A stretch of DNA of 64,000 nucleotides from positions 124,001 through 188,000 of the forward strand of contig NZ_JH980292.1 in NCBI RefSeq assembly GCF_000314005.1. Reading direction: 5' to 3'. Origin of the DNA: Spirulina subsalsa PCC 9445 (lineage in GTDB: Bacteria; Cyanobacteriota; Cyanobacteriia; Cyanobacteriales; Spirulinaceae). How positions within the stretch are numbered: the stretch's first letter is position 1; every line of letters starts with the position of its first letter. Made by a program: the position numbers and the translations under genes. The notes under the pieces are model-generated. The model was not told the origin of the DNA, ran no database searches, and saw only the letters and a list, made by a program, of their open reading frames with translations. This document shows positions 1-64,000 of the stretch, piece after piece.

Positions 1-229
1 CTTCTTCTAAACTTTCCAGAAGACCAGAAACTGTAGTATTTAAGCCCCGAGCTAGACTCACTAAAGCCACTAAAGACGGATTCCTCTTTCCACGTTCTAA
101 ACCCGATATGTAGGTTCTATTGAGATGACAACATAGCCCAAGTTCTTCCTGTGAAATACCCATCGCTTTTCTCTGGTTCTTAATCAGTAAACCCAAGGCT
201 TTTAGGGTTTGTTCTTTCGAGGATTCCAT
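1..229 (-). CDS. XRE-family helix-turn-helix regulator, partial
   Basis: The reading frame opens at the ATG at 229 and runs off the left edge, giving at least 76 residues. It has the Cro/C1-type DNA-binding fold: an LGLLIKNQRKAMGISQEELG helix pair, then LNRTYISGLERGKRNPSL, the classical recognition-helix motif of XRE proteins, then VALVSLARGLNTTVSGLL. It lies downstream of the DUF262 gene on the same strand with a 218-bp gap, so it may be a small regulator for that defence-type locus. An inverted repeat (GGAAGAGT at about 312, ACTCTTCC at about 377) sits in the gap. What follows its C-terminus cannot be seen. Confidence 0.8.
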   Translation of the reverse strand, partial: MESSKEQTLKALGLLIKNQRKAMGISQEELGLCCHLNRTYISGLERGKRNPSLVALVSLARGLNTTVSGLLESLEE

Positions 230-447
230 CCCCTTATGATCTCCTTGGCGTAGACAATTCGTCTACGGACTATCAGTCACATTCGGAGCAGTATTCTGTA
301 GATGTAATGGGGGAAGAGTCCATGATGCGCCCTCATCTAGATTCTGGTTCGAACTAACTCGGTCTAGATTCCCCCCACTCTTCCTGATTCTCACTGTCAT
401 GGAACAACTCTCTTTATCGAAAATTTTGGGTTTAAAACCCCGTCGTT

Positions 448-2148
448 TTACAAAAAATCAGAGCGCCACACCTGCATAGCTCTTTTGGCTAAGTCTCTCT
501 GTCTGGTTGTTAGGGCATGGGGAGTCCATTCTTCCGCCTGTATCGTTTGGGTTAGTTTATACACACTCTGCTGATAAACTTCCCGCTTAGTGGGATAAAT
601 CTCATTGCCCACTTGCCGATTCAAATGAGGCTCTAAAAGGGTCAAGTTTCCAAGGCGATAAACCATTTCTTCCATTTGGCTATCTGTGAAGTTTTCCCGC
701 CAGTTATTACTAGGGGATTCAGGCAAAATATGTTCAAGGGAAAAACTATCTTCGTTCACTTGAATCTGGGATAAGTCCTGCTCAAGTTTGCCTAAAATAT
801 AACGCACTAATTTCTTTTTCTGTCCTTTAGTCGAAATGGAGAGTAAAGAAAAGTCCTGTCTAAACTTTTCATCAGAAACATAGAGTGAACTAACCTGATC
901 AAAAACCTGTTTAGAAGTTTTTATTTCACCTTGATTAATCCCAATGGCTACTTTATTGTAAAGGCGTTCTAGTTCATTAGGGTTTAGGCGGCTAACCACA
1001 GTATAACGAAAAGATAGTACACAGACAAGCTTTAATAGGCGAGTAAAATCAGACGGTGAGAACTGTTTGTATGCCACAAATAAGCTGGGATAAGCTTGTT
1101 TTACTCTAAATAGTTCAAGTTCGCGAATATAGGGCTGGTTTTGCGGTGTATCTCGCCAGAATTCATCCTGAGAATTACTCAGCGCAAGGAAAAGGGTGCT
1201 GTAGTCTTCAAGTTCATCGAGTAAGTCAAAGGCTTTTTGCCGATTGTTGACGGATTCACGCACTATTTTAAATAGTCTTTCTCGTCTCACTCTAGATTGT
1301 GTAATACTCAAATAATAACGGAGGAATTCAGGAAATTTCTCCATCTGCACAGTATTAATAATTCTCCTCCATTGTCTCTGGGCTTCCTGTAAGTCATCTG
1401 GTCCTTCAAACAGAGAAAACAAGTAATTTTTCAGTAAATCGGTTGAGCTGAGTTCTGTTCCTCTAGAATTTAAGGTTTCAAAGACTGTATAAGCATTAAA
1501 TTCATCTTCAACGTTAATCTGAATAAAAAGCAGCCTTTTGGCAATCGTATCGGTTAGGAATTCAGCTAGTTTTTCTCCACTCTGCACAATGGATTCTAGT
1601 TCTTCTAAATGATCACAGAAATAGTCGAAGGCATTCCAGAGTAGTTGGTTGGATTTAGAGAGAGCGCGAGGGTTTAAGGGCTTCCTGAGATTAATTAAGT
1701 TACTTTGATAAAATTCATTGTTGTTTTCATTTAATATAATTTTGCTGGAATAGCGCAGAGAGCGCGGATCTTTATCACTTAAATAATTTCGTCTTAAAAT
1801 TTCTTGCCGCTCTTGATTCTCGTCCTTTTGCTGTTCTCGATTTACTAAGTTTTGGATTTTCTCAAGGACAGCAATGGCTATAATACTGAGAGTAGCTAAC
1901 CTCTGTTGTCCATCAATGATGGTAAACTGTTTGTCTGAGGTTCTGGAGTTTTGTAATACCACGGCTCCCATATAATGGCTAGCATCAGGGTTACTATGAA
2001 GCCCTAGAATATCCTGCCAAAGGTCTTCCCAATTTTCCTGATTCCAAGAATAATCACGCTGAAAGGACGGCACTTGGTAAATTTTGCCGTTCCCAAGTAA
2101 TTCACCGAAAGTCGTTGTGCGTGTATCTAGGAGGTTAATCCGAGCCAT
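448..2148 (-). CDS. DUF262/DUF1524 (GmrSD-like) probable defence endonuclease
   Basis: 566-residue soluble protein. The N-terminal DUF262 (ParB/sulfiredoxin-like NTPase) domain shows VPSFQRDYSWNQENWEDLW at about residues 26-44 and the nucleotide-handling motif DGQQRLATLS at 79-88. The C-terminal DUF1524 domain carries an HNH-like EHILPES motif near residue 470, followed by RLGNLTLLEPHLN. This is the domain order of GmrSD-type modification-dependent nucleases and related phage-defence proteins, in which the GmrS-like part drives a GmrD-like nuclease. The actual target (modified DNA or other) is inferred from family only. It starts at an ATG at 2148. An XRE regulator lies downstream on the same strand. 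No restriction methylase is nearby, which fits a type IV-like role. Confidence 0.8.
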   Translation of the reverse strand: MARINLLDTRTTTFGELLGNGKIYQVPSFQRDYSWNQENWEDLWQDILGLHSNPDASHYMGAVVLQNSRTSDKQFTIIDGQQRLATLSIIAIAVLEKIQNLVNREQQKDENQERQEILRRNYLSDKDPRSLRYSSKIILNENNNEFYQSNLINLRKPLNPRALSKSNQLLWNAFDYFCDHLEELESIVQSGEKLAEFLTDTIAKRLLFIQINVEDEFNAYTVFETLNSRGTELSSTDLLKNYLFSLFEGPDDLQEAQRQWRRIINTVQMEKFPEFLRYYLSITQSRVRRERLFKIVRESVNNRQKAFDLLDELEDYSTLFLALSNSQDEFWRDTPQNQPYIRELELFRVKQAYPSLFVAYKQFSPSDFTRLLKLVCVLSFRYTVVSRLNPNELERLYNKVAIGINQGEIKTSKQVFDQVSSLYVSDEKFRQDFSLLSISTKGQKKKLVRYILGKLEQDLSQIQVNEDSFSLEHILPESPSNNWRENFTDSQMEEMVYRLGNLTLLEPHLNRQVGNEIYPTKREVYQQSVYKLTQTIQAEEWTPHALTTRQRDLAKRAMQVWRSDFL

Positions 2149-2243
2149 AAATTAAGTAGGACTTTCTGAGAAAGTCTGGTATCTGGGGAGGGAATAAGGA
2201 ATAGGTCTATGTTAGGTTATTTAGTTGGGGTAGCCTCAGTTTT

Positions 2244-2278
2244 AAAAAAAATTTTACGAAGAAATGTAAATTTTTTTT
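2244..2278. other. A/T hairpin upstream of the DUF262 gene
   Basis: An A8 run plus TTTTAC pairs with GTAAA plus T8 across a short loop (GAAGAAAT). It lies about 100 bp upstream of the DUF262 start. On either strand it ends in a run of T, so it could act as a bidirectional intrinsic terminator insulating that gene. The function is inferred from shape only. Confidence 0.45.
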
Positions 2279-2328
2279 GACAGGAAGGCACGGGTTTGAG
2301 ATACTAATTTTAGTTAAGTATTCTTCAT

Positions 2329-2372
2329 AATGGGAGTGGTTGAAGTTATCGATAAGCGCAACCACTCCCATT
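2329..2372. other. Perfect 14-bp stem hairpin
   Basis: AATGGGAGTGGTTG (2329-2342) is perfectly complementary to CAACCACTCCCATT (2359-2372) with a 16-nt loop. No T-run follows, so it is not a clear terminator. It lies in the gene-free stretch 2149-2754, between the DUF262 gene and a miniature repeat element. It could be a remnant of a palindromic mobile sequence. Confidence 0.6.
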
Positions 2373-2474
2373 GTATAAAATATCATTTTAAAGGTCAAAA
2401 GTCAAGCCCAAAATCTGCGAAAAATGTGCGATTTTTCACAGCCAATCTGAGATAAAACCGACCAATTTAGCTAG

Positions 2475-2732
2475 GGTCTGCTGTTCGCGAAGCGTTGCGT
2501 AGCAATATATCCCTCTAAGCACTGTTACTAGGACTTTTAGCCGTTTATACCAAATTAAATAGACTTGAGGGCAAAAACCTGAATTTCCCCTGTTCCTTCC
2601 CGTTCCCTGTTCCCTTGACTTCTAACAGCGAGAAACTGCAAGGTTTTAGGGATAAATCATCAAAAAGGCTTGCCTTTTTTCGACTCCCCCTGTTCCCTGT
2701 TTCCCACCCGGAGCAGAGTTATTCAGCAAGCC
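2475..2732. mobile_element. MITE-like element, copy 1 (downstream of dapL)
   Basis: 258-bp non-coding element. The left end is GGTCTGCTGTTCGCG. The right end, read inward, is GGCTTGCTGAATAACTCTGC, the same end seen in the copies at 26561 and 50111. The flanks TTAGCTAG (2467-2474) and CTAGCTAG (2733-2740) agree at 7 of 8 positions and look like an 8-bp target duplication. The interior holds G/C-run sequence of the GGGAACAGG type and a segment repeated in inverted orientation at 4168-4314. It encodes no protein. Confidence 0.6.
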
Positions 2733-2754
2733 CTAGCTAGTGATTTAGTAAACC

Positions 2755-3987
2755 CTAGTTAAACTGGGCTGTAATCCGTTGCATCGCCTCTTCAACATTA
2801 GCGCGACTATTAAAGGCAGAAATGCGGAAATACCCCTCTCCTGCCGATCCAAAACCGGAGCCTGGTGTTCCCACGACATGGCAGGTTTGTAGCAACTTAT
2901 CGAAGAAATCCCAACTCGAAAGATTATCTGGGGTTTTGACCCACACATAGGGCGCATTCACTCCGCCATAGACTGTAATTCCTGCCTCTGTCAGTTGTTC
3001 GCGGATAATGCGGGCATTTTCCAGATAAAAACGAACTAAGGCTTTAATTTGCTCTTGTCCGACATCGGAATAAACAGCCTCGGCTCCCCGTTGGACAATG
3101 TAGGAGACGCCATTAAATTTGGTGGACTGGCGACGATTCCAGAGTTTCCACAATTCCACTTTAGACCCGTCTGAGGCTTGGGCGGTGAGGGTTTTAGGTA
3201 CAACGGTGAAGGCGCAACGAGTTCCAGTAAAGCCTGCATTTTTGGAGAAGGAACGAAACTCAATGGCGCAGTCCCGAGCGCCTTCGATTTCATAGATGGA
3301 GTGGGGGAGGCTAGAATCGGTAATAAAGGCTTCGTAGGCGGCATCAAAGAAGATGATGGCGTTGTGGCGTTTGGCGTAGTTGACCCAAGCTTGTAGGTGT
3401 TCTTTGGTGGCGGTGGCTCCGGTGGGGTTGTTGGGGAAACAGAGGTAAATTAAATCAACGGCTTCTGAGGGAATTTGGGCTGAAAAGTTATTGTCTGCGC
3501 TGATGGGGAGATAGACTAAACCGCCATATTTTCCTTGGTCATTGGCTTCTCCGGTGTGTCCGGCCATGACGTTGGTATCCACATAAACGGGATATACGGG
3601 GTCGGTGACGGCAATTTTATTGTTTTTGCCGAAAATGTCTAGAATGTTGCCTGTATCGCACTTAGAACCGTCGGAGATGAAGATTTCACTAGGATCTATA
3701 TTACAGCCTCTGGCTTGAAAGTCATGGTGGGCGATTTTCTCCCGTAACCAGCCATAGCCTTGTTCTGGGCCGTAGCCTTTGAAGGTGTTGCGATCGCCCA
3801 TTTCCTCAACCGCTTGGATCATAGCACGGCGACAGGCTTCTGGTAAGGGTTCTGTGACATCCCCAATCCCCAATTTAATGATGGGTGCGTTGGGATTCGC
3901 TTCCGCAAACGCATTGACACGACGCGCAATTTCCGGAAACAGATATCCGGCTTTTAGTTTAAGGTAATTTTCGTTAACCGTTGCCAT
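2755..3987 (-). CDS. dapL: LL-diaminopimelate aminotransferase
   Basis: 410-residue PLP-dependent class I/II aminotransferase. It converts tetrahydrodipicolinate directly to LL-2,6-diaminopimelate for lysine and peptidoglycan synthesis, the route used by cyanobacteria, plants and Chlamydia. The DapL-type N-terminus [32 protein letters not shown], the FPNNPTG loop (about 184-190) and the PLP-binding lysine K249 in [15 protein letters not shown] are all visible. The length is normal for the family. It starts at the ATG at 3987. It stands alone between two inverted copies of a miniature repeat (2473-2626 and 4168-4314), so it is probably monocistronic. Confidence 0.95.
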
Positions 3988-4167
3988 AGCTGCTATTACT
4001 ACTAAAATGGATGCTCACAGTGTCTCTCTGCTGTGGCCTTTTAACAGCTTACCCTGTCGAGGGGGACAAATTATAGTATCCCTACTTGAGAGCATGATGT
4101 TCTTGCCTGTTCCCTCCCCCGCCAGTCCTATTCCCTATTACCTAATCTTGACAAGTTAAGGCTCAAC

Positions 4168-4314
4168 GTTAGAAGTCAAGGGAACGGGAAGGAACAGGGG
4201 AAATTCAGGTTTTTGCCCTCAAGTCTATTTAATTTGGTATAAACGGCTAAAAGTCCTAGTAACAGTGATTAGATGGATATATTGCTACGCAACGCTTCGC
4301 GAACAGCAGACCCT
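4168..4314. repeat. Inverted partial copy of the MITE-like element (upstream of dapL)
   Basis: This segment is the near-identical reverse complement of 2473-2626. From AGGGTCTGCTGTTCGCG to GACTTCTAAC the two arms differ by a few substitutions and a 7-nt indel (CTGTTCC). One terminus (GGTCTGCTG, inward from 4312) is recognisable. The other end is not clear, and no convincing target duplication was found. The preceding gap 3988-4167 contains only heptad-like CCTATTCCC sequence and presumably the dapL promoter. Confidence 0.75.
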
Positions 4315-4356
4315 ACCTATGACCCAACTCGGAGAGTACGGGGCGACTTGGGCGAC

Positions 4357-5184
4357 TCAGTGGCCTAGTTGCGCTTTCGCTTGTTGCCACATTTGGTCTA
4401 ATTCTTCTACAGAGTAGTCTGTGAGAGAACCACTGACCGACTCTTCCATTTTTTCTAAACGCTGGATAAAACGATGATTGGTGCCTTGGATGGCTTGGGA
4501 TGGGTCAAGATCGTACCACCGGGCTAAATTGACTAAGGTAAACAGTAAATCCCCTAATTCCGCTTCTTGATGGGCTTTATTGTCTGTGGTGAGGGCGGCT
4601 TGAAATTCCTCTAATTCTTCGTGGAATTTAGCCCAAACATCCTCAATACAGTCCCACTCTAGCCCGGCGGCGGCGGCTTTTTGGGAGAGTTTGAGGGTGG
4701 CGAGAAGGGGGGGGAGTTTGCGGGGGTATGTGGCGAGTTTTTCGCTCAGGGGAGGGGGATTGTCGGGAGATTGTCCTTTTTCGGCGGCTTTGATAGCTTC
4801 CCAGTTGCGGTGAATTTGTTCTAAATCTTCAACGGGTAGGTCGCCAAAAACGTGGGGATGGCGACGGATGAGTTTTTCGCTAATGCCCTGGGCGACTTCG
4901 GCTAGGGTAAATTGGGCTTCATCTTGGGCAATTTGGGCTTGTAGAACAACTTGTAGGAGTAAGTCGCCCAGTTCTTCGATTATGGCTTTTTGATCCCCGC
5001 TTTGGATAGCGGCGACGACTTCGTAGGCTTCTTCGATGACGTAGGGAATGAGGCTTTCGGGGGTTTGTTGGCGGTCCCAAGGACAACCCCCTTCGGGCGA
5101 TCGCAATTGTGCCACCACTTTTACTAAATCTTCGAGGGCGGTGAGGATGGCTTGAGTCAGTTTAGAATCCGGGGAAACAGACAT
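4357..5184 (-). CDS. mazG: Nucleoside triphosphate pyrophosphohydrolase MazG
   Basis: 275 residues, the usual two-domain MazG. It hydrolyses (d)NTPs to monophosphates and PPi as house-cleaning and in stress control. The N-terminal domain opens with LRSPEGGCPWDRQQTPESL and carries the metal-binding all-alpha NTP-PPase signature EEAYE (51-55) with EELGDLL (70-76). The second domain repeats the fold with EELEEFQAAL and AELGDLLFTLVNLARWY. It lies 34 bp downstream of the DUF2227 gene on the same strand, so the two may be co-transcribed. Confidence 0.93.
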   Translation of the reverse strand: MSVSPDSKLTQAILTALEDLVKVVAQLRSPEGGCPWDRQQTPESLIPYVIEEAYEVVAAIQSGDQKAIIEELGDLLLQVVLQAQIAQDEAQFTLAEVAQGISEKLIRRHPHVFGDLPVEDLEQIHRNWEAIKAAEKGQSPDNPPPLSEKLATYPRKLPPLLATLKLSQKAAAAGLEWDCIEDVWAKFHEELEEFQAALTTDNKAHQEAELGDLLFTLVNLARWYDLDPSQAIQGTNHRFIQRLEKMEESVSGSLTDYSVEELDQMWQQAKAQLGH

Positions 5185-5218
5185 AGGATGAACAGATTAG
5201 TGCAGAACCATCTCTAGT

Positions 5219-5794
5219 TTATTGGCGTTTGGCGAGGGTTTTACGGCGAGTTTTGCGCTTTTTGGCTTGGGGGAGGAGAGTTTTCCAGCCTTTGCGTTGA
5301 ATGCGTTTGTGGGTCGAACCTGTCCAGTCGGCGAGACTGTGACTCATCGCGCCTAATTCTAAACCAACAAAAAGGGCGATCGCTTCGGCCTGATAGCGGG
5401 GGAAGTTTTGCCAACTGTTAATCACCACGCGCTGCCAGTTCCAAGCAAAACCCCAGATCAGTTGCGCGATCGCAATTCCCAACAAACTCACCCCCCACAG
5501 AATCACCCCCAAATACAACACCCGTAGAATCGTGCCGATTAAAAACCCATGAGACAACTTAGAACGATGACTCAAGGCTTTTTGATAGGGAATCCACAGC
5601 CAGCGCAACTTTCCCCAGCGTTTGAACTGAACTGAATAAATATCTAAATCCGGGCCAAACATCAACCCACTAAATAAAAACCCCCCCGTTATAATCAACG
5701 TCAACTCCCCACTCCCCGTCACCGCAAACGTCCCCCCCGCAATCCAGGGAAGACTCCATAACGTCACTCGATCATGAATTCGACCAGAAGGCAT
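5219..5794 (-). CDS. DUF2227 family putative metal-binding membrane protein
   Basis: 191 residues. It begins MPSGRIHDRVTLWSLP and carries the conserved DPDLDIYS-like acidic motif (GPDLDIYSVQFKRWG) and HRSKLSHGFLIG, typical of DUF2227 proteins, where the His/Asp residues are thought to bind metal. Three or four hydrophobic segments and a very basic C-terminal tail (KKRKTRRKTLAKRQ) indicate an integral membrane protein with a cytoplasmic tail. The function of the family is unknown. It is divergent from tRNA-Val, 45 bp away. Confidence 0.8.
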   Translation of the reverse strand: MPSGRIHDRVTLWSLPWIAGGTFAVTGSGELTLIITGGFLFSGLMFGPDLDIYSVQFKRWGKLRWLWIPYQKALSHRSKLSHGFLIGTILRVLYLGVILWGVSLLGIAIAQLIWGFAWNWQRVVINSWQNFPRYQAEAIALFVGLELGAMSHSLADWTGSTHKRIQRKGWKTLLPQAKKRKTRRKTLAKRQ

Positions 5795-5839
5795 TGCAAT
5801 TTCAAAAAAGTGTGCTAATATACATAATGTTCAACAAAG

Positions 5840-5912
<73 letters not shown>

Positions 5913-5929
5913 TTCCCTTAATGAATTCG

Positions 5930-6049
5930 TCAGTTATTCTGCAGTCAGTTATTCTCCAGTCAGTTATTCTGCAGTCAGTTATTCTCCAGTCAGTTATTCT
6001 GCAGTCAGTTATTCTCCAGTCAGTTATTCTGCAGTCAGTTATTCTCCAT
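5930..6049. repeat. Eight-copy 15-bp tandem repeat alternating at one base
   Basis: Eight head-to-tail copies of TCAGTTATTCTGCAG / TCAGTTATTCTCCAG. Odd copies have G and even copies have C at the twelfth base, so the true period is 30 bp amplified four times. The last copy ends in T. It begins 18 bp after the tRNA-Val 3' end. Open frames across it (SYSAVSYSPV or RITDCRITDW repeats) are artefacts of the repeat. Confidence 0.95.
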
Positions 6050-6079
6050 TTGCGGGATGGAAAAGATATCTGATATCCT

Positions 6080-6110
6080 CCCGACGCTGACCCTATGGGG
6101 GGAGCGCGGG
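6080..6110. repeat. REP-like palindrome related to the one at 61768
   Basis: CCCGACGCTGACCC and its partner ending AGCGCGGG form an imperfect GC-rich hairpin preceded by ATCCTC. The same TCCTCCCGACGCTGACC start and AGCGCGGGCT end recur at 61762-61800. Such palindromes resemble the right ends of IS200/IS605-type elements or their REP derivatives. No transposase is attached. Confidence 0.5.
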
Positions 6111-6140
6111 CTACGGTAAACAATACCACAAATCGTTTAT

Positions 6141-6163
6141 GTTGCCATGGTAATCATGGCAAC
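6141..6163. other. Perfect 9-bp hairpin
   Basis: GTTGCCATG and CATGGCAAC flank a 5-nt loop GTAAT. It is one of three hairpins packed into 6080-6216 between tRNA-Val and the convergent PEP-CTERM gene. There is no T-run. Confidence 0.5.
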
Positions 6164-6172
6164 TCTATCAAG

Positions 6173-6216
6173 GGTCTGCTGAATGTCCCTCAAAGCCCTG
6201 TTAATAGGGCTTTGAG
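6173..6216. terminator. MITE-end remnant plus strong hairpin downstream of the PEP-CTERM gene
   Basis: GGTCTGCTGAAT (6173-6184) matches the terminal sequence of the miniature element family. It is followed by a perfect 11-bp stem, CTCAAAGCCCT (6189-6199) and AGGGCTTTGAG (6206-6216), with a 6-nt loop. The stem lies 12 bp beyond the stop codon of the minus-strand gene and could end its transcription, although no T-run follows on that strand. Confidence 0.5.
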
Positions 6217-6228
6217 CCGTAGAGGGGA

Positions 6229-7470
6229 TTACCCGTTGGGAAACTTCCTCCCCTTGTGAGTGCAATAGTTCACACTCAGGAGGCTGAAGGCGAGTAGTCC
6301 CCAAAGATTATGAGGTTCGGGGATGGTACTGGGAGGGGGTGAGGTTTCCGTGTTAGATAGGGGGGTTAGGAGATAGATTTGTCCGGGAGTTCCGGTTGCG
6401 AAGGGGTTATTTGTCCCGTAGGAGGCGATCGCCAATATTTGACCACGATCATTGATAGCGGTTGCCGCGACTAGAGTTCCCTGCCCTCCCACGACGAGAT
6501 CATTTAGATCATAAAACTGCTCATCTTCCCAGAGAAAAGCCCTGTCACCCCAATTACCACCTACCACTTGACCGGATAAATTAGCATCGTAGGCGCAAGG
6601 GTGATTTTCGCTTAAGGCACAGGCGGGGATTTCTGCCCCGGAAAAAGCCCAAGAGCTATATTTTTGATACCAATGGCTCAGAGGATCAAAATCATTCTGA
6701 CTTAGATCAGAGGTAGCTGGGGAAATGCTCATGAGGGAGGATAGGTCTAAGATGGTCTGCTGATTCCCTTGAACAACGGTGACTTGTTGGGCTTGGTTAA
6801 TCGCGGTGAAATAGGAAGGATTGTTTAGGCTCCCTGTGGGAATGGCAAAGTTTTCACGGGTGTTTAGATTGTGCGCAAAGCTCCCTCCTAGGTCATTATT
6901 GAAAGTTGCCCAACCACTTTCGCTAATTCCGGTGACTTGTCCTTGTCCTAGGAGATAGGAGCCTTGCTCGGGTTCCCACAAGTAGGATATTTCCGTGAGA
7001 AACAAATATTCTGGGGTCAGTAATCCAGGAATGCTGGGATTGCCGATGAGATAGTTATAGGCGGCGAGGCGTTGAGTTTCGTTGAGTTGGTCAAGTTGTC
7101 CTAGGAGGAAGTTGGTATAGGGTTCGGGCTGGAAGAATGCCGCCCAAGTTTCAGCGTTGATGGGCATGACCTGACCATAACGCAGTAAATCACTCCCTAG
7201 GTTTTGATTCCATAGATAAGACCAAGTTTCAAATCGGTCATTACGCTGAAAACCATAGGGGGTAAGAATTTGATAACTCGCTTGTCCGGCATTATTGAGG
7301 GCGAATCCATTCATCAAGTAAGAGCCGTTGGATCGTTGAACCCAAGCTAGATTGGGAATGACTCCTGGGAGGGGGGTAGCACTGTATAAGTGTGCGGCTT
7401 GAGCGAGGGAGGGGATAGTAAGGGCGAGGGATGTTGCAGCGAGAACAACCCAAGTTTTTTGGGGGAACAT
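6229..7470 (-). CDS. Exported HAF-repeat protein with PEP-CTERM sorting signal
   Basis: 413 residues. The N-terminal signal peptide is MFPQKTWVVLAATSLALTIP, cleaved near AQAA. The C-terminus has the three-part PEP-CTERM signal: IPEP, a hydrophobic stretch (LWGLLAFSLLSVNY) and a basic end (HKGRK), so the protein is probably processed by exosortase and surface-anchored or released. Internal repeats such as GFALNNAGQASY, GQVTGISESGWATF and AFLWEDEQFYDLNDLV followed by ATAINDRGQILA match the extracellular HAF repeat family. The function of such proteins is unknown. No exosortase gene is in the window. Confidence 0.8.
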   Translation of the reverse strand: MFPQKTWVVLAATSLALTIPSLAQAAHLYSATPLPGVIPNLAWVQRSNGSYLMNGFALNNAGQASYQILTPYGFQRNDRFETWSYLWNQNLGSDLLRYGQVMPINAETWAAFFQPEPYTNFLLGQLDQLNETQRLAAYNYLIGNPSIPGLLTPEYLFLTEISYLWEPEQGSYLLGQGQVTGISESGWATFNNDLGGSFAHNLNTRENFAIPTGSLNNPSYFTAINQAQQVTVVQGNQQTILDLSSLMSISPATSDLSQNDFDPLSHWYQKYSSWAFSGAEIPACALSENHPCAYDANLSGQVVGGNWGDRAFLWEDEQFYDLNDLVVGGQGTLVAATAINDRGQILAIASYGTNNPFATGTPGQIYLLTPLSNTETSPPPSTIPEPHNLWGLLAFSLLSVNYCTHKGRKFPNG

Positions 7471-7532
7471 GGTAAGAATCCCTAAGCACTGAAATGAGTA
7501 TATAAACTTATTATACCCAGTGTTTTAGCGAG

Positions 7533-7630
7533 GGTCTGCTGAATCAGTGGGCTAGGGAACGGGGAACAGGGAACAGGCAATCTTGACAAGTTAAGACCCA
7601 AGGTTAGAAGTCAGGGAGTCGGAAGGTCAA
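7533..7630. repeat. Partial miniature-element copy
   Basis: The left end GGTCTGCTGAATCAG is followed by GGGAACGGGGAACAGG-type sequence. It then has a module (TTGACAAGTTAAGACCCAAG, then GTTAGAAGTCA) that also occurs at 4148-4180 and 57388-57425. No matching right end was found, so it appears truncated. Confidence 0.5.
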
Positions 7631-7643
7631 GGTTGAGTAAGCT

Positions 7644-7859
7644 CTATTGGGTCACCCAAGTCGCGATCGCCTGATAATACTCCGCCCGTTCAGATTCTGA
7701 GGCAAACTGCACACACTCCGCATGGACGCGCTTTAGTGTCTCGATTTGTTCGGGATGTTGGGCAAACTCCGGTTTAGAGCGAGCAGAGCCAATAAAAATC
7801 AATTGAGTTTGTAGCGGTAATTTGCGGAATGAGTCTAAATGGTCAGTCAAAGTAGACAT
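7644..7859 (-). CDS. Small conserved-type hypothetical protein
   Basis: 71 residues from the ATG at 7859 (MSTLTDHLDSFRKLPLQ). An upstream in-frame start at 7949 would add 30 residues of unlikely composition and is rejected. It is a soluble, mixed-charge alpha-helical-looking protein with no recognisable domain. It follows ureE on the same strand after about 110 bp. The function is unknown. Confidence 0.55.
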   Translation of the reverse strand: MSTLTDHLDSFRKLPLQTQLIFIGSARSKPEFAQHPEQIETLKRVHAECVQFASESERAEYYQAIATWVTQ

Positions 7860-7970
7860 AAGACCCTTGGTAGATAAAAGTGAATGGTTCAGATTATTTC
7901 TTCCTTCTTCCAGTATAGGCAGGCTTCCGGAGAAAAAAGCTGGGTGCATCTGAATGATAGGAATTATTCC

Positions 7971-8438
7971 CTAGTCCCCGTTTTTAGTTCCTTTGTCCGA
8001 GTGATGAGAATGACCGTAAACCCCCGTTTCTGGGGAAAAGGGCGCGATTTCCTCCCGTATTCTTAATCCTAAATGTTCCAGCAAATGCTGTAACACAGGA
8101 TCAGGGGCTAGACGGAGATAAGTGAGGGTTAGTTCTAAGGGAACGTGACGATTGCCGAGATGATAGGCGGCCTTCAGTAAAGCAAGGGGGGTGTCCGCTT
8201 CAACTGTGAACACGGGTTCGGGTTTGGCAATAATGAGAACATATTCCCCTGTCTCGGCTTGTAATATATCCCCATGTTGTAAAGTTGTCCCTCGGGGCAG
8301 ATCAAGCACCATGTCCTGACCGCTAGGACTGGGGAAGCGATAGCGACTCCTTTGGCGTTCCTCGGCCGTTAAGGGGAGTTCGTGGTGAGGAGTAAGATTA
8401 AATTTTGAGGGATTTAGGCGTTGGGTTAGCGTTAACAT
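7971..8438 (-). CDS. ureE: Urease accessory protein UreE
   Basis: 155 residues from the ATG at 8438. A TTG four codons upstream is the longer alternative. UreE is a nickel-binding metallochaperone that delivers Ni to the UreDFG-urease complex. Family signs are the N-terminal beta domain ([27 protein letters not shown]) and the C-terminal [12 protein letters not shown] with [14 protein letters not shown] short His-containing tail ([10 protein letters not shown]) could bind nickel. No other urease gene is in the window, so it is separated from ureABC here, as is common in cyanobacteria. Confidence 0.88.
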
Positions 8439-8465
8439 CGCAAGCAACAAGAATTAAGCAGAATC

Positions 8466-8933
8466 TTATTGTAAATTGCGAATCGCTTGTTGAATGCGTT
8501 GCTCCAAACTGTTGTCTGATTGCCGTTGAGAGGTAATCTCATTAAAACGCTGAATGGTCAGACCATGACGCTCCACAATGACCGTGGATTGATTGCAGTA
8601 ACTTTCCGCAATTTGTCGGGCATTGCCGGGTAAACCGCTAAAGGCAGCCCGTTGATTACAGGCGATATTCGGCACGGGATTCACTAAGCGTTTAATCTCG
8701 CTGTAAGTGTTTTGGCGCAATCGTTCTACGGCGATCGCCGCCCGAGCATAATTGGTGACTTCTTCCGAGGAAACGGACTGAGCATAGACTGTGGTATCAA
8801 ACCAACGGGCTAACGGCTGAGTGACGTTGGGGGCAACTCCCATCACAACTCCAGCCCCTGCGATTGCACTGGTCAGGGCAACCCGTAATAGTGCTTTTTG
8901 TAATCGAATTGAAGAAACGTTTAACGTCAACAT
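8466..8933 (-). CDS. DUF4168 domain-containing exported protein
   Basis: 155 residues from the ATG at 8933, chosen because a signal/anchor segment (LLRVALTSAIAGAGVVMGVA) follows directly. The longer frame to 9212 overlaps the kinase gene. After AYAQ-like processing, the DUF4168 domain shows EVTNYARAAIAVERLRQ, PNIACNQ, AESYCNQSTVIVERHGLT and RFNEITSQRQ. This is a periplasmic or lumenal cyanobacterial family of unknown function. The two cysteines could form a disulfide. It is downstream of the WD40 kinase gene on the same strand, with a 263-bp gap that probably holds its promoter. Confidence 0.8.
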   Translation of the reverse strand: MLTLNVSSIRLQKALLRVALTSAIAGAGVVMGVAPNVTQPLARWFDTTVYAQSVSSEEVTNYARAAIAVERLRQNTYSEIKRLVNPVPNIACNQRAAFSGLPGNARQIAESYCNQSTVIVERHGLTIQRFNEITSQRQSDNSLEQRIQQAIRNLQ

Positions 8934-9196
8934 AAGCAGTAGGTGGCTCAACAAAAGACTAGGTATATCCCCTGTATTGATTGGTTTTAGACCTGAGAAG
9001 TTCCTTAAAAACGTGGGGTCTTCTGAGGTTAACCGGATGACTTGGTTTCTTGAAACAGCTAGAACCGTCCTTGGGCTGTTTCTTCCATTTACCCTGAATC
9101 TAATGTTTTTTCTTCCGGCTTCAGTTAATTCCAGTGTAACCTGAAATTCCAGATCACGGGGCGATTCTACCTGTTCTTGTCCTAGAAATCGTCTCC

Positions 9197-11011
9197 TCAA
9201 ACCACCCGCCACAATTTGACGGTTTGATCCTGTGAAGCTGTGGCAATGAGGAGTTCAGTGGGGGAAATGGCCAGATCCCGAATCGCACCCTTGTGATCGA
9301 ATAGCATCACGAAAGGGGTAGTTTTGCCGGGATGCCAGAGGGTGAGGGTGCCTTGTTCACTGGCGGTGATCAGGAGATTTCCGGCCCGATTGAGAACTAA
9401 ACGGGTGATGGCATTGCCGGAATCGGTAACGGAACCAATGAGTTGACCTGTGCGACCATCCCACATTTTCCAAGTTTGATCCGTGCTGCCACTGTAGAGC
9501 ATTTGACTACTGAGACTAAAGGCTAATGTGGTGACTTTATCGGTGTGTTGGGTTAAATGGTGCAGGAGCTCCCCGGTGTGTAGGTTCCAGATTTTGATGG
9601 TGCGATCGCCGCTTCCACTGGCCAATTTCTGCCCATCGGGACTCACGGCCACGGCATAAATAGCGCTTTCATGTTGGAGGGTGCGGATGAGTTCCCCCGT
9701 GGGGAGGTTCCAGAGTTTGATCGTGCGATCGCTACTGCCACTCACTAACACCGTCCCATCGGGACTCACCGCTAAGGTATGAATCCAGCCTGTATGGGCT
9801 TCTAGGCGTTTCACCTCCTGTTGATCTTGCCAAAAGCGGATCGTATAGTCCCAACTCCCACTGATTAACTCCCCCGTTTGGGGATGAACGACCAGCGCGT
9901 CAATAATACTACGATGCCCCGAACAACGGAGCGGTTGAGGGTGTTCTTGTTCTAGATTCCAGCGCAAAATTTCCCGATCTGCCCCCGCACTGGCTAACTG
10001 TTTCCCTCCCCGCAAAAACGCGAGACTATGCACCGAACTATGATGACCTTCCAAGGTTTGCACACATTGCCATCGGGGGGTGATTCGATTCAATACATCT
10101 GGAACAGAAATGGGGGTCGTTTCTACCTGAACAACGAGAGTTTTTCCCGGATTCAGGTCTTGATAAACCGCTTGAGCCGAAGCATAACGAACATTGAGGG
10201 ATTCCGCTAACAGTTTGTTTAAAATGTCCCGCAAATCATCACTCACCGGATCCGCAAGGTAACTTTCCCAAACCCAAATCCCCTCCATAGTGCTAAATAA
10301 ATCAAAGGGGTGAAATCCCGTCAATAGTTGAATACAAATCACCCCCAAACTGTATAAATCGCTGGCGTAGGTTGTTTTCCCCCGCAACTGTTCCGGGGCG
10401 CTATAGGCCGCCGATCCAATTAAGGTTCCCGTTTGCGCTAAGGCTGTTTTACGGGTGATTTTAGCCGCGCTGAAGTCCACAAGGACTAAATGACCATTAG
10501 CCTGTCGGATCAGGTTTTGTGGGTTCAAATCCCGGTGAATAATGTGATGATCGTGGATGAATTGCAGAAGGGGCAAAACCTCATTCAGTAGTTGGCGAAT
10601 TTCGGCCTCAGTGAACAGTTCTGACTCAATACTTTGTCCTGCAATATATTCTTGCACCAAGCTGGGGAGAAAATTCTGGATGGTGGGTTCTTGTTCAATA
10701 TAGGCGAAGAGTTGGGGAATTTGGGGATGTTGCCCCAAAACCTGCAATTTGGCCGCTTCTTGGCGGAAATACTCTAACGCCCCTTCTGTTGTCACAGAAC
10801 CCAGATTCTGGTGGGCAATTTGTTTAATAATACAGGGTCTAGGGGGCGAAACTCCCTCATCAACCCCATAAAAGGTGCGAGATCCTTCTCCTAAGGGTTC
10901 TAGGGCGCTATAGCGGTCACTGAGGCGCAATTTTGACCCACAATTACTACAGAATAAGTGACTCCGTGGGTTTTCGGGGCGAGGGCATTTGGGGTTAAGA
11001 CAATAAATCAT
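9197..11011 (-). CDS. Ser/Thr protein kinase-like protein with WD40 repeats
   Basis: 604 residues. A zinc ribbon of four cysteines (CLNPKC, CSNCG; residues 4-24) leads into a Hanks-type kinase domain at about 34-290, with a Gly-rich loop (LGEGSRTF), lysine K63 and the catalytic aspartate D161. About seven WD40 repeats follow from about 315 (for example LVSGSSDRTIKLWN, LASGSGDRTIKIWN). Two standard residues differ: the catalytic loop reads HRDLNPQN, with Asn where HRDxKPxN kinases have Lys, and the DFG motif reads DFS. It may therefore be a weak kinase or pseudokinase with the WD40 propeller as a binding platform. This 4-Cys kinase architecture is known in cyanobacteria. Confidence 0.9.
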   Translation of the reverse strand: MIYCLNPKCPRPENPRSHLFCSNCGSKLRLSDRYSALEPLGEGSRTFYGVDEGVSPPRPCIIKQIAHQNLGSVTTEGALEYFRQEAAKLQVLGQHPQIPQLFAYIEQEPTIQNFLPSLVQEYIAGQSIESELFTEAEIRQLLNEVLPLLQFIHDHHIIHRDLNPQNLIRQANGHLVLVDFSAAKITRKTALAQTGTLIGSAAYSAPEQLRGKTTYASDLYSLGVICIQLLTGFHPFDLFSTMEGIWVWESYLADPVSDDLRDILNKLLAESLNVRYASAQAVYQDLNPGKTLVVQVETTPISVPDVLNRITPRWQCVQTLEGHHSSVHSLAFLRGGKQLASAGADREILRWNLEQEHPQPLRCSGHRSIIDALVVHPQTGELISGSWDYTIRFWQDQQEVKRLEAHTGWIHTLAVSPDGTVLVSGSSDRTIKLWNLPTGELIRTLQHESAIYAVAVSPDGQKLASGSGDRTIKIWNLHTGELLHHLTQHTDKVTTLAFSLSSQMLYSGSTDQTWKMWDGRTGQLIGSVTDSGNAITRLVLNRAGNLLITASEQGTLTLWHPGKTTPFVMLFDHKGAIRDLAISPTELLIATASQDQTVKLWRVV

Positions 11012-11084
11012 GATTTCTCTGAGAGGGAATGGGGAGGGGGAGCAGGGGGAGCAGGGGAGAGGGGGGGAGGGGGGGAATTAAGAC

Positions 11085-11208
11085 TTATTACCTATTACCT
11101 ATTCCCTATTACTTATTACCTATTACCTATTCCCTATTACTTATTACCTATTCCCTATTCCCTATTCCCTATTACTTATTCCCCGTTCCCTGTTCCCTGT
11201 TCCGTGCT
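11085..11208. repeat. Heptanucleotide tandem repeats (TTACCTA/TTCCCTA/TTACTTA)
   Basis: About 17 consecutive 7-bp units cycle through TTACCTA, TTCCCTA and TTACTTA, then decay to TTCCCTG. It is preceded by a purine-rich G-run tract (11027-11075). This is the short tandemly repeated repetitive (STRR) class known in cyanobacterial intergenic spaces. It fills the space between the kinase start and the debranching-enzyme stop. Confidence 0.85.
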
Positions 11209-13306
11209 ACCGAATCAATAACCAAGCCCTCAACACCTCAGCCACCGTCCAAGCTTGGGCCAAGGCCCCCCGAGGGGTAAAGGGGGGATTGCCGTCGAAA
11301 ATTTCGCTGAGACTGCCCACACAAGCCCCTTGTAGATGATGGGCAAAGGGTTGTAGAAACGTAGCGGCTTGCTCAGGATCATGATAAACCTGAAGATGGG
11401 CTTGGACAAAATGACCGATCAACCAACCCCAGACCGTACCCTGATGATAGGCCCCATCTCGTTGGAGGCGATCGCCTTTATACTCCCCAATATACTCCCA
11501 TTCCTGTTCCCCCAAGGAGCGTAAGCCATAGGAAGTGAGTAAAGCCCGCGCCACAATATCCACAACGGCCTTTTGTTCCCTCGGCAACAGTAAGGGCAAA
11601 CCTCCCAATGGCCCCAATTTGGCAGGCAGGGACACGGCGAAAATCTGATTGGGGCGTAATTGTGCCGCGTGACCCCTAGGCGTGTCTAACACATCATAAC
11701 AGTAGCCCCTGCTGTAATTCCAAAAGCGACTAAACCCCACTAGCGTCTGATGGGCTAAATCCTCATAACGTTCGTAGGGTTTGCCCAACGCTTTGGCAAA
11801 ATAGCCCATAATGACTAAAGCATTGTACCAAAGGGCATTCACTTCAATCGGTTTACCTGTGCGCGGTGTGACGACCCAATCCCCCACTTTTGCATCCATC
11901 CAAGTGAGTTGGGATTCTTCAGACCCCGCATAGAGTAACCCATCTTTGGGATCCAGCTTAATATTGTATCTTGTTCCCCGTTCGTGCCAGTGAATGACCT
12001 CCTCTAATGCCGGGAAAATCTCCCCAATGAAGTCTAGGTCATGACTGACTTGAAAATAAGCGTAGAGGGCTTCAAAGTACCAGAGAATCGCGTCTACGGT
12101 GTTGTAGGAGGGGGAGTTGTGATCATCGGGGAACATATTGGGTAGCATTCCCTGATCAAGATAGTGGGTAAAGGTGGCTAGGATTTTCCGGGCAATCTCC
12201 GGGCGACCTGTGGCTAAGGTTAGACCGGGTAAACTAATCATAGTATCCCGTCCCCAGTCCCCAAACCAAGGATACCCCGCTAAGATGGTTTTTCCTTCGG
12301 GGTCATGGGGTAGGGCGCGGTCTACAATAAACTGGTCGGCACCTAAAACGAGATGTTCTACCCAATCGGGGATAATGTAAGGGTTTTGTTCGCGCAGCGT
12401 TCCGTAGGAATGGCGGAAGGTGGGCAAGGTCAGGGTGTTATACCAACCATCTAAGAGTTTAAGTTCCTTTTGTTTGTGTTGATCTAAGGACGCTTGACTG
12501 TTAACGCTGGGGTATTTTTCCGTACTAGCTACTAGGGTGAAGGATTCCCCCACTTGTAGGGTAATCTCTACTCGGGCGACATGGTAATGATCCTCGCGAT
12601 CGCACAATCCCCGCTCTCGTTCCACGGCTAAATCATAATTCTCATACCACCCCCGGTCAATCGTCCATTGCGCCCCCCGGACGACTTGGGGACTCCGATT
12701 AACCCGATCTTGAGGGTGGCGCTGCACTTCGGTTAATAAATACAGGGGGACAGCTTCGGGGAATGCCACCACTTTTAATCCCTTATCGACTACATCAACA
12801 TCCATCGGCCAATCATTGCGTCGGGTGTCTTGATGGGAGTCCCGATAATTAACTAAAACCCCACATTGTAAGCTTAGGGGGGCGCTGGCTCGTTTGACGG
12901 TATAACGGATATAGGTGGTATTTTGCCCCTGTTCCATCCAGACGCGCTTTTCTAATAAACTATCCCCACAGGCAAAAGTCCAGACGGGAATCGTGCCATC
13001 GAGATGAAACCGTTCGATGTGTTGATACCCGCGAGGAAATACGGTTTTTCGGGCATCATGCCAGCGATTTGTGGCCAGTAAATAGGTTTTTTGGTGATAA
13101 ATGACCGACTCTTCCAACTTCGTGAGGAGTAAAGTTCGACCGAGGGGAGGTTTTAGGGCGGCCATTAGTAGCCCATGATAACGACGGGTGAGGAGTCCCG
13201 CCACGGTTCCGGCCGCATAACCGCCAATCCCATTGGTCACTAGCCATTCTCTTGTTTCGGCTGGGGGGAGATGCCCACAGATTTCACGTCCAAATTCAAG
13301 GCTCAT
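11207..13306 (-). CDS. Glycogen-debranching-type amylo-alpha-1,6-glucosidase
   Basis: 699 residues from the ATG at 13306 (MSLEFGREICGHL). A TTG start at 13342 would add 12 residues. The N-terminal GDE_N domain contains WLVTNGIGGYAAGTVAG and LTRRYHGLL. The C-terminal (alpha/alpha)6 GDE_C domain carries GYPWFGDWGRDTMISLPGL with the expected catalytic acids, NMFPDDHNSPSYNTVDA and DGAYHQGTVWGWLIG. The family cleaves alpha-1,6 branches in glycogen-like glucans. It is of the archaeal/bacterial GDE type, not the GlgX isoamylase type. It appears monocistronic. Confidence 0.88.
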   Translation of the reverse strand: MSLEFGREICGHLPPAETREWLVTNGIGGYAAGTVAGLLTRRYHGLLMAALKPPLGRTLLLTKLEESVIYHQKTYLLATNRWHDARKTVFPRGYQHIERFHLDGTIPVWTFACGDSLLEKRVWMEQGQNTTYIRYTVKRASAPLSLQCGVLVNYRDSHQDTRRNDWPMDVDVVDKGLKVVAFPEAVPLYLLTEVQRHPQDRVNRSPQVVRGAQWTIDRGWYENYDLAVERERGLCDREDHYHVARVEITLQVGESFTLVASTEKYPSVNSQASLDQHKQKELKLLDGWYNTLTLPTFRHSYGTLREQNPYIIPDWVEHLVLGADQFIVDRALPHDPEGKTILAGYPWFGDWGRDTMISLPGLTLATGRPEIARKILATFTHYLDQGMLPNMFPDDHNSPSYNTVDAILWYFEALYAYFQVSHDLDFIGEIFPALEEVIHWHERGTRYNIKLDPKDGLLYAGSEESQLTWMDAKVGDWVVTPRTGKPIEVNALWYNALVIMGYFAKALGKPYERYEDLAHQTLVGFSRFWNYSRGYCYDVLDTPRGHAAQLRPNQIFAVSLPAKLGPLGGLPLLLPREQKAVVDIVARALLTSYGLRSLGEQEWEYIGEYKGDRLQRDGAYHQGTVWGWLIGHFVQAHLQVYHDPEQAATFLQPFAHHLQGACVGSLSEIFDGNPPFTPRGALAQAWTVAEVLRAWLLIR

Positions 13307-13600
13307 GGGGTTATCATCCTGATTGTAGTCTGAATGTGTCAAAAGACTTGCGCCATAGGGAGCGTAAGGTTAATTCGTTGGCTTTGGGGGGTTCACCCTA
13401 AAAAATATAAGATTTGGCAGGGTTGGGAACAGTTGGTGATTAATTAAGTCGAAAATAATCTGCAAAACAAATAATCCGAAAAGTATATTGAGGAGGATGT
13501 AGCGGGATACAGCAAAGTCATTTCAATCATACTATGGATTGACGGTTCGATTTCCCCCTTGGATTGCTCGATTTAGCCTTATTTTCCCCATTTTTTGATT

Positions 13601-14134
13601 ATGATGCAAACGGCACATCAAACCCGCTTAAACTCAACGCCTCCGGCCTTAGTCGCTTATAATCCTCAAGCTTTATCGAGTTTGAATCGTGCGATCGCCT
13701 TTTCTGTGGGAGAACCGGGTTTTCTCCTCGCCCACTGCGAGAATCTCCATCTCCGTCGGGATATTATTCAAGAAGTCTTAGCTAATCCTGCCCTACAAGT
13801 GGAGGTTTTAACCCTCCATCCTTCGGTGACTCAGTTATTTAGTACCCTAGAAGGGGCATTAAGCCAACCTCATCCCGATGTTGTGATGATTTTAGGTCTA
13901 GAATCGGTGGTGGATTTAGAGGCCTTCTGGAGTGCCGCCAATTTGATGCGGGAGCAATTTAAGTCCGCTTTCCCCTTCCCCCTTGTCTTCTGGGTGAATG
14001 ATCGAGTCTTACGCCAACTCCGCCGCGTTGCCCCAGATTTTGCCAATCAAGCCCCTCCAGCTTTACGGATGGAGGGAATTGTTGATCTCAGGGTCGGTGT
14101 CGGGAGGATGTCACGAGTTTCTTTAAGTCTGTAG
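13601..14134 (+). pseudogene. N-terminal fragment of a large cyanobacterial TPR-type protein (probable)
   Basis: 177 residues from the ATG at 13601. The sequence LSSLNRAIAFSVGEPGFLLAHCEN, then FPFPLVFWVNDRVLRQLRRVAPDF, resembles the N-terminal module of larger cyanobacterial proteins in which it is followed by TPR repeats. Here the frame ends soon after the module (GRMSRVSLSL) and meets the convergent 2TM gene, so the protein looks truncated. It could still make a stand-alone short protein. The family match is from memory of related proteins and is not certain. Confidence 0.45.
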
Positions 14135-14620
14135 GGCTTTCTGTACTGTTGTCCAAAGCCCTTGTAGGGTATTTTTAATCTGGCGGTTGCGCTCCCAACG
14201 TTCAAAGGCTCGTTGATAAGCTACCCCTTTAGGTTGAAAGACTTGCCACGCATTAAATGCTACCCCGGCGCTGGTGAATAAAAGAATATAGCGCGACCAG
14301 GAGAACCCCCCACCACTAATCAGGTCTAAACCGATGAAAAAGGCGGTAATCAGCAGATATTTAATCGTTTTTTGCTGAAATTGCTCTTGGCGGTATGCGT
14401 CGAATTCCTGATGGAGTTGGTCACTTTCTTTTTTTTCTAACCAAGTCTTTTCGGCTAGATAGAGACATTCGGGGGAGATTTCCATGTCGGCGGCAATCTC
14501 TAGCAATTGCTGGCGGGTGAGTTCCCCATCATAGTCTTGCTGGGCGATCGCAATTTGCAAGATTTGCTGGATTTCTTCGGGTTGGTAGGTGGGGGGATGA
14601 TTAAGATCAGAACCAGTCAT
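14123..14620 (-). CDS. 2TM domain-containing protein
   Basis: 165 residues from the ATG at 14620 (MTGSDLNHPPTYQPEEIQQI). The longer frame to 14809 adds a non-homologous-looking leader. The N-terminal half resembles a small helical oligomerisation module (LLEIAADMEISPECLYLAEKTW, then DQLHQEFDAYRQEQFQQK). Two transmembrane helices (YLLITAFFIGLDLI and RYILLFTSAGVAFNAW) follow, then a short basic tail. It overlaps the convergent gene end by 12 bp. The function is unknown. Confidence 0.65.
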   Translation of the reverse strand: MTGSDLNHPPTYQPEEIQQILQIAIAQQDYDGELTRQQLLEIAADMEISPECLYLAEKTWLEKKESDQLHQEFDAYRQEQFQQKTIKYLLITAFFIGLDLISGGGFSWSRYILLFTSAGVAFNAWQVFQPKGVAYQRAFERWERNRQIKNTLQGLWTTVQKALQT

Positions 14621-14819
14621 GAGTCTCTCCCTGTAGATCAAAAACCCTGCGTTTTCGGACAGGGGCAAAAAAAGCGGAATGGTATTCCCATTATGCCGAA
14701 TAATTTCGGCACTCGTGAAGATATTCCTTTGGCCTGTTCCCCTGAAGTTTGTATTTTTGTATACTGGCAAGTAAAGATTTTTAGCAAAAACTTCCAGATC
14801 AAGAGGCATTAGAACTTTC

Positions 14820-16538
14820 GTGAGTCAACAGCGCATAGTTTCTCTAGAGGGGGAATTTGTCCCCGGACAGTCCCTCCGGTATGATCCCAAGGCGATCGCC
14901 AAATATTACAGCGCCCGCCCTTGGTTAGCGATTGGACGAACTCTTGTAGTCTTGTGGATGCTCGGCGGATTCGTCATCCAGTTTCTCCTTGACCGATGGC
15001 GCAAACCAACCAAGAACAATCACAACAAACGCGCCCAACACCTCCGGCAAATTCTCACCCAATTAGGCCCCACGGCGATTAAAGTAGGTCAAGCGCTCTC
15101 TACTCGTCCAGATTTAGTCCGCCGGGATTTTTTGGATGAATTAACCAAATTACAAGATCAACTCCCCCCCTACGATAACGAAATTGCTTTTGAGATTATT
15201 CGTCAACAATTAGGTCAAGCTCCCCAAGATATATTTAAGGAAATTTCCACCCATCCCGTCGCGGCCGCCAGTTTAGGGCAAGTCTACCGCGCTGTTTTGC
15301 ACACGGGGGAAGATGTGGCGGTGAAGGTGCAACGACCGAATTTGTTGCCGAAGATTACCCTAGATTTATTCTTAATGCGCTGGGCAGCTGGGTGGATTTC
15401 TCCCTTGCTGCCCTTAAATTTAGGGCATGATTTAACCCTGATTGTTGATGAATTTGGGATTAAATTATTTGAGGAAATTGATTATATTAACGAAGCTCGC
15501 AATGCGGAAAAGTTTGCCGCTAATTTTGCCGATGATCCCACGGTTAAAGTACCCGTAATTTACTGGCGTTATACTAGCCATAATGTCTTAACTTTAGAGT
15601 GGATTCATGGCTTTAAATTGACCGATACGGAGAAGGTCAGAGCCGCAGGTTTAGATACCAATGAGTTAATCACGATTGGGGTTAATTCGGGTTTACGGCA
15701 ACTGTTAGAGTTTGGCTTTTTTCACGCCGATCCTCACCCAGGAAACTTGTTTGCTATGCCCGATGGTCGCATGGCTTTTATTGATTTCGGCATGATGGAT
15801 CAACTGAGTGAAACTACCAAGGAAACCATTGCTGCATCGGTGGTTCACTTAATTAATCGGGATTATTTAGCCCTTGCTGATGATTTTCGTCTGTTAGGGT
15901 TTCTGAGTAAAGATACGCGCATTGAGCCGATTATTCCGGCCTTAGAAAAGGTGTTAGGAAATGCGATGGGGGAAAGTGTGGGAGACTTCAATTTTAAAAC
16001 CATCACCGATGAGTTTTCAGAATTGATGTATGATTACCCGTTCCGGGTTCCCGCTCAATTTTCTTTGATTATTCGCTCTTTGGTCACGCAAGAGGGATTA
16101 GCGCTGAGTTTAAGCCCACGATTTAAGATTGTTGAGGTAGCCTATCCTTATGTGGCGCGTCGTTTGTTAAAGGGGGAATCTCCGGCCATGCGACGGCGTT
16201 TATTAGAGGTGTTAATTAAGGATGGTAAGTTCCAATGGGAACGCTTAGAAAATATGCTGACGATTGCCCAAACTGATGGCAATTTTGACCTCATCCCGAC
16301 GGCACAGTTAGGATTACAATATTTAATGTCGGAGGAGGGTCATTATTTACGTCAGCAAATCCTGTTAGCTTTGACGGAAAATGACCGTTTACACACCGAA
16401 GAAGTCCAACGTCTTTGGGATTTAGTGAAACACGAAATCACGCCAAGTCGCTTGTTTGACGTGGCGTGGAATGCGCTGCGGGATATGTCGAGCGAACGGA
16501 TGGCGGCTTTAGTTCCTCCTGCGATCGCACAGCGTTAG
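14820..16538 (+). CDS. ABC1/UbiB-family atypical kinase
   Basis: 572 residues, starting at the GTG at 14820 (MSQQRIVSLEGEF). It is an AarF/UbiB/COQ8-like protein kinase-like ATPase, which in bacteria and plastids supports ubiquinone or plastoquinone and prenyl-lipid metabolism. The family-defining KxGQ motif (IKVGQALSTRPDL), the Ala-rich loop AAASLGQVYRA, HADPHPGNLF and IDFGMMD are all present. A hydrophobic segment (TLVVLWMLGGFVIQFLL) at about 40-57 may tether it to membrane. Cyanobacteria carry several paralogues, so no specific symbol is assigned. Confidence 0.92.
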   Translation: MSQQRIVSLEGEFVPGQSLRYDPKAIAKYYSARPWLAIGRTLVVLWMLGGFVIQFLLDRWRKPTKNNHNKRAQHLRQILTQLGPTAIKVGQALSTRPDLVRRDFLDELTKLQDQLPPYDNEIAFEIIRQQLGQAPQDIFKEISTHPVAAASLGQVYRAVLHTGEDVAVKVQRPNLLPKITLDLFLMRWAAGWISPLLPLNLGHDLTLIVDEFGIKLFEEIDYINEARNAEKFAANFADDPTVKVPVIYWRYTSHNVLTLEWIHGFKLTDTEKVRAAGLDTNELITIGVNSGLRQLLEFGFFHADPHPGNLFAMPDGRMAFIDFGMMDQLSETTKETIAASVVHLINRDYLALADDFRLLGFLSKDTRIEPIIPALEKVLGNAMGESVGDFNFKTITDEFSELMYDYPFRVPAQFSLIIRSLVTQEGLALSLSPRFKIVEVAYPYVARRLLKGESPAMRRRLLEVLIKDGKFQWERLENMLTIAQTDGNFDLIPTAQLGLQYLMSEEGHYLRQQILLALTENDRLHTEEVQRLWDLVKHEITPSRLFDVAWNALRDMSSERMAALVPPAIAQR

Positions 16539-16579
16539 CGAAGATGTGTTAATTATCAATTATCAATTCCCGCACTGGT

Positions 16580-16702
16580 ATATGAGAACCTGGCGAGAAC
16601 ATGGGGAAAGAATGCGAGAACAACAACGACAAAATCCTCCCCCTGTCCCAGAAAAATTAAGGAAATTACGCGCTCAACGACAAGCTCAAGACGCATGGCA
16701 TT
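16580..16702 (+). CDS. Possible short ORF, highly charged
   Basis: 40 codons, MRTWREHGERMREQQRQ...QDAWH. The composition (Arg/Gln/Glu-rich) is protein-like rather than random, but no ribosome-binding site is evident and no family is recognised. It may be the C-terminal scrap of a lost gene. It ends just before the convergent peptidase gene. Confidence 0.2.
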
Positions 16703-17945
16703 AATCTTTCCTTCCTTTTTCCCAAGATTGGTTTTCACAATTGAGGAGATGATCAATAAAAGCGATCGCCTCCTCATGGGGAGAAACCCGGATCTGTTGT
16801 TCCTTGGCGACGTTGAAGATTTCCATTTGTAACCGTTCCAGAAACGCATTATCCACCTGAGAAACACGCCGGGTAAAAGGCAAACGGTTCAAATTCTGAC
16901 GGTAGGAACGTTGTATATCAAAACCAAAACGATCCGCGATCGTCAAAATCACATACTCTTGCTCGGGCCGTGCCAAATCTACAAACGCCTCTAAAGGTTG
17001 AGACAGCCATAACGAACGTTCTGGGGGAGTGACTTGTTCCTGTAACCACACCTCCAAGGTCGAAACCGGGAGATCCATGGTTTTCAGATCCACTTTAGCA
17101 AAAGCATGAGCTTCCTGATAGGAAATCCGACCATCTCGATCATAATCTGCTGATGCCACAGCTTCCCCGAGGCGATTTTTTCCACTTAATCCCGCGAAGA
17201 AACTGGAACTATAATCCACATAGTCCGCCTCATTCACCTCTGGACTACACCCCACGGAGGGACGAGTGCGCACCGTAGCGAAAAACCCACAACGGTTATG
17301 GGGTGCGATCGCCGCCGTAGAATCTCCCCCCTCATAAATCAAATCGGCAAAAGATCCGGCGAAACATTGCGCCATCATCGTCACTACAGGCATTTCTGGC
17401 GGCAATTGATCCAACTGTTGCGCCAAATCTTGCACCGAAACCCTTGTATCGTCCCAGAAAATCAACTCATTGGGTAAACCGTGACCCGTAAAGTAAAAAA
17501 AGAGTGGCTGATTGAATGGCCGTCGTCCCGCGTCCTGTAACCACCGTTTCAGATTCTCTGGAGTCGAAGCACCCCGCACCCCAGGAATTTCCGGCGGTTT
17601 AAACAAACTCTGTCCTCGTCCATTCACAAAACGCACCGTTGCTTCCCGACTATTCCCACTGGCAAAAAACACATCGGCTTTTTGGGGATTAAAGCCAAAA
17701 TGGGCAAGGAGACGCTGAAAATACAAGACATTCTTTTCTAAGGCAATCTCCGTATTATCTCTTGTCCCTCCCCCAGCCATCACTAAAAAATGAGTCGGTT
17801 GCGCTGACGAAGATTGACAAAACGAATCCAGTTTAGTCCAGAGGGGATCACTCTCCAGCAGAGGACTCCCTCCCAACAGTAACCCCAAGACACTCCCCAC
17901 TACGGACTGAAGTACTGAAACCATACACCACTTAAAAATAAACAT
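16701..17945 (-). CDS. Exported caspase-fold (C13/C14-like) cysteine peptidase with EF-hand
   Basis: 414 residues. A hydrophobic N-terminus (about 8-25) looks like a signal peptide. The clan CD catalytic pair is visible: histidine H155 in LFFYFTGHG and cysteine C194 in VVTMMAQCFAGSF. Further on, DYDRDGRISYQEAHAFA (267-283) is a canonical EF-hand calcium loop with Asp at 267, 269 and 271 and Glu at 278. This suggests a Ca-responsive secreted or periplasmic peptidase related to legumain/caspase-like bacterial proteins. Substrate specificity is unknown. The gene stands alone. Confidence 0.75.
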   Translation of the reverse strand: MFIFKWCMVSVLQSVVGSVLGLLLGGSPLLESDPLWTKLDSFCQSSSAQPTHFLVMAGGGTRDNTEIALEKNVLYFQRLLAHFGFNPQKADVFFASGNSREATVRFVNGRGQSLFKPPEIPGVRGASTPENLKRWLQDAGRRPFNQPLFFYFTGHGLPNELIFWDDTRVSVQDLAQQLDQLPPEMPVVTMMAQCFAGSFADLIYEGGDSTAAIAPHNRCGFFATVRTRPSVGCSPEVNEADYVDYSSSFFAGLSGKNRLGEAVASADYDRDGRISYQEAHAFAKVDLKTMDLPVSTLEVWLQEQVTPPERSLWLSQPLEAFVDLARPEQEYVILTIADRFGFDIQRSYRQNLNRLPFTRRVSQVDNAFLERLQMEIFNVAKEQQIRVSPHEEAIAFIDHLLNCENQSWEKGRKD

Positions 17946-18060
17946 TACAGAAAGGCTACACCCTATAAGCTATCATGCTTTTGAATGAGGGGAGGAGGAA
18001 GAAAACCCTAAATATTCAATAGAACCCTGTTGAACGTGAGCAAATTTCTGGCAAAACATC

Positions 18061-18516
18061 ATGAATTACTGGCTTGTTAAATCTGAACCCCTAACCTACA
18101 GTATTGACCAGTTTAAACAAGATAAAACCACCCTCTGGGATGGTGTGCGAAACTATCAAGCGCGCAACTTTTTACAAGCTATGACCTTGGGGGATCTGGC
18201 TTTTTTTTACCATTCTAATACTAAAATTCCCGGTATTGTTGGCCTAGGAAAAGTGACGCAAACCCAAGTCATTGACCCCACTCAATTTAATCCCCAAAGT
18301 CCCTATTTTGACCCTAAATCAAGTCCCGACTCTCCTCGGTGGTTTACGGTTGAGTTGATCTATCTTAAAACTTTTGTTCAGGTCATTTCTTTAGCTCACT
18401 TAAAAGCACAATTTGAGGGGGAAGATTTTGCCTTAGTGAAAAAAGGAAATCGTTTATCCGTGATGCCTGTACCGGAAAAGATTGCTGAGAAAATTCTACA
18501 GTGGGGAGAAAAGTAA
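18061..18516 (+). CDS. EVE domain-containing protein
   Basis: 151 residues. NYWLVKSEP at the start, LWDGVRNYQARNFLQAM and FFYHSNTKIPGIVGLGKV are hallmarks of the EVE (PUA-like) domain. The domain binds modified bases in DNA or RNA in eukaryotic THYN1 and in some bacterial modification-dependent systems. In bacteria a stand-alone EVE protein is often a housekeeping protein, possibly acting on tRNA. It is convergent with the histidine kinase gene. Confidence 0.88.
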   Translation: MNYWLVKSEPLTYSIDQFKQDKTTLWDGVRNYQARNFLQAMTLGDLAFFYHSNTKIPGIVGLGKVTQTQVIDPTQFNPQSPYFDPKSSPDSPRWFTVELIYLKTFVQVISLAHLKAQFEGEDFALVKKGNRLSVMPVPEKIAEKILQWGEK

Positions 18517-18587
18517 ACAGTAAGAGATGGGGAATAAGGGGGGAATTGACAATGATTGTTACCTCTTCCCTCTTCCCGATTCCCTGA

Positions 18588-18611
18588 ACGGGTGCTTAAC
18601 TTGTCACCCGT
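18588..18611 (-). terminator. Hairpin between convergent genes
   Basis: ACGGGTG (18588-18594) and CACCCGT (18605-18611) form a 7-bp stem two bases beyond the histidine kinase stop on the minus strand. It is a possible terminator for one or both convergent genes. The U-tract is weak. Confidence 0.35.
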
Positions 18612-18613
18612 GC

Positions 18614-19933
18614 TTAATACCGAATGGGAATTTCAATCATAAAGGTTGTTCCCTGACCCATTTTGGATTCACAGGTTATTGTTCCATTATGATTTTGGGT
18701 AATGATTTCTTGACTCATGGATAAGCCTAAACCTGTTCCTTGATCTGAGGCTTTGGTGGTAAAAAAAGGCTGAAAGATTTGGGGTAAAATATCCTCGGGA
18801 ATGCCATCTCCGGTATCACTAAAGGTAATTTTAATCTGGTTGGACTCGGTTTTTTCGGTGGTGATGGTGATGGTAGGTTTCCGACCACTTTGACCTAAGC
18901 GGACGGTGGTTAAGGCATCAATGGAGTTACTAAAGAGGTTCATAAAAACCTGATTTAGTTTTCCGGGGTAGCCTTGAGTGATGGGAATATCGCCGTAGTT
19001 TTTAACAATTTGAATTTCAAGTTCTGCTCCTTTAGCTTTGAGTTGATTATGGAGAATCACTTCCAAACTGTCTACGATTTCGTGGATATTCACGTCTTTT
19101 ATGTCGGATTCATCGGCCCGGGCAAAGTTGGTTAAGGATAAGAGCATAGACTGCATTCGACTTGCTCCGGTTTGCATGGAGTTCAGAACTTTGGGCAGGT
19201 CTTCTAACAAAAATTCAAGGTCGTATTCTTCAATTAAATCTTCAACATCGGCGGCAGGTTCAGGGTAGTTATCTTGATAAGCGTTAACAATTTCTACCAG
19301 TTGTTCTAGGTATTCTTTGGCATAAACTAGATTACCGGAAATGAAGTTTACGGAGTTGTTAATCTCATGGGTGACTCCTCCGACTAAATGCCCTAACATG
19401 GACATTTTTTCACTCTGCATGAGTTGGTTTTGAGTGCGTTGTAAAAGGTCTGGGTCTGAGTGGGAGGGGGTGCTAGAGGATGGGCTACGGGTGAGGGCGA
19501 TCGCACTTTGTTGGGTAATCAGTCTCAAAAGTTCGCTCTCTGTGCCTTCTATCCCCTCGCTGTTGGCGAGTTCTACATATAAAACCCCTAGGGGGGTGTT
19601 TTGGCGGTTCAAGGGCGCACAATAGATACTAGCCCCCTCTGAGGGGATGCTGGCTTGTTGACTGGTCCAGACTTGTTCAATCAAGGGAGTGGGAAGATCG
19701 GGACAGTCGGTTAGGGGCAGGGGGGCGGCATCATAACAGGTAATTGGTGGGGTGGTGGCGGCCTGGGCAATAGCCATCACCTGCAAACTCCCTCCTACTT
19801 CCCAGACTAATCCGGCTTTTTGACTCCCCACCTCGTCTAACAAAACCCCCATTACAGCCCGCAGAATGTCCCCCAGTTGGCTGGGATGAAAGAGGGTTTC
19901 AGTAATTTTTACGGTCTGGTCTAATTTCAACAT
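18614..19933 (-). CDS. Sensor histidine kinase (GAF-HisKA-like-HATPase)
   Basis: 439 residues and no transmembrane segment, so cytoplasmic. Residues about 10-150 look like a GAF-type sensor. The dimerisation helix carries MSMLGHLVGGVTHEINNSVNF with phospho-acceptor H189. The ATPase domain shows the N box (QVFMNLFSNSIDAL), G1 (FSDTGDGIPEDI) and G2 (GTGLGLSMSQEI). No response regulator is adjacent. It begins 6 bp after glyS ends, so it is probably transcribed with glyS. Confidence 0.9.
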   Translation of the reverse strand: MLKLDQTVKITETLFHPSQLGDILRAVMGVLLDEVGSQKAGLVWEVGGSLQVMAIAQAATTPPITCYDAAPLPLTDCPDLPTPLIEQVWTSQQASIPSEGASIYCAPLNRQNTPLGVLYVELANSEGIEGTESELLRLITQQSAIALTRSPSSSTPSHSDPDLLQRTQNQLMQSEKMSMLGHLVGGVTHEINNSVNFISGNLVYAKEYLEQLVEIVNAYQDNYPEPAADVEDLIEEYDLEFLLEDLPKVLNSMQTGASRMQSMLLSLTNFARADESDIKDVNIHEIVDSLEVILHNQLKAKGAELEIQIVKNYGDIPITQGYPGKLNQVFMNLFSNSIDALTTVRLGQSGRKPTITITTEKTESNQIKITFSDTGDGIPEDILPQIFQPFFTTKASDQGTGLGLSMSQEIITQNHNGTITCESKMGQGTTFMIEIPIRY

Positions 19934-19939
19934 AAGAAG

Positions 19940-22084
19940 TTACTTGACAATTTCGCCAAAATCTGCTAGCACACGGGCATGGTTGCGCAGGAGTCCCAAT
20001 AAGTTTAAACGATTGGCTTGCACTTCGGGGTTTTTGGCCATCACTAAGACGCTATCTTCCCCGTCAAAAAAGCGGCTGACGGTGGGGGTAAATTCCGCTA
20101 AACTGTCCACAAGGCGCTGATAATTGCGTTGGGCTTGGGCGGCTTGAGTTTGGGGGACTAATTGCATTAATCCCTCATAAAAGGCTTGTTCTGAGGACTG
20201 TTCAAACAAGTCTGGACGCACTACGGCGGCGGGATCAAGTTCTTGGGTGTTTAGGCTACCTTTGGCGGCTAAACGGGCTGAACGGTTGATGGTTTCGTAG
20301 ATTTTAGCCAGTTCTTGAGTTTGGCGGATCTGTTGTAGGAATAAGGCGCGATCGCGCAAGTCCAAAATATCCCCTAATGCCCGTTCTGTATATTCCCCAT
20401 CGTTATTCCCCAGTACCGCATTCACCAAATCATAATCTACTTGGTACTCTTCCTGTAACAACGTCCGTAGACGTTGAATAAAGAAATCTTGTAACAAGTT
20501 AAGGGGAGATTCTCGTTCAGGATTCCCACTGACAAAAGCCTCAGAAAACTGTTCAAGTAAGTTCCCTAAATTCAGGCTTAAATTCCCCGCCCAGGCAATA
20601 TTTAAAATACCATTAGCCGCCCGTCGTAGGGCGAAAGGATCGGATGATCCCGTGGGAATCATGCCCAAACCAAAAATTGACACGAGACTATCTAAACGAT
20701 CGGCAATTCCCACCACTTGCCCGGTTAAAGATTGAGGCAAACTATCCCCCGCCCCTCGGGGTAAGTAATGCTCAAAAATTGCCTCAGCCACTTCGGGATC
20801 TTCCCCAGACTTCAGCGCATATTTTTGTCCCATGATGCCCTGTAATTCTGGGAATTCATAAACCATCTGAGAGACTAAATCCACTTTACACAACAGCGCC
20901 GCTCGTTCGACTTTTTCCCACTGTTCTGGGCTTAACTGTAACTGTTGAGAGAGTTCCTCGGCTACCTCAATAATTCGATCCACTTTATCCCGAATTGAGC
21001 CTAAATCTTCTTGAAATGTCACCGTTTCTAAACCCGGAAGATAAGCCTCTAAGGGTTCATCAGAGTCTGAATCATAGAAAAACTTAGCATCGGCTAAACG
21101 AGCGCGAATCACTCGCCCATTGCCTGTCGCGATAATTTCCGCCTTGGTTGGATCACCATTAGAAATTGTGATAAAATAGGGCAATAGGGGACTTTTATCT
21201 TCGGCTTCTGCTTTAACGGGAAAATAGCGCTGGTGTGTCACCATGACCATTTTAATCACTTCTGTTGGTAGTTCTAAAAACTCGGAATCGAATTTTCCAA
21301 CAACGGCATGGGGAAATTCTACTAAGTTAGTAACCTCGCTTAAAAGTTCATCGGGAATTTCGGCATAGCCTTGAACAGAAGCGGCGGCTTTTTGAACTTG
21401 TTCTTTGATGTGGTTTTGACGAGTTTGGGGGTTAACTTCTATACCTGCTTGCTGTAAACAGGATACATATTGAGCCGCTTCAGGAATAGCAATAGAATCC
21501 GGATGTAATACCCGATGACCTCTAGAGAAGCGATTACTTTTTAGCTGTTCTGAACCGTTGATGATTTCGAGGGGGAGAATGTCTTGATCCCATAGAGTTA
21601 CTAACCAGCGAATGGGACGGGGAAAGCGTAAATCTCCATCACCCCAACGCATAAAACGACGGCCTTCTAAACGATTAATCCACTGGGGAACTAATGCAGT
21701 CAAAATCTCTGTTGTGGGTTGTCCGGGGATGTTTTTTTGCAGAAAGACAAATTCTCCTTTATCGGTTGCGCGTAATTCAAGAGAATCTACCTCTACCCCT
21801 TGTTTTTTAGCAAAACCGACGGCCGCTGGGGTGGGTTTTCCCTCTTTAAAGGCAATTTGTGCAGGGGGGCCTTTTATTTCTTCTTCACGGTTGGGTTGTT
21901 GGGGGGGGAGTCCAGTGATGAGAACCGCTAAACGACGGGGTGTTGCGTAAACTTCAACCGTTTGGGGGGTCAAATACTGTTCTGTCAAGCTTTCGGGGAT
22001 GAAACTCTGCCACTGGGCGATCGCACCATCCATAAAATCGGCGGGCAGTTCTTCTGTACCAACTTCCAATAAAAAATGTGGCAT
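19940..22084 (-). CDS. glyS: Glycine--tRNA ligase beta subunit
   Basis: 714 residues, the normal length of the beta chain of the bacterial alpha2-beta2 glycyl-tRNA synthetase. It starts [18 protein letters not shown], the standard GlyS N-terminus. [35 protein letters not shown] and [13 protein letters not shown] are all conserved. The beta subunit binds tRNA-Gly. The catalytic alpha subunit (glyQ) is not in the window. A 124-bp divergent intergenic region separates it from the hybrid kinase gene. Confidence 0.96.
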
Positions 22085-22208
22085 AACACAGGACTAAAAT
22101 AACCATTCACTGGATTAGTGTATCTCATTTGTGGACGGGGAAACCGAACAAAATCTATGTTTTCTCTCCCTGTCCCTTGATTAACTTGAATTGTAGGCTC
22201 TAATTGAG

Positions 22209-24986
22209 ATGAAAATAAAATTCTTTGATGCTGGGTTAAAAAAAATAACGCTTCCGGTTGTTTTTGTCCTTCCCTTTGTGTTGCAAATTTTGGCAACGGT
22301 GAGTTTAGTGGGTTATCTCTCTTTTCGCAATGGACGAAACGCTGTGGAGTCCTTAGTTGAGGCGTTAATGGGGGAAATTGGCGATCGCATTGAAAAGGAA
22401 GTTCACAGTTATTTAGATGTTCCGGTCAAAATCGTCCGCAATCATCAGGCTTTAATCAACTCCGGTGTTCTCGATTTAGAAAACATAGATCAATGGTTGC
22501 CCTATTTATTGGATCAGTATCAAAAAAATCGCCTTGATGCTGTAACAGGAATTCAATTAGTGAATGTCAATAATGGAGAATATCGGGCAGCCGGACAAGC
22601 CTATGCGAAAGGAGTTCCCGAAGAAGGGGTAGCCATTTATGGAGTGAGGACAAACTTTCGTTATCAAGGGTTTTTAACCCTAGAAGATGCCTACAATTTA
22701 ACCAATGCTAAAGTCGATTTACCCAACTTTGTCCTTACAGAAAGGGCTTGGTATCAAAAAGCCATGACTCATCAAGAGGAGGTTTGGATAGATGTCTATC
22801 AGCGTTTTATTAATCCTGATCGTTTTTCTATTGCTTTATCTAGACCTTTATTTGTGCCGGGAGTTGATGCACCCCAAGGAATCAGTGTTGTTCAATTAGA
22901 GATTAGAAATCTACAAAACTTTCTAGAATCTTTAAATATTGGTCAAACAGGACAGGCTTTCATTCTAGATCAATCCGGTCAGATTGTGGCGAGTTCTATT
23001 GAAGAAAATCCTGTTTTCGTTGAAAATCAACAAATTTTCCGCCTTCAGGGAGTCAATAGTCAAAATGCCATTACTCGTCAGGTGTCTCAGTATGTGTCCA
23101 ACCCTGATGGAGCTACTGTTTTAAGAGATCAAGGGATTAAATTAATTCAATTAAACCAGAAAAAGTATTACATTAAGTCTTTTAACTTAACCCAGCAGTA
23201 CGAGTTAAGCTGGCAATTGTTTGTGATCATTCCTCAAGATGATTTTATGGCAGAAATTAAAGCCAGTACCCGCCAAACGATATGGATTTCATTGATTGCC
23301 CTAGGAGGAGCTATTGTCATCGGTACTATGACAGGCCACTGGGTCACTCAGCCCATTTTGCGGTTGAATAAAGCGGCTCAAGAGTTAGCAAAAGGTAACT
23401 GGGAAAAACCTATTCCTACAACAAGAAAAGATGAACTTGGACAACTTACACTGTCTTATAATTTGATGGCAGAACAGTTAAAACAGATGTTTTTAGAACT
23501 GCACACTGTTAATATTCAACTAGAAAAAAAGGTACAAAAAAGAACAGTCGATTTAGCCGAAGCAAAGGAGAAAGCTGAGGTTGCAAACCAAGCTAAAAGC
23601 GCATTTTTAGCCAATATGAGCCATGAGTTAAGATCGCCCCTAAATGCCATTTTAGGGTTCTCTCAATTGATGCTGAATAACAGTTCCTTAGAGGAGGAGA
23701 CACAAGAAAATATAGAAATAATTTATAAAAGTGGTCAATATTTACTCACTTTAATTAATCAGGTGTTAGATTTATCTAAAATCGAATCAGGGAAAATGCT
23801 GTTAGAGATTCAGTCCTTCAATTTATATAATCTACTCGAAGAAGTCGAAACTTTATTTGACCTGACAGCACAAAAAAAAGGATTGTACTTCCACATTGAA
23901 CTATCCAGTAACCTGCCCCAGTATATTAACTCTGACTCAGTTAAACTCCGTCAGGTGCTAATTAATCTCTTAAGTAATGCGTTTAAGTTTACCCATGTCG
24001 GTGGTGTTTCTCTTTATGCTCACTACCAAAAACAATGGCAAGAGGAGATAGAACAAGATATCATTTTTGTTCGAGTGACAGACACTGGCCCCGGAATTGC
24101 TTCAGATGAAATACAAGATTTATTTATTCCTTTTACCCAAACTCTAACCGGAAGAGAATCCCAAGAAGGAACAGGTTTAGGACTAGCGTTATGTCAAAAA
24201 ATTGTGCAGTTAATGGGGGGAACAATTGAAGTTCATAGTCAAGTGGGTTCAGGAACAACATTTTGTTTTAATTTTCCTATTCATCTCTCAGCCGTTATTC
24301 CCAATTCTCCAGAACGTCTTGCTCGTCGGGTGATAGGACTCGAACCTAATCAACCCACCTATCGCCTGTTAATTGTCGATGATAAACCCACCAATTGTCA
24401 ATTATTGGTCAAACTGCTGAAACCCTTGGGATTTTCCCTCAAAACAGCCCATAATGGAGAAGAGGCGATCGCAATCTGGGAAGAATGGGATCCCCATTTA
24501 GTCTGGATGGACATGAGGATGCCTGTTTTAGATGGTTATGCCGCGACGCAAAGGATTAAAAGTAGTCCCAAGGGAAAGGATACCGTAATTGTTGCTCTGA
24601 CCGCTAGTGTTTTGGATGAACAACGCAAGATGATTGAGGCCATTGGTTGCGATGGTTTTCTGCGCAAACCCTTTGACGAAATTCAGATATTAGAACTCTT
24701 AGAAGAACATTTAGGGGTTCGTTTTATTGACGAGATTAAGGAGGAAAATATTACTCCAGTAAAACCCATTAAAGAGTTAACCTCTCTTGATTTTATGAAA
24801 ATGCCTAAAGATTGGATTGCCCGCCTATATCAAGCGTCGGTTGACTTAGAAGAGGAAGAACTTGTAGAATTAATTGAGCAAATTCCGGCGAATCAGGAGG
24901 CACTATCTCAGGGGTTAAGTGATTTAGTTTCACAATATCGCTTTGATAAAATCAGGTTATTAGTTGAACCTCTTATTGTAATCTAA
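22209..24986 (+). CDS. Hybrid sensor histidine kinase/response regulator
   Basis: 925 residues. An N-terminal TM (VVFVLPFVLQILATVSLVG) and a second TM near residue 360 bracket a periplasmic Cache-like sensor domain. A HAMP linker, coiled coil, HisKA domain (SAFLANMSHELRSPLNAIL), HATPase_c (NLLSNAFKF, DTGPGIA, GTGLGLALCQ) and a receiver domain (LLIVDDKPTNCQLL, with Asp in VWMDMRMPVLDGY) follow. The C-terminal 80 residues may be a helical output tail. It is likely co-transcribed with the diguanylate cyclase 56 bp downstream, which would link an external signal to c-di-GMP. Confidence 0.93.
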   Translation: MKIKFFDAGLKKITLPVVFVLPFVLQILATVSLVGYLSFRNGRNAVESLVEALMGEIGDRIEKEVHSYLDVPVKIVRNHQALINSGVLDLENIDQWLPYLLDQYQKNRLDAVTGIQLVNVNNGEYRAAGQAYAKGVPEEGVAIYGVRTNFRYQGFLTLEDAYNLTNAKVDLPNFVLTERAWYQKAMTHQEEVWIDVYQRFINPDRFSIALSRPLFVPGVDAPQGISVVQLEIRNLQNFLESLNIGQTGQAFILDQSGQIVASSIEENPVFVENQQIFRLQGVNSQNAITRQVSQYVSNPDGATVLRDQGIKLIQLNQKKYYIKSFNLTQQYELSWQLFVIIPQDDFMAEIKASTRQTIWISLIALGGAIVIGTMTGHWVTQPILRLNKAAQELAKGNWEKPIPTTRKDELGQLTLSYNLMAEQLKQMFLELHTVNIQLEKKVQKRTVDLAEAKEKAEVANQAKSAFLANMSHELRSPLNAILGFSQLMLNNSSLEEETQENIEIIYKSGQYLLTLINQVLDLSKIESGKMLLEIQSFNLYNLLEEVETLFDLTAQKKGLYFHIELSSNLPQYINSDSVKLRQVLINLLSNAFKFTHVGGVSLYAHYQKQWQEEIEQDIIFVRVTDTGPGIASDEIQDLFIPFTQTLTGRESQEGTGLGLALCQKIVQLMGGTIEVHSQVGSGTTFCFNFPIHLSAVIPNSPERLARRVIGLEPNQPTYRLLIVDDKPTNCQLLVKLLKPLGFSLKTAHNGEEAIAIWEEWDPHLVWMDMRMPVLDGYAATQRIKSSPKGKDTVIVALTASVLDEQRKMIEAIGCDGFLRKPFDEIQILELLEEHLGVRFIDEIKEENITPVKPIKELTSLDFMKMPKDWIARLYQASVDLEEEELVELIEQIPANQEALSQGLSDLVSQYRFDKIRLLVEPLIVI

Positions 24987-25008
24987 TTGTAATCTAATTG
25001 TAATCTAA
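24976..25008 (+). repeat. Three tandem 11-bp units spanning a stop codon
   Basis: TTGTAATCTAA is repeated three times without a break. The first copy contains the last codons and TAA stop of the hybrid kinase, so each unit re-creates VI-stop. The repeat forms the start of the kinase-cyclase intergenic spacer. Confidence 0.9.
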
Positions 25009-25042
25009 ATCATCAGGACTTAACTTGTGTAGGAAAACGACT

Positions 25043-26434
25043 ATGACGGGAAATCAGGAAAATATCCTCATCGTAGATGATTTAAAGGAAAATTTACAAG
25101 TTTTAAGTAAAATCTTGTCAAAATATGACTACAAAGTGCGCAAAACTCTCGATGGAGAAACCGCTTTGTTGGCTTGTGAATCCAGTCAGCCGGATTTAGT
25201 AATATTGGATGTTAGAATGCCCGGGATGGATGGTTATACTGTCTGTAAGCAACTCAAAAGCAATCCATTAACCTCTGATATTCCCGTTATATTTATTAGT
25301 GCCTTAAATGATGTTTTAGATAAAGTTAAAGCCTTTCATGTGGGAGGAGCGGACTATTTAACTAAGCCGTTTCAGCAGGAAGAAGTTTTAGCACGGGTTA
25401 AGCATCAACTCTTATTACAACGACAACGAAAAACCTTAGAATCTGAAATTAAAAAGCGTCAAGAAAAAGAGGAGGAGTTACGAACAGAACTTCTGAAGCA
25501 TCAACAAACGACTGAGATTTTGTATCAATCTCGGGCTTTTATTAGTAGTATTTTAAATCACTCCTTAGATGGCATTACGGCCTTAGAAGCGATTCGAGAT
25601 CCTAAAACCGGAAAAATAGAAGATTTTCGTTGTTTACTGGTGAATCCCGTGATTGCTAAAATTTTAGACCGACCGACGGATCAGTTAATTGGTAAGGTTT
25701 TATTTCGGCGGATTATGAGTAAAATTAATCCTTATTTTATGACTAAAATTGTTGAAGTTGTGCAAACTGGAAATTCCTTAAAAGAAGATTTTTATTACAA
25801 AACGGAAAACTATGAAGCTTGGTATCATGTCATTGCCGTTAAGTTAGGAGACGGCGTTTCTTTAACTCTTCGAGATGTGACAGAGCGTAAGTTTTTAGAA
25901 TTACGTCTAAGTCATGCCAATCAAGAACTAAAAAACTTGGCCATTGTCGATGGTTTAACTCAACTGAAGAATCGTCTTTATTTTGACCAACGGTTTGAGC
26001 AAGAGTGGCGGCATTGTATGAGAGAATCCCAACATCTTGGGCTGATTATGTGCGATGTGGATTATTTTAAACTCTACAATGACACCTATGGTCATCCTAG
26101 GGGAGATTCCTGTTTAAAACAAGTGGCTGAGGTGATTCAAGGTATTATCAAGCGTCCTTCGGATTTGGCCGCTCGTTATGGGGGGGAGGAGTTTATTCTA
26201 TTGTTACCCAATACCCCTTTAGAGGGAGCTTTAAGGGTGGCGGAGTCGGTACAGCAAGGGGTGGAGCAATTACAGATTCCCCATAAGCGATCGCCTATTT
26301 CCCCCTATATTACCCTAAGTTGTGGTGTAGCCAGCATGATCCCCACCTTAGACACTTTACCGGGTACGTTGTTAGATATGGCCGATCAGGCTCTCTATGA
26401 AGCCAAAAATCGCGGCCGGAATCAAGTCGTTTAA
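25043..26434 (+). CDS. Response regulator diguanylate cyclase (REC-PAS-GGDEF)
   Basis: 463 residues from the ATG at 25043 (MTGNQENILIVDD). The TTG at 25025 is a weaker alternative. The receiver domain has its phospho-accepting Asp in LVILDVRMPGMDGY and Lys in YLTKPF. A coiled coil and a PAS-like region (about 155-290) follow. The GGDEF domain carries the active-site variant GGEEF (RYGGEEFILLLP), which is catalytically competent in the family, with metal-binding LIMCDVDYFKLYND. No clear RxxD inhibitory site is seen five residues upstream. It is predicted to make c-di-GMP when phosphorylated, probably by the hybrid kinase just upstream. Confidence 0.92.
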   Translation: MTGNQENILIVDDLKENLQVLSKILSKYDYKVRKTLDGETALLACESSQPDLVILDVRMPGMDGYTVCKQLKSNPLTSDIPVIFISALNDVLDKVKAFHVGGADYLTKPFQQEEVLARVKHQLLLQRQRKTLESEIKKRQEKEEELRTELLKHQQTTEILYQSRAFISSILNHSLDGITALEAIRDPKTGKIEDFRCLLVNPVIAKILDRPTDQLIGKVLFRRIMSKINPYFMTKIVEVVQTGNSLKEDFYYKTENYEAWYHVIAVKLGDGVSLTLRDVTERKFLELRLSHANQELKNLAIVDGLTQLKNRLYFDQRFEQEWRHCMRESQHLGLIMCDVDYFKLYNDTYGHPRGDSCLKQVAEVIQGIIKRPSDLAARYGGEEFILLLPNTPLEGALRVAESVQQGVEQLQIPHKRSPISPYITLSCGVASMIPTLDTLPGTLLDMADQALYEAKNRGRNQVV

Positions 26435-26484
26435 GGTTTTCCCAAGATTTGCGGGTGAGGAGAAGATGCTAGGATCAACCCAGA

Positions 26485-26940
26485 TTTAACAAAAATGTTG
26501 CGGAATTCCCCTTCCTCGCTTGCAGGGACCGGATGGATAGCAACCCAGCAATATACTGAGGGCTTGCTGAATAAGTCCGAGAGTTGGGGAATCGGGAGTC
26601 GGGAGTCGGGAGTCGGGAATAGGCAATCGTGCCAGTTTTAGATGATCTGTTCCCTGTTAAGAGTTCCCTGTTCCCTTGTTGAGCCTAGCATCTGGTGTTA
26701 TTCAGCAAGCCATACTGAGCGACAGCGAATCCATGCTAAGATAAATAGATCCTGACCACTAACTCCCAAAGCGAAAACCAAGCTAAAAAGGGCTGTGTTG
26801 CAAGAGAAAATTTGGGTCTTAGGAACTAGGACTTCTGCTTGGGGAGGGAAGATAAGACTCGCTATATTTCGGTATAGAAAGCACTTCCCATTGAATCAGG
26901 AAGCTCCATCCTCGCGCCTAGGCAGGGTGGGGTAGTTCAC
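26485..26940 (+). mobile_element. TnpB-less IS200/IS605-like element, copy A (interrupted by a MITE)
   Basis: The element begins after TTTAAC (26485-26490) with AAAAATGTTGCGGAATTCC. It ends with a GC-rich hairpin (CCATCCT pairing with AGGGTGG) and GTAGTTCAC at 26940. Copies B (52440-52682) and C (59417-59713) share both ends and interior. Without the inserted 151-bp MITE and one 8-bp duplication it is 291 bp, the same as copy C. The conserved right half resembles the 3' end/omega-RNA region of tnpB-bearing IS elements. It has no open frame. The sequence after GTAGTTCAC (TCTAGGAGGGAAACC) would be the guide of any such RNA and includes the ribosome-binding site of the next gene. Confidence 0.75.
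26561..26711. mobile_element. MITE with 14-bp terminal inverted repeats and 8-bp target duplication
   Basis: 151 bp bounded by GGCTTGCTGAATAA and its exact complement TTATTCAGCAAGCC. The 8-bp direct repeat ATACTGAG flanks it (26553-26560 and 26712-26719). Copy C of the host element has the uninterrupted ATACTGAGCGACAG at the same place, which shows the empty site. The interior is TCGGGAG-type repeats with no coding capacity. Related copies lie at 2475-2732 and 50111-50242, with end fragments at 4312, 6173, 7533 and 61875. An 8-bp duplication implies a DDE-type transposase supplied from elsewhere. Confidence 0.9.
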
Positions 26941-26958
26941 TCTAGGAGGGAAACCCTA

Positions 26959-27471
26959 ATGAGCAAACTACGCAATGTATTAATTGGTGCAGGTGTTGCG
27001 GCTGTGGGAGCCATCGGCACGAAAAAAGCGGTAGATTATTTCCGCAATAAGAATAAAGAGGAAGTGGTACAAGATAGTCAACCCGATGCAGAACCGACCT
27101 CTGCCGCAGAAGTCGCTTATGCTGTGGTTCAAGATGATTCAGTTCAAAAGTTTTTAGATGCTAGTTTTGGCGAGGCTGGGCGCTATGTTCCCACTCGTTC
27201 CCCTAAAGTGTTTGATTATCTCGGCAAGCAATATATGGTTATTTGGGCGCGAGATAATAAACAGAATAAAAACCAATTGTTGGCTTTTGTTTATACCGAT
27301 CAAGGGCGTAAAATGATCGCCAGTGTGGGCTATACTAGCGCAAAAACTGACTATAACTTGAGTTTGGGTGATACTCCCTTTGCCGTGGATGTGAATGGGA
27401 CGTTGCTCAAAACGGGACAAAGCGAAACTTCTGGCACCAGTGATGTTGATTTTGTGCTGAGTGAGGGGTGA
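26959..27471 (+). CDS. Hypothetical membrane-anchored protein
   Basis: 170 residues. It starts at the ATG at 26959 behind a strong AGGAGGG (26944-26950). The N-terminus (NVLIGAGVAAVGAIGTKKAV) is a single hydrophobic anchor, followed by an acidic linker (about 34-50). A compact domain of about 110 residues (FDYLGKQYMVIWARDN, QLLAFVYTDQGRKMIASVGY) ends at VDFVLSEG. I do not recognise the family. Element copy A ends 18 bp upstream, so the native promoter has been displaced or replaced by the element. Confidence 0.7.
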   Translation: MSKLRNVLIGAGVAAVGAIGTKKAVDYFRNKNKEEVVQDSQPDAEPTSAAEVAYAVVQDDSVQKFLDASFGEAGRYVPTRSPKVFDYLGKQYMVIWARDNKQNKNQLLAFVYTDQGRKMIASVGYTSAKTDYNLSLGDTPFAVDVNGTLLKTGQSETSGTSDVDFVLSEG

Positions 27472-27482
27472 TTTACAGTTTT

Positions 27483-27510
27483 GTTGGGTTACGCTGTCGC
27501 TTCACCCAAC
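27483..27510. repeat. GTTGGGT...ACCCAAC interspersed hairpin
   Basis: GTTGGGT and ACCCAAC enclose TACGCTGTCGCTTC, followed by CTAC. This is the kind of small palindrome that recurs in many cyanobacterial genomes, here 11 bp after a stop codon. It may contribute to 3'-end formation. Confidence 0.5.
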
Positions 27511-27533
27511 CTACTAAAAACTGCCCATTTAAA

Positions 27534-27572
27534 ACCCGTCATGCTACGGAAATTAAAGTAGCCATGACGGGT
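27534..27572 (+). terminator. Strong hairpin downstream of the 170-aa gene
   Basis: ACCCGTCATGCTAC pairs with GTAGCCATGACGGGT (14 bp, one bulged C) around a 10-nt A-rich loop. It has no T-tract but is the first strong stem after the gene and could end or stabilise its mRNA. Confidence 0.4.
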
Positions 27573-27664
27573 ATTGATCGAACGACTGCAATGGAAATTA
27601 AGAAAATGAATTAGACGGATAAACTTCTCACTAACTAAGGTTTACAATGGATCAAACACCTTCC

Positions 27665-27700
27665 TCTATTTTTCGGTCTATTTTTCGGTCTATTTTTCGT
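27665..27700. repeat. Three tandem 12-bp units
   Basis: TCTATTTTTCGG, TCTATTTTTCGG, TCTATTTTTCGT in direct succession. The last base differs in the third copy. Confidence 0.9.
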
Positions 27701-27748
27701 GTGATCTTCTGGAAGGATTGCACTCTTTCACCGTTTCAGGTTTGATGA

Positions 27749-27778
27749 TTGTGATTAATTCCTTGACCGTACTATAAT
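27749..27778 (+). promoter_or_regulatory. Candidate sigma-70 promoter facing the gene-free region
   Basis: TTGTGA (27749-27754) and a perfect TATAAT (27773-27778) are separated by 18 bp. Transcription would start near 27785 and run rightward, where no protein gene is found on the plus strand for several kb. Confidence 0.4.
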
Positions 27779-28606
27779 CAACCAGACGACCTGAATGATA
27801 TACCTTCACTTTTCAGATACAACATCATTAGGGTTAAAAAACCCAGTGTATAAATCCAAGGTCGGGGTTAAAAGCAACTGGCAGGTTAATCACCTTAAGG
27901 ATTGATTGAGATGCAATCTCTATTAACGGACATCGTAGCAGTCCACTGGGGGACTCTGAAAACGAGGCTATGAAGACTCTCCCTCTTGGAGGTTTCCTCT
28001 CACGTTCTTCGTTTTCTTTTTCCTCCTTCTACTGTTCTACTTCTCTGTTCTAAATCTACCGCACTTCAGCTATTGGTTTTATGAAAACCCTATTTCCAGC
28101 AAACCCCACCCTAGGATTATGAGCCATAGGATTGTGAGCCATTTGCTAGAAATCTAGCTGATCAATAAACAAACACAGACAAATAAACAAGACAAACAAA
28201 ACAAGTCACGAGGAAACCAAAAATGTGAGGGAGAGGATTATTCAGTTGTATTCAACCTAATCGGAACTCCTAACGAGTAGAACCTCATTCCGGGAACAAC
28301 TGACCAAGTAACAACTTTGGGATCAATGTTAACTTAAGTTAAAGTCCTGAGTGGAAACAAGTATTGAACATTAAGCTTTCAAACTTGAACCCCTAACTTC
28401 AACTCTTAATAAGTTGACTTGAGCAATTTTATAAATTGAACAGGTTCTAATAAAACAGATGGAGTGGAGTTCTGTACTTTACTCGAACAAGTCGTTAAAC
28501 AAGTCATCTAAACAAGCTGTTAGCTAAACAAGCTGTTAGCCAAACAAATCGTTAGAAGAAGATGTTTAGAAGAAGATGTTTGGATGTTTACCAGATTTTG
28601 AGCGGG

Positions 28607-28669
28607 GGACACAAGCTCAATCCAATCTGATGGTTTTCCGGTTTCGAGGGTTCTGTCCTCGTTGTGTCC
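28607..28669. other. Nested hairpin (candidate structured RNA)
   Basis: GGACACAA (28607-28614) pairs with TTGTGTCC (28662-28669). Directly inside the right arm, CGAGG (28645-28649) pairs with CCTCG (28657-28661) around a 7-nt loop, giving a coaxial two-helix shape. No family is recognised. Confidence 0.4.
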
Positions 28670-28742
28670 ACTATTAAACTATCATTTTCGATGCAAAAAG
28701 ATCAATCTCTGGAGCAAAAACGTTACACTTGTTCATAAACGA

Positions 28743-28786
28743 GCGAGAAGAGAGGTTAGATAGAACACCCTGCCCTCTCTTCTCGC
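28743..28786 (-). terminator. 13-bp perfect stem downstream of gpmI
   Basis: GCGAGAAGAGAGG (28743-28755) is exactly complementary to CCTCTCTTCTCGC (28774-28786) across an 18-nt loop, starting 15 bp beyond the gpmI stop on the minus strand. It is a probable transcript end or 3' stabiliser. A U-tract is weak. Confidence 0.6.
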
Positions 28787-28800
28787 CTGCACGAATCACC

Positions 28801-30399
28801 TTATAACCCAACTTTTACCGGGCTGCGGTTGGGACGAACTTCAAACCCAACGGGTTGAAACAAGGAACGTCCGGTCATCTCGGGGGGTTGGGGGAGTTGC
28901 AAAATTTCCAAGATGGTGGGGGCGATGTCGCACAAGCGGCCATCATCTCGTAACTGGACTTCGGTGCCGTGACCGGGGATTTTCAGTTTTTCCCCTTCGA
29001 CTAAAATTAAGGGGACGGGGTTGGTGGTGTGGGCAGTCCAAGGTTTATGATCCTCGGTCCACATATACTCGGCATTGCCATGATCGGCGGTAATTAGCAC
29101 GGTGCCGCCCATTTTGCTGATGGAGGCTAATAACTGCCCTAAACACCGATCGACCGTTTCAATGGCTTGGATGGCGGCCTCTATGTTCCCGGTATGGCCG
29201 ACCATATCGGGGTTAGCATAGTTCATGATCACCAGATGATAAATCCCCTTCTCAATGGCCCCACAGGCTAAGTCGGTGACTTTTTGGGCGGACATGGCGG
29301 GTTCTTGATCATAGGTGGGAACCCGAGGACTGGGGATTAATTCCCGATCTTCGCCCGGAAAAGGTTGCTCTAAACCGCCATTAAAAAAGTAGGTGACATG
29401 GGGGTACTTTTCGGTTTCGGCGGTGCGGAGTTGTCGCATTCCCTGGGCGGCAATGACTTCCCCGAGGATGTTTTTCAGGTTTTGGGGTTCAAAGGCGACG
29501 GGGACGGGGAGGGTGGCATCGTATTGAGTGAAGGTGGCAAAGAAGAGGGGATCAAGGCGATCGCGATCAAAGCCATCAAAATCCTCAGAAACAAAAGCCG
29601 TCGTTAATTGTCGGGAGCGGTCGGGGCGGAAATTAAAGAAAATCACCCCATCCCCGGCTTCCACAGCCCCGGAAGTAATGCGAGTGGGGGGGATAAACTC
29701 ATCGGTGATCTCCTGATCATAGTAGCTTTGGATCACCTCTACGGCCGTCCGCCCATCCCCTGTCCCATCTTGGGTTAGGGTGTCGTAGGCCTTTTCGGTA
29801 CGGTCCCAACGGCGATCGCGATCCATGGCATAATAACGCCCGATCATCGTAGCAATGCGACCGACCCCTATTTTGTTAATATGCGCTTGGACCTGACGTA
29901 GCGAGTTAATCCCCTCAGTGGTTTTCGTGTCTCGACCATCCATAAAGGCATGAACACAGACCTCTTTTAACCCTTGGGACTTCGCCAAGTCCAGTAAACC
30001 CAATAAATGGGACAGGTGGGAGTGAACCCCCCCTTCTGAACAGAGTCCAAATAGATGTAACTTTCCCCCAGTAGAACGGACTTGTTGGCAAATTTCCACA
30101 AGCACTGGATTTTGGAGCAGGGTTCCATCCTCTACTGCATCAGAAATCCGCACTAACTCTTGCGGCACGACTCGTCCTGCGCCTAAATTCAGATGACCCA
30201 CTTCAGAGTTCCCCATTTGACCTTCGGGTAAACCTACATCCTTGCCTGAAGTGCGAATGAGAGTTCTGGGATACGCTTCCCATAAACTATCCATAACAGG
30301 GGTTTTTGCTTCACGGATTGCATTCCCATCCTGACTTTCTCGATAACCCCAGCCATCTAAGATGACTAGCACCGCAGGAGATACTGGTGCTTGTGTCAT
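28801..30399 (-). CDS. gpmI: 2,3-bisphosphoglycerate-independent phosphoglycerate mutase
   Basis: 532 residues from the ATG at 30399 (MTQAPVSPAVLVILDGWGY). The ATG at 30420 would add seven residues. It interconverts 3- and 2-phosphoglycerate in glycolysis via an alkaline-phosphatase-like phosphoserine mechanism. Metal and catalytic motifs are visible: LDGWGYRE at the start, the serine nucleophile in GQMGNSEVGHLNLGAGR, HAFMDGRDT, NFRPDRSRQLT, MNYANPDMVGHTG and TADHGNAEYM. The length is normal for the family. It has a strong hairpin terminator downstream. Confidence 0.96.
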   Translation of the reverse strand: MTQAPVSPAVLVILDGWGYRESQDGNAIREAKTPVMDSLWEAYPRTLIRTSGKDVGLPEGQMGNSEVGHLNLGAGRVVPQELVRISDAVEDGTLLQNPVLVEICQQVRSTGGKLHLFGLCSEGGVHSHLSHLLGLLDLAKSQGLKEVCVHAFMDGRDTKTTEGINSLRQVQAHINKIGVGRIATMIGRYYAMDRDRRWDRTEKAYDTLTQDGTGDGRTAVEVIQSYYDQEITDEFIPPTRITSGAVEAGDGVIFFNFRPDRSRQLTTAFVSEDFDGFDRDRLDPLFFATFTQYDATLPVPVAFEPQNLKNILGEVIAAQGMRQLRTAETEKYPHVTYFFNGGLEQPFPGEDRELIPSPRVPTYDQEPAMSAQKVTDLACGAIEKGIYHLVIMNYANPDMVGHTGNIEAAIQAIETVDRCLGQLLASISKMGGTVLITADHGNAEYMWTEDHKPWTAHTTNPVPLILVEGEKLKIPGHGTEVQLRDDGRLCDIAPTILEILQLPQPPEMTGRSLFQPVGFEVRPNRSPVKVGL

Positions 30400-30534
30400 A
30401 GTTGTTACCTTAATATTCATCTCTTACCGACATGATAATACCATGACCTCGGAAAGCGGTTGAAGTTTAAGTAAAGATTTAAGCTACCCCCCACAGAGCA
30501 GAGAGGAAAGGGACAAGTGAACAGCCGAAAAAGC

Positions 30535-31872
30535 TTAATCCGTTGAGTGGTAAAACTTCATTTCTTGCCCTATTTCCTCCCTCATCCTCTGTCGTAAAGA
30601 CCAAGGGAGTAAGACCTCACAAAAGGGGCGCCAAGCGCGTAAACGCTGGATAACATTGATATCTCCTGCACGATACCAAGCGCAATAGTAGGCATCTTGG
30701 GGAGAACGTTGGTCTAGAATTAACCTTAAAGCGACCTGTTGTTCTGGGTTTAATTCTTGCTGGATCAGTATTTTTACTTGCTCCCATTCCACGGGTTTAA
30801 ACGTGGGGTGACGATGGGTTTGTTGGACATAACGATCATGAAAATCTCGTTCAAAACGCAACAGTAACCGGGTTTTTTGGGCATAAAAATCAAATCCCCA
30901 AGCTTCATCAAGGGCTTGAGTAATAATATCCGGTGTGGGGAGAGTTTGACCTTGCCAAGCTTGGGCAAGACTAGGGGGAATCCGTTCATCCTGCCAAGTT
31001 ACCGCTTGGATTTCTAGCACCCGATCTAAGCGGTAATTATAGAAGGAGTCCTGCAAGTCTGGAGACTGGCCATAGGTGCAAAGATAAACAGCACGACGGA
31101 CATAATACAGACTAAGGGGGTAAACAATGGGCTGTACTATCTCATTTTGTCGCGCACTTTTGTAGGTGAGAATCAGGGGCGGAATGGGGTCTTTTAACCA
31201 GATTTCTCTCAGGGTATAGTGCCAGTCTTCCACCCGGTCTAATTGCTGTTTAGGTACGATATAGTCTACATCGAGAACGAAACGGGGATAGTGATTGAGA
31301 GGTGTTTTGAAGGTATCGGCGATCGCACCTAAATCAATATTCAACAAAGGTAAACGGCTAGAATCTTCCTCAGATAAGGGATACAGGGGAAACTCCGTCA
31401 CCCGATGATAGGCAAAATTATAGTATTCTACCCATCCCAACTCCCTGAGAATCTGTAAGTCTCCCTGTAAGGAACGACGAGTTAAGGCAAATAAGCGCCG
31501 TTGTAATAGTTTATCCAATTCTGGGGTTGGGATAGGCGTATGCTGTTGTAAAGACTCTCGCCAAATTTGTTCGGAGTAGTGAGACTCAGAAAATAACCAT
31601 TGTGCAGTGGTTTTTAGGCAAGCACAACAGTCATCATGAGCGGTGGGAACGATATCCCCAGTGGGATGAGTTGGCGAAAAAAAAGCCTTTCGCCAATCGG
31701 CTAAGGTAAAAGCCGAGGGTAATTCTAGTTTAACATTTTCTTCGCCATATAAGGTCTTGAGCCACACCCATAAACGAATGGCACGCAGCAAATTTTGCTT
31801 TAAAGACCCTCGGGCTAACCATTGTAGCAGTTCAATTTTAGGATCTAAGTTGAAGTTCGATAGAGAAGTCAT
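30535..31872 (-). CDS. TIGR03985-family CRISPR-associated WYL-like protein (probable)
   Basis: 445 residues from the ATG at 31872. A GTG one codon upstream is possible. The N-terminus LLQWLARGSLKQNLLRAIRLWVWLKTLYG, ADWRKAFFSPTHP, HDDCCACLKTTAQWLF and the C-terminal WYL-like region (YPLSLYYVRRAVYLCTYG, YNYRLDRVLEIQAVTW) fit my recollection of the cyanobacterial TIGR03985 family, found beside CRISPR-Cas loci and proposed to be regulatory. No cas gene is adjacent, and the nearest CRISPR repeat is 12.5 kb away. An inverted repeat in the upstream divergent region could be its operator. The family name is from memory, while the WYL-type layout is visible. Confidence 0.7.
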   Translation of the reverse strand: MTSLSNFNLDPKIELLQWLARGSLKQNLLRAIRLWVWLKTLYGEENVKLELPSAFTLADWRKAFFSPTHPTGDIVPTAHDDCCACLKTTAQWLFSESHYSEQIWRESLQQHTPIPTPELDKLLQRRLFALTRRSLQGDLQILRELGWVEYYNFAYHRVTEFPLYPLSEEDSSRLPLLNIDLGAIADTFKTPLNHYPRFVLDVDYIVPKQQLDRVEDWHYTLREIWLKDPIPPLILTYKSARQNEIVQPIVYPLSLYYVRRAVYLCTYGQSPDLQDSFYNYRLDRVLEIQAVTWQDERIPPSLAQAWQGQTLPTPDIITQALDEAWGFDFYAQKTRLLLRFERDFHDRYVQQTHRHPTFKPVEWEQVKILIQQELNPEQQVALRLILDQRSPQDAYYCAWYRAGDINVIQRLRAWRPFCEVLLPWSLRQRMREEIGQEMKFYHSTD

Positions 31873-31973
31873 CACGGCTGAGACTATTGAGGTTCTCTGT
31901 TTATTGTACTGGGAAGGGGATCAAACCTTGGAAATGACTCTAGAACTCTAGTTTTGAAAATTTACATTTTTTA

Positions 31974-32007
31974 TTACACACGATTCAATACACTAACCGT
32001 TGTGTAA
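31974..32007. promoter_or_regulatory. Inverted repeat in divergent promoter region
   Basis: TTACACA (31974-31980) and TGTGTAA (32001-32007) are exact complements with centres about 27 bp apart, between the TIGR03985 gene and the divergent chemoreceptor gene. The spacing suits a dimeric regulator. WYL-type regulators often control their own promoter. Confidence 0.35.
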
Positions 32008-32121
32008 AGAAAAAACAAGGCGTTGAAGACTCAGATAAACTTTTATGAAAAATTTTGTTAATGGACAATCAAAACAGAAATAATAGGATAAGGCAATAAA
32101 ACTAGAAGATTGACAGAAACA

Positions 32122-33564
32122 ATGAAAATTAAACAGATTCTACCCATGAGTTTAAGCATCATAGGAATCTTAGTTCTAGCCAGTAGCTTATTAACTCAGA
32201 AAGTGAATTCAATGCTAGATGAAACCAATTTCTGGGTTGAGCATACTTATCAAGTGAAAGCGGAGTTAAAGCAACTTGAAAAGATATTAGTGGATGCTGA
32301 AACAGGACAGCGCGGCTATATCTATTCTGGAGATCCTACTTTTTTAAGACCTTATAACAACACGGTTAGCGTAATAGACGATCAGATTAAATTGTTATTC
32401 AACAAAGTCGCCGATACTCCAACTCAAATTGATAATTTACGAAATCTCAAGGTGTTATCTGACCAAAAAATGGAAGACTTGAAAGCCACAATTGAGTTAA
32501 AAAAATCTGGTCAAGAGGAAATATTGAAGCAATGGGTAACATCTGGTCGAGGAATGCAAATCATGGATCAAGTTCGCGAACAAATTGATATCATGTTTGT
32601 TGAACAAAACAATCTTTTAGAACAAAGAAAAGATTCTGTTGAGCGAGTAAAAAATATTCATTTATGGATCAATTGGGGTGGCTTTGCTATAATTATTTTA
32701 CTCAGCTTAACAACTTATGTTATTGTACATAATATTGTTTTGATTCCAGTCCAGTCTATTGTTAAAGCCATTAACAAATCCACTCAAGAAATTATGGTTA
32801 CAGTGCAGAATCATGAAACCCAAATTTCTGCACAAGCTGGGGCTGTAAATCAAACTACAGCAACAATGGATGAACTGGGAACATCTTTTCAAAATGCCTT
32901 TGCTCAAGTCGCGAATAGTTCTCAGTCTGCTACCCAAGCTTTAGCCACTTCAGAGAATGGCAATCAAACGGTTCAGGAAACCCTAGCGGGAATGCACAAT
33001 TTAAGTGGTCGCATGAATGGTATTTCTGAACAGATTAATTTATTAGCAAATCAAGCGGGTCAAATCGGTACAATTGCGGGTTTAGTGGGAACTTTAGCCA
33101 ATCAAACCAATATGTTAGCGTTAAACTCTGCGGTGGAAGCGGTGAGAGCAGGCGAACATGGTAAAGGCTTTACTGTTGTGTCGGCAGAAATTCGCAAACT
33201 GGCAGAACAAAGTAAACAATCCGCCGATAAAATTAATACATTAGTGGGAGATATTAACCAAGCCATTCATCAAACGGTGTTTAGTAGTGAAAATGGTAAA
33301 ATGGCTGTGGCTGAAAGTGTAGTTATTGTGGGCAAAACAGCTTCCGCGTTTGAGGGAATTAATGATGCTATTGCTAATGTAGTTGACAATAGCCAACAGG
33401 TGACAGTGAATATTCAACAGCAGAATGTGGCAATTCAGCAAGTTGTGGAAGCGATGAACTCAATTAAAGAGACTTCTTATTCCATTGTGGCTGGAATTAC
33501 CCAAACGAAATCTGAGGTAGATCGTCTGAAAGAAATTGCGGTTCAATTACAACAAATGATCTAG
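32122..33564 (+). CDS. Methyl-accepting chemotaxis protein with CHASE3 sensor
   Basis: 480 residues from the ATG at 32122. A TTG at 32110 is an alternative. TM1 ([18 protein letters not shown]) and TM2 ([23 protein letters not shown] near residue 190) flank a helical CHASE3 domain with its signature [16 protein letters not shown]. The cytoplasmic signalling hairpin carries [21 protein letters not shown] and [13 protein letters not shown] is poorly defined. Cyanobacterial receptors of this type act through CheA-like kinases in phototaxis or chemotaxis. No che genes are nearby. Confidence 0.88.
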
Positions 33565-33712
33565 GATTTTTCTTGAAGTTAAAAATAGGTCTAGGGTGCA
33601 TCAAATTAGAGTCATATTAACTCTATGTATGAATATTTTTTACAAAACCTTGACGTAGTTAGTCAAATAATATTAGTTTTTTGACAATATTTTAGTGGGT
33701 ACTGAAAAAGTC

Positions 33713-34003
33713 ATGATTGTTACTTGTGTTTATGTCTGGGTTAAGCCGGAAAATGTAGAGGATTTTATTCAAGCCACGAAGATCAATCACGAAAACTCGA
33801 TTCAAGAACCCGAGAATAGACGTTTTGATATTTTGCAAGATCCCCAAGATCCAACGGCGTTTATATTGTATGAAGCCTATGCCAGTGAAGCGGGTGCGGT
33901 GGCTCATAAACAAACGGAACATTATTTAACGTGGCGGAAAACAGTAGAACCTTGGATGGCGAAGGCGCGTCAAGGGATTCCCTATACAGTGATTGCACCT
34001 TAA
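33713..34003 (+). CDS. Antibiotic biosynthesis monooxygenase (ABM) domain protein
   Basis: 96 residues from the ATG at 33713 (MIVTCVYVWVKPENVEDF). A GTG at 33695 is possible. It is a single ferredoxin-like ABM domain: YVWVKPENVEDFIQAT, HENSIQEPENRRFDILQD and FILYEAYASEAGAVAHKQTEHY follow the LsrG/YgiN pattern, including the conserved His in the EHY motif. The family acts as cofactor-independent oxygenases or isomerases on small metabolites. The stop lies 4 bp before the Fe-alcohol dehydrogenase start, so the two form an operon. Confidence 0.85.
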   Translation: MIVTCVYVWVKPENVEDFIQATKINHENSIQEPENRRFDILQDPQDPTAFILYEAYASEAGAVAHKQTEHYLTWRKTVEPWMAKARQGIPYTVIAP

Positions 34004-34007
34004 ACCG

Positions 34008-35198
34008 ATGATGAATCCTTTTAATTTTGCTAAAGTTCCTCCCCTCTATTTGGGACAGGGGAAACTGCAATTGTTGCCCCAGTTGATGCAGTCTTATGGC
34101 AGGGGGGAATCCTTGCGGGTGTTGTGGGTGACAGGGAAAAGTTCTCTGCAAAAATCGGGTCAGGAGGCAAGAGTTGAAAGCTTGTTGGGGCAAGGAGGGG
34201 AGGTGGTGGGGCGGGTGTTTTGTGAACAAGAACCCACCACCGAATGGATTGATCACTGCTGCGAAACCTACCGCCCCCAACAGATTAATCTTGTCGTCGG
34301 CATTGGGGGAGGGAGTGTGATTGATGCGGGAAAAGCCATTTCTGCTATGTTGCCCCATGAGAATTCAATTTTTGATCATCTTGAAGGGGTGGGCAAGGGC
34401 ATCCCCCACAGTGGGATAAAAGTCCCCTATCTCGCCATTCCCACCACCTCCGGCACAGGGAGCGAGGCGACGAAAAACGCCGTGATTAGTCAGGTTGGCC
34501 CCCAAGGGTATAAGAAATCCTTGCGTCACGATCATTTGATTCCCGATGGGGTGATTATTGATGGGGATTTGTTGACCTCCTGCCCACCTGAAATTACGGC
34601 CTCTTGTGGGATGGATGCCTTTACCCAACTCTTGGAACCCTATCTTTCCCCTACCGCTTCCCCCCTCAGTGATGTTTTGGCCTGGAGTGGTCTTAAAATC
34701 ATCTCCCGTAACCTCCTCAAGGCTTGTGGAGAGGGCGCCCAAGATCCCCAAGTGCGGGAAAGCATGGCCTATGCTTCCTTTCTCTCTGGTGTCGCCTTGG
34801 CGAATGCTGGATTGGGGATTGTTCACGCCCTCGCCTCTCCCCTCGGTGGGTATTTCCCCATTCCCCACGGTGTCATCTGTGGCACTTTGATGGCGGCGGC
34901 GGTACGGGTGAACTGGCAAGCTCTGCAAAACCGGGATCCCCATCATCCGGCGGTGGGGAAAATGGTCCAATTGGGGCAGTGGATGAGTCAGGAGGAGGGC
35001 AAATCTCCGGGCTATTACGGTGATTTTTTAGTGCAAGAATTAGAAAACTGGACAGAACAGTTAAAAATCCCCCGTTTAGGTGAATATGGTGTCACAGAAG
35101 GGGATTTAGGGCGAATTTTAGCCCAAACCACTAACCGCAATAATCCCATTGCCCTAAATTTTGGAGAAATTCAGGAATTGTTACAAGCGCGCTTGTAG
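34008..35198 (+). CDS. Iron-containing alcohol dehydrogenase
   Basis: 396 residues from the ATG at 34008; the next ATG at 34011 is equally good. Group III metal-dependent ADH signatures are NLVVGIGGGSVIDAGKAISAM for NAD(P) binding, PTTSGTGSEATKNAVI, CGMDAFTQLLEPYLSP and the metal-site HALASPLGGYFPIPHGVICG. It reduces an aldehyde or ketone, or oxidises an alcohol, with an unknown substrate. Translational coupling with the ABM protein suggests both handle the same metabolite. Confidence 0.9.
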   Translation: MMNPFNFAKVPPLYLGQGKLQLLPQLMQSYGRGESLRVLWVTGKSSLQKSGQEARVESLLGQGGEVVGRVFCEQEPTTEWIDHCCETYRPQQINLVVGIGGGSVIDAGKAISAMLPHENSIFDHLEGVGKGIPHSGIKVPYLAIPTTSGTGSEATKNAVISQVGPQGYKKSLRHDHLIPDGVIIDGDLLTSCPPEITASCGMDAFTQLLEPYLSPTASPLSDVLAWSGLKIISRNLLKACGEGAQDPQVRESMAYASFLSGVALANAGLGIVHALASPLGGYFPIPHGVICGTLMAAAVRVNWQALQNRDPHHPAVGKMVQLGQWMSQEEGKSPGYYGDFLVQELENWTEQLKIPRLGEYGVTEGDLGRILAQTTNRNNPIALNFGEIQELLQARL

Positions 35199-35206
35199 AT
35201 CCAAGA

Positions 35207-35250
35207 GGTTTGGGGAGACTTCACCCCCTGTAAGTTCCCCAAACCCTTTT
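35207..35250 (+). terminator. Intrinsic terminator of the ABM-ADH operon
   Basis: GGTTTGGGGA (35207-35216) pairs perfectly with TCCCCAAACC (35236-35245) and is followed by CTTTT. It begins 9 bp after the dehydrogenase stop. Confidence 0.8.
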
Positions 35251-35736
35251 GCCGTCTAGCATTAAGGTAATTCGGGAAACAATGTTAGAAAAAAGTTATT
35301 AAAAAATGTTGCCGATACTTGATTTACTTGCTAAAGTGTGCATAGAACAAAATTCTGGTTAACCTTTCCGACAGAAGGCTGCGCCAACACATTAAGGAGG
35401 TATGTTCAAAATGTTCCTTTCCTTCGTTATCACTTACGGGTTTCTCTTCTGAGTTCGACTGTTCTGAACCTAGAGCAGTTTTGAACCCAACCCCGTATTT
35501 ACTCAGGATGTCCGAACAAGACCTGAATATACGGCCGAGTGGCACTGCTGCCGTGAGGGATTACTCGGTTCGCTAAACACTATCCTTTACCCAACACGAG
35601 AACCGGATTCCCTTTCAACGCAGCCATCACATAGGTTCTGATAACCTCTTGACCTAGTTTTTTCAACTGGGGAGTAATGGTGTGCCATTACGCCAACCAG
35701 AGGCATACAGAACGCATTAATTGGAGGTTTTCCACC
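35251..35736 (+). promoter_or_regulatory. Long leader upstream of the SDR gene, with hairpins
   Basis: About 490 bp with no gene. CCGAGT and ACTCGG (35533-35568) enclose GGCACTGCTGCC, a second small stem. Close to the gene, GTAATGG-TGTG-CCATTAC forms a perfect 7-bp hairpin about 48 nt before the start codon. A ribosome-binding site TTGGAGG precedes the ATG at 35737. No known riboswitch consensus is recognised. Confidence 0.35.
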
Positions 35737-36555
35737 ATGAAACATTTGCAGAATAAAGTCGCTCTCATCACGGGGGCATCTCGGGGTATTGGGCGCGCTA
35801 TTGCCCTTGAACTGGCACGTTGCGGGGTAAAACGTATCTTGTTAGTTGCCCGTAGTCGTCAAAAATTAACCGAAGTCGCCCAAGAAATCGAGGCTTTGGG
35901 CGTGGAGGCCATGACCTTGGCTTTGGATCTCACGGAAACTCAGGCCGTGGACATTGCCATTGCGCGGGCTTGGCGCAACTATGGACCGATTCATATCTTG
36001 ATTAACTGTGCTGGTGTGGCCTATCAACAGTCCTTTTTGCGATCGCAACCCTCCCAAGTCCAGGCCGAATTTTCCCTCAACGTTTTGGGAACCTATTCCC
36101 TCACCCGTCTAATTGCCCGACGGATGGCCGCCTACCGTGAGGGAACTATCGTCAACGTATCCAGCTTGATGGGGAAAGTGGCCGCCCCCACCATGTCCAC
36201 CTATTCCGCCAGTAAATTCGCCCTGCTGGGTTTAACCCAGGCCCTACGCCAAGAACTCGCCCCCTATAATATTCGGGTGATGGCGCTCTTGCCCTCCCTG
36301 ACTGACACCGATATGGTGCGAGGAATGAAGTTATTCCGGGGACTCTCGCCCATGACACCGGAACAAGTGGCTAAAGGCTTAGTGAAAGGATTGCGCCAAA
36401 ACCGCGCCGAGATTGTAGTGGGGTGGCAAAGTCATCTGGCCCTTCTCTGTCAACGCTTTGCCCCTTGGGTTTTGGAGGGGGTGTTAAAAGTCAGCGCCCC
36501 TCCCCTGTTCCCCCAACGGCCTCCTGTGGCAGAATTGCCCTCTAGTTCCGTGTAA
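35737..36555 (+). CDS. SDR-family NAD(P)-dependent oxidoreductase
   Basis: 272 residues from the ATG at 35737, preceded by GGAGG. The longer frame from 35677 lacks a ribosome-binding site. A classical short-chain dehydrogenase: TGASRGIG cofactor motif (about 12-19), NCAGVAYQ, catalytic Ser in VNVSSLMG and YSASK. It resembles 3-oxoacyl-ACP reductase-like and sepiapterin-reductase-like SDRs. The extended C-terminus (about 25 residues after the core) is Pro-rich. The substrate cannot be told from sequence. Confidence 0.88.
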   Translation: MKHLQNKVALITGASRGIGRAIALELARCGVKRILLVARSRQKLTEVAQEIEALGVEAMTLALDLTETQAVDIAIARAWRNYGPIHILINCAGVAYQQSFLRSQPSQVQAEFSLNVLGTYSLTRLIARRMAAYREGTIVNVSSLMGKVAAPTMSTYSASKFALLGLTQALRQELAPYNIRVMALLPSLTDTDMVRGMKLFRGLSPMTPEQVAKGLVKGLRQNRAEIVVGWQSHLALLCQRFAPWVLEGVLKVSAPPLFPQRPPVAELPSSSV

Positions 36556-36651
36556 TCTCCATGAATTAACCCCATTCCCCCCCAAAACTCGCTAGGATAG
36601 AAGATCGGAAACTCGTCTGTTCCGACTCAATTTTTTCTGGGTATTCTTGTG

Positions 36652-38013
36652 ATGTCTCTTCCTATTGTTGCTGTGATTGGCCGCCCGAATGTAGGGAAAT
36701 CTACCTTAGTCAATCGCTTGGCTATTAGTCGTAACGCCATTGTCCATGATGAACCGGGGATTACCCGCGATCGCACTTATCAGCCCGCCTTCTGGCAAGA
36801 TCGGGATTTTCTGGTTGTGGATACCGGGGGGTTAGTCTTTGATGATGATACGGAATTTTTGCCCCTGATTCGGGAACAGGCGATCGCTGCACTCCAAGAA
36901 GCCCAAGCCGCCATCTTCGTTGTAGATGGTCAAACCGGCCCCTCCCCAGCCGATGAAGAAATTGCCCAATGGTTACGGCAACAGTCCGTCCCCGTCGTCC
37001 TCGCCGTCAACAAATGCGAATCTCCCGAACAGGGACTAATCCAAGGCGCGCAATTTTGGGAACTTAACCTCGGTGAACCCTATCCCCTCTCTGCCATCCA
37101 CGGCAACGGCACAGGAGAACTCTTAGATCAACTGATTACCCACCTGCCCCCTCCCGAAGATATCCCGGAAGCCCCCCCAGAAACCAAAGTCGCCATAGTC
37201 GGCCGTCCCAACGTTGGCAAATCCACCCTCCTCAACGCCCTGACTGGGGAATCCCGCGCCATCGTTAGCCCTATTTCCGGCACCACCCGGGACACCATTG
37301 ATATGGTTGTAGAACGCAACGGCACAACCTATCGTCTCATCGACACCGCAGGCATCCGCAAAAAGAAAAATGTGGAATACGGGGCGGAGTTTTTCAGCAT
37401 TAACCGCGCTTTCAAGGCCATCCGACGGAGTGATGTGGTGTTATTGGTTATTGATGCTGTAGATGGTGTGACGGAGCAAGATCAAAAACTGGCTAACCGC
37501 ATCATGGAAGAAGGACGGGCGGCCGTGATTATTGTCAATAAATGGGATGCTATTGAAAAGGACTCCTACACCATTTATGATTACGAGCAGCAAGTTCGAG
37601 ATCGTCTGTACTTTTGTGATTGGGCTGAAACCCTGTTTATTAGTGCCATGACGGGGCAGCGGGTGGAACGAATTCTAGAATTAGTAGATCGGGCGGCTGA
37701 ATCTCATCAGCGCCGTGTGACAACGGCGGTGATTAATGAAGTTCTCGAAGAGGCATTAAAGCGCCACAGTCCGCCGACGACTCGCCAAGGGAAACAGGGG
37801 AAAATTTACTATGGAACTCAAGTGAGTACCCGACCTCCGGCTATTGCTTTATTTGTCAATGATCCCAAGCGCTTCAATGAGAACTATCGCCGTTATATTG
37901 AGAAGCAATTCCGCCAACAGTTGGCTTTTCCGGGGACTCCTATCCGTTTCTTTTGGCGTGGGAAAAAGGTGCGCGATGTGGAACGGAGTGCCAATCGAGC
38001 AACCAAAGTTTGA
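36652..38013 (+). CDS. der: Ribosome biogenesis GTPase Der (EngA)
   Basis: 453 residues from the ATG at 36652. Two tandem GTPase domains, each with a P-loop ([11 protein letters not shown] near residue 8 and [11 protein letters not shown] near 182) and switch/G3 motifs (DTGGL, DTAGI), with NKCE and NKWD as G4. The C-terminal KH-like domain ends in [11 protein letters not shown]. Der is needed for 50S subunit maturation. There is a hairpin terminator downstream. Confidence 0.97.
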
Positions 38014-38047
38014 ACGCTTTGACTGCCCAAATTTTTTTCCGACTGAT

Positions 38048-38078
38048 CCCCTATCGCATCGAGGGATTACGATAGGGG
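38048..38078. terminator. Hairpin between der and the DUF3386 gene
   Basis: CCCCTATCG (38048-38056) pairs perfectly with CGATAGGGG (38070-38078). It lies between two convergent genes, so it may serve both. Confidence 0.55.
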
Positions 38079-38090
38079 GGTTCTCGGCAG

Positions 38091-38735
38091 TTATGCTAAA
38101 AACTGAAAATTGGAGAAAATAAACTCTTGTTGAGAAACTTGGCCTTCCGTTTCTGTCACAATTAGACGACGATTGAGAATAAAATAATCCCCGACCTTTT
38201 CATACTCATCCTCAAACTTGCTATAACCGCCCTTTTGCTCCCCGGTTTTGGGGTCATGATAAATGGAGTCATAGGTGTGGGAGAGATATCCTTCCCCAGT
38301 GTCATGGGTGCTAAAGGTATGAATGGTGACTACAACACCGTGAATCTGGCGGTGGACAAGGGAAACCTCGTTATTTTTCACTTCATAGCGATCGCCTGCA
38401 TTTTTCCCCCCGACAAAAATCTCTACAGAACTATCGGGTTTCGTTTCCCCATAACTAAAGGTATTCTGGCCATGAGTTTGTTCAAAGGTGCGACGAATGC
38501 GGTGAATGGCAATCTCCCACAATTGACCATGAATGGCCTTTTGTGCGGCTTCATCGGCCACCCCAGAGACTTCCGCTTTGAGATCTGCCGTCACGCGTAC
38601 CTGACCCTGAAAAACTTGGTCATCCTGTTTATAGGTAATATCTGCGGTATAGCCCGGAAAATTAGCATCCCAAGTGTAGCGATTCTCGTAGGCCGAACGA
38701 AATAAATCTTGCGCTGTAGTTTGAGTAACGGTCAT
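38091..38735 (-). CDS. DUF3386 family protein
   Basis: 214 residues from the ATG at 38735 (MTVTQTTAQDLFRSAYENRY). A cyanobacteria/plastid-lineage family of unknown function. Recognisable parts are RYTWDANFPGYTADITY, QGQVRVTADLKAEVSG, QLWEIAIHRIRRTFEQTHG and YDSIYHDPKTGEQ...GGYSKFEDEYEKVGDYFILNRR. It has no signal peptide or transmembrane segment. The beta-rich pattern suggests a lipocalin- or cup-like fold, which is only an inference. Confidence 0.8.
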   Translation of the reverse strand: MTVTQTTAQDLFRSAYENRYTWDANFPGYTADITYKQDDQVFQGQVRVTADLKAEVSGVADEAAQKAIHGQLWEIAIHRIRRTFEQTHGQNTFSYGETKPDSSVEIFVGGKNAGDRYEVKNNEVSLVHRQIHGVVVTIHTFSTHDTGEGYLSHTYDSIYHDPKTGEQKGGYSKFEDEYEKVGDYFILNRRLIVTETEGQVSQQEFIFSNFQFLA

Positions 38736-38938
38736 CAATCAACCTCCTGATACTTGCTTAGATTGCCCGTTCCCTATTCTACCGCGAATTGCAGGCTGAG
38801 GTCTGAGCAAGCCATTGCCGGATTTTCCGCCCAACTCCTGAACTTTTTTTCCCTGTACTCTGATCAAGATTGTCGGGACAACCCCATCCCTTCTAGGAGG
38901 GGTAAAGTAATAGTGTTCACTGATTACTGTATAACCCA

Positions 38939-40315
38939 ATGGCCTTAATTATTGCAGGGGAACGGTCGGGGGTGGGAAAAACCACTGTCACACTGGCGAT
39001 GCTGGCTTTTTTGGCGCAACAAGAAGCGAAGGTGCAATCTTTCAAGGTGGGGCCCGATTATATTGACCCCATGTTTCATAGTTTGATTACAGGTCGCCCC
39101 TGTCGCAACCTCGACCCGGTGTTAACGTCTGAAGACTATGTAAAAGCCTGTTTTGCTCGCCATAGTCAAGGGGTGAAGTATAACCTCATTGAGGGGGTGA
39201 TGGGGTTATTTGATGGGGTTCCCCTGACGTTGCCTGACTATGGGAGTACCGCCCACATTGCGCGACTGTTAAGGATTCCCGTCCTGTTGGTCTTAGATTG
39301 TAGTCGCCTGTCGGGTTCCATTGCGGCGATCGCACAAGGTTACTGTAACTTTGATCCCCAGGTCAAGATTGCCGGACTCATTCTCAATCGAGTGGCTAGC
39401 CCCCGCCATCAAGCCCTGCTGGAAAATGCCCTAGAACCCCTCTCCATTCCCATTTTGGGCATTTTAAACCGTCAGGACGCTTTAACCATCCCAGATCGTC
39501 ATCTGGGGCTAGTCCCAACGGATGAATTAACCGACCTGCACCGCCTATTTGACCAATTGGCCACCCTCGCTCAAACCGCTTTCCGGTGGTCTACCCTCTT
39601 ACCCCTGCTGGCGGATACCCAGCCCTCGGGATCTCCCCCAGCGACACCCCCCGCGCCCCCGACTCCCCCGGTTCGGATTGCCATTGCTCGCGATCGCGCT
39701 TTTAATTTCTATTACCCTGATAATCTCGACATACTGAGAGAACAGGGGGCGGAATTGGTCTTTTGGAGTCCCTTAGAAGAAGCCCACCTGCCCCCCGACA
39801 TTCAAGGCCTTTACCTCGGGGGGGGATTTCCCGAAGTCTTCGCCCCAGCCCTGGCCGCCAATCAAACTCTCCGGCAAGGCCTCCTGAAAACCCTCCGCCA
39901 AGGTTTGCCCACCTATGCCGAATGTGGGGGCTTAATGTACCTGTGCCGGAGTATTACTAACTTTGCGGGGGAAACTTGGCCGATGGTGGGTTTATTGCCC
40001 AGTGAGGCTCAAATGGGGCAGCGTTTAACCTTGGGCTATCGTCAGATTACCGCCCTTCAATCTACCCCCCTCCTTACTTGTGGTCAAAGCCTTTGGGGGC
40101 ATGAGTTCCACCGTTCTCAACTCACGGTTTCCCCTCACTCTCCCCTCTTGGCAAGCCAAAGTTATCACCCCAACAGTCCCATCCTGACGGAAGGCTGGAA
40201 AATGCACCAAGTCCACGCTTCCTATATTCATCTGCACTGGGGCGGTCATCCTGAATTGCCCCAACGGTTTTTAAGGGCTTGTCGGCAGTATAAAATGAAT
40301 TTCCCCTCGGCTTAA
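38939..40315 (+). CDS. cobB: Cobyrinate a,c-diamide synthase
   Basis: 458 residues. The N-terminal ATPase domain begins ALIIAGERSGVGKTTVTLAM (P-loop) with FKVGPDYIDPMFH and EGVMGLFDG. The C-terminal class I glutaminase domain has the cysteine nucleophile in YAECGGLMYL and a histidine near HQVHASYIHLHW. It amidates the a and c side chains of cobyrinate in B12 synthesis. Cyanobacteria make pseudocobalamin by the anaerobic route, where this enzyme is often called CbiA. No cobalamin riboswitch is evident upstream. Confidence 0.93.
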   Translation: MALIIAGERSGVGKTTVTLAMLAFLAQQEAKVQSFKVGPDYIDPMFHSLITGRPCRNLDPVLTSEDYVKACFARHSQGVKYNLIEGVMGLFDGVPLTLPDYGSTAHIARLLRIPVLLVLDCSRLSGSIAAIAQGYCNFDPQVKIAGLILNRVASPRHQALLENALEPLSIPILGILNRQDALTIPDRHLGLVPTDELTDLHRLFDQLATLAQTAFRWSTLLPLLADTQPSGSPPATPPAPPTPPVRIAIARDRAFNFYYPDNLDILREQGAELVFWSPLEEAHLPPDIQGLYLGGGFPEVFAPALAANQTLRQGLLKTLRQGLPTYAECGGLMYLCRSITNFAGETWPMVGLLPSEAQMGQRLTLGYRQITALQSTPLLTCGQSLWGHEFHRSQLTVSPHSPLLASQSYHPNSPILTEGWKMHQVHASYIHLHWGGHPELPQRFLRACRQYKMNFPSA

Positions 40316-40374
40316 GAGGGCTAGATTGCCTTTACAATAGGAAGAAGAAGCCTCAAAAGAGAAAGGGAGGCCCG

Positions 40375-41043
40375 ATGAAACTGTTAGAAGATCGAAAACA
40401 AGCTGGGTTTTTGTTGGCGCAAAAACTGAAACAACACCATCCAGAACTCTTTGTACCGGAGACAAATCAAGGGGTTTGGGTGTTAGCCCTGCCGAGGGGA
40501 GGGGTTCCCGTTGCCCACGAAATCGCCCAAGCGTTACAGGTCCCGTTAGAGGTCTGTTTAGTGCGAAAATTGGGGACTCCGGGGAATCGGGAATTGGCGA
40601 TGGGGGCGATTGGTTTGGGGGGGGCGCAAGTCTTGAATACCAGTGTCATTGAGTCTCATGGGATTTCATCTGATGCGATCGCCCAAATCACAGCCACCGA
40701 GGAGCAAGAATTACATCGGCGCGATCGCCTTTATCGTGGCAATCACCCCTGGCCTTGTTTCCAAAATCAGACCCTAATCCTAGTGGATGATGGTGTCGCC
40801 ACCGGATCCACCCTTTACGCGGCCTTAACGCTCTTAAAGCCCCAACAGCCTAAACAGATTATCATTGCTGTCCCCGTCTTACCCTTTGTCGTCTATCGGG
40901 AATTGCAACGGGAAGTTGATGATGTAGTCTATTTAGACACCCCAGAACCTTTTTACTGTATCAGTCCGTGGTACGAGGATTTTCACCAACTCAGTGATCA
41001 AGAAGTTTGTGACTTATTGCACCGGGATCTCGTCGTGCCTTGA
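40375..41043 (+). CDS. Phosphoribosyltransferase family protein
   Basis: 222 residues, behind an AAAGGGAGG ribosome-binding site. A type I PRTase fold: VWVLALPRGGVPVAHEIAQAL, PLEVCLVRKLGTPGNRELAMGAI and the PRPP-binding loop LILVDDGVATGSTLYAAL. Such stand-alone PRTases with the N-terminal DRKQAGFLLAQKL are widespread, but their base substrate is unknown. It lies 59 bp downstream of cobB and may be co-transcribed. Confidence 0.87.
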   Translation: MKLLEDRKQAGFLLAQKLKQHHPELFVPETNQGVWVLALPRGGVPVAHEIAQALQVPLEVCLVRKLGTPGNRELAMGAIGLGGAQVLNTSVIESHGISSDAIAQITATEEQELHRRDRLYRGNHPWPCFQNQTLILVDDGVATGSTLYAALTLLKPQQPKQIIIAVPVLPFVVYRELQREVDDVVYLDTPEPFYCISPWYEDFHQLSDQEVCDLLHRDLVVP

Positions 41044-41230
41044 AATTTCCAGTCCGACTGGGACCCCTCCAACCAAAAAACTTAATGTTCTCTCAAAGCC
41101 CCACCCCCTCAAGGATATCCTCTCCCCTCGGGAAAAATACTCTGGCGCAATTCTCCTAAACTCGCTAAATTTGGAGTGTTGATTCATATTTTCCTCAGTC
41201 TTACGCTATCACTAGCGTCTCCCCTACCCT

Positions 41231-41602
41231 ATGAGCGCCTTACCGATTCCTCAATTTGAACTACAAAGCCCTTTAGAATTGGCTCAATTCCTACAGTCGG
41301 CCAAAACATGGCGGGAAGTTGAGGCGCTCACCACGAGTTACCCTCATCTGAAAGTGGCCGCTTGGGAAGTACTCACAGACGAGGAAAAGGAGCGTCTCAA
41401 GACCTTAAAACAGTGGCAGGATTTCGCCATTGCCCAGAAGTTCCCCATTGGTTGCACAGTACAACGGATTGACGATACAGAACATCTAACGGGGGAAGTG
41501 ATTCAATATTGGCGCGCTTATGGGGTGGAGTATGTGACGTTTAAGGTCGGGTCAGATTATGACTGGTGTCGGGGGAGTTTGTTGGAGAAGGTGTCTAGTT
41601 AG
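41231..41602 (+). CDS. Conserved-type hypothetical protein
   Basis: 123 residues. The N-terminal half is helical (PLELAQFLQSAKTWREVEAL, AWEVLTDEEKERLKTLKQW). The C-terminal half looks like a small beta barrel (FPIGCTVQRIDDTEHLTGEVIQYW, GVEYVTFKVGSDYDWCRGSLLEKV), reminiscent of SH3-like folds. No family is recognised. Confidence 0.65.
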   Translation: MSALPIPQFELQSPLELAQFLQSAKTWREVEALTTSYPHLKVAAWEVLTDEEKERLKTLKQWQDFAIAQKFPIGCTVQRIDDTEHLTGEVIQYWRAYGVEYVTFKVGSDYDWCRGSLLEKVSS

Positions 41603-41638
41603 GGAACGGGGAATCGGGTGTCGGGAGTTGATTAGTCT

Positions 41639-41687
41639 TCCCTATTCCCTATTCCCCGTTCCCTGTTCCCCGTTCCCTGTTCCCCCA
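41639..41687. repeat. Heptanucleotide tandem repeat (TTCCCTA/TTCCCCG/TTCCCTG)
   Basis: Seven 7-bp units of the same class as at 11085. The stretch just upstream (GGGAACGGGGAAT) is complementary to part of it, so the transcript could fold into a long stem between these convergent genes. Confidence 0.75.
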
Positions 41688-41691
41688 CACT

Positions 41692-41982
41692 CTAACGAGC
41701 ATAACGCTGTTCTAACCAGACTCTGACATCCTGTTCAGAGGTGAATTGGTCTTTTTCTTGACTCAGGGGGTCATAAACATGATAAAAAACGTCACCTTGA
41801 GCATTTTTCTTAACAATGATTCTCGGCTCATTACTTTGAATCATAAACTGAACAAAATCTGTGAAAAATTGATGAAGGATCGAACCAAAATTAATTCTAT
41901 TCGGGGTTTTTGCGTCTTTTTTAACTAAAGAATAGTCAAGATTTGTAGAGTTTTGTGTTGTGGCTACAGGCATCATATTCAT
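41692..41982 (-). CDS. Small hypothetical protein
   Basis: 96 residues. It has a polar N-terminus, then FGSILHQFFTDFVQFMIQSNEPRIIVKKNAQGDVFYHVYDPLSQ and a Glu/Arg-rich helix at the end. No known domain. It is divergent from the LysR gene across 156 bp that contains a perfect palindrome, so it may be the LysR target. Confidence 0.65.
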   Translation of the reverse strand: MNMMPVATTQNSTNLDYSLVKKDAKTPNRINFGSILHQFFTDFVQFMIQSNEPRIIVKKNAQGDVFYHVYDPLSQEKDQFTSEQDVRVWLEQRYAR

Positions 41983-42052
41983 CTGCTCCCCTTGCGGTTT
42001 AGGAATCTATAAACACTCTAACCAGTGAAGAATTAAATATACAACAGATGAC

Positions 42053-42071
42053 ATCGATAGGTTCTATCGAT
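42053..42071. promoter_or_regulatory. Palindromic operator candidate for the LysR regulator
   Basis: ATCGATAG-GTT-CTATCGAT is a perfect 8+3+8 inverted repeat in the divergent intergenic region. Its centre lies 77 bp upstream of the LysR start. LysR-type regulators bind dyads containing T-N11-A, and this palindrome contains such spacings. Confidence 0.5.
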
Positions 42072-42138
42072 AAAATTAATAGATAAAAAGAAATTCCCCT
42101 CCCACAATAACAGTAGGCTTGGGTCGCTTAGGAGAAGT

Positions 42139-43053
42139 ATGCAGAAAATCAATCCCTATAACCTAAAAATCTCGCAACTCCGGGCTTTTGTCACTGTGGC
42201 AGAGGAAGGGAACTTTAGCGCGGCGGCGTTACGGCTAGAATTGTCGCAATCTACCATTAGTCACGCGATCGCCAACTTAGAAGAAGAACTGGGCGTACAA
42301 CTGCTGAAACGGGGGCGGCACGGGGCGCAACTCACCCCCATTGGCTACAATATTCTGCAACAAGCGCGGCAAGTTCTCGACCTGTTGGATAGTATTGCCA
42401 ATGAAGCCAATCACGCCAAAGGACTAGAAGGGGGAGAGGTGAAAATCGCAGCCTTTCGTAGTGTTGCGACGAATATTTTACCCAGTGCGATCGCCCGCCT
42501 CCACCGCCACTATCCTCAAATTACCCTCACCATCTATGAATTCGATGCTCAACAAGACATTGAAAAACTGCTCAGACGGCAAGAAGTAGATATCGCCATC
42601 GGAGACGTAATTGTAGGCGACGACATCGAAAGCTGGGAACTCCTCGAAGACGACTATATAATTCTCCTCCCCCCCCATGCCACCCCCCAAGACAACCAAA
42701 TCAACTGGCAAGAACTCGCCAGTTATCCCCTCATCGTCTCCGCCTCCGGCTCCTGCTGTCTGCGCACTGGGCAATGTATCGAACAATCCCCCATCCCCCT
42801 CACCATCGCCTACCGCATCCGGGAAGACTCCACCATGATCAGCATGGTACAGCAAGGCCTCGGCGCTGCCATCCTGCCCCGTCTCGCCGCCGCCCCCATT
42901 CCAAGCGGCTTACAAGTCTGTCGTCTCCCCTACTACCTCTCCCGCACCTTGGGGCCTTCCATCTTAAAAAATGCCCTCCACTCCCCCGCCGTTTTCGCCT
43001 TCCTCGATGCTCTCCGTAATACTGGACAATTCCGGCAAGCCCTAGCGGGGTGA
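42139..43053 (+). CDS. LysR-family transcriptional regulator
   Basis: 304 residues, behind TAGGAGAAGT. The N-terminal winged helix-turn-helix (LKISQLRAFVTVAEEGNFSAAA, LSQSTISHAIANLEEELGVQLL) is canonical. The periplasmic-binding-protein-like effector domain follows (GEVKIAAFRSVATNILPSAIARLH; STMISMVQQGLGAAILPRL). A Cys-Cys pair in SGSCCLRTGQC could be redox- or metal-sensitive. The effector is unknown. It is divergent from a 96-residue hypothetical gene with a shared palindrome. Confidence 0.93.
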   Translation: MQKINPYNLKISQLRAFVTVAEEGNFSAAALRLELSQSTISHAIANLEEELGVQLLKRGRHGAQLTPIGYNILQQARQVLDLLDSIANEANHAKGLEGGEVKIAAFRSVATNILPSAIARLHRHYPQITLTIYEFDAQQDIEKLLRRQEVDIAIGDVIVGDDIESWELLEDDYIILLPPHATPQDNQINWQELASYPLIVSASGSCCLRTGQCIEQSPIPLTIAYRIREDSTMISMVQQGLGAAILPRLAAAPIPSGLQVCRLPYYLSRTLGPSILKNALHSPAVFAFLDALRNTGQFRQALAG

Positions 43054-43055
43054 AT

Positions 43056-43109
43056 GGCGCCCAAGCGCAACTACGAGCCTGGGGAATTGGCGCTCAAGCG
43101 CAACTACGA
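43056..43109. repeat. Two 21-bp direct repeats
   Basis: GGCGCCCAAGCGCAACTACG (43056) and GGCGCTCAAGCGCAACTACG (43089), each followed by A, are 33 bp apart and differ at one base. They lie between the LysR stop and ycf3, possibly in the ycf3 promoter region. Confidence 0.85.
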
Positions 43110-43199
43110 ACTAATGTTGCGGTGAAAAACTGACTCAAACTTGCCCAAACAAGCTAGGATGAATAATCGATGATTTAACCAAAACCTTATTTAAAAACC

Positions 43200-43721
43200 A
43201 TGCCACGCACCCAACGCAACGATAACTTTATAGATAAAAGCTTTACCGTCATGGCAGACTTAATCCTGAAAATGCTGCCGACCAATCAACAAGCGAAAGA
43301 AGCTTTTGCCTACTACCGAGATGGGATGTCCGCCCAAGCTGACGGAGAATATGCCGAAGCGCTGGAAAACTATCAAGAAGCCCTGAAACTAGAAAACGAC
43401 GCGAACGACCGCAGTTATATTTTGTACAACATGGGCTTGATTTATGCCAGTAACGGCGAACACGAGAAAGCCCTAGGATTTTATCATGAAGCCATTGACC
43501 TCAACCCCAAAATGCCCCAAGCCTTGAATAATATCGCCGTAATTTATCATTACCAAGGGGAACGGGCGAAGGAAGCAGGCAACGAAGACGAAGGAGAAGC
43601 CCTTTTTGACCGGGCGGCCGAGTATTGGAAACAGGCCATCCGCATTGCTCCCAACAATTACATTGAAGCCCAAAACTGGCTTAAAACCAGTGGACGCTCA
43701 GAAATGGATGTATTTTTCTAA
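43200..43721 (+). CDS. ycf3: Photosystem I assembly protein Ycf3
   Basis: 173 residues, the normal length. The conserved N-terminus [24 protein letters not shown] is followed by three TPR repeats ([66 protein letters not shown]). It is a thylakoid-associated chaperone for assembly of PsaA/PsaB. The C-terminus WLKTSGR is conserved. It is followed by gatC after 53 bp. Confidence 0.97.
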
Positions 43722-43774
43722 TGATCCATCCTTAACTATCAATTATCAATTGTATTCATCACCCCACGATTACC

Positions 43775-44068
43775 ATGTTAGACCGCGAACAAGTCCATAA
43801 AGTGGCTCATCTTGCCCGTTTAGACTTAACACCGGAGGAAGAAACGGCTTTTACCCAACAATTGAGCAGCATTTTGGACTATTTCGAGCAACTCGAAGAA
43901 TTAGACACGGACAACGTTCCTCCCACGACTCGCGCTATTGAGATTAGCAACGTCACTCGGCCGGATACTTTAAGGACGATGGAAGACCGGGAGAAGATGC
44001 TACAAGAAGCACCGGAACAAGAGGGGGATTTTTTCCGAGTCCCTCAAATCCTCAGTACAGAGGATTAG
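43775..44068 (+). CDS. gatC: Asp-tRNA(Asn)/Glu-tRNA(Gln) amidotransferase subunit GatC
   Basis: 97 residues. [44 protein letters not shown] and the C-terminal [22 protein letters not shown] are diagnostic of GatC, the small stabilising subunit of the GatCAB transamidosome. gatA and gatB are elsewhere. An intrinsic terminator follows and separates it from the CRISPR leader. Confidence 0.95.
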
Positions 44069-44081
44069 GGACTGATCTTTT

Positions 44082-44148
44082 CACCCTACCCTATCCCACG
44101 ATGAGGGGATTTCCCCCAATTTGCGCGACGGGGTAGGTGTTTTTTTTT
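44082..44148 (+). terminator. Intrinsic terminator of gatC
   Basis: An outer stem CACCCTACCC with GGGGTAGGTG (one bulge) encloses a GGGGATTTCCCC hairpin and is followed by a run of nine T. It ends the gatC transcript before the CRISPR leader. Confidence 0.7.
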
Positions 44149-44212
44149 GGCTTTGGACAGATTCGGCTGAAAGGCTTGGGGGGATTGGGTTTGATGGGGG
44201 TGGTCAAGTTGA

Positions 44213-44302
44213 GGGTGTCGCGCACCTTACAGGGCAAGGGTTTCAGCCGTTTCTTGCTTTTGCTGGGAGGCTGTGTTATAGTTTTGGGGTGGGTGTCGCG
44301 CA
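44213..44302 (+). promoter_or_regulatory. CRISPR leader: promoter and 12-bp direct repeat
   Basis: The direct repeat GGGTGTCGCGCA occurs at 44213-44224 and 44291-44302, 78 bp apart. Between them TTGCTT (44254-44259) and TATAGT (44277-44282), separated by 17 bp, look like a sigma-70 promoter with a start near 44289. The leader identity follows from the array polarity: the degenerate repeat is at the other end. Confidence 0.5.
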
Positions 44303-44348
44303 AGTCAAGCGGGAAAACCAGATAGAGTAACGCTTTCAGGCTGCCGCA

Positions 44349-47300
44349 GTTGAAATGCTGTATAATGCCTATGAGGTATTGAAACGGGTAAGTTGCTGTC
44401 ATTGAGTAAGGGGTCAGTTTTGGTTGAAATGCTGTATAATGCCTATGAGGTATTGAAACGTAATTCTGACGTAGTTTTCCAGTCCCCCGGCTCTGTTGAA
44501 ATGCTGTATAATGCCTATGAGGTATTGAAACTGACGAAACCACACCAGGACTTAGTAGCCAAGAGTTGAAATGCTGTATAATGCCTATGAGGTATTGAAA
44601 CCTACCGAATCAATGAGGACAGGGTGTCCAAGATGAGTTGAAATGCTGTATAATGCCTATGAGGTATTGAAACGCGTTGAGGGCAGTCTCCTGTATGGCT
44701 GCGTTGGGTTGAAATGCTGTATAATGCCTATGAGGTATTGAAACGCACCTTTGGGTTCGTGCCAGATTCTTTTGTCGTTGTGTTGAAATGCTGTATAATG
44801 CCTATGAGGTATTGAAACTGTGTTTAGGATGATTAGTGTTGATGGCTATGTTGTTGAAATGCTGTATAATGCCTATGAGGTATTGAAACCGAAACTACCA
44901 AAGGAGAAGTACGGGCGTTCTATGGTTGAAATGCTGTATAATGCCTATGAGGTATTGAAACAGGCTTTTAGAGGAAGCCAACGCCGATGAAGCCGTTGAA
45001 ATGCTGTATAATGCCTATGAGGTATTGAAACACAATGAACCCATGCTTAGTTACCCATCTCTACCTATGAAAGTTGAAATGCTGTATAATGCCTATGAGG
45101 TATTGAAACCTGTCCAGCCGCCCTGAAATCCCGCGACGGAGTTGAAATGCTGTATAATGCCTATGAGGTATTGAAACGGTAGTGGGGAAGGCGAAGGGCG
45201 ATCGCCTCTCGGTTGAAATGCTGTATAATGCCTATGAGGTATTGAAACTCTGTATTTAAGGTTAGAACTCCCGCCCCGTATAGTGTTGAAATGCTGTATA
45301 ATGCCTATGAGGTATTGAAACAGATTACCTACTAGGCAGTTCGCGCTACGATACGTTGAAATGCTGTATAATGCCTATGAGGTATTGAAACTCCTTTAGA
45401 TAACTATCTTCTCTCAAAAAAAATGGTTGAAATGCTGTATAATGCCTATGAGGTATTGAAACAAACAAGGCTAGGAGCAACCATTGTGATGGCTGCGTTG
45501 AAATGCTGTATAATGCCTATGAGGTATTGAAACCTTCCAGCCAGAAGGGCGGAAAGAGACGGAGGAAGCGGTTAAGTTGAAATGCTGTATAATGCCTATG
45601 AGGTATTGAAACTGGAAACTGCTATCCGAGAGATAGCACTCTTGTAAATTTGTTGAAATGCTGTATAATGCCTATGAGGTATTGAAACGAGGAGAAGTCA
45701 GGGAGAATTTATAACACGCCGATTAAGGTTGAAATGCTGTATAATGCCTATGAGGTATTGAAACAAAACAGATGCGGCAAACTTAGGATCTGACAAAAGT
45801 TGAAATGCTGTATAATGCCTATGAGGTATTGAAACTGACTTTCGATGGGTGACAGACCTTCTTAAGGATTACGGGTGTTGAAATGCTGTATAATGCCTAT
45901 GAGGTATTGAAACTTTTATTATTAGTCCCATGTGACAATAACATCGAGTTGAAATGCTGTATAATGCCTATGAGGTATTGAAACGGGTTCAGGCCCGGGG
46001 GCAAAACTGCCTAAGAGGCCGCGTTGAAATGCTGTATAATGCCTATGAGGTATTGAAACAGCCTCACCAGCAGACCCCGGACTGGGATAACCGTTGAAAT
46101 GCTGTATAATGCCTATGAGGTATTGAAACTAATCTGTCTTATGTCGCTCGGATCAACGTAATGTTGATCACGACGTTGAAATGCTGTATAATGCCTATGA
46201 GGTATTGAAACGCTGATGGGTTGAATGAAAACACGCTTGTGCTAAAGTTGAAATGCTGTATAATGCCTATGAGGTATTGAAACAGACCAACCCAACACCA
46301 ATAAACCTTAGACCCAGTTGAAATGCTGTATAATGCCTATGAGGTATTGAAACCAGGACTCCGTTCTGGTACAGAATCATCCCCCGTGTTGAAATGCTGT
46401 ATAATGCCTATGAGGTATTGAAACGAAACAAGGGGAGAACCACATCCGATGGATAGGTTGAAATGCTGTATAATGCCTATGAGGTATTGAAACAAGCAAC
46501 ACCTACAGGAGGAGAAATCATGCCAGTTGAAATGCTGTATAATGCCTATGAGGTATTGAAACAATACCCAACGAAATGTAAAGAGCATAATCGGTAGTTG
46601 AAATGCTGTATAATGCCTATGAGGTATTGAAACTCAGCTACAAATATTGACCAGTATGCGGCCAGTTGAAATGCTGTATAATGCCTATGAGGTATTGAAA
46701 CCCCATCATTGCACCTTGAAGGTCTTTCCCCGTGTGTCCTGTTGAAATGCTGTATAATGCCTATGAGGTATTGAAACTGAGAAACAGGCGGCAGCAGCGT
46801 TTCAAGCCGGGGTTGAAATGCTGTATAATGCCTATGAGGTATTGAAACATTGAAAAGAAGACAGCATGAGGAAAAAACACCCGGTTGAAATGCTGTATAA
46901 TGCCTATGAGGTATTGAAACGCCCAAGCGGTGCAACGCGCCGCCCAAGCCAAAGTTGAAATGCTGTATAATGCCTATGAGGTATTGAAACCCAAGCCAGT
47001 GATTCCGCATCTTGCCCCGTTGTGGAGAGTTGAAATGCTGTATAATGCCTATGAGGTATTGAAACGATTTTTCCCTCGGGGATGGGTGCATCAGGTGCGA
47101 GTTGAAATGCTGTATAATGCCTATGAGGTATTGAAACCGTTTTCCGCTCGGAGTGCGCTTGCTCCAGAGTCGGTAAGTTGAAATGCTGTATAATGCCTAT
47201 GAGGTATTGAAACGTAGTAAGCACGCTCCGATATTTTGGCGACTCGGGGGGTTGAAATGCTGTATAATGCCTATGAGGTATTGAAACCTTGGCAAGTTTT

Positions 47301-49601
47301 CCCTCTGCTGATGCCAGCTTAGTTGAAATGCTGTATAATGCCTATGAGGTATTGAAACCCACCCGAAGGCAATCCACGCCACAAACTGAGCGACTCTGTA
47401 GTTGAAATGCTGTATAATGCCTATGAGGTATTGAAACTTGTACTGCCTTGGGTGGGCTGCGCAAGGATTACCGTTGAAATGCTGTATAATGCCTATGAGG
47501 TATTGAAACAATATGTGCAAGGATGGGGGGGGAGACAATCCCCGTTGAAATGCTGTATAATGCCTATGAGGTATTGAAACGAAAAGAAAAACTCAGTTGT
47601 ATTTATCCGGTTGCTAGTTGAAATGCTGTATAATGCCTATGAGGTATTGAAACTTGAATGCCTTCAAGTAGAGATTGACTACTTGAGTTGAAATGCTGTA
47701 TAATGCCTATGAGGTATTGAAACTGATGATCTGTCCTGCAAGCTCTTTAAGAAGAAAGTTGAAATGCTGTATAATGCCTATGAGGTATTGAAACATCATC
47801 GTCTCCAGTCAACGTGCAACTTGTTGATGTTGAAATGCTGTATAATGCCTATGAGGTATTGAAACAAGGAAGCTTAAACCCTTACTGGGAGAGGGTTTGT
47901 TGAAATGCTGTATAATGCCTATGAGGTATTGAAACCAATCACATCAATCTCTTTAACCGACTTCACGATTGAAAGTTGAAATGCTGTATAATGCCTATGA
48001 GGTATTGAAACTCTATAATTAGTAGGCATTATTTTTTAACTCAGTAAATTGTTGAAATGCTGTATAATGCCTATGAGGTATTGAAACTCGTACGGAGACG
48101 TCTTGCCGGGCCGGCAAGTACTTGTTGAAATGCTGTATAATGCCTATGAGGTATTGAAACTTGGGCAAAGCGATCGCTAGGATTCAAACCTAGTGTTGAA
48201 ATGCTGTATAATGCCTATGAGGTATTGAAACTTACAGTATGGGTTCAAGCCATGAGTAGTTACCCATGTTGAAATGCTGTATAATGCCTATGAGGTATTG
48301 AAACAAAATATGCTGAATTAAAAATACATGGCATCCCTGTTGAAATGCTGTATAATGCCTATGAGGTATTGAAACCAAGCGAAACTTAGCCAAACTGTAA
48401 GGCCTATACTTAGGTTGAAATGCTGTATAATGCCTATGAGGTATTGAAACTGCTCATCAAGCCCGCTCCCTTCTGCGAGTTCGTTGAAATGCTGTATAAT
48501 GCCTATGAGGTATTGAAACTATTAAACGAGTCCCCATTGAAATCCCCCGCATTAGTTGAAATGCTGTATAATGCCTATGAGGTATTGAAACGGTACACTT
48601 CGTCGTCAAAGAACCTGAACAGCAAGTTGAAATGCTGTATAATGCCTATGAGGTATTGAAACCTTCGGCCGGGTGGGTGGCACGGATTAGTACAGCCGTT
48701 GAAATGCTGTATAATGCCTATGAGGTATTGAAACCCGGATGTCGCTCATGATGGGGCGCTTGTTGTTCGTTGAAATGCTGTATAATGCCTATGAGGTATT
48801 GAAACAAAGCGAGAAAGCAGGCAAAAATTATAAAGGGAAAGTTGAAATGCTGTATAATGCCTATGAGGTATTGAAACGTAAAAGAAGACCGAAAATTATC
48901 GGGATTACATCCAGCGTTGAAATGCTGTATAATGCCTATGAGGTATTGAAACAATTCAGGGGAATGACACAGCAAGCCTGGCTGAGTTGAAATGCTGTAT
49001 AATGCCTATGAGGTATTGAAACAGAGTGTACGGAAACGTTCCCATACGCCCCTCGTTGAAATGCTGTATAATGCCTATGAGGTATTGAAACATTGCGATA
49101 ATTACGGGGATAAATGAACTCTTCTGGTTGAAATGCTGTATAATGCCTATGAGGTATTGAAACTTTGCCCAAACACATAAACGCTCTAATGATGTAATGT
49201 TGAAATGCTGTATAATGCCTATGAGGTATTGAAACAAAATCGGGATCAATCACTTGTCGAATCCAGTCGCGTTGCGAGTTGAAATGCTGTATAATGCCTA
49301 TGAGGTATTGAAACCCCCTATTTGTTCTCTGACGGTGGTCGCGATTATGTTGAAATGCTGTATAATGCCTATGAGGTATTGAAACAGCCGGGACAGTTCC
49401 GCCCCCGGCGAGGGCAGGAGCGTTGAAATGCTGTATAATGCCTATGAGGTATTGAAACGAGAGTCCCCGGAAGCCCGCACAACATTAAACCGGAGTTGAA
49501 ATGCTGTATAATGCCTATGAGGTATTGAAACATAACTCAAATCTCTCTCTCCTTAAAGCGTGATGTTGAAATACTGTATAATGCCTATGAGGTGTTGAAA
49601 C
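44349..49601 (+). CRISPR. CRISPR array, 73 repeats and 72 spacers, no cas genes nearby
   Basis: The 37-bp repeat begins GTTGAAATGCTGTATAATG and ends CCTATGAGGTATTGAAAC. I counted 73 copies from 44349 to 49601 by marking every start. Seventy-two are identical as read. The last (49565-49601) has two substitutions (GAAATACTG, GAGGTGTTG), which marks the trailer end and gives rightward transcription. Spacers are 31 to 45 bp, mean about 35. Within the repeat AATGCC-TATGA-GGTATT forms a 6-bp hairpin, just 5' of the GAAAC end. A Cas6 cut there would leave the 8-nt tag ATTGAAAC, common to type I and III systems. The subtype cannot be assigned without cas genes. Confidence 0.99.
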
Positions 49602-49633
49602 GTAGATAAAAGAAAATCGCGGAAGAAAGCAAA

Positions 49634-49951
49634 ATGATTAAGTGGCAGACTTATCGCGGATATATGTCTCTTGACACCAGCGATCCAAACCAAATAACGA
49701 AAATTTTGTTAGAAGGCGAGGGAAAGGAATTTTTAGAGCAAAGATTAGCAGAAGGGTGGTATGGACGGTATGGCCACCTATATCACGATCATGCAAGAGC
49801 TATTGATCTACTCGCGGCCATTACTCTTTCTCCGGGAGATTTTGCCTTTCCGAAAATTGTAGAAGGTCAGGAAATACTGGAGAAGTACGACTCACGGAAG
49901 AAGTACGACTCAGCACCAAGATCAAGCCAAGAAGAATATCGGACATATTGA
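49634..49951 (+). CDS. Hypothetical protein directly beyond the CRISPR trailer
   Basis: 105 residues, starting 33 bp after the last repeat. The sequence IKWQTYRGYMSLDTSDPNQI, EGKEFLEQRLAEGWYGRYGHLYHDHARAIDLL and LSPGDFAFPKIVEGQEILEKY is protein-like, rich in aromatic and charged residues. The C-terminus has a short internal repeat (KYDSRKKYDS). No family is recognised. It could be an accessory or accidental neighbour. There is no terminator between it and the array, so the array transcript may run into it. Confidence 0.55.
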   Translation: MIKWQTYRGYMSLDTSDPNQITKILLEGEGKEFLEQRLAEGWYGRYGHLYHDHARAIDLLAAITLSPGDFAFPKIVEGQEILEKYDSRKKYDSAPRSSQEEYRTY

Positions 49952-50110
49952 GATAGAGACATGAATCTCTCGGAAAATCCAACGACAGAGCGGTTAATAC
50001 TGGCAAAATTAATCAACGGTGTAGCATTACTATCCTCAGCTAAATCATCGGTGTCGTAGTGCCGAACAATATGATGTTCCCCTAACGGTTTTTGAAAATA
50101 TACTAATTAG

Positions 50111-50242
50111 GGCTTCCTGAATAACTCTGCTGGTGGGGCTAGGGAACAGGGGAGAGGGGGAGCAGGGGAATAGCCAAAACTCTTGACTATTGCCTTTTCC
50201 CGACTCCCGACTCCCCAACTCTCGGACTTATTCCGCAAGTCC
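50111..50242. mobile_element. MITE-like element, inverted copy
   Basis: 132 bp. The left end GGCTTCCTGAATAACTCTGC matches the inward right end of the 2475-2732 copy. The right end, read inward, is GGACTTGCGGAATAAGTCCG, matching the left end of the 26561 copy. The termini have drifted at one or two positions. No target duplication was seen (CTAATTAG against TACCTGTT). The interior is GGGAACAGGGG and CGACTCCCGACTCC runs. It fills most of the gap 49952-50263. Confidence 0.7.
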
Positions 50243-50263
50243 TACCTGTTCAGAATTGGCAGA

Positions 50264-51667
50264 TTATGCCAGAGCAAACTTGAGGATAAACAACACCGCC
50301 AAGATCCACATCCCAATCTTCGTTTCATGGAACTTGCCCTGAAACGACTTAATCACCGGATAAGCAATTAACCCCACCGCCAAACCTTCGGCAATGGAAT
50401 AACTCAAGGGCATAATCACAATAGTCAGAAAAGCCGGAATCGACTCCGCCGGATCTTGCCAACGGATATGGGTGACACTCCCCGCCATTAATACCCCCAC
50501 AATCAATAAAGCAGGAGCCGTAGCAAAACCCGGAATCGCTTGCAACAGGGGAATAAAAAACAGCGCCAAAACAAATAAAATCCCTGTCACTACCGCCGTG
50601 AAACCACTGCGCCCCCCTTCCGATACCCCGGCCGCCGATTCAATGTAACTGGTGACAGTGGAGGTGCCGAGAATCGCCCCGGCTGTGGTCCCCACAGCAT
50701 CAGCCATGAACGCTCGATCCACTCGGGGAAATTCGCCATTTTCCTCAATGTAACCCGCTTTAACCCCTAATCCGGTTAAAGTGCCTACGGTGTCGAACAA
50801 GTCTACAAACAGAAAGACAAAAATCACTGTAAACAGTTCAAACCCATTACTGCGGGTCATTTCCCCAATCCCCACAAACGCCTGCCCCACCAGATCAACT
50901 GGGAGTTGAGGTAAACCGACGAGGCCTTGAGGTGGGGGGGCAATGCCCAAAATCCAGCCTAGGATGGCGGTGGCTAAAATACCCCACAGCAGCGCCCCTT
51001 TAATCCGACGGGCGAGAAAAGCTGAGGTCAGGAAAATCCCCACAACGGCCATTAGGGTTTTGGGGTTGCTTAAATCCCCTAATCCGGTGAGGGTGGCAGG
51101 ATTGGCAACGATTAGCCCCGCCCCTCCGGTTTCTGGGTTGCCGGAGAGGGCAATATAGGCAATAAATAAGCCAATCCCGGCGGCGGTGGCGTGTCGGATA
51201 CAGTCGGGAATCATGGCCACAATTAGGGTGCGGACGTTAAATAGACTGAGGATGATAAAAATAATCCCCTCAATCAAAACGGCACCTAATGCTACCCGCC
51301 AACTAATGCCTAAGCCAATGACCACGGAATAGGCAAAGTAGGCGTTTAATCCCATACCGGGGGCGAGGGCAAAGGGGAATTTACCATAGAGTCCCATGAT
51401 AAAAGTTGCGATCGCCGCCGAAAGAGCCGTAGCAATCACCAACTCCCCAAACAAGTCCCCCGACTCTTCCAAATAAATCGCGGCCGAGAGAATCCCCGGA
51501 TTAACAGCCAAAATATAGGCCATCGTGACAAAGGTAGTCACCCCCGCTAAAATTTCCGTGCGAAAGTTGGTCTGTAAACCCGTAAAGTCAAAATAATCAG
51601 CGATTTTGACCGCCACACCCCCAGACGCTGGAGAGGGATCTGGCTTTTGTTCCGGTTCTTCTGTCAT
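50264..51667 (-). CDS. NCS2-family (AzgA-like) purine permease
   Basis: 467 residues with 12 or more hydrophobic segments. FRTEILAGVTTFVTMAYILAVNPGIL, ALAPGMGLNAYFAYSVV, VFLFVDLFDTVGTLTGLG and TSTVTSYIESAAGVSEGGRSG are signatures of the AzgA/GhxP-type hypoxanthine-guanine-adenine proton symporters. It is an inner-membrane protein and 89 bp downstream of the SH3 protein gene on the same strand. Confidence 0.92.
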   Translation of the reverse strand: MTEEPEQKPDPSPASGGVAVKIADYFDFTGLQTNFRTEILAGVTTFVTMAYILAVNPGILSAAIYLEESGDLFGELVIATALSAAIATFIMGLYGKFPFALAPGMGLNAYFAYSVVIGLGISWRVALGAVLIEGIIFIILSLFNVRTLIVAMIPDCIRHATAAGIGLFIAYIALSGNPETGGAGLIVANPATLTGLGDLSNPKTLMAVVGIFLTSAFLARRIKGALLWGILATAILGWILGIAPPPQGLVGLPQLPVDLVGQAFVGIGEMTRSNGFELFTVIFVFLFVDLFDTVGTLTGLGVKAGYIEENGEFPRVDRAFMADAVGTTAGAILGTSTVTSYIESAAGVSEGGRSGFTAVVTGILFVLALFFIPLLQAIPGFATAPALLIVGVLMAGSVTHIRWQDPAESIPAFLTIVIMPLSYSIAEGLAVGLIAYPVIKSFQGKFHETKIGMWILAVLFILKFALA

Positions 51668-51716
51668 AGGATGATGTCTTGCTCAATGAACATTGACCAG
51701 TGAACAGCAAAAAATA

Positions 51717-51742
51717 CACAGTAAACAGTGAACAGTGAACAA
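51717..51742. repeat. Short heptad repeat (ACAGTGA type)
   Basis: CACAGTAAACAGTGAACAGT and flanking bases form about four 7-bp units, related in style to the heptads at 60424. It lies in the 89-bp space before the permease. Confidence 0.5.
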
Positions 51743-51756
51743 TAACTTATCCGAGA

Positions 51757-52407
51757 CTAGGGACAAGGAATGACATTCATCCAACCACCCCGACCGCCGG
51801 AAATCCAACCGGATTGGGGAGAGGAGATTTGTAACCAAATACGCCCTTCACTATCGGTAAACGTTTCCCCCGTAAGGGTCACACGCTGACCTTGTTGAAC
51901 CCCACTAATAGCCCCCAATGTCCCATCAGGACGAGAACGCACGGATAACCCTAACAGCGCCTGACGACAACTTCCAGCCGTGGCCGGGAGAGGAGAACCC
52001 GGACGACTAAGCGTTACGGGAGCAGTCGGTTGAGTCGTGGTGGGGGGAGTAGCAGGCGTTTGGGGGCGAGGTTGGGGTTGGGGTTGGGATTGAGGGGGCG
52101 TCACCACTGTTGCCGAACAGGTGGTTAAATAACGGGCAATCACAAAACCCCGTCTCGGCGCTTCCACCGCGACCCAACCCCTTTCTCCGGTGTTGACAAT
52201 GCGTAACTTGGTGCCAGGATTCAAAGTAGCGAGGGTTTCACTATCTTGATCAACAGAAGGACGGGAAAAGATATCTAGCATTCGGTTAGCTTGTCGGCAG
52301 GTTTCCTCCGCCGTTTGTTGAGCCACTTCTAGGGATTCTGCTTGGACAAGGGCAGGATACCCCCCAAACAGTGTTAGGAGTAATAGGAAAAAAATGCGCG
52401 TTTTCAT
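51757..52407 (-). CDS. Exported protein with two SH3-like domains
   Basis: 216 residues. The signal peptide MKTRIFFLLLLTLFGGYPALVQA is clear. The first SH3b domain (about 40-95: MLDIFSRPSVDQDSETLATLNPGTKLRIV, GWVAVEAPRRGFVIARYL) is followed by a Pro/Gln/Thr linker and a second SH3b domain (LLGLSVRSRPDGTLGAISGVQQGQRVTLTG...GWISGGRGGWMNVIPCP). Bacterial SH3 domains bind cell-wall peptides, so a periplasmic role is probable. Paired cysteines may be disulfide-bonded. Confidence 0.82.
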   Translation of the reverse strand: MKTRIFFLLLLTLFGGYPALVQAESLEVAQQTAEETCRQANRMLDIFSRPSVDQDSETLATLNPGTKLRIVNTGERGWVAVEAPRRGFVIARYLTTCSATVVTPPQSQPQPQPRPQTPATPPTTTQPTAPVTLSRPGSPLPATAGSCRQALLGLSVRSRPDGTLGAISGVQQGQRVTLTGETFTDSEGRIWLQISSPQSGWISGGRGGWMNVIPCP

Positions 52408-52439
52408 GGCTTGATCGGCTTAGGCTTAAACATCAATAA

Positions 52440-52682
52440 TTTAACAAAAATGTTGCGGAATTCCCCTTCCTCGCTTGCAGGGACCGGATGGACTTGACCA
52501 CTAACTCCCAAAGCGAAAACCAAGCTAAAAAGGGCTGTGTTGCAAGAGAAAATTTGGGTCTTAGGAACTAGGACTTCTGCCTGGGGAGGGAAGATAAGAC
52601 TCGCTATATTTCGGTATAGAAAGCACTTCCCATTGAATCAGGAAGCTCCATCCTCGCGCCTAGGCAGGGTGGGGTAGTTCAC
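52440..52682 (+). mobile_element. TnpB-less IS200/IS605-like element, copy B
   Basis: It begins after TTTAAC (52440-52445) and ends GTAGTTCAC at 52682, 237 bp after TTTAAC. It is nearly identical to copies A and C but lacks about 54 bp after GGATGGA (the segment containing ATACTGAG). The flank after the right end is GGCCATTGTAGACTAACG, different from A and C. The retained right part (from AACTCCCAAAGCGAAAACC) contains everything conserved in the putative guide-RNA scaffold. Confidence 0.75.
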
Positions 52683-52685
52683 GGC

Positions 52686-53143
52686 CATTGTAGACTAACG
52701 AATGCTTTTCGTTGGGCAGGAGGCCCCATCTTCGGCGTTATCTTGATCGTCGGAAGAAGACCGTCGATTTTATCGACGGTTTGATTCTTCCTAGACCGAA
52801 GTTTTTAGATAAAGCAGGGCGTAAGATTAAATTACTACAAAGAAGGCTTAGGAATAAAAACAAAGGTTCTAATACATGGCAGAAACTACAGCATCGGATC
52901 GCTCTATTACATGAAGCCGTAGCCAACAGAAGAAAGGATTACCATTTCAAGTTAGCCCATCAACTCTGTGATGGAGTCGGTAGTAAAACAGCGTGGATTA
53001 ACTGCGGTCGGTGCGCCCGTGGTCAAACAGCCCAGTCATGGCGTTCTGTCCGGGACTTTGGTCTAGATAAGAGTCTATATGGGAATCCCTCGCTTTCAGC
53101 GAGGGGAGGTTCAATCCTTGGGTTTAAGCCGTTTCATGCTTAA
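52686..53143 (+). pseudogene. tnpB (IS200/IS605 OrfB) remnant
   Basis: An open frame of 143 codons from 52712 carries FLDKAGRKIKLLQRRLRNKNKGSNTWQKLQ followed by ALLHEAVANRRKDYHFKLAHQL, the central part of TnpB/OrfB proteins. The N-terminal domain, the RuvC catalytic residues and an intact zinc finger are missing. The tail reads through a short motif (DKSLYGNPSLSARGG) encoded by the element's right-end hairpin. It is too short to be active and lies just right of copy B. Confidence 0.75.
53087..53105 (+). repeat. Right-end hairpin of the tnpB remnant
   Basis: CCCTCGCT-TTC-AGCGAGGG is a perfect 8-bp stem preceded by GGAAT. It is the type of hairpin found at the right end of IS200/IS605-group elements. 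Confidence 0.6.
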
Positions 53144-53196
53144 TTCTTCCCCTCTTGCCTCTTGCCTATTCCCTAAAGTGCGCACTTGAGCAAAAA

Positions 53197-54615
53197 TCAA
53201 GCCACAGCGACTAAATCATTAACGATTCTATCCTCTGAACAAGGCAAACCACTGTGACCCTCTAGAGCATCCGCATTTTGAGCCGAAGCAATGGTTAAAA
53301 CCACCGTTAAGGTTTCGAGGAAGTTAATCAACCATTGACACTTTTCTACAGGTTCTCCTTGATACCGTTGGATTAAAGCGGAGATGTAGGTGATCATGTC
53401 TTGATAACTATTGGGGCAAATCAAGAGGATTTTTAACACTAAAACCGTCAGGGTGAGATAATGATTCCGACGGGTGAGAACATTGCAAGGGTGATTCGCT
53501 TCGGGATCATCGGGAGGATTCAATAAGTAGGCGAGAACCCGCTTACAAGTTCTCAAAAGTAAGCCAGCATCCCAAGGCACATCATCATAATGGGTGTAAA
53601 GGGGTTCAATTTGTTTGGCGAGTTTGGCTTTAATTAACCAACCAGAAACTTGCTCATCTCCTAGAGCTACTCCCAAATATTTAAGTAAACTATTTTTAAA
53701 GTCTTTGAACGGTAAACCCTGAGTCTGCTTGAGAAAAATATTAGCTAAACTTTGGTAGTTAAAGCTTTTTTGTTTCACCAAAACCTTTTGAATCAGTTGT
53801 AAGCTGTTGCGGTTGAGTTTAGTCGGGTTATAGGAAGAACGCCCAGCATTGGGAACATCTAAATGAGCCAGATAAATAGCCAGTTTAAACTTATATTTTT
53901 TATGAATTCGTCGCGCTAAAATCCGGGCGCAGTCCCGTTCTAGTTCGGAACTGCCTGAGTTAAGAGACTGATCCAAAAAGATATAATAGGCATACCGTCG
54001 GCTCCAAGTGTCTTCATATCTTCGGGTATACCAGTTTGCTAAAAACACTAACTTTTGATAATCTGGACTGGCTAAAAAGCATTTGCGCCATTCAGTTAGT
54101 CTACGCTTGACCATGGAAAGGGAGCGATTTTGTAGGCGGCTTTCGGCTAAACTCTCAACGAGAATCGGAATATTTTGATATTCGTTACGCAGTAAAAATT
54201 CTTTAATTAAGGTATAATAACATTGCAGCAAAACTTGGCGAAATTGTTCCTGCAAGTTAATCACAATCAAATCGTAAAAAGCTTGTTCTAGATTTTTATT
54301 AAACGGGATATCTTCAATGAATAAGTTTACAAATTCTTCGATAATCTTTTCCGAGGGGGAAGATTTAGCTTGTTGCTGAAAGTAGTCTAGGATAATCGCT
54401 TGAGAACGTTGGGCGACTTGCTCAATATTAGCCTCACAGGATTCTACATCCATTTGGTTAGTAAAAGGCTCTTTTGCTATAGAACCTTTTGCCGCAGAAT
54501 AACCAGTAGATTGGCTAGACTTAAACGGATTAGAATTAGCCTTATTATAATGGGCTTTAGTATAATTGGAGTGAGAAAAGGGTGGGATGTAGTCTGAAGT
54601 TTGTGTGAGTTTCAT
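53197..54615 (-). CDS. Large conserved-type hypothetical protein
   Basis: 472 residues, no transmembrane segment. The first 55 residues are polar and probably disordered (Ser/Lys/Asn-rich). The rest is strongly helical, with runs such as LVNLFIEDIPFNKNLEQAFYDLIVINLQEQF, YEDTWSRRYAYYIFLDQSLN, ARILARRIHKKYKFKLAIYLA and LANIFLKQTQGLPFKDFKNSLLKYL. I recall similar helical proteins as conserved cyanobacterial hypotheticals, but no function is known to me. It is flanked by a tnpB remnant and a 379-bp upstream gap. Confidence 0.75.
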   Translation of the reverse strand: MKLTQTSDYIPPFSHSNYTKAHYNKANSNPFKSSQSTGYSAAKGSIAKEPFTNQMDVESCEANIEQVAQRSQAIILDYFQQQAKSSPSEKIIEEFVNLFIEDIPFNKNLEQAFYDLIVINLQEQFRQVLLQCYYTLIKEFLLRNEYQNIPILVESLAESRLQNRSLSMVKRRLTEWRKCFLASPDYQKLVFLANWYTRRYEDTWSRRYAYYIFLDQSLNSGSSELERDCARILARRIHKKYKFKLAIYLAHLDVPNAGRSSYNPTKLNRNSLQLIQKVLVKQKSFNYQSLANIFLKQTQGLPFKDFKNSLLKYLGVALGDEQVSGWLIKAKLAKQIEPLYTHYDDVPWDAGLLLRTCKRVLAYLLNPPDDPEANHPCNVLTRRNHYLTLTVLVLKILLICPNSYQDMITYISALIQRYQGEPVEKCQWLINFLETLTVVLTIASAQNADALEGHSGLPCSEDRIVNDLVAVA

Positions 54616-54994
54616 GAGCAGAACACCTGAATCTAACGCCTTAAATAAATCAAGCTAATATCATCTTTTCCCGTTTAAGGGCTGATCGTGATACCTTATC
54701 CTATGGGTAGAGACTTCTGGAGTGCAAGCGGTTTGGCTAGATTTATTGAAAACAATAAAATATCAGCAATTCGTTTAAAGAATTGATGAAGTTGTCCAGC
54801 ATTTGTATCTAGTTTGCATCAATTTCTGTGGTTTTTTCGGAGGTAGTAACCGTCTCTACAAGACCAGATTGCTACAATCCGTAAAATTCCATAAGTATTT
54901 CCCACAGGTCAACGAGGTCACTCACCAGTCAGAAAAAAGCGTGATAGCTTAGGACAAAGAGTAATTTTCCACTAGACAACACCTTGAAACAACT
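54616..54994. other. 379-bp divergent intergenic region
   Basis: The region lies between the 472-aa gene (minus) and the DUF6391 gene (plus) and presumably holds both promoters. It is AT-rich. I see no repeat, tRNA or strong hairpin in it. Confidence 0.4.
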
Positions 54995-55624
54995 ATGACT
55001 GAATCTGTAAGCTTTGATTTCAGTAAGTTGTGGGATTTTGCCCCCGCGACTCCCTATCCCCACCAAGATACGGATTTACTGCAACAGTTTTTTTTCTTGC
55101 CCGGTTTACGGGAAATCCTCATGTTGCGTCAAGTTCACGCTTTAGAACATGGGACGGTTTGGGTACTGAGTGAGACGGAAGGGACTCAGGGGAAACAGTC
55201 CCAAGATAATCAGGCTCTGGGGGGACTCTCCACAGACCAAGGGTTTTATCTCTACGGAGAGGTGAATCCGGTTGATTTGCGTCGTGCGGTACAAATGGCT
55301 TTAAAACGGATGCAGGGGGGAGAATGGGATTTAGCGGTACATCCTCGTTGTGGTACTAATGTTTCTGTGATGATGATGGTGGGGGCCGGGATGATGTTGG
55401 GGACTTATTTCCTGCTGCCGCGTAATCCGATTGAACAGGTTTTGGGGTTGGGATTAGCTTCTCTGACGGCGGTTCATATTTCCCCGGATTTGGGTCGCTT
55501 GGCGCAAAAATACCTAACGACGGCGATTCCGTTTAATCTAACGCTGCAAGAGATTTTCCCGACGATGGATATGTGGGGACGAGAGGCGCATTTTGTCCGT
55601 TTAGGCTGGCAGGAGTGGGTCTGA
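54995..55624 (+). CDS. DUF6391 domain-containing protein
   Basis: 209 residues. LREILMLRQVHALEHGTVWVLSE, GGLSTDQGFYLYGEV and LAVHPRCGTNVSV are the conserved parts. HALEH and the HPRCGT motif suggest metal binding. Two hydrophobic segments (VMMMVGAGMMLGTYFLL and IEQVLGLGLASLTAVHI) suggest membrane association. The family is cyanobacterial and uncharacterised. It is upstream of psaE on the same strand. Confidence 0.7.
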   Translation: MTESVSFDFSKLWDFAPATPYPHQDTDLLQQFFFLPGLREILMLRQVHALEHGTVWVLSETEGTQGKQSQDNQALGGLSTDQGFYLYGEVNPVDLRRAVQMALKRMQGGEWDLAVHPRCGTNVSVMMMVGAGMMLGTYFLLPRNPIEQVLGLGLASLTAVHISPDLGRLAQKYLTTAIPFNLTLQEIFPTMDMWGREAHFVRLGWQEWV

Positions 55625-55712
55625 GGTTCATAAAACTTAAAACAAAAGGAGAGCAGAGAACCACCTTGGGATAGTACCCTTAAATCTAGATCATTAAGGG
55701 AGAATAATATCA

Positions 55713-55949
55713 ATGGTTAAACGCGGTGATAAGGTAAGAATCTTAAGAAAGGAGTCTTACTGGTATCAAGATGTCGGCACGGTTGCTAGTGTTGATAAAA
55801 GTGGCATTATCTATCCGGTCATCGTGCGTTTTGATAAAGTCAACTACACTGGATTCAGTGGCAGTCCTTCCGGGCTGAACACCAATAACTATGCTGAACA
55901 TGAGCTAGAAGTGGTGGAAGCGGCCCCGGAGAAGAAAGCAAAGGCTTAA
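55713..55949 (+). CDS. psaE: Photosystem I reaction centre subunit IV (PsaE)
   Basis: 78 residues. [39 protein letters not shown] and [24 protein letters not shown] are diagnostic of PsaE. It is a stromal-side SH3-like subunit that helps dock ferredoxin and supports cyclic electron flow. It is preceded by AAGGGAGAA and followed 15 bp later by mutM, so the two are probably co-transcribed. Confidence 0.98.
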
Positions 55950-55964
55950 GCTGAAAAATCCAGA

Positions 55965-56825
55965 GTGCCTGAATTACCAGAAGTTGAAACAGTTCGTCAG
56001 GGTCTAAATCAATTGACTCTGCACCAAAGGATTGAGGGTGGGGAGGTGTTGCATCAGCCAACGCTTGCCTACCCTTTTTCTGTGGCGGATTTTCTGGGAG
56101 GGGTTGGGGGATGTGCGATCGCCTCTTGGGAAAGACGAGGGAAGTATTTACTGGCGCAATTGACCACCCCCCAAGGGAAAGCGGGGGGTTGGTTAGGGGT
56201 ACATTTGCGCATGACGGGTCAGTTATTTTGGGTCAAACGGGATGAACCTTTGGGGAAACATACAAGGTTGCGTCTGTTTTTTGCTGGGGGTCAGGAGTTG
56301 CGTTTTATTGATATCCGAACTTTCGGCCGGATTTGGTGGGTTTCGCCCCTTCAGGAGCCTGCTGAGGTGATTACAGGCCTCACTCGTTTGGGGGTAGAGC
56401 CTTTGAGTGAACAGTTTACGGTGGAGGGGTTGGGGGAACAGTTGGCGAAACGACGGGGGCCGATTAAGGGGGTGTTGTTGGATCAGAAGGTGGTGGCGGG
56501 TCTGGGGAATATCTACGCCGATGAGGTGTTATTTCAGAGTCGGATTCGACCGGATGCGATCGCCTCTACCCTCACCCCCCAACAAGTCAACGCCCTCCAC
56601 CAAGCCATTATAGCCGTCTTAAACCGAGCCATTGAACGGGGCGGCACGACGTTTAGTGACTTCCTCAACTTGTTAGGAGTCCGGGGCAATTACGGCGATT
56701 CCGCTTGGGTCTACGGTCGCACAGAACAACCCTGTTTAGTCTGTCAGACTCCCATTCAACGGATGAAAATATCCGGGCGTTCCTCTCATTTTTGTCCGAC
56801 TTGTCAGACCCGGAGTTTAGACTAG
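55965..56825 (+). CDS. mutM: Formamidopyrimidine-DNA glycosylase (MutM/Fpg)
   Basis: 286 residues from the GTG at 55965; Pro2 and Glu3 (PELPEVETV) are the catalytic N-terminus after Met removal. WERRGKYLLAQL, HLRMTGQL, LGNIYADEVLFQSRI (helix-two-turn-helix) and the C-terminal zinc finger CLVCQTPIQRMKISGRSSHFCPTC are complete. It excises 8-oxoguanine. Its position 15 bp after psaE could tie repair of oxidative DNA damage to photosynthetic expression. Confidence 0.96.
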   Translation: MPELPEVETVRQGLNQLTLHQRIEGGEVLHQPTLAYPFSVADFLGGVGGCAIASWERRGKYLLAQLTTPQGKAGGWLGVHLRMTGQLFWVKRDEPLGKHTRLRLFFAGGQELRFIDIRTFGRIWWVSPLQEPAEVITGLTRLGVEPLSEQFTVEGLGEQLAKRRGPIKGVLLDQKVVAGLGNIYADEVLFQSRIRPDAIASTLTPQQVNALHQAIIAVLNRAIERGGTTFSDFLNLLGVRGNYGDSAWVYGRTEQPCLVCQTPIQRMKISGRSSHFCPTCQTRSLD

Positions 56826-56934
56826 GGCTTGCTAATACCCATTTAATTTGTCTTCAGCAAGCCCTCGCTCAGAACAACAAGCGAGTTCAGCCCCTACTGT
56901 AAACATCACACACAAATACAGGACTAAACTCGCT
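56824..56934 (+). terminator. Two hairpins after mutM
   Basis: AGGGCTTGCT (56824) pairs with AGCAAGCCCT (ending 56865), resembling a collapsed pair of MITE ends. A second stem, AGCGAGTTCAG (56880-56890) with CTAAACTCGCT (56924-56934), has one mismatch. Either could end the psaE-mutM transcript. U-tracts are absent. Confidence 0.4.
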
Positions 56935-56987
56935 GATGCTAATAATCACGAACAAGAATTAACAATCGTTAACACTAAATAACCAGT

Positions 56988-57260
56988 CTAGCCAAGATCC
57001 AAATGTGAGAGGACATCTTCTGCCCATTCTTGGCTTAAAACTTCTTCATTTTTATCAACGGAATTGTTGTGAAGAATGTAGTATTGCCGTTTGTGCGCCA
57101 AGCTGTCCAAACTGCCAACATGGATAAAACTCTTAGGTAAACGGTCATTTTCAAAAGCATACTGACCAACGTGGAACTGATTCACATGATCCTTATCAAC
57201 CCACAACCCCCATCCTTTTTCTGCATCGTTCAATTCTGCGAGGAAGTTTAAAGTATTCAT
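56988..57260 (-). CDS. Small hypothetical protein
   Basis: 90 residues, MNTLNFLAELNDAEKGWGLW...DVLSHLDLG. Acidic and soluble, with conserved-looking GWGLWVDKDHVNQFHVGQYAFEN. It starts at the ATG at 57260, preceded by AGGAGAGCC. The family is not recognised. Upstream, 57261-57526 holds a copy of the TTGACAAGTTAAG-type repeat module and GGGAACAGG/TTCCCTA runs and no gene. Confidence 0.65.
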   Translation of the reverse strand: MNTLNFLAELNDAEKGWGLWVDKDHVNQFHVGQYAFENDRLPKSFIHVGSLDSLAHKRQYYILHNNSVDKNEEVLSQEWAEDVLSHLDLG

Positions 57261-57526
57261 GGCTCTCCTAATCGTTTTTTATAACTTCTGACTCTTTTAT
57301 TATGGGATCAAAGTCTTGGTTTCGTCTCATCGTATTTACGGAATGTAATGCAAGGATACGGAAGTTAATATAGCCAACCTATTACCCAATCCTGACAAGT
57401 TAAGACTCAACGTTGGAAGTCAAGGGAACAGGAAACGGTGAACAGGAAACAGGGGAGTCGGGAGTCGGGGGGAGAGGGAGAGAAAGGGAGACGAGGAATT
57501 AAGACTTATTCCCCATTCCCTATTCC

Positions 57527-58576
57527 CTATTCCTCGTTCCCTAGGCCCTCAATGTAGCGCGCCAAAATATCAATACAGCCTGCAATTGCCCCAAGGTGCG
57601 CGATTTCGTAGCCGTGGGTGTTTTCTGTGGGAAATCCTAAACAGGCAGCGCGGGCAACGTGACCAAATTTCATCGCAATGGAGGCATCACTGCCAAAACC
57701 GCTAATGGCGGCGAATTGATAGGAAATATTGGCCAATTGGGCAGCCCGGGCAAGTTCTTGATTTAATCCTTCGTCATAGATGCCATAACCATCTTGGGAG
57801 AGAATCACGGGAATAGCACCGTCGAGGATGGGATATTCTGGGGCGAGGGGACAAATTTCTAGGGCAATCAGGGCATCTAGGCGATGATTTTGGCTGAAGT
57901 AGAGCGCACCTAACGCGCCGACTTCTTCTTTGGCGGAAGCGACGAGGTAAACGGTGGGTTTGGGGTGGCTAATTCGTTGGGCTAGAGCGAGTAAGATAGC
58001 GAGGGAGGCTTTGTTATCGAGGGTGTAACTGGCGATGTAGTTGTGGAGGCGAAAGGGCTGTTTTCGGTGTTTGCCCACCACAACACGGGTTCCCGGACGC
58101 ACTCCGGCTTTTTGGAGTTCGCCGGGGGTGCGTTTGGTTTCCACCCAGACATCTTGCCAACGGAGGGGATTTTTGTCTTGTTGGGCTTTTTGGGGGGACT
58201 CGTGGGAGACGTGACGGGAGCCAAAGGAGAGGATTCCGGACAGGGTAGTGCGATCGCCTAAAATATCCACAACGCCCTCGCCATACACCCAAGGAAAAGA
58301 TCCCCCTAGGTTACGAATTCTTAACCGTCCTTTGTTATCTATCCCCTTGACAATTGCCCCGATTTCGTCCTTATGGGCGGTAATGGCGATCGCTCTTTCT
58401 GCCTCACGACCGGGAATTTTGAGGATAATATTCCCCGCTTGATCTTGCCCATACTCCACCCCTAACCCCTGTAAACGTTGCACGAGAAACTGATCAATTT
58501 CCCCTTCTACGCCACTCGGAGAGTGTTGTTCCACTAACTCAGCAATTTGATTAAAGAGAGCATCGTAATCCGCCAT
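57527..58576 (-). CDS. M42-family metallopeptidase
   Basis: 349 residues. Metal ligands of the di-zinc aminopeptidase site are visible in order: ITAHKDEIGAIV, SYTLDNKASLAILLALA, SAKEEVGALGALYFS (Glu-Glu catalytic pair) and the later histidine in FPTENTHGYEIAHLG. The family (FrvX/YsdC/tetrahedral aminopeptidase) trims small peptides in the cytoplasm and forms dodecamers. The length is normal. Confidence 0.92.
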   Translation of the reverse strand: MADYDALFNQIAELVEQHSPSGVEGEIDQFLVQRLQGLGVEYGQDQAGNIILKIPGREAERAIAITAHKDEIGAIVKGIDNKGRLRIRNLGGSFPWVYGEGVVDILGDRTTLSGILSFGSRHVSHESPQKAQQDKNPLRWQDVWVETKRTPGELQKAGVRPGTRVVVGKHRKQPFRLHNYIASYTLDNKASLAILLALAQRISHPKPTVYLVASAKEEVGALGALYFSQNHRLDALIALEICPLAPEYPILDGAIPVILSQDGYGIYDEGLNQELARAAQLANISYQFAAISGFGSDASIAMKFGHVARAACLGFPTENTHGYEIAHLGAIAGCIDILARYIEGLGNEE

Positions 58577-58652
58577 AAATTTTTTCTGACTTTTCCGGAT
58601 ATCCTTCCCTCTTTACAGGAAAAGGGAATGGTAGATGCACCCTGATAGCTCT

Positions 58653-58692
58653 CCCATGTCATTTTCCCTGAAGTGGCATGGGATTTTTTTTT
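58653..58692 (+). terminator. Plus-strand intrinsic terminator with no upstream gene
   Basis: CCCATGTCA (58653-58661) pairs with TGGCATGGG (58674-58682; one G-U), followed by A and nine T (58684-58692). The T-run is on the plus strand although both flanking genes are on the minus strand. It would stop transcription entering from the left or an antisense/small RNA. Confidence 0.6.
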
Positions 58693-58696
58693 CCGC

Positions 58697-59101
58697 TCAA
58701 CGGTGTTTTAACCGTTTTGCTTCCAGGAAGGATTTAGGACAAGCCGTTGACTCCTCTATCAGGGTTTGTTCATAGTGTCTCATTTCTGGGCTATTTTCGC
58801 CATAGACTCCTAAAATTTGTTGGCGACAGCACTCTGTGGCAAATTGATTAAATTCCGAGGGAATCACCCCATACATTTCTGTAAATTTTTCTGGAGTCAC
58901 TCGGCAAAAGGAAGGACGTTGATCATAAATCCGGCATTGACGCGATGTTTTATCATAGTGAATGCACCAGCCATCCTCTCCCACTAAACTCATATAGAGT
59001 TCGAGTTCCTCTGGAGTGAGATAATCGGGGAGGTCAGGGCGATCAGTCGGATCCAAATGACAACAAGCCCCACAGTGTTCAATACAATGCCAAGTTGCCA
59101 T
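58697..59101 (-). CDS. YkgJ-family cysteine-cluster protein
   Basis: 134 residues. The cysteine cluster CIEHCGACCHLDP followed by DGWCIHYDKTSRQCRIYDQRPSFC matches the YkgJ/UPF0153 iron-sulfur or zinc-binding family of unknown function. Cysteines near the C-terminus (ECCRQQ, TACPKSF) may complete the site. Confidence 0.88.
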   Translation of the reverse strand: MATWHCIEHCGACCHLDPTDRPDLPDYLTPEELELYMSLVGEDGWCIHYDKTSRQCRIYDQRPSFCRVTPEKFTEMYGVIPSEFNQFATECCRQQILGVYGENSPEMRHYEQTLIEESTACPKSFLEAKRLKHR

Positions 59102-59289
59102 AGAACAAGTCCGGGAAAAATAAAGCTTTCCATAATATCATAACAAGGACGAATTTTGGCACACCCTCCCTAAGACTTATCTGTATTGTATAGTTTTGTA
59201 TCGTTCCTGAAAAAATGTCCCCTGCCCGTGTAGTATGTAGAGTGAATTTTTTTGTATATTCATTTGGGTCGGGTAATAAGAGTAAAACA

Positions 59290-59421
59290 ATGGACTTTAT
59301 CACAAGTGCAGTTGGTAGCGTTAACTGGGAATTAATCTTTCAGCTAACTTTCGTAGCCTTGATCATGATTGCTGGTCCGGTCGTGATTTTCTTGTTGGCC
59401 TTCAATGGCGGGGATCTTTAA
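59290..59421 (+). CDS. psb30: Photosystem II protein Psb30 (Ycf12)
   Basis: 43 residues from the ATG at 59290. A single transmembrane helix ([20 protein letters not shown]) follows the short lumenal/stromal N-terminus [15 protein letters not shown], with the tail NGGDL. This matches Psb30/Ycf12, a PSII core peptide near PsbJ and cytochrome b559. Its TAA stop codon is part of the TTTAAC after which mobile element copy C is inserted. Confidence 0.93.
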
Positions 59422-59713
59422 CAAAAATGTTGCGGAATTCCCCTTCCTCGCTTGCAGGGAGGGGATGGATAGCAACCCAGCAATATACTGAGCGACAGCA
59501 AATCCATGCTAAGATAAATATATCTTGACCACTAACCCCCAAAGCGAAAACTAAGCTAAAAAGGGCTGTGTTGCAAGAGAAAATTTGGGTCTTAGGAACT
59601 AGGACTTCTGCCTGGGTCTGAAAGATAAGACTCGCTATATTTCGGTATGGAAAGCACTTCCCATTGAATCAGGAAGCTCCATCCTCGCGCCTAGGCAGGG
59701 TGGGGTAGTTCAC
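59417..59713 (+). mobile_element. TnpB-less IS200/IS605-like element, copy C (complete)
   Basis: It begins after TTTAAC (59417-59422), which contains the psb30 stop, and ends GTAGTTCAC at 59713, 291 bp in all. It contains the uninterrupted ATACTGAGCGACAG where copy A holds a MITE. The right hairpin CCATCCT...AGGGTGG and scaffold match A and B. The flank beyond (GCTGGAGAGTTTGACC) is the would-be guide. It carries no ORF. The psb30 mRNA probably reads through it. Confidence 0.8.
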
Positions 59714-59775
59714 GCTGGAGAGTTTGACCACTCGACAGTTTTAGCGGGTCACTCAATTAGCCAGTCACTCAATAG

Positions 59776-59801
59776 AACACCCTCCTGTAGAGGAGGGTGT
59801 T
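59776..59801 (+). terminator. Strong intrinsic terminator, probably of psb30
   Basis: AACACCCTCCT-GTAG-AGGAGGGTGTT is a perfect 11-bp stem with a 4-nt loop, followed by TGAGTTTT. It lies 355 bp after the psb30 stop, and only about 60 bp once element copy C is removed. It is probably the original psb30 terminator displaced by the insertion. Confidence 0.75.
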
Positions 59802-59826
59802 TGAGTTTTGGGGGGAACGGGATTGA

Positions 59827-60144
59827 TTATGGCTCATCATCCATTAGGGGAATGGCGATCGCACCCAAAGCGAAAACCAGCACCAAAGGCATGGGACAAT
59901 GGGAAACGAAGGTCGAAACAATTCCACCAATCGAGCCCAGAAACAACACCCACAACAAGACTCTTTCTTCTAAACAGAGTCCTTTTTGCTCTTTAATCAA
60001 TCTTAAGACTTTAAGGGGAACCGGTTCAGGCATCACTGCACCGGGGGGGAACGCCCAATAGTTGCCAGACCGTTCACAGAACAAGTCTGTCCAACCATTT
60101 TCCATACACCATTCCTGAATCCATTCGTCTCTGTAATGTTTCAT
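59827..60144 (-). CDS. Hypothetical protein with C-terminal membrane segments
   Basis: 105 residues. An aromatic N-terminal part (MKHYRDEWIQEWCMENGWTDLF, GNYWAFPPGAVMPEPVP) is followed by two hydrophobic stretches (VLLWVLFLGSIGGIVSTFV and MPLVLVFALGAIAIPL). It is probably a small thylakoid or plasma membrane protein. Similar short proteins exist in cyanobacteria, but no function is known to me. Confidence 0.7.
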   Translation of the reverse strand: MKHYRDEWIQEWCMENGWTDLFCERSGNYWAFPPGAVMPEPVPLKVLRLIKEQKGLCLEERVLLWVLFLGSIGGIVSTFVSHCPMPLVLVFALGAIAIPLMDDEP

Positions 60145-60501
60145 CGCAAGCTCTCGGTCAATCTACTGGAAGTAATCGCAAAAAGGTAAGAAGGTTAGTA
60201 AGTTTGCGTTGTTTGTGTGTTCTTTATGTCTCGTGGTTCAGTGTAGTTTTACATTCAGTATGATCCCGGTGGTCACTCACTCAATATGACCCAGACCGTT
60301 ATTAGGAATATTAGCAAGGTGTCCTGAAAGATGCGTCAAAACAACATCAAAGTTTACTTTTCAAGCAGAAACAATCAGTATATATACTTATTCATTAAAC
60401 GGATCTAAAGAACCGATGCCAAGAGTTGACAGTTGAGAGTTGCCAGTTAATAGTTGATACAGGTAAAAATACCAACCCATCGATAGGCTAAGGAGAAATG
60501 A
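60145..60501. other. 357-bp region upstream of argJ, with heptad repeats
   Basis: The gene-free region between divergent genes includes five 7-bp units at 60424-60458 (AGTTGAC, AGTTGAG, AGTTGCC, AGTTAAT, AGTTGAT). It ends with an AGGAG ribosome-binding site (60491) before argJ. No RNA gene is recognised. Confidence 0.6.
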
Positions 60502-61761
60502 ATGGGAGACTGGCAAATCATTGAGGGCAATGTAACAGCACCGAGAGGCTTTAAGGCGGCGGGGATTACGGCGGGGCTGAAACCATCCGGCGCGCCAGAT
60601 TTAGCCCTGATTTACTCGGAAACCGAGGCGATCGCCGCCGGAGTGTTTACAACCTCTATTGTGCGGGCGGCCTGTGTAGATTACTGTCGTCAACGTTTGC
60701 AAAAAAAAGCATCTGCTCGCGCCATTCTCTGTAATGCGGGACAGGCCAATGCAGCCACAGGAGAGCAAGGATGGGAAGATGCCCTAGAAACCGCCCAATT
60801 AGTCGCCCAACACCTCAACATTAGCCCCGATGCTGTCCTCCTCGCCTCAACGGGAGTGATCGGACAACGGATGAAAATGGAGGCCTTCCGGGGGGGGATT
60901 CCCCAACTGGTGGAGAGTTTATCCGAAACTGGGGGAGATGCCGCCTCCCGAGCCATTATCACCACGGATTTAGTCCCCAAGGCGATCGCCCTAGAAACCA
61001 CCCTAGAAGGCCGTCCCGTGCGCATTGGCGGCATTGCCAAAGGCTCCGGCATGATTCACCCCAACATGGCCACCATGCTCTCCTTTGTCACCTGTGATGC
61101 GGCCGTCTCCACCCACCTCTGGCAAGAAATGCTCACCCGTGCCGCCAATAAAAGCTTTAATCAAATCACCGTAGATGGGGATACCAGCACCAATGACTCC
61201 CTAATTGCCCTCGCCAATGGTCAATCCCGGACGGCGGCGATTACGGAGATGAACGCTGACGGCGAGAAACTAGAGGCCATGTTAACCGAAGTGTGTCAGT
61301 ATTTGGCCAAGGCGATCGCTCGGGATGGGGAAGGAGCCACCTGTTTAATTGAAGTGCAAGTGACCGGAGCCCCCAATGATGCCGCCGCCCGTCAGGTCGC
61401 CAAAACCATTGTCGGCTCCTCCCTCGTCAAATCCGCCATTTTCGGACGAGATCCCAACTGGGGGCGCATTGCCGGAGCCGCTGGACGGGCTGGGGTACCC
61501 TTTGAGCAGGATCATCTACGGATTAAACTGGGGGACTTCCTGATGATGGATGGAGGTCAGCCCATGCCCTATGATCGTCAAGCGGCCAGTGATTACATGA
61601 GGCAAATTGCCCAAGATTCCTCCCGACCCGAAGGAGGTCAACGGCGAGATAATCCCCTGATTATTGCCGTCGATTTAGGCAATGGTTCCGGGAAAGGTCT
61701 GGCTTGGGGCTGTGACCTCAGTTACGATTATGTGAAAATTAACGCCGAATATACGACTTGA
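60502..61761 (+). CDS. argJ: Bifunctional glutamate N-acetyltransferase / amino-acid acetyltransferase ArgJ
   Basis: 419 residues. It is an Ntn-type autoprocessed enzyme: the cleavage site lies in HPNMATMLSF, where the threonine becomes the nucleophile of the beta chain. TSIVRAACVDYCR, NAGQANAATG, LLASTGVIGQRM, TVDGDTSTNDS and DPNWGRIAGAAGRAG are conserved. It recycles the acetyl group from N-acetylornithine to glutamate in arginine synthesis. The ATG at 60502 is chosen; another ATG lies 4 bp earlier out of frame. Confidence 0.96.
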   Translation: MGDWQIIEGNVTAPRGFKAAGITAGLKPSGAPDLALIYSETEAIAAGVFTTSIVRAACVDYCRQRLQKKASARAILCNAGQANAATGEQGWEDALETAQLVAQHLNISPDAVLLASTGVIGQRMKMEAFRGGIPQLVESLSETGGDAASRAIITTDLVPKAIALETTLEGRPVRIGGIAKGSGMIHPNMATMLSFVTCDAAVSTHLWQEMLTRAANKSFNQITVDGDTSTNDSLIALANGQSRTAAITEMNADGEKLEAMLTEVCQYLAKAIARDGEGATCLIEVQVTGAPNDAAARQVAKTIVGSSLVKSAIFGRDPNWGRIAGAAGRAGVPFEQDHLRIKLGDFLMMDGGQPMPYDRQAASDYMRQIAQDSSRPEGGQRRDNPLIIAVDLGNGSGKGLAWGCDLSYDYVKINAEYTT

Positions 61762-61767
61762 CATCCT

Positions 61768-61799
61768 CCCGACGCTGACCGCAAGCGGTACAGCGCGGG
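61768..61799. repeat. REP-like palindrome after argJ
   Basis: CCCGACGCTGACCGC-AA-GCGGTACAGCGCGGG folds into a 13-bp GC stem with small bulges, preceded by GACATCCT. It shares its outer halves with 6080-6110. It may double as the argJ terminator. Confidence 0.6.
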
Positions 61800-61875
61800 C
61801 TTCCCCCTATCACTACGAGGCCTTTCCTCCTGACGCTCCCTCAAGGCCTAAGCGTCTGGTATTATTCAGCAGACC
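61800..61875. repeat. MITE-end fragment
   Basis: Read inward from 61875 the sequence is GGTCTGCTGAATAATACCAG, then ACGCTTAGGCC. This parallels the right end of the MITE at 26711 (GGCTTGCTGAATAACACCAG, then ATGCTAGGC). The opposite end is not identifiable. Confidence 0.5.
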
Positions 61876-61879
61876 CGAG

Positions 61880-62551
61880 CTAACGTAAAACATAGCCCAC
61901 CCCGCGAACAGTATGTAGTAAGCGTTTAGTGTTGTTCATTTCCATTTTGATGCGTAAAGCGCGGACATAGACCTCAATAATATTAGACTCTCCCATAAAG
62001 TCATAACCCCAGACATTTTCTAGGATTTGGTCGCGAGTCAAGACTTGCCGGGGGTGACGGAGTAAGAGGTCTAGGAGTTCAAATTCTTTGACCGTTAATT
62101 CAATGAGTTGAGAACCGCGATAGACTTCACGGGTGAGGCGGTTTAGGCTGAGGTCTTCAAATTGTAGGATATCTTGGGTTTCAACCTTGGTACGACGTAA
62201 TCGGGCTTGAATCCGTGCGAGGAGTTCTTCCATACTAAAAGGCTTGGTTACATAATCATCGGCTCCAGCATTTAATCCTGTTACTCGGTCGGGAATGTCA
62301 TCTTTGGCTGTGAGCAAAATAATGGGGGTGTTGATGCCTGTTTTGCGTAAACGGAGACAGAGATCTAAGCCCGAGATTCCCGGTAACATCCAGTCTAAAA
62401 TCAATAAGTCGGGTTCTTGGTCACGAGCGAGATTGAGGCCATCAATGCCATTGGTGGCGAGGGTGATTTGATATCCTTCTAGGGTAAGTTCGGCGCGGAT
62501 AAATTGGGCGAGTTTGGGGTCATCTTCGACCAAGAGAATATGATGAGTCAT
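61880..62551 (-). CDS. OmpR-family response regulator
   Basis: 223 residues. The receiver domain (ILLVEDDPKLAQFIRAEL, phospho-Asp in LLILDWMLPGISGLDL, YVTKPFSMEELLARI) is followed by a winged-helix output domain (LTVKEFELLDLLLRHPRQVLTRDQILENVWG, VRALRIKME, TVRGVGYVLR). It overlaps the 3' end of its partner kinase gene by 32 bp, and the kinase comes first in the transcript. It resembles RppA/NrsR-type regulators of cyanobacteria, but the signal is not known. Confidence 0.92.
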   Translation of the reverse strand: MTHHILLVEDDPKLAQFIRAELTLEGYQITLATNGIDGLNLARDQEPDLLILDWMLPGISGLDLCLRLRKTGINTPIILLTAKDDIPDRVTGLNAGADDYVTKPFSMEELLARIQARLRRTKVETQDILQFEDLSLNRLTREVYRGSQLIELTVKEFELLDLLLRHPRQVLTRDQILENVWGYDFMGESNIIEVYVRALRIKMEMNNTKRLLHTVRGVGYVLR

Positions 62552-63983
62552 GGGGGGCTTGCCAGAGGGGTAGGGAGAGGGTGAACGTGCTGCCTTCTTG
62601 GGGTTTGGAACGTAGGGTAATGCGGCCGTTCATGCCTTCGATGAGACTTTTGGCGATCGCTAATCCTAATCCCGTACCATCTCGGGAGCGAGTCATAGAC
62701 TCATCCACCCGATAAAACCGTTCAAAAATACGCTGTTGATGGGCAAGGGGAATGCCAATCCCGCGATCGCACACATGAATCTGAGCGCAGTCCTGAGTCT
62801 GTTCTAACACCAAATCCACAGGCTGATCCGGGGCCGAATATTTAAGCCCATTGTCCACTAAATTAATTAACACCTGTTGTAATCGGTCTTGATCCGCACA
62901 AACCACCACATCCTGTTCCGTCATCAGTAACTGAATCGTCCGATTGCTCACCTTTTGGCTCATGGCTGTCACTTCAGCCATTAAGGTGTTTAAAACCATA
63001 GGCTGAGAGCGAAAATGTAAATGACCTGTATCAGCCCGGGCTAAATCTAGCAAATCCTGTAACATTCGGATCGTGCGTTCTGTCTCTGCGGTAGCGGTTT
63101 CTAAAGCCTGTTGTTGATAGTCGCTTAAATTGGTGCTGCGTCGGCTTAGACTTTGTAAATAGCCCACCACCACCGTTAAAGGAGTCCGCAATTCATGGGA
63201 CACATTCCCCACAAACTGACGTTGTTGTTCCCAGGCTCCCGAAAGACGGAATAACATCTCATTAAAGGCCGTAGCGAGTCCTAAAATTTCCTCCGGCGCT
63301 TGATTGAGTTCCAATTTTGCCCCCGTTAAATCATCAGCAGAAACCGCACCCGCCACTTGACTCATTTCTTGGAGGGGGTGCATCGCGTGACGAATCCGTT
63401 GGGAAATCGCCACTATTAAAAAAGCAATGGTGAATAAACTCATCCATAATAAGCGCCACAATCCGGCCTGTAATTTTTGTTGATCTCCGGTAATATCTTG
63501 GGAGAGATATAAACGACCAACCACCTGATTATTCACCATTAAAGGAGTACCACAGAGGACAATATCCCGATTACCGAGACGAATCACTTGAGGTTTATCG
63601 GGGATATTAGGGAGGGAGTCTAGAGCGCGGATTTCTAAGACATCTCGATTGAGATTAGAAGAACGGGCTAATAGTTCCCCCTCCGGATTTTGAACCCATA
63701 CTAATAATTCCGGTGTAGAAACTCGACTAATGGTTTGTTCGAGTCCTCTTTCTAGGGAAACCGCTTGGGTATAAAGTTCTAATTGTTCAGGAAAACGTCG
63801 AGCGACATATTCTAAAGTCTGTTTGTGCGCCGCTACCAGACTTTGTTCCATCTGCCAAGCTGACCACATCGCAATGCTTCCCAAACCTAACACAGAAAGC
63901 GTCACTAACTCCAACGTTAAGCGGAATTGTAGAGAGGAAGTTGAAAATCGTTTGGGTGAACAAACCTGAATCAGAGAAGTCAA
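62520..63983 (-). CDS. Membrane sensor histidine kinase (5' end uncertain)
   Basis: At least 487 residues. TM1 (LELVTLSVLGLGSIAMWSAW) and TM2 (LWRLLWMSLFTIAFLIVAI) bracket a sensor domain of about 140 residues. HAMP, HisKA (FVGNVSHELRTPLTVVVGYL) and HATPase_c (NLVDNGLKYS, DRGIGIP, GTGLGLAIAKSL) follow. The listed start is a TTG; the frame stays open to the right window edge, so the true start may lie beyond it. It is translationally coupled to the response regulator gene. Confidence 0.88.
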   Translation of the reverse strand: MTSLIQVCSPKRFSTSSLQFRLTLELVTLSVLGLGSIAMWSAWQMEQSLVAAHKQTLEYVARRFPEQLELYTQAVSLERGLEQTISRVSTPELLVWVQNPEGELLARSSNLNRDVLEIRALDSLPNIPDKPQVIRLGNRDIVLCGTPLMVNNQVVGRLYLSQDITGDQQKLQAGLWRLLWMSLFTIAFLIVAISQRIRHAMHPLQEMSQVAGAVSADDLTGAKLELNQAPEEILGLATAFNEMLFRLSGAWEQQRQFVGNVSHELRTPLTVVVGYLQSLSRRSTNLSDYQQQALETATAETERTIRMLQDLLDLARADTGHLHFRSQPMVLNTLMAEVTAMSQKVSNRTIQLLMTEQDVVVCADQDRLQQVLINLVDNGLKYSAPDQPVDLVLEQTQDCAQIHVCDRGIGIPLAHQQRIFERFYRVDESMTRSRDGTGLGLAIAKSLIEGMNGRITLRSKPQEGSTFTLSLPLWQAPHDSSYSLGRR

Positions 63984-64000
63984 ATAACGACGGAGTAGCA

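Follow-up and report, generated by a model that had tools for sequence, protein, structure and literature searches.

CRISPR arrays served in trans by a type I-D system are already known in other cyanobacteria, among them Anabaena sp. PCC 7120, for which the primary paper on the I-D array assignment is reportedly that of Reimann et al. 2020. As described in PMC9938897, the eleven arrays of this strain are all transcribed and are split among III-D, I-D and CAST, several having been assigned to type I-D through Cas6 specificity. The genome presented here resembles that of Anabaena in its many chromosomal arrays, several of which are tied to one I-D system by features other than position (PMC9938897). 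It differs in that nine arrays have one leader, none of them adjoins the I-D operon, and cas6d is likewise encoded away from that operon. According to the description in PMC10212523, the I-D system of Synechocystis sp. PCC 6803 comprises Cas3d, Cas10d, Csc2, Csc1, Cas4, Cas1, Cas2 and Cas6d, with spacers of about 35 nt and a long leader, as is the case here, whereas here the array and cas6d are away from the operon. The same source gives type I-D leaders of 202–220 bp, and I-D loci are said there to carry CRISPR arrays "frequently", that is, not obligatorily. I-D cas genes without an adjacent array are reported for Candidatus Phormidium alkaliphilum, the authors suggesting arrays in trans; Cas1 and Cas2 are described as missing from that system, whereas the I-D operon here has both (PMC10715143).

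The window array and its sister arrays

The window, a stretch of 64,000 nucleotides (C2:124001-188000), contains a CRISPR array on the plus strand at 44349-49601. A recount agreed with the original prediction, giving 73 repeats of 37 nt, of which 72 are identical (GTTGAAATGCTGTATAATGCCTATGAGGTATTGAAAC), and 72 spacers. The last repeat (49565-49601, plus strand) is changed at 2 of 37 positions and marks the leader-distal end. The spacers are all distinct and measure 31–45 nt; their mean of 35.4 nt and the leader of 226 nt are near the published I-D sizes. No repeat segment of at least 12 nt recurs elsewhere within the 64-kb window, no Rfam family reached the gathering threshold across 44100-49700, and the exact repeat pattern had no match in genome_contigs, a collection that possibly does not include this genome.

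The earlier reader had missed that this array belongs to a family. Nine matching arrays, this one included, lie on one chromosome and total 330 repeats and 321 spacers. A homologous leader of 225–226 nt (226 nt in eight cases) precedes all nine. That of the window array occupies 44122-44348 on the plus strand, the part from GCGCGAC being 226 nt long. On the same strand, the motif TGCGCGAC is at its 5' edge (44122-44129), and two copies of GTCGCGCA are found inside it (44217-44224 and 44295-44302). The 5' edge is sharp, with a mean pairwise identity of 92% over the first 25 nt inside versus 31% over the 40 nt outside. In array A9, the eight variant repeats are the eight most leader-distal ones.

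Two spacer pairs, shared by A3 with A9 and by A3 with A5, overlap by 19–20 nt; different arrays have therefore sampled related invaders. The flanks of these two pairs display no clear PAM motif. No match was found when arrays A1 and A9 were compared by BLAST with phages, and four spacers searched as 21-nt exact patterns had no match in viral contigs. Against plasmids, A1 gave no protospacer-like match; one hit in Stanieria cyanosphaera, 72.6% identical and covering 9% of the query, was discarded, as it looks like an array aligned to an array. Stretches of the genome itself adding up to 593,158 bases, with overlaps counted and arrays masked, contained no self-match longer than 17 nt except for one A2 spacer left unmasked at the end of a stretch.

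The distant type I-D operon

Profile searches of the whole genome for Cas1, Cas6, RAMP and Cas10d bore out the prediction that no cas gene lies within the window. None was present in its 20 kb flanks either, where a cas operon had been named as the counter-evidence. The genome totals, all from outside these regions, are four Cas1, one Cas6 (the same gene with PF10040 and TIGR01877), twelve RAMP and one Cas10d, and the hit nearest to the window along C2 is a cas1 at 655633. When 49 of the 53 non-overlapping window ORFs of at least 80 residues were submitted to PADLOC, only WYL was CRISPR-related among the 25 listed of 70 matched families. The TIGR03985 regulator proposed earlier is real (30535-31875, E=1.4e-87).

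Profile and PADLOC matches delineate a complete type I-D operon at C2:3880274-3893032. A lone cas6d (PADLOC Cas6d, E=1.5e-134) is located 45 kb from it, at C2:3834486. Seven proteins of the operon and Cas6d exceed the cut-offs of I-D or general Cas models. The effector proteins are above cut-off for TIGR03174, TIGR03157, TIGR03159 and TIGR03158, and are recognised in PADLOC as Cas10_Id, Cas7d, Cas5d and Cas3d. The adaptation proteins match TIGR04093 (Cas1d, 430.8 bits for a cut-off of 385), TIGR00372 and TIGR01573. No array of the nine-member family occurs within about 72 kb on the low side of the operon or 35 kb on the high side.

Repeats were compared with those of 80 I-D loci, which yielded 52 arrays in 50 loci; all 52 repeats end in AGGGATTGAAA(C). 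Against the 50 that could be aligned over the full 37 nt (two could not and were left out), the window repeat shows 5–16 mismatches, the nearest at 5/37, and 2000 shuffles never gave fewer than 15. Four repeat clusters outside the length filter were also left out; none resembles the repeat of the nine arrays. The top-ranked named relative of Cas10d is that of Spirulina sp. CS-785/01, which has its array in cis behind a homologous leader; the operon taken to be that of this strain (G005:C343) contains cas6d. The two leaders are identical at 152 of 229 alignment columns, with a score of 215 versus at most 94.5 among 200 shuffles. This homology was recognised by pairwise alignment; a BLAST search at E 0.01 with the leader of the window array failed to recover the CS-785/01 leader. 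Alignment scores are lower for the 51 other leaders of in-cis I-D arrays (at best 167, with a median of 102.5), and the leader subtype of the window is therefore narrow.

Taken with the same-leader sister arrays, the operon devoid of an array and the lone Cas6d, these repeat and leader matches support the suggestion of a distant locus serving the array in trans. In all likelihood, the I-D operon serves the window array and its eight sisters, and the absence of cas genes beside the window array is explained by its being one of nine apparently served remotely by one operon. The leader would drive a pre-crRNA, which Cas6d would cleave behind the hairpin of every repeat, so that the 8-nt handle ATTGAAAC remains. 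These crRNAs would load into a Cas10d-Csc2-Csc1 Cascade that recruits Cas3d. The Cas4-Cas1-Cas2 of the operon would insert new spacers next to the leader in each of the nine arrays, and the copying of a mutated leader-end repeat at each integration may produce array-specific repeat variants.

Several observations were counted against service by the I-D operon. The target searches above recovered no protospacer from which the I-D PAM could be read. A sigma-70 scan of 44050-44420 found no promoter, and the motifs of the window leader precede just one of the 52 I-D-adjacent arrays. At repeat columns 19/29, the I-D relatives have a C-G pair in the stem, whereas most family arrays have G-U, and A5 and two arrays of a congener (G012) have no pairing; the family hairpins are also weaker (−5.8 to −6.3 versus −8 to −10 kcal/mol). 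The best fold of the window repeat itself differs from the family hairpin.

The only repeat-like content inside the operon is a degenerate two-repeat element (C2:3890088-3890187), its repeats 63 nt apart with three and four substitutions in 20 fixed positions. Such a mini-array is present in 34 of the 80 I-D loci, one plus-strand repeat pair at a contig end (L115) being left out of the count. The region is 91.6% identical in G012, where the spacer matches the cas promoter region at 14 positions before the third mismatch, with GTT adjacent; good matches are also found in many relatives. In the present genome (G000) the promoter-region match is weak, and the best unbiased match is elsewhere. The element looks like a putative CreR-type regulator. 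As with CreR/CreTA, described in PMC12737573 and PMC9458426, it is a degenerate two-repeat element in a cas locus. A spacer with a partial match to promoter DNA close by, next to a PAM, is a possible further likeness, good in G012 but weak in G000; the occurrence in I-D loci is a difference from those reports.

Other possible users of the arrays

It is conceivable, although doubtful, that the pre-crRNAs cut by Cas6d form a shared pool that also, or mainly, loads two array-less effectors, a III-D locus at 4.69 Mb and a III-C locus at 5.03 Mb, with Cas10 proteins that fit models of the III-D-like and III-C kinds, respectively. No CRISPR array is found in 35 kb around either (a 19-nt simple repeat present in three copies was not counted as an array), the models applied detect no Cas1 or Cas6 at either locus, and the genome holds a single Cas6 of the PF10040/TIGR01877 type. 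The wider statement of a single Cas6 was dropped, as a MYXAN-type locus at 0.65 Mb has its own Cas6/Cmx6, missed by these two models. However, arrays of III-B type, at 1.264, 1.266 and 3.908 Mb, could instead supply the III-D and III-C effectors, and the repeat and leader relationships point first to I-D.

The other possibility raised originally, a decommissioned memory neither extended nor used any more, is very unlikely. It would fit the lack of a cas gene in cis and of a target in the collections searched, but the near-uniform repeats, the conserved leader and the complete I-D operon and cas6d, present as open frames, speak against it. It is further disfavoured by the orthologous site in G012. 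There, the flanks are 87–90% identical, no spacer is common, and the array has 10 repeats of another sequence differing at 6 of 37 positions. With such full turnover of spacers and repeat, the window array is not a frozen memory.

Service by another of the genome's own cas loci (I-C at 4.0 Mb, MYXAN-type at 0.65 Mb or III-B at 1.27 Mb) is most improbable: each has Cas1 inside or nearby, the I-C repeat likewise ends in ATTGAAAC, and short leader stretches at the I-C and III-B arrays match the window leader, but each locus comes with an array of its own, whose repeat departs from that of the window array at 18–22 of 37 positions (either strand, shifts of up to 3 permitted), the MYXAN-type locus has its own Cas6, and I-C is described as employing Cas5 in place of Cas6 (PMC11903412).

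Exchange of effectors in the congener

G012 retains the leaders, Cas6d and Cas4-Cas1-Cas2, whereas the I-D effector block is replaced, in all four effector genes. Cas1 is 93% identical beside unrelated effectors in the sister species; Cas2d identities are 83% in G006 and 74% in G003. No Cas10d of the G000 clade was found in G012, which was counted against the I-D operon serving the arrays, and its Cas10 is not recognised by NCBIfam models. The idea that G012 is devoid of I-D was rejected, as another I-D effector clade sits at the same locus. Near-identical Cas1 beside unrelated effectors in sister species is also found in a published case exemplified by cas9 in II-C; here, in contrast, the replacement extends to all four I-D effector genes, and neither the arrays nor Cas6 is linked to the operon. 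The apparent swap of the operon's cutting machinery, with the arrays kept, is what sets this case apart from the known trans-served cyanobacterial arrays.

More speculatively, the leader, with its fixed length and sharp 5' edge, might form with its array a portable cassette that has been duplicated whole into nine or more sites, giving rise to one crRNA pool. The pool might be fed by one Cas4-Cas1-Cas2 and one Cas6d, and read by exchangeable effectors, either of the two unrelated I-D blocks and perhaps the array-less III-D and III-C, while the CreR-like mini-array might tie cas10d expression to the crRNA output of the scattered arrays.

Orphan arrays are often dismissed as remnants. Here, the genome context indicates one large memory, of 321 spacers in nine arrays, operated by one distant operon. 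The comparison with G012 is a natural experiment: new effectors have taken the position of the old ones, and the arrays, leaders, Cas6 and integration machinery have been kept. It makes testable the notion that array, Cas6 and adaptation parts may constitute an effector-independent chassis, as well as the manner in which leader-array units spread through a genome and the possible regulation of I-D loci by the conserved mini-array.

The window array and its sisters

The window array (44349-49601, + strand) consists of 73 repeats of 37 nt, 72 of which are identical, as the original prediction had it; the terminal repeat (49565-49601) carries two changes. The leader is on the left and the degenerate end on the right. 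The 72 spacers are all different, with lengths of 31-45 nt (mean 35.4). The genome consists of two contigs (5.32 Mb), and the window occupies positions 124001-188000 of the larger one, C2 (5,218,291 b). Across the whole genome, the searches gave four Cas1 sites, one Cas6 (the same gene by two models), twelve RAMP matches and a single Cas10d; neither the window nor its flanks of 20 kb on each side hold any of these. The predicted absence of cas genes near the array is thus borne out, and no cas operon is found in these flanks just outside the window. Elsewhere in the window, positions 448-2148 encode a protein of 566 aa that matches HEC-06 and Orf5, which are defence families of PADLOC (E=3.4e-229). 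A tandem array of 13 copies of a 70-bp unit at C2:201351-202296 (stretch L015:13351-14296) is not CRISPR-like.

A search with the window repeat revealed a sister array 1.07 Mb away. With a looser search, 310 copies were counted, which is the sum of eight arrays, as the repeat of A7 exceeds the mismatch limit; this search matched two of the 13 genomes of the family, those of S. subsalsa and its congener G012. Searching the genome with the leader yielded nine full or near-full copies, at the window array (A1, 73 repeats) and at A2 (1.249 Mb, 27 repeats), A3 (1.360 Mb, 28), A4 (3.043 Mb, 2), A5 (2.445 Mb, 47), A6 (3.450 Mb, 35), A7 (2.630 Mb, 20), A8 (1.630 Mb, 30) and A9 (2.799 Mb, 68), totaling 330 repeats and 321 spacers. 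No spacer is duplicated, and one pair has a 20-mer in common. In eight arrays the leader measures 226 nt, counted from GCGCGAC, and in one it measures 225 nt. Its 5' edge is sharp, the mean pairwise identity being 92% across the first 25 nt inside versus 31% across 40 nt outside.

A tenth array (L077, about C2:2848622-2850780) has 30 repeats GTTTTAATTCCCTCTAAATGAGTGGCTCCATTGAAGC, very different from that of A1-A9, and a leader of the same kind, with the TGCGCGAC edge and two GTCGCGCA. A short stretch around CTTACAGGGCAAGGGTTTCAGCC of the window leader recurs at the leaders of a I-C array (C2:4006931) and a III-B array (C2:1263580), which hints that these leaders have a site for a host factor in common.

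Repeats are nearly uniform inside each array. When 13 arrays are compared (nine from S. subsalsa, four from G012), their consensus repeats differ only in columns 1, 8-12, 25 and 29 of 37, with the greatest variation in columns 9, 11 and 12; of three further G012 arrays outside this count, two bring additional changes in the stem. The eight repeats of A9 that lie furthest from the leader are of the GGTC type and the remaining sixty of the GATC type, as expected if each new repeat copies the one at the leader end.

Relation to the type I-D system

Repeats were compared with those of 80 Cas10d loci, the best among the 135 in named genomes. In the sequence available, 50 of the 80 loci have at least one array (52 arrays); several of the 30 loci without are cut by contig ends. 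The repeat end AGGGATTGAAA(C) is found in all 52 I-D-adjacent arrays. The window repeat differs at 5 of 37 positions from its nearest I-D-adjacent counterpart (Lyngbya aestuarii BL J), whereas for 2000 shuffled window repeats the minimum over 50 aligned I-D repeats averaged 24 and always stayed at 15 or more. At the other cas loci of the genome, the repeats differ from the window repeat at 18-22 positions. The leader of the in-cis I-D array of Spirulina sp. CS-785/01 aligns over the full length of the window leader, with 152 of 229 columns identical and a score of 215, against at most 94.5 for 200 shuffles; seven of the other leaders (A2 left out) scored 208-236. BLAST with the window leader missed the CS-785/01 leader, and the GTCGCGCA/TGCGCGAC motifs precede only one of the 52 I-D-adjacent arrays of the best 80 loci. 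The link between the leader and type I-D therefore comes from this one relative.

The cas3d, cas10d, csc2, csc1, cas4, cas1 and cas2 genes lie at C2:3880274-3893032, and each of them passes the cut-off of a I-D or general Cas model. None of A1-A9 is within 72 kb of this operon on the low side or 35 kb on the high side; the closest of all the arrays found, at C2:3907884, has 27 repeats of another sequence. The cas6d gene stands alone at C2:3834486, 45 kb from the operon. As Cas6d is about 2-3.5 kb from cas10d in five relatives, the separate location in S. subsalsa and G012 looks derived. The three other Cas1 loci, of I-C (4.007 Mb), of MYXAN type (0.656 Mb) and near a III-B effector (1.262 Mb), each have arrays of their own, and the repeats of these are different. 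The repeat GTTCCTCTTTAATGGGGGACTAAATTGAATGGAAAC occurs in the arrays beside the III-B cas1-cas2 (L013:13901-16528) and again, as judged by its first 18 nt, 2.6 Mb away at C2:3907884 (L028:10085-12028); therefore, a second dispersed array family exists.

Alongside what is seen directly, namely the shared leader, the repeat family, the I-D genes as open frames and the turnover, the following mechanism is proposed. The leader would drive transcription of the array, Cas6d would cut the repeats to leave an 8-nt ATTGAAAC handle, and the crRNAs would load onto the I-D Cascade, while Cas4-Cas1-Cas2 would acquire spacers in trans. Published I-D handles are of 8 and 29 nt (excerpt of PMC10212523). The same crRNAs may also be drawn on by III-D effectors at C2:4.69 Mb, close to two CARF-HEPN genes, and by III-C effectors at C2:5.03 Mb (L224-L227). 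No CRISPR array was found in 35 kb around each, and these modules must receive crRNAs from elsewhere if they work. No protospacers were found for A1 and A9 in phages, for A1 in plasmids or for four spacers in viral contigs. In Anabaena PCC 7120, five arrays have been attributed to I-D on the basis of Cas6 specificity (excerpt of PMC9938897), and Candidatus Phormidium alkaliphilum has a I-D system without adjacent array (excerpt of PMC10715143); arrays of this kind are therefore already known. Among the matches listed by title and start of abstract, with few subscription journals covered, the set-up is not described in Spirulina.

Turnover of the array in the congener

Seven full leaders are present in G012. 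The site orthologous to the window array, on contig C122, aligns on both flanks (87-90%) and holds 10 repeats of another sequence, differing at 6 of 37 positions. Its nine spacers have no 13-mer in common with the 321 spacers of S. subsalsa. Only two of 106 G012 spacers, both in a non-orthologous array, have a 13-15-mer in common with one of these, and one of the two contains the GGCGATCGCC word, which is common in cyanobacteria. With no common spacer and another repeat, the array has been wholly turned over since the two species separated; this speaks against the decommissioned memory envisaged in the original prediction. After the array, the window has about 670 nt (49602-50276) with a 105-aa ORF matching nothing in NCBIfam, where G012 has only about 10 nt; a further 10 kb (51742-61880) is missing at the corresponding place in G012.

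Candidate regulatory element and effectors of the I-D operon

Inside the operon, at C2:3890088-3890187, are two degenerate I-D repeats, 63 nt apart and opposite in strand to the cas genes, in a region 91.6% identical between S. subsalsa and G012. A site 55 nt upstream matches in part, and with it the element spans C2:3890033-3890187 (L026:11034-11188). Of 80 cyanobacterial I-D loci in named genomes, 34 (L082-L156) have such a mini-array of two repeats and one spacer, outside the main array and on the other strand than cas10d; none of 80 reversed controls has one. In 31 of the 34, it starts 3-21 nt past the point where the cas3d match ends, and of eight queried genes the next one on the other side is MntA or Cas10d; MntA is the nearest queried gene cas-ward in 16 of 34. 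Different genera have some of the spacers in common (GAATAAGTCTG in 6, AAATACGTCTG in 7).

The best seed match of each spacer was sought within 1.5 kb, ignoring the PAM, for these 34 loci, S. subsalsa and G012 (n=36). GT is present at -3/-2 in 24 of 36 (background 5%) and lacking in 12; in 22 the match with GT is 20-120 nt towards cas10d. A seed match of 9 or more was obtained in 24 of 36, versus 5% of shuffles. The G012 site has 14 matches, with mismatches at positions 6 and 12, and adjoins GTT; the same site in S. subsalsa is poor (13/24) and is not the best match of its spacer. Judged from sequence, the mini-array looks like a CreR-type regulator. CreR-type autoregulators have the same layout and are widespread in type I and V-A systems (excerpt of PMC12737573). 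As the HepT and MntA genes are on the same side, the element could also act in the manner of CrePA or CreTA, by repressing a toxin-antitoxin operon. Among the papers listed, none was about such an element in I-D by title or start of abstract, and I-D is unmentioned in the two CreR/CreTA papers searched by term.

The I-D locus is at the same place in G012, where flanking and accessory genes and cas4-cas1-cas2 align (85-91% DNA identity), whereas csc1, csc2, cas10d and, separately, cas3d do not, a different cas3-csc1-csc2-cas10d block standing in their place. Protein identities are 93% for Cas1d and Cas4, 95% for Cas2 and 91% for Cas6d, versus 38% for Csc2, 28% for Csc1 and 25% for Cas3d, with no significant match between the Cas10d proteins. 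The effectors of G012 share 61-79% identity with those of G003, from another genus, and the S. subsalsa effectors 68-86% with those of the genomes G005 and G006. PADLOC assigns both Cas10 proteins to I-D through different models, that of G012 having no NCBIfam match, and the G012 Cas3 is recognized solely by its 61% identity to G003 Cas3. A HepT toxin and MntA antitoxin pair adjoins cas10d inside the operon of both species (L026:9668-10548; L185:5309-6321) and is retained through the effector exchange; the families were scanned on the G012 copies, to which the S. subsalsa copies are 91-96% identical. By these alignments, the I-D effector block is exchanged in place between the two species, and a general trend to shuffle effectors in situ has been described (excerpt of PMC12669027).
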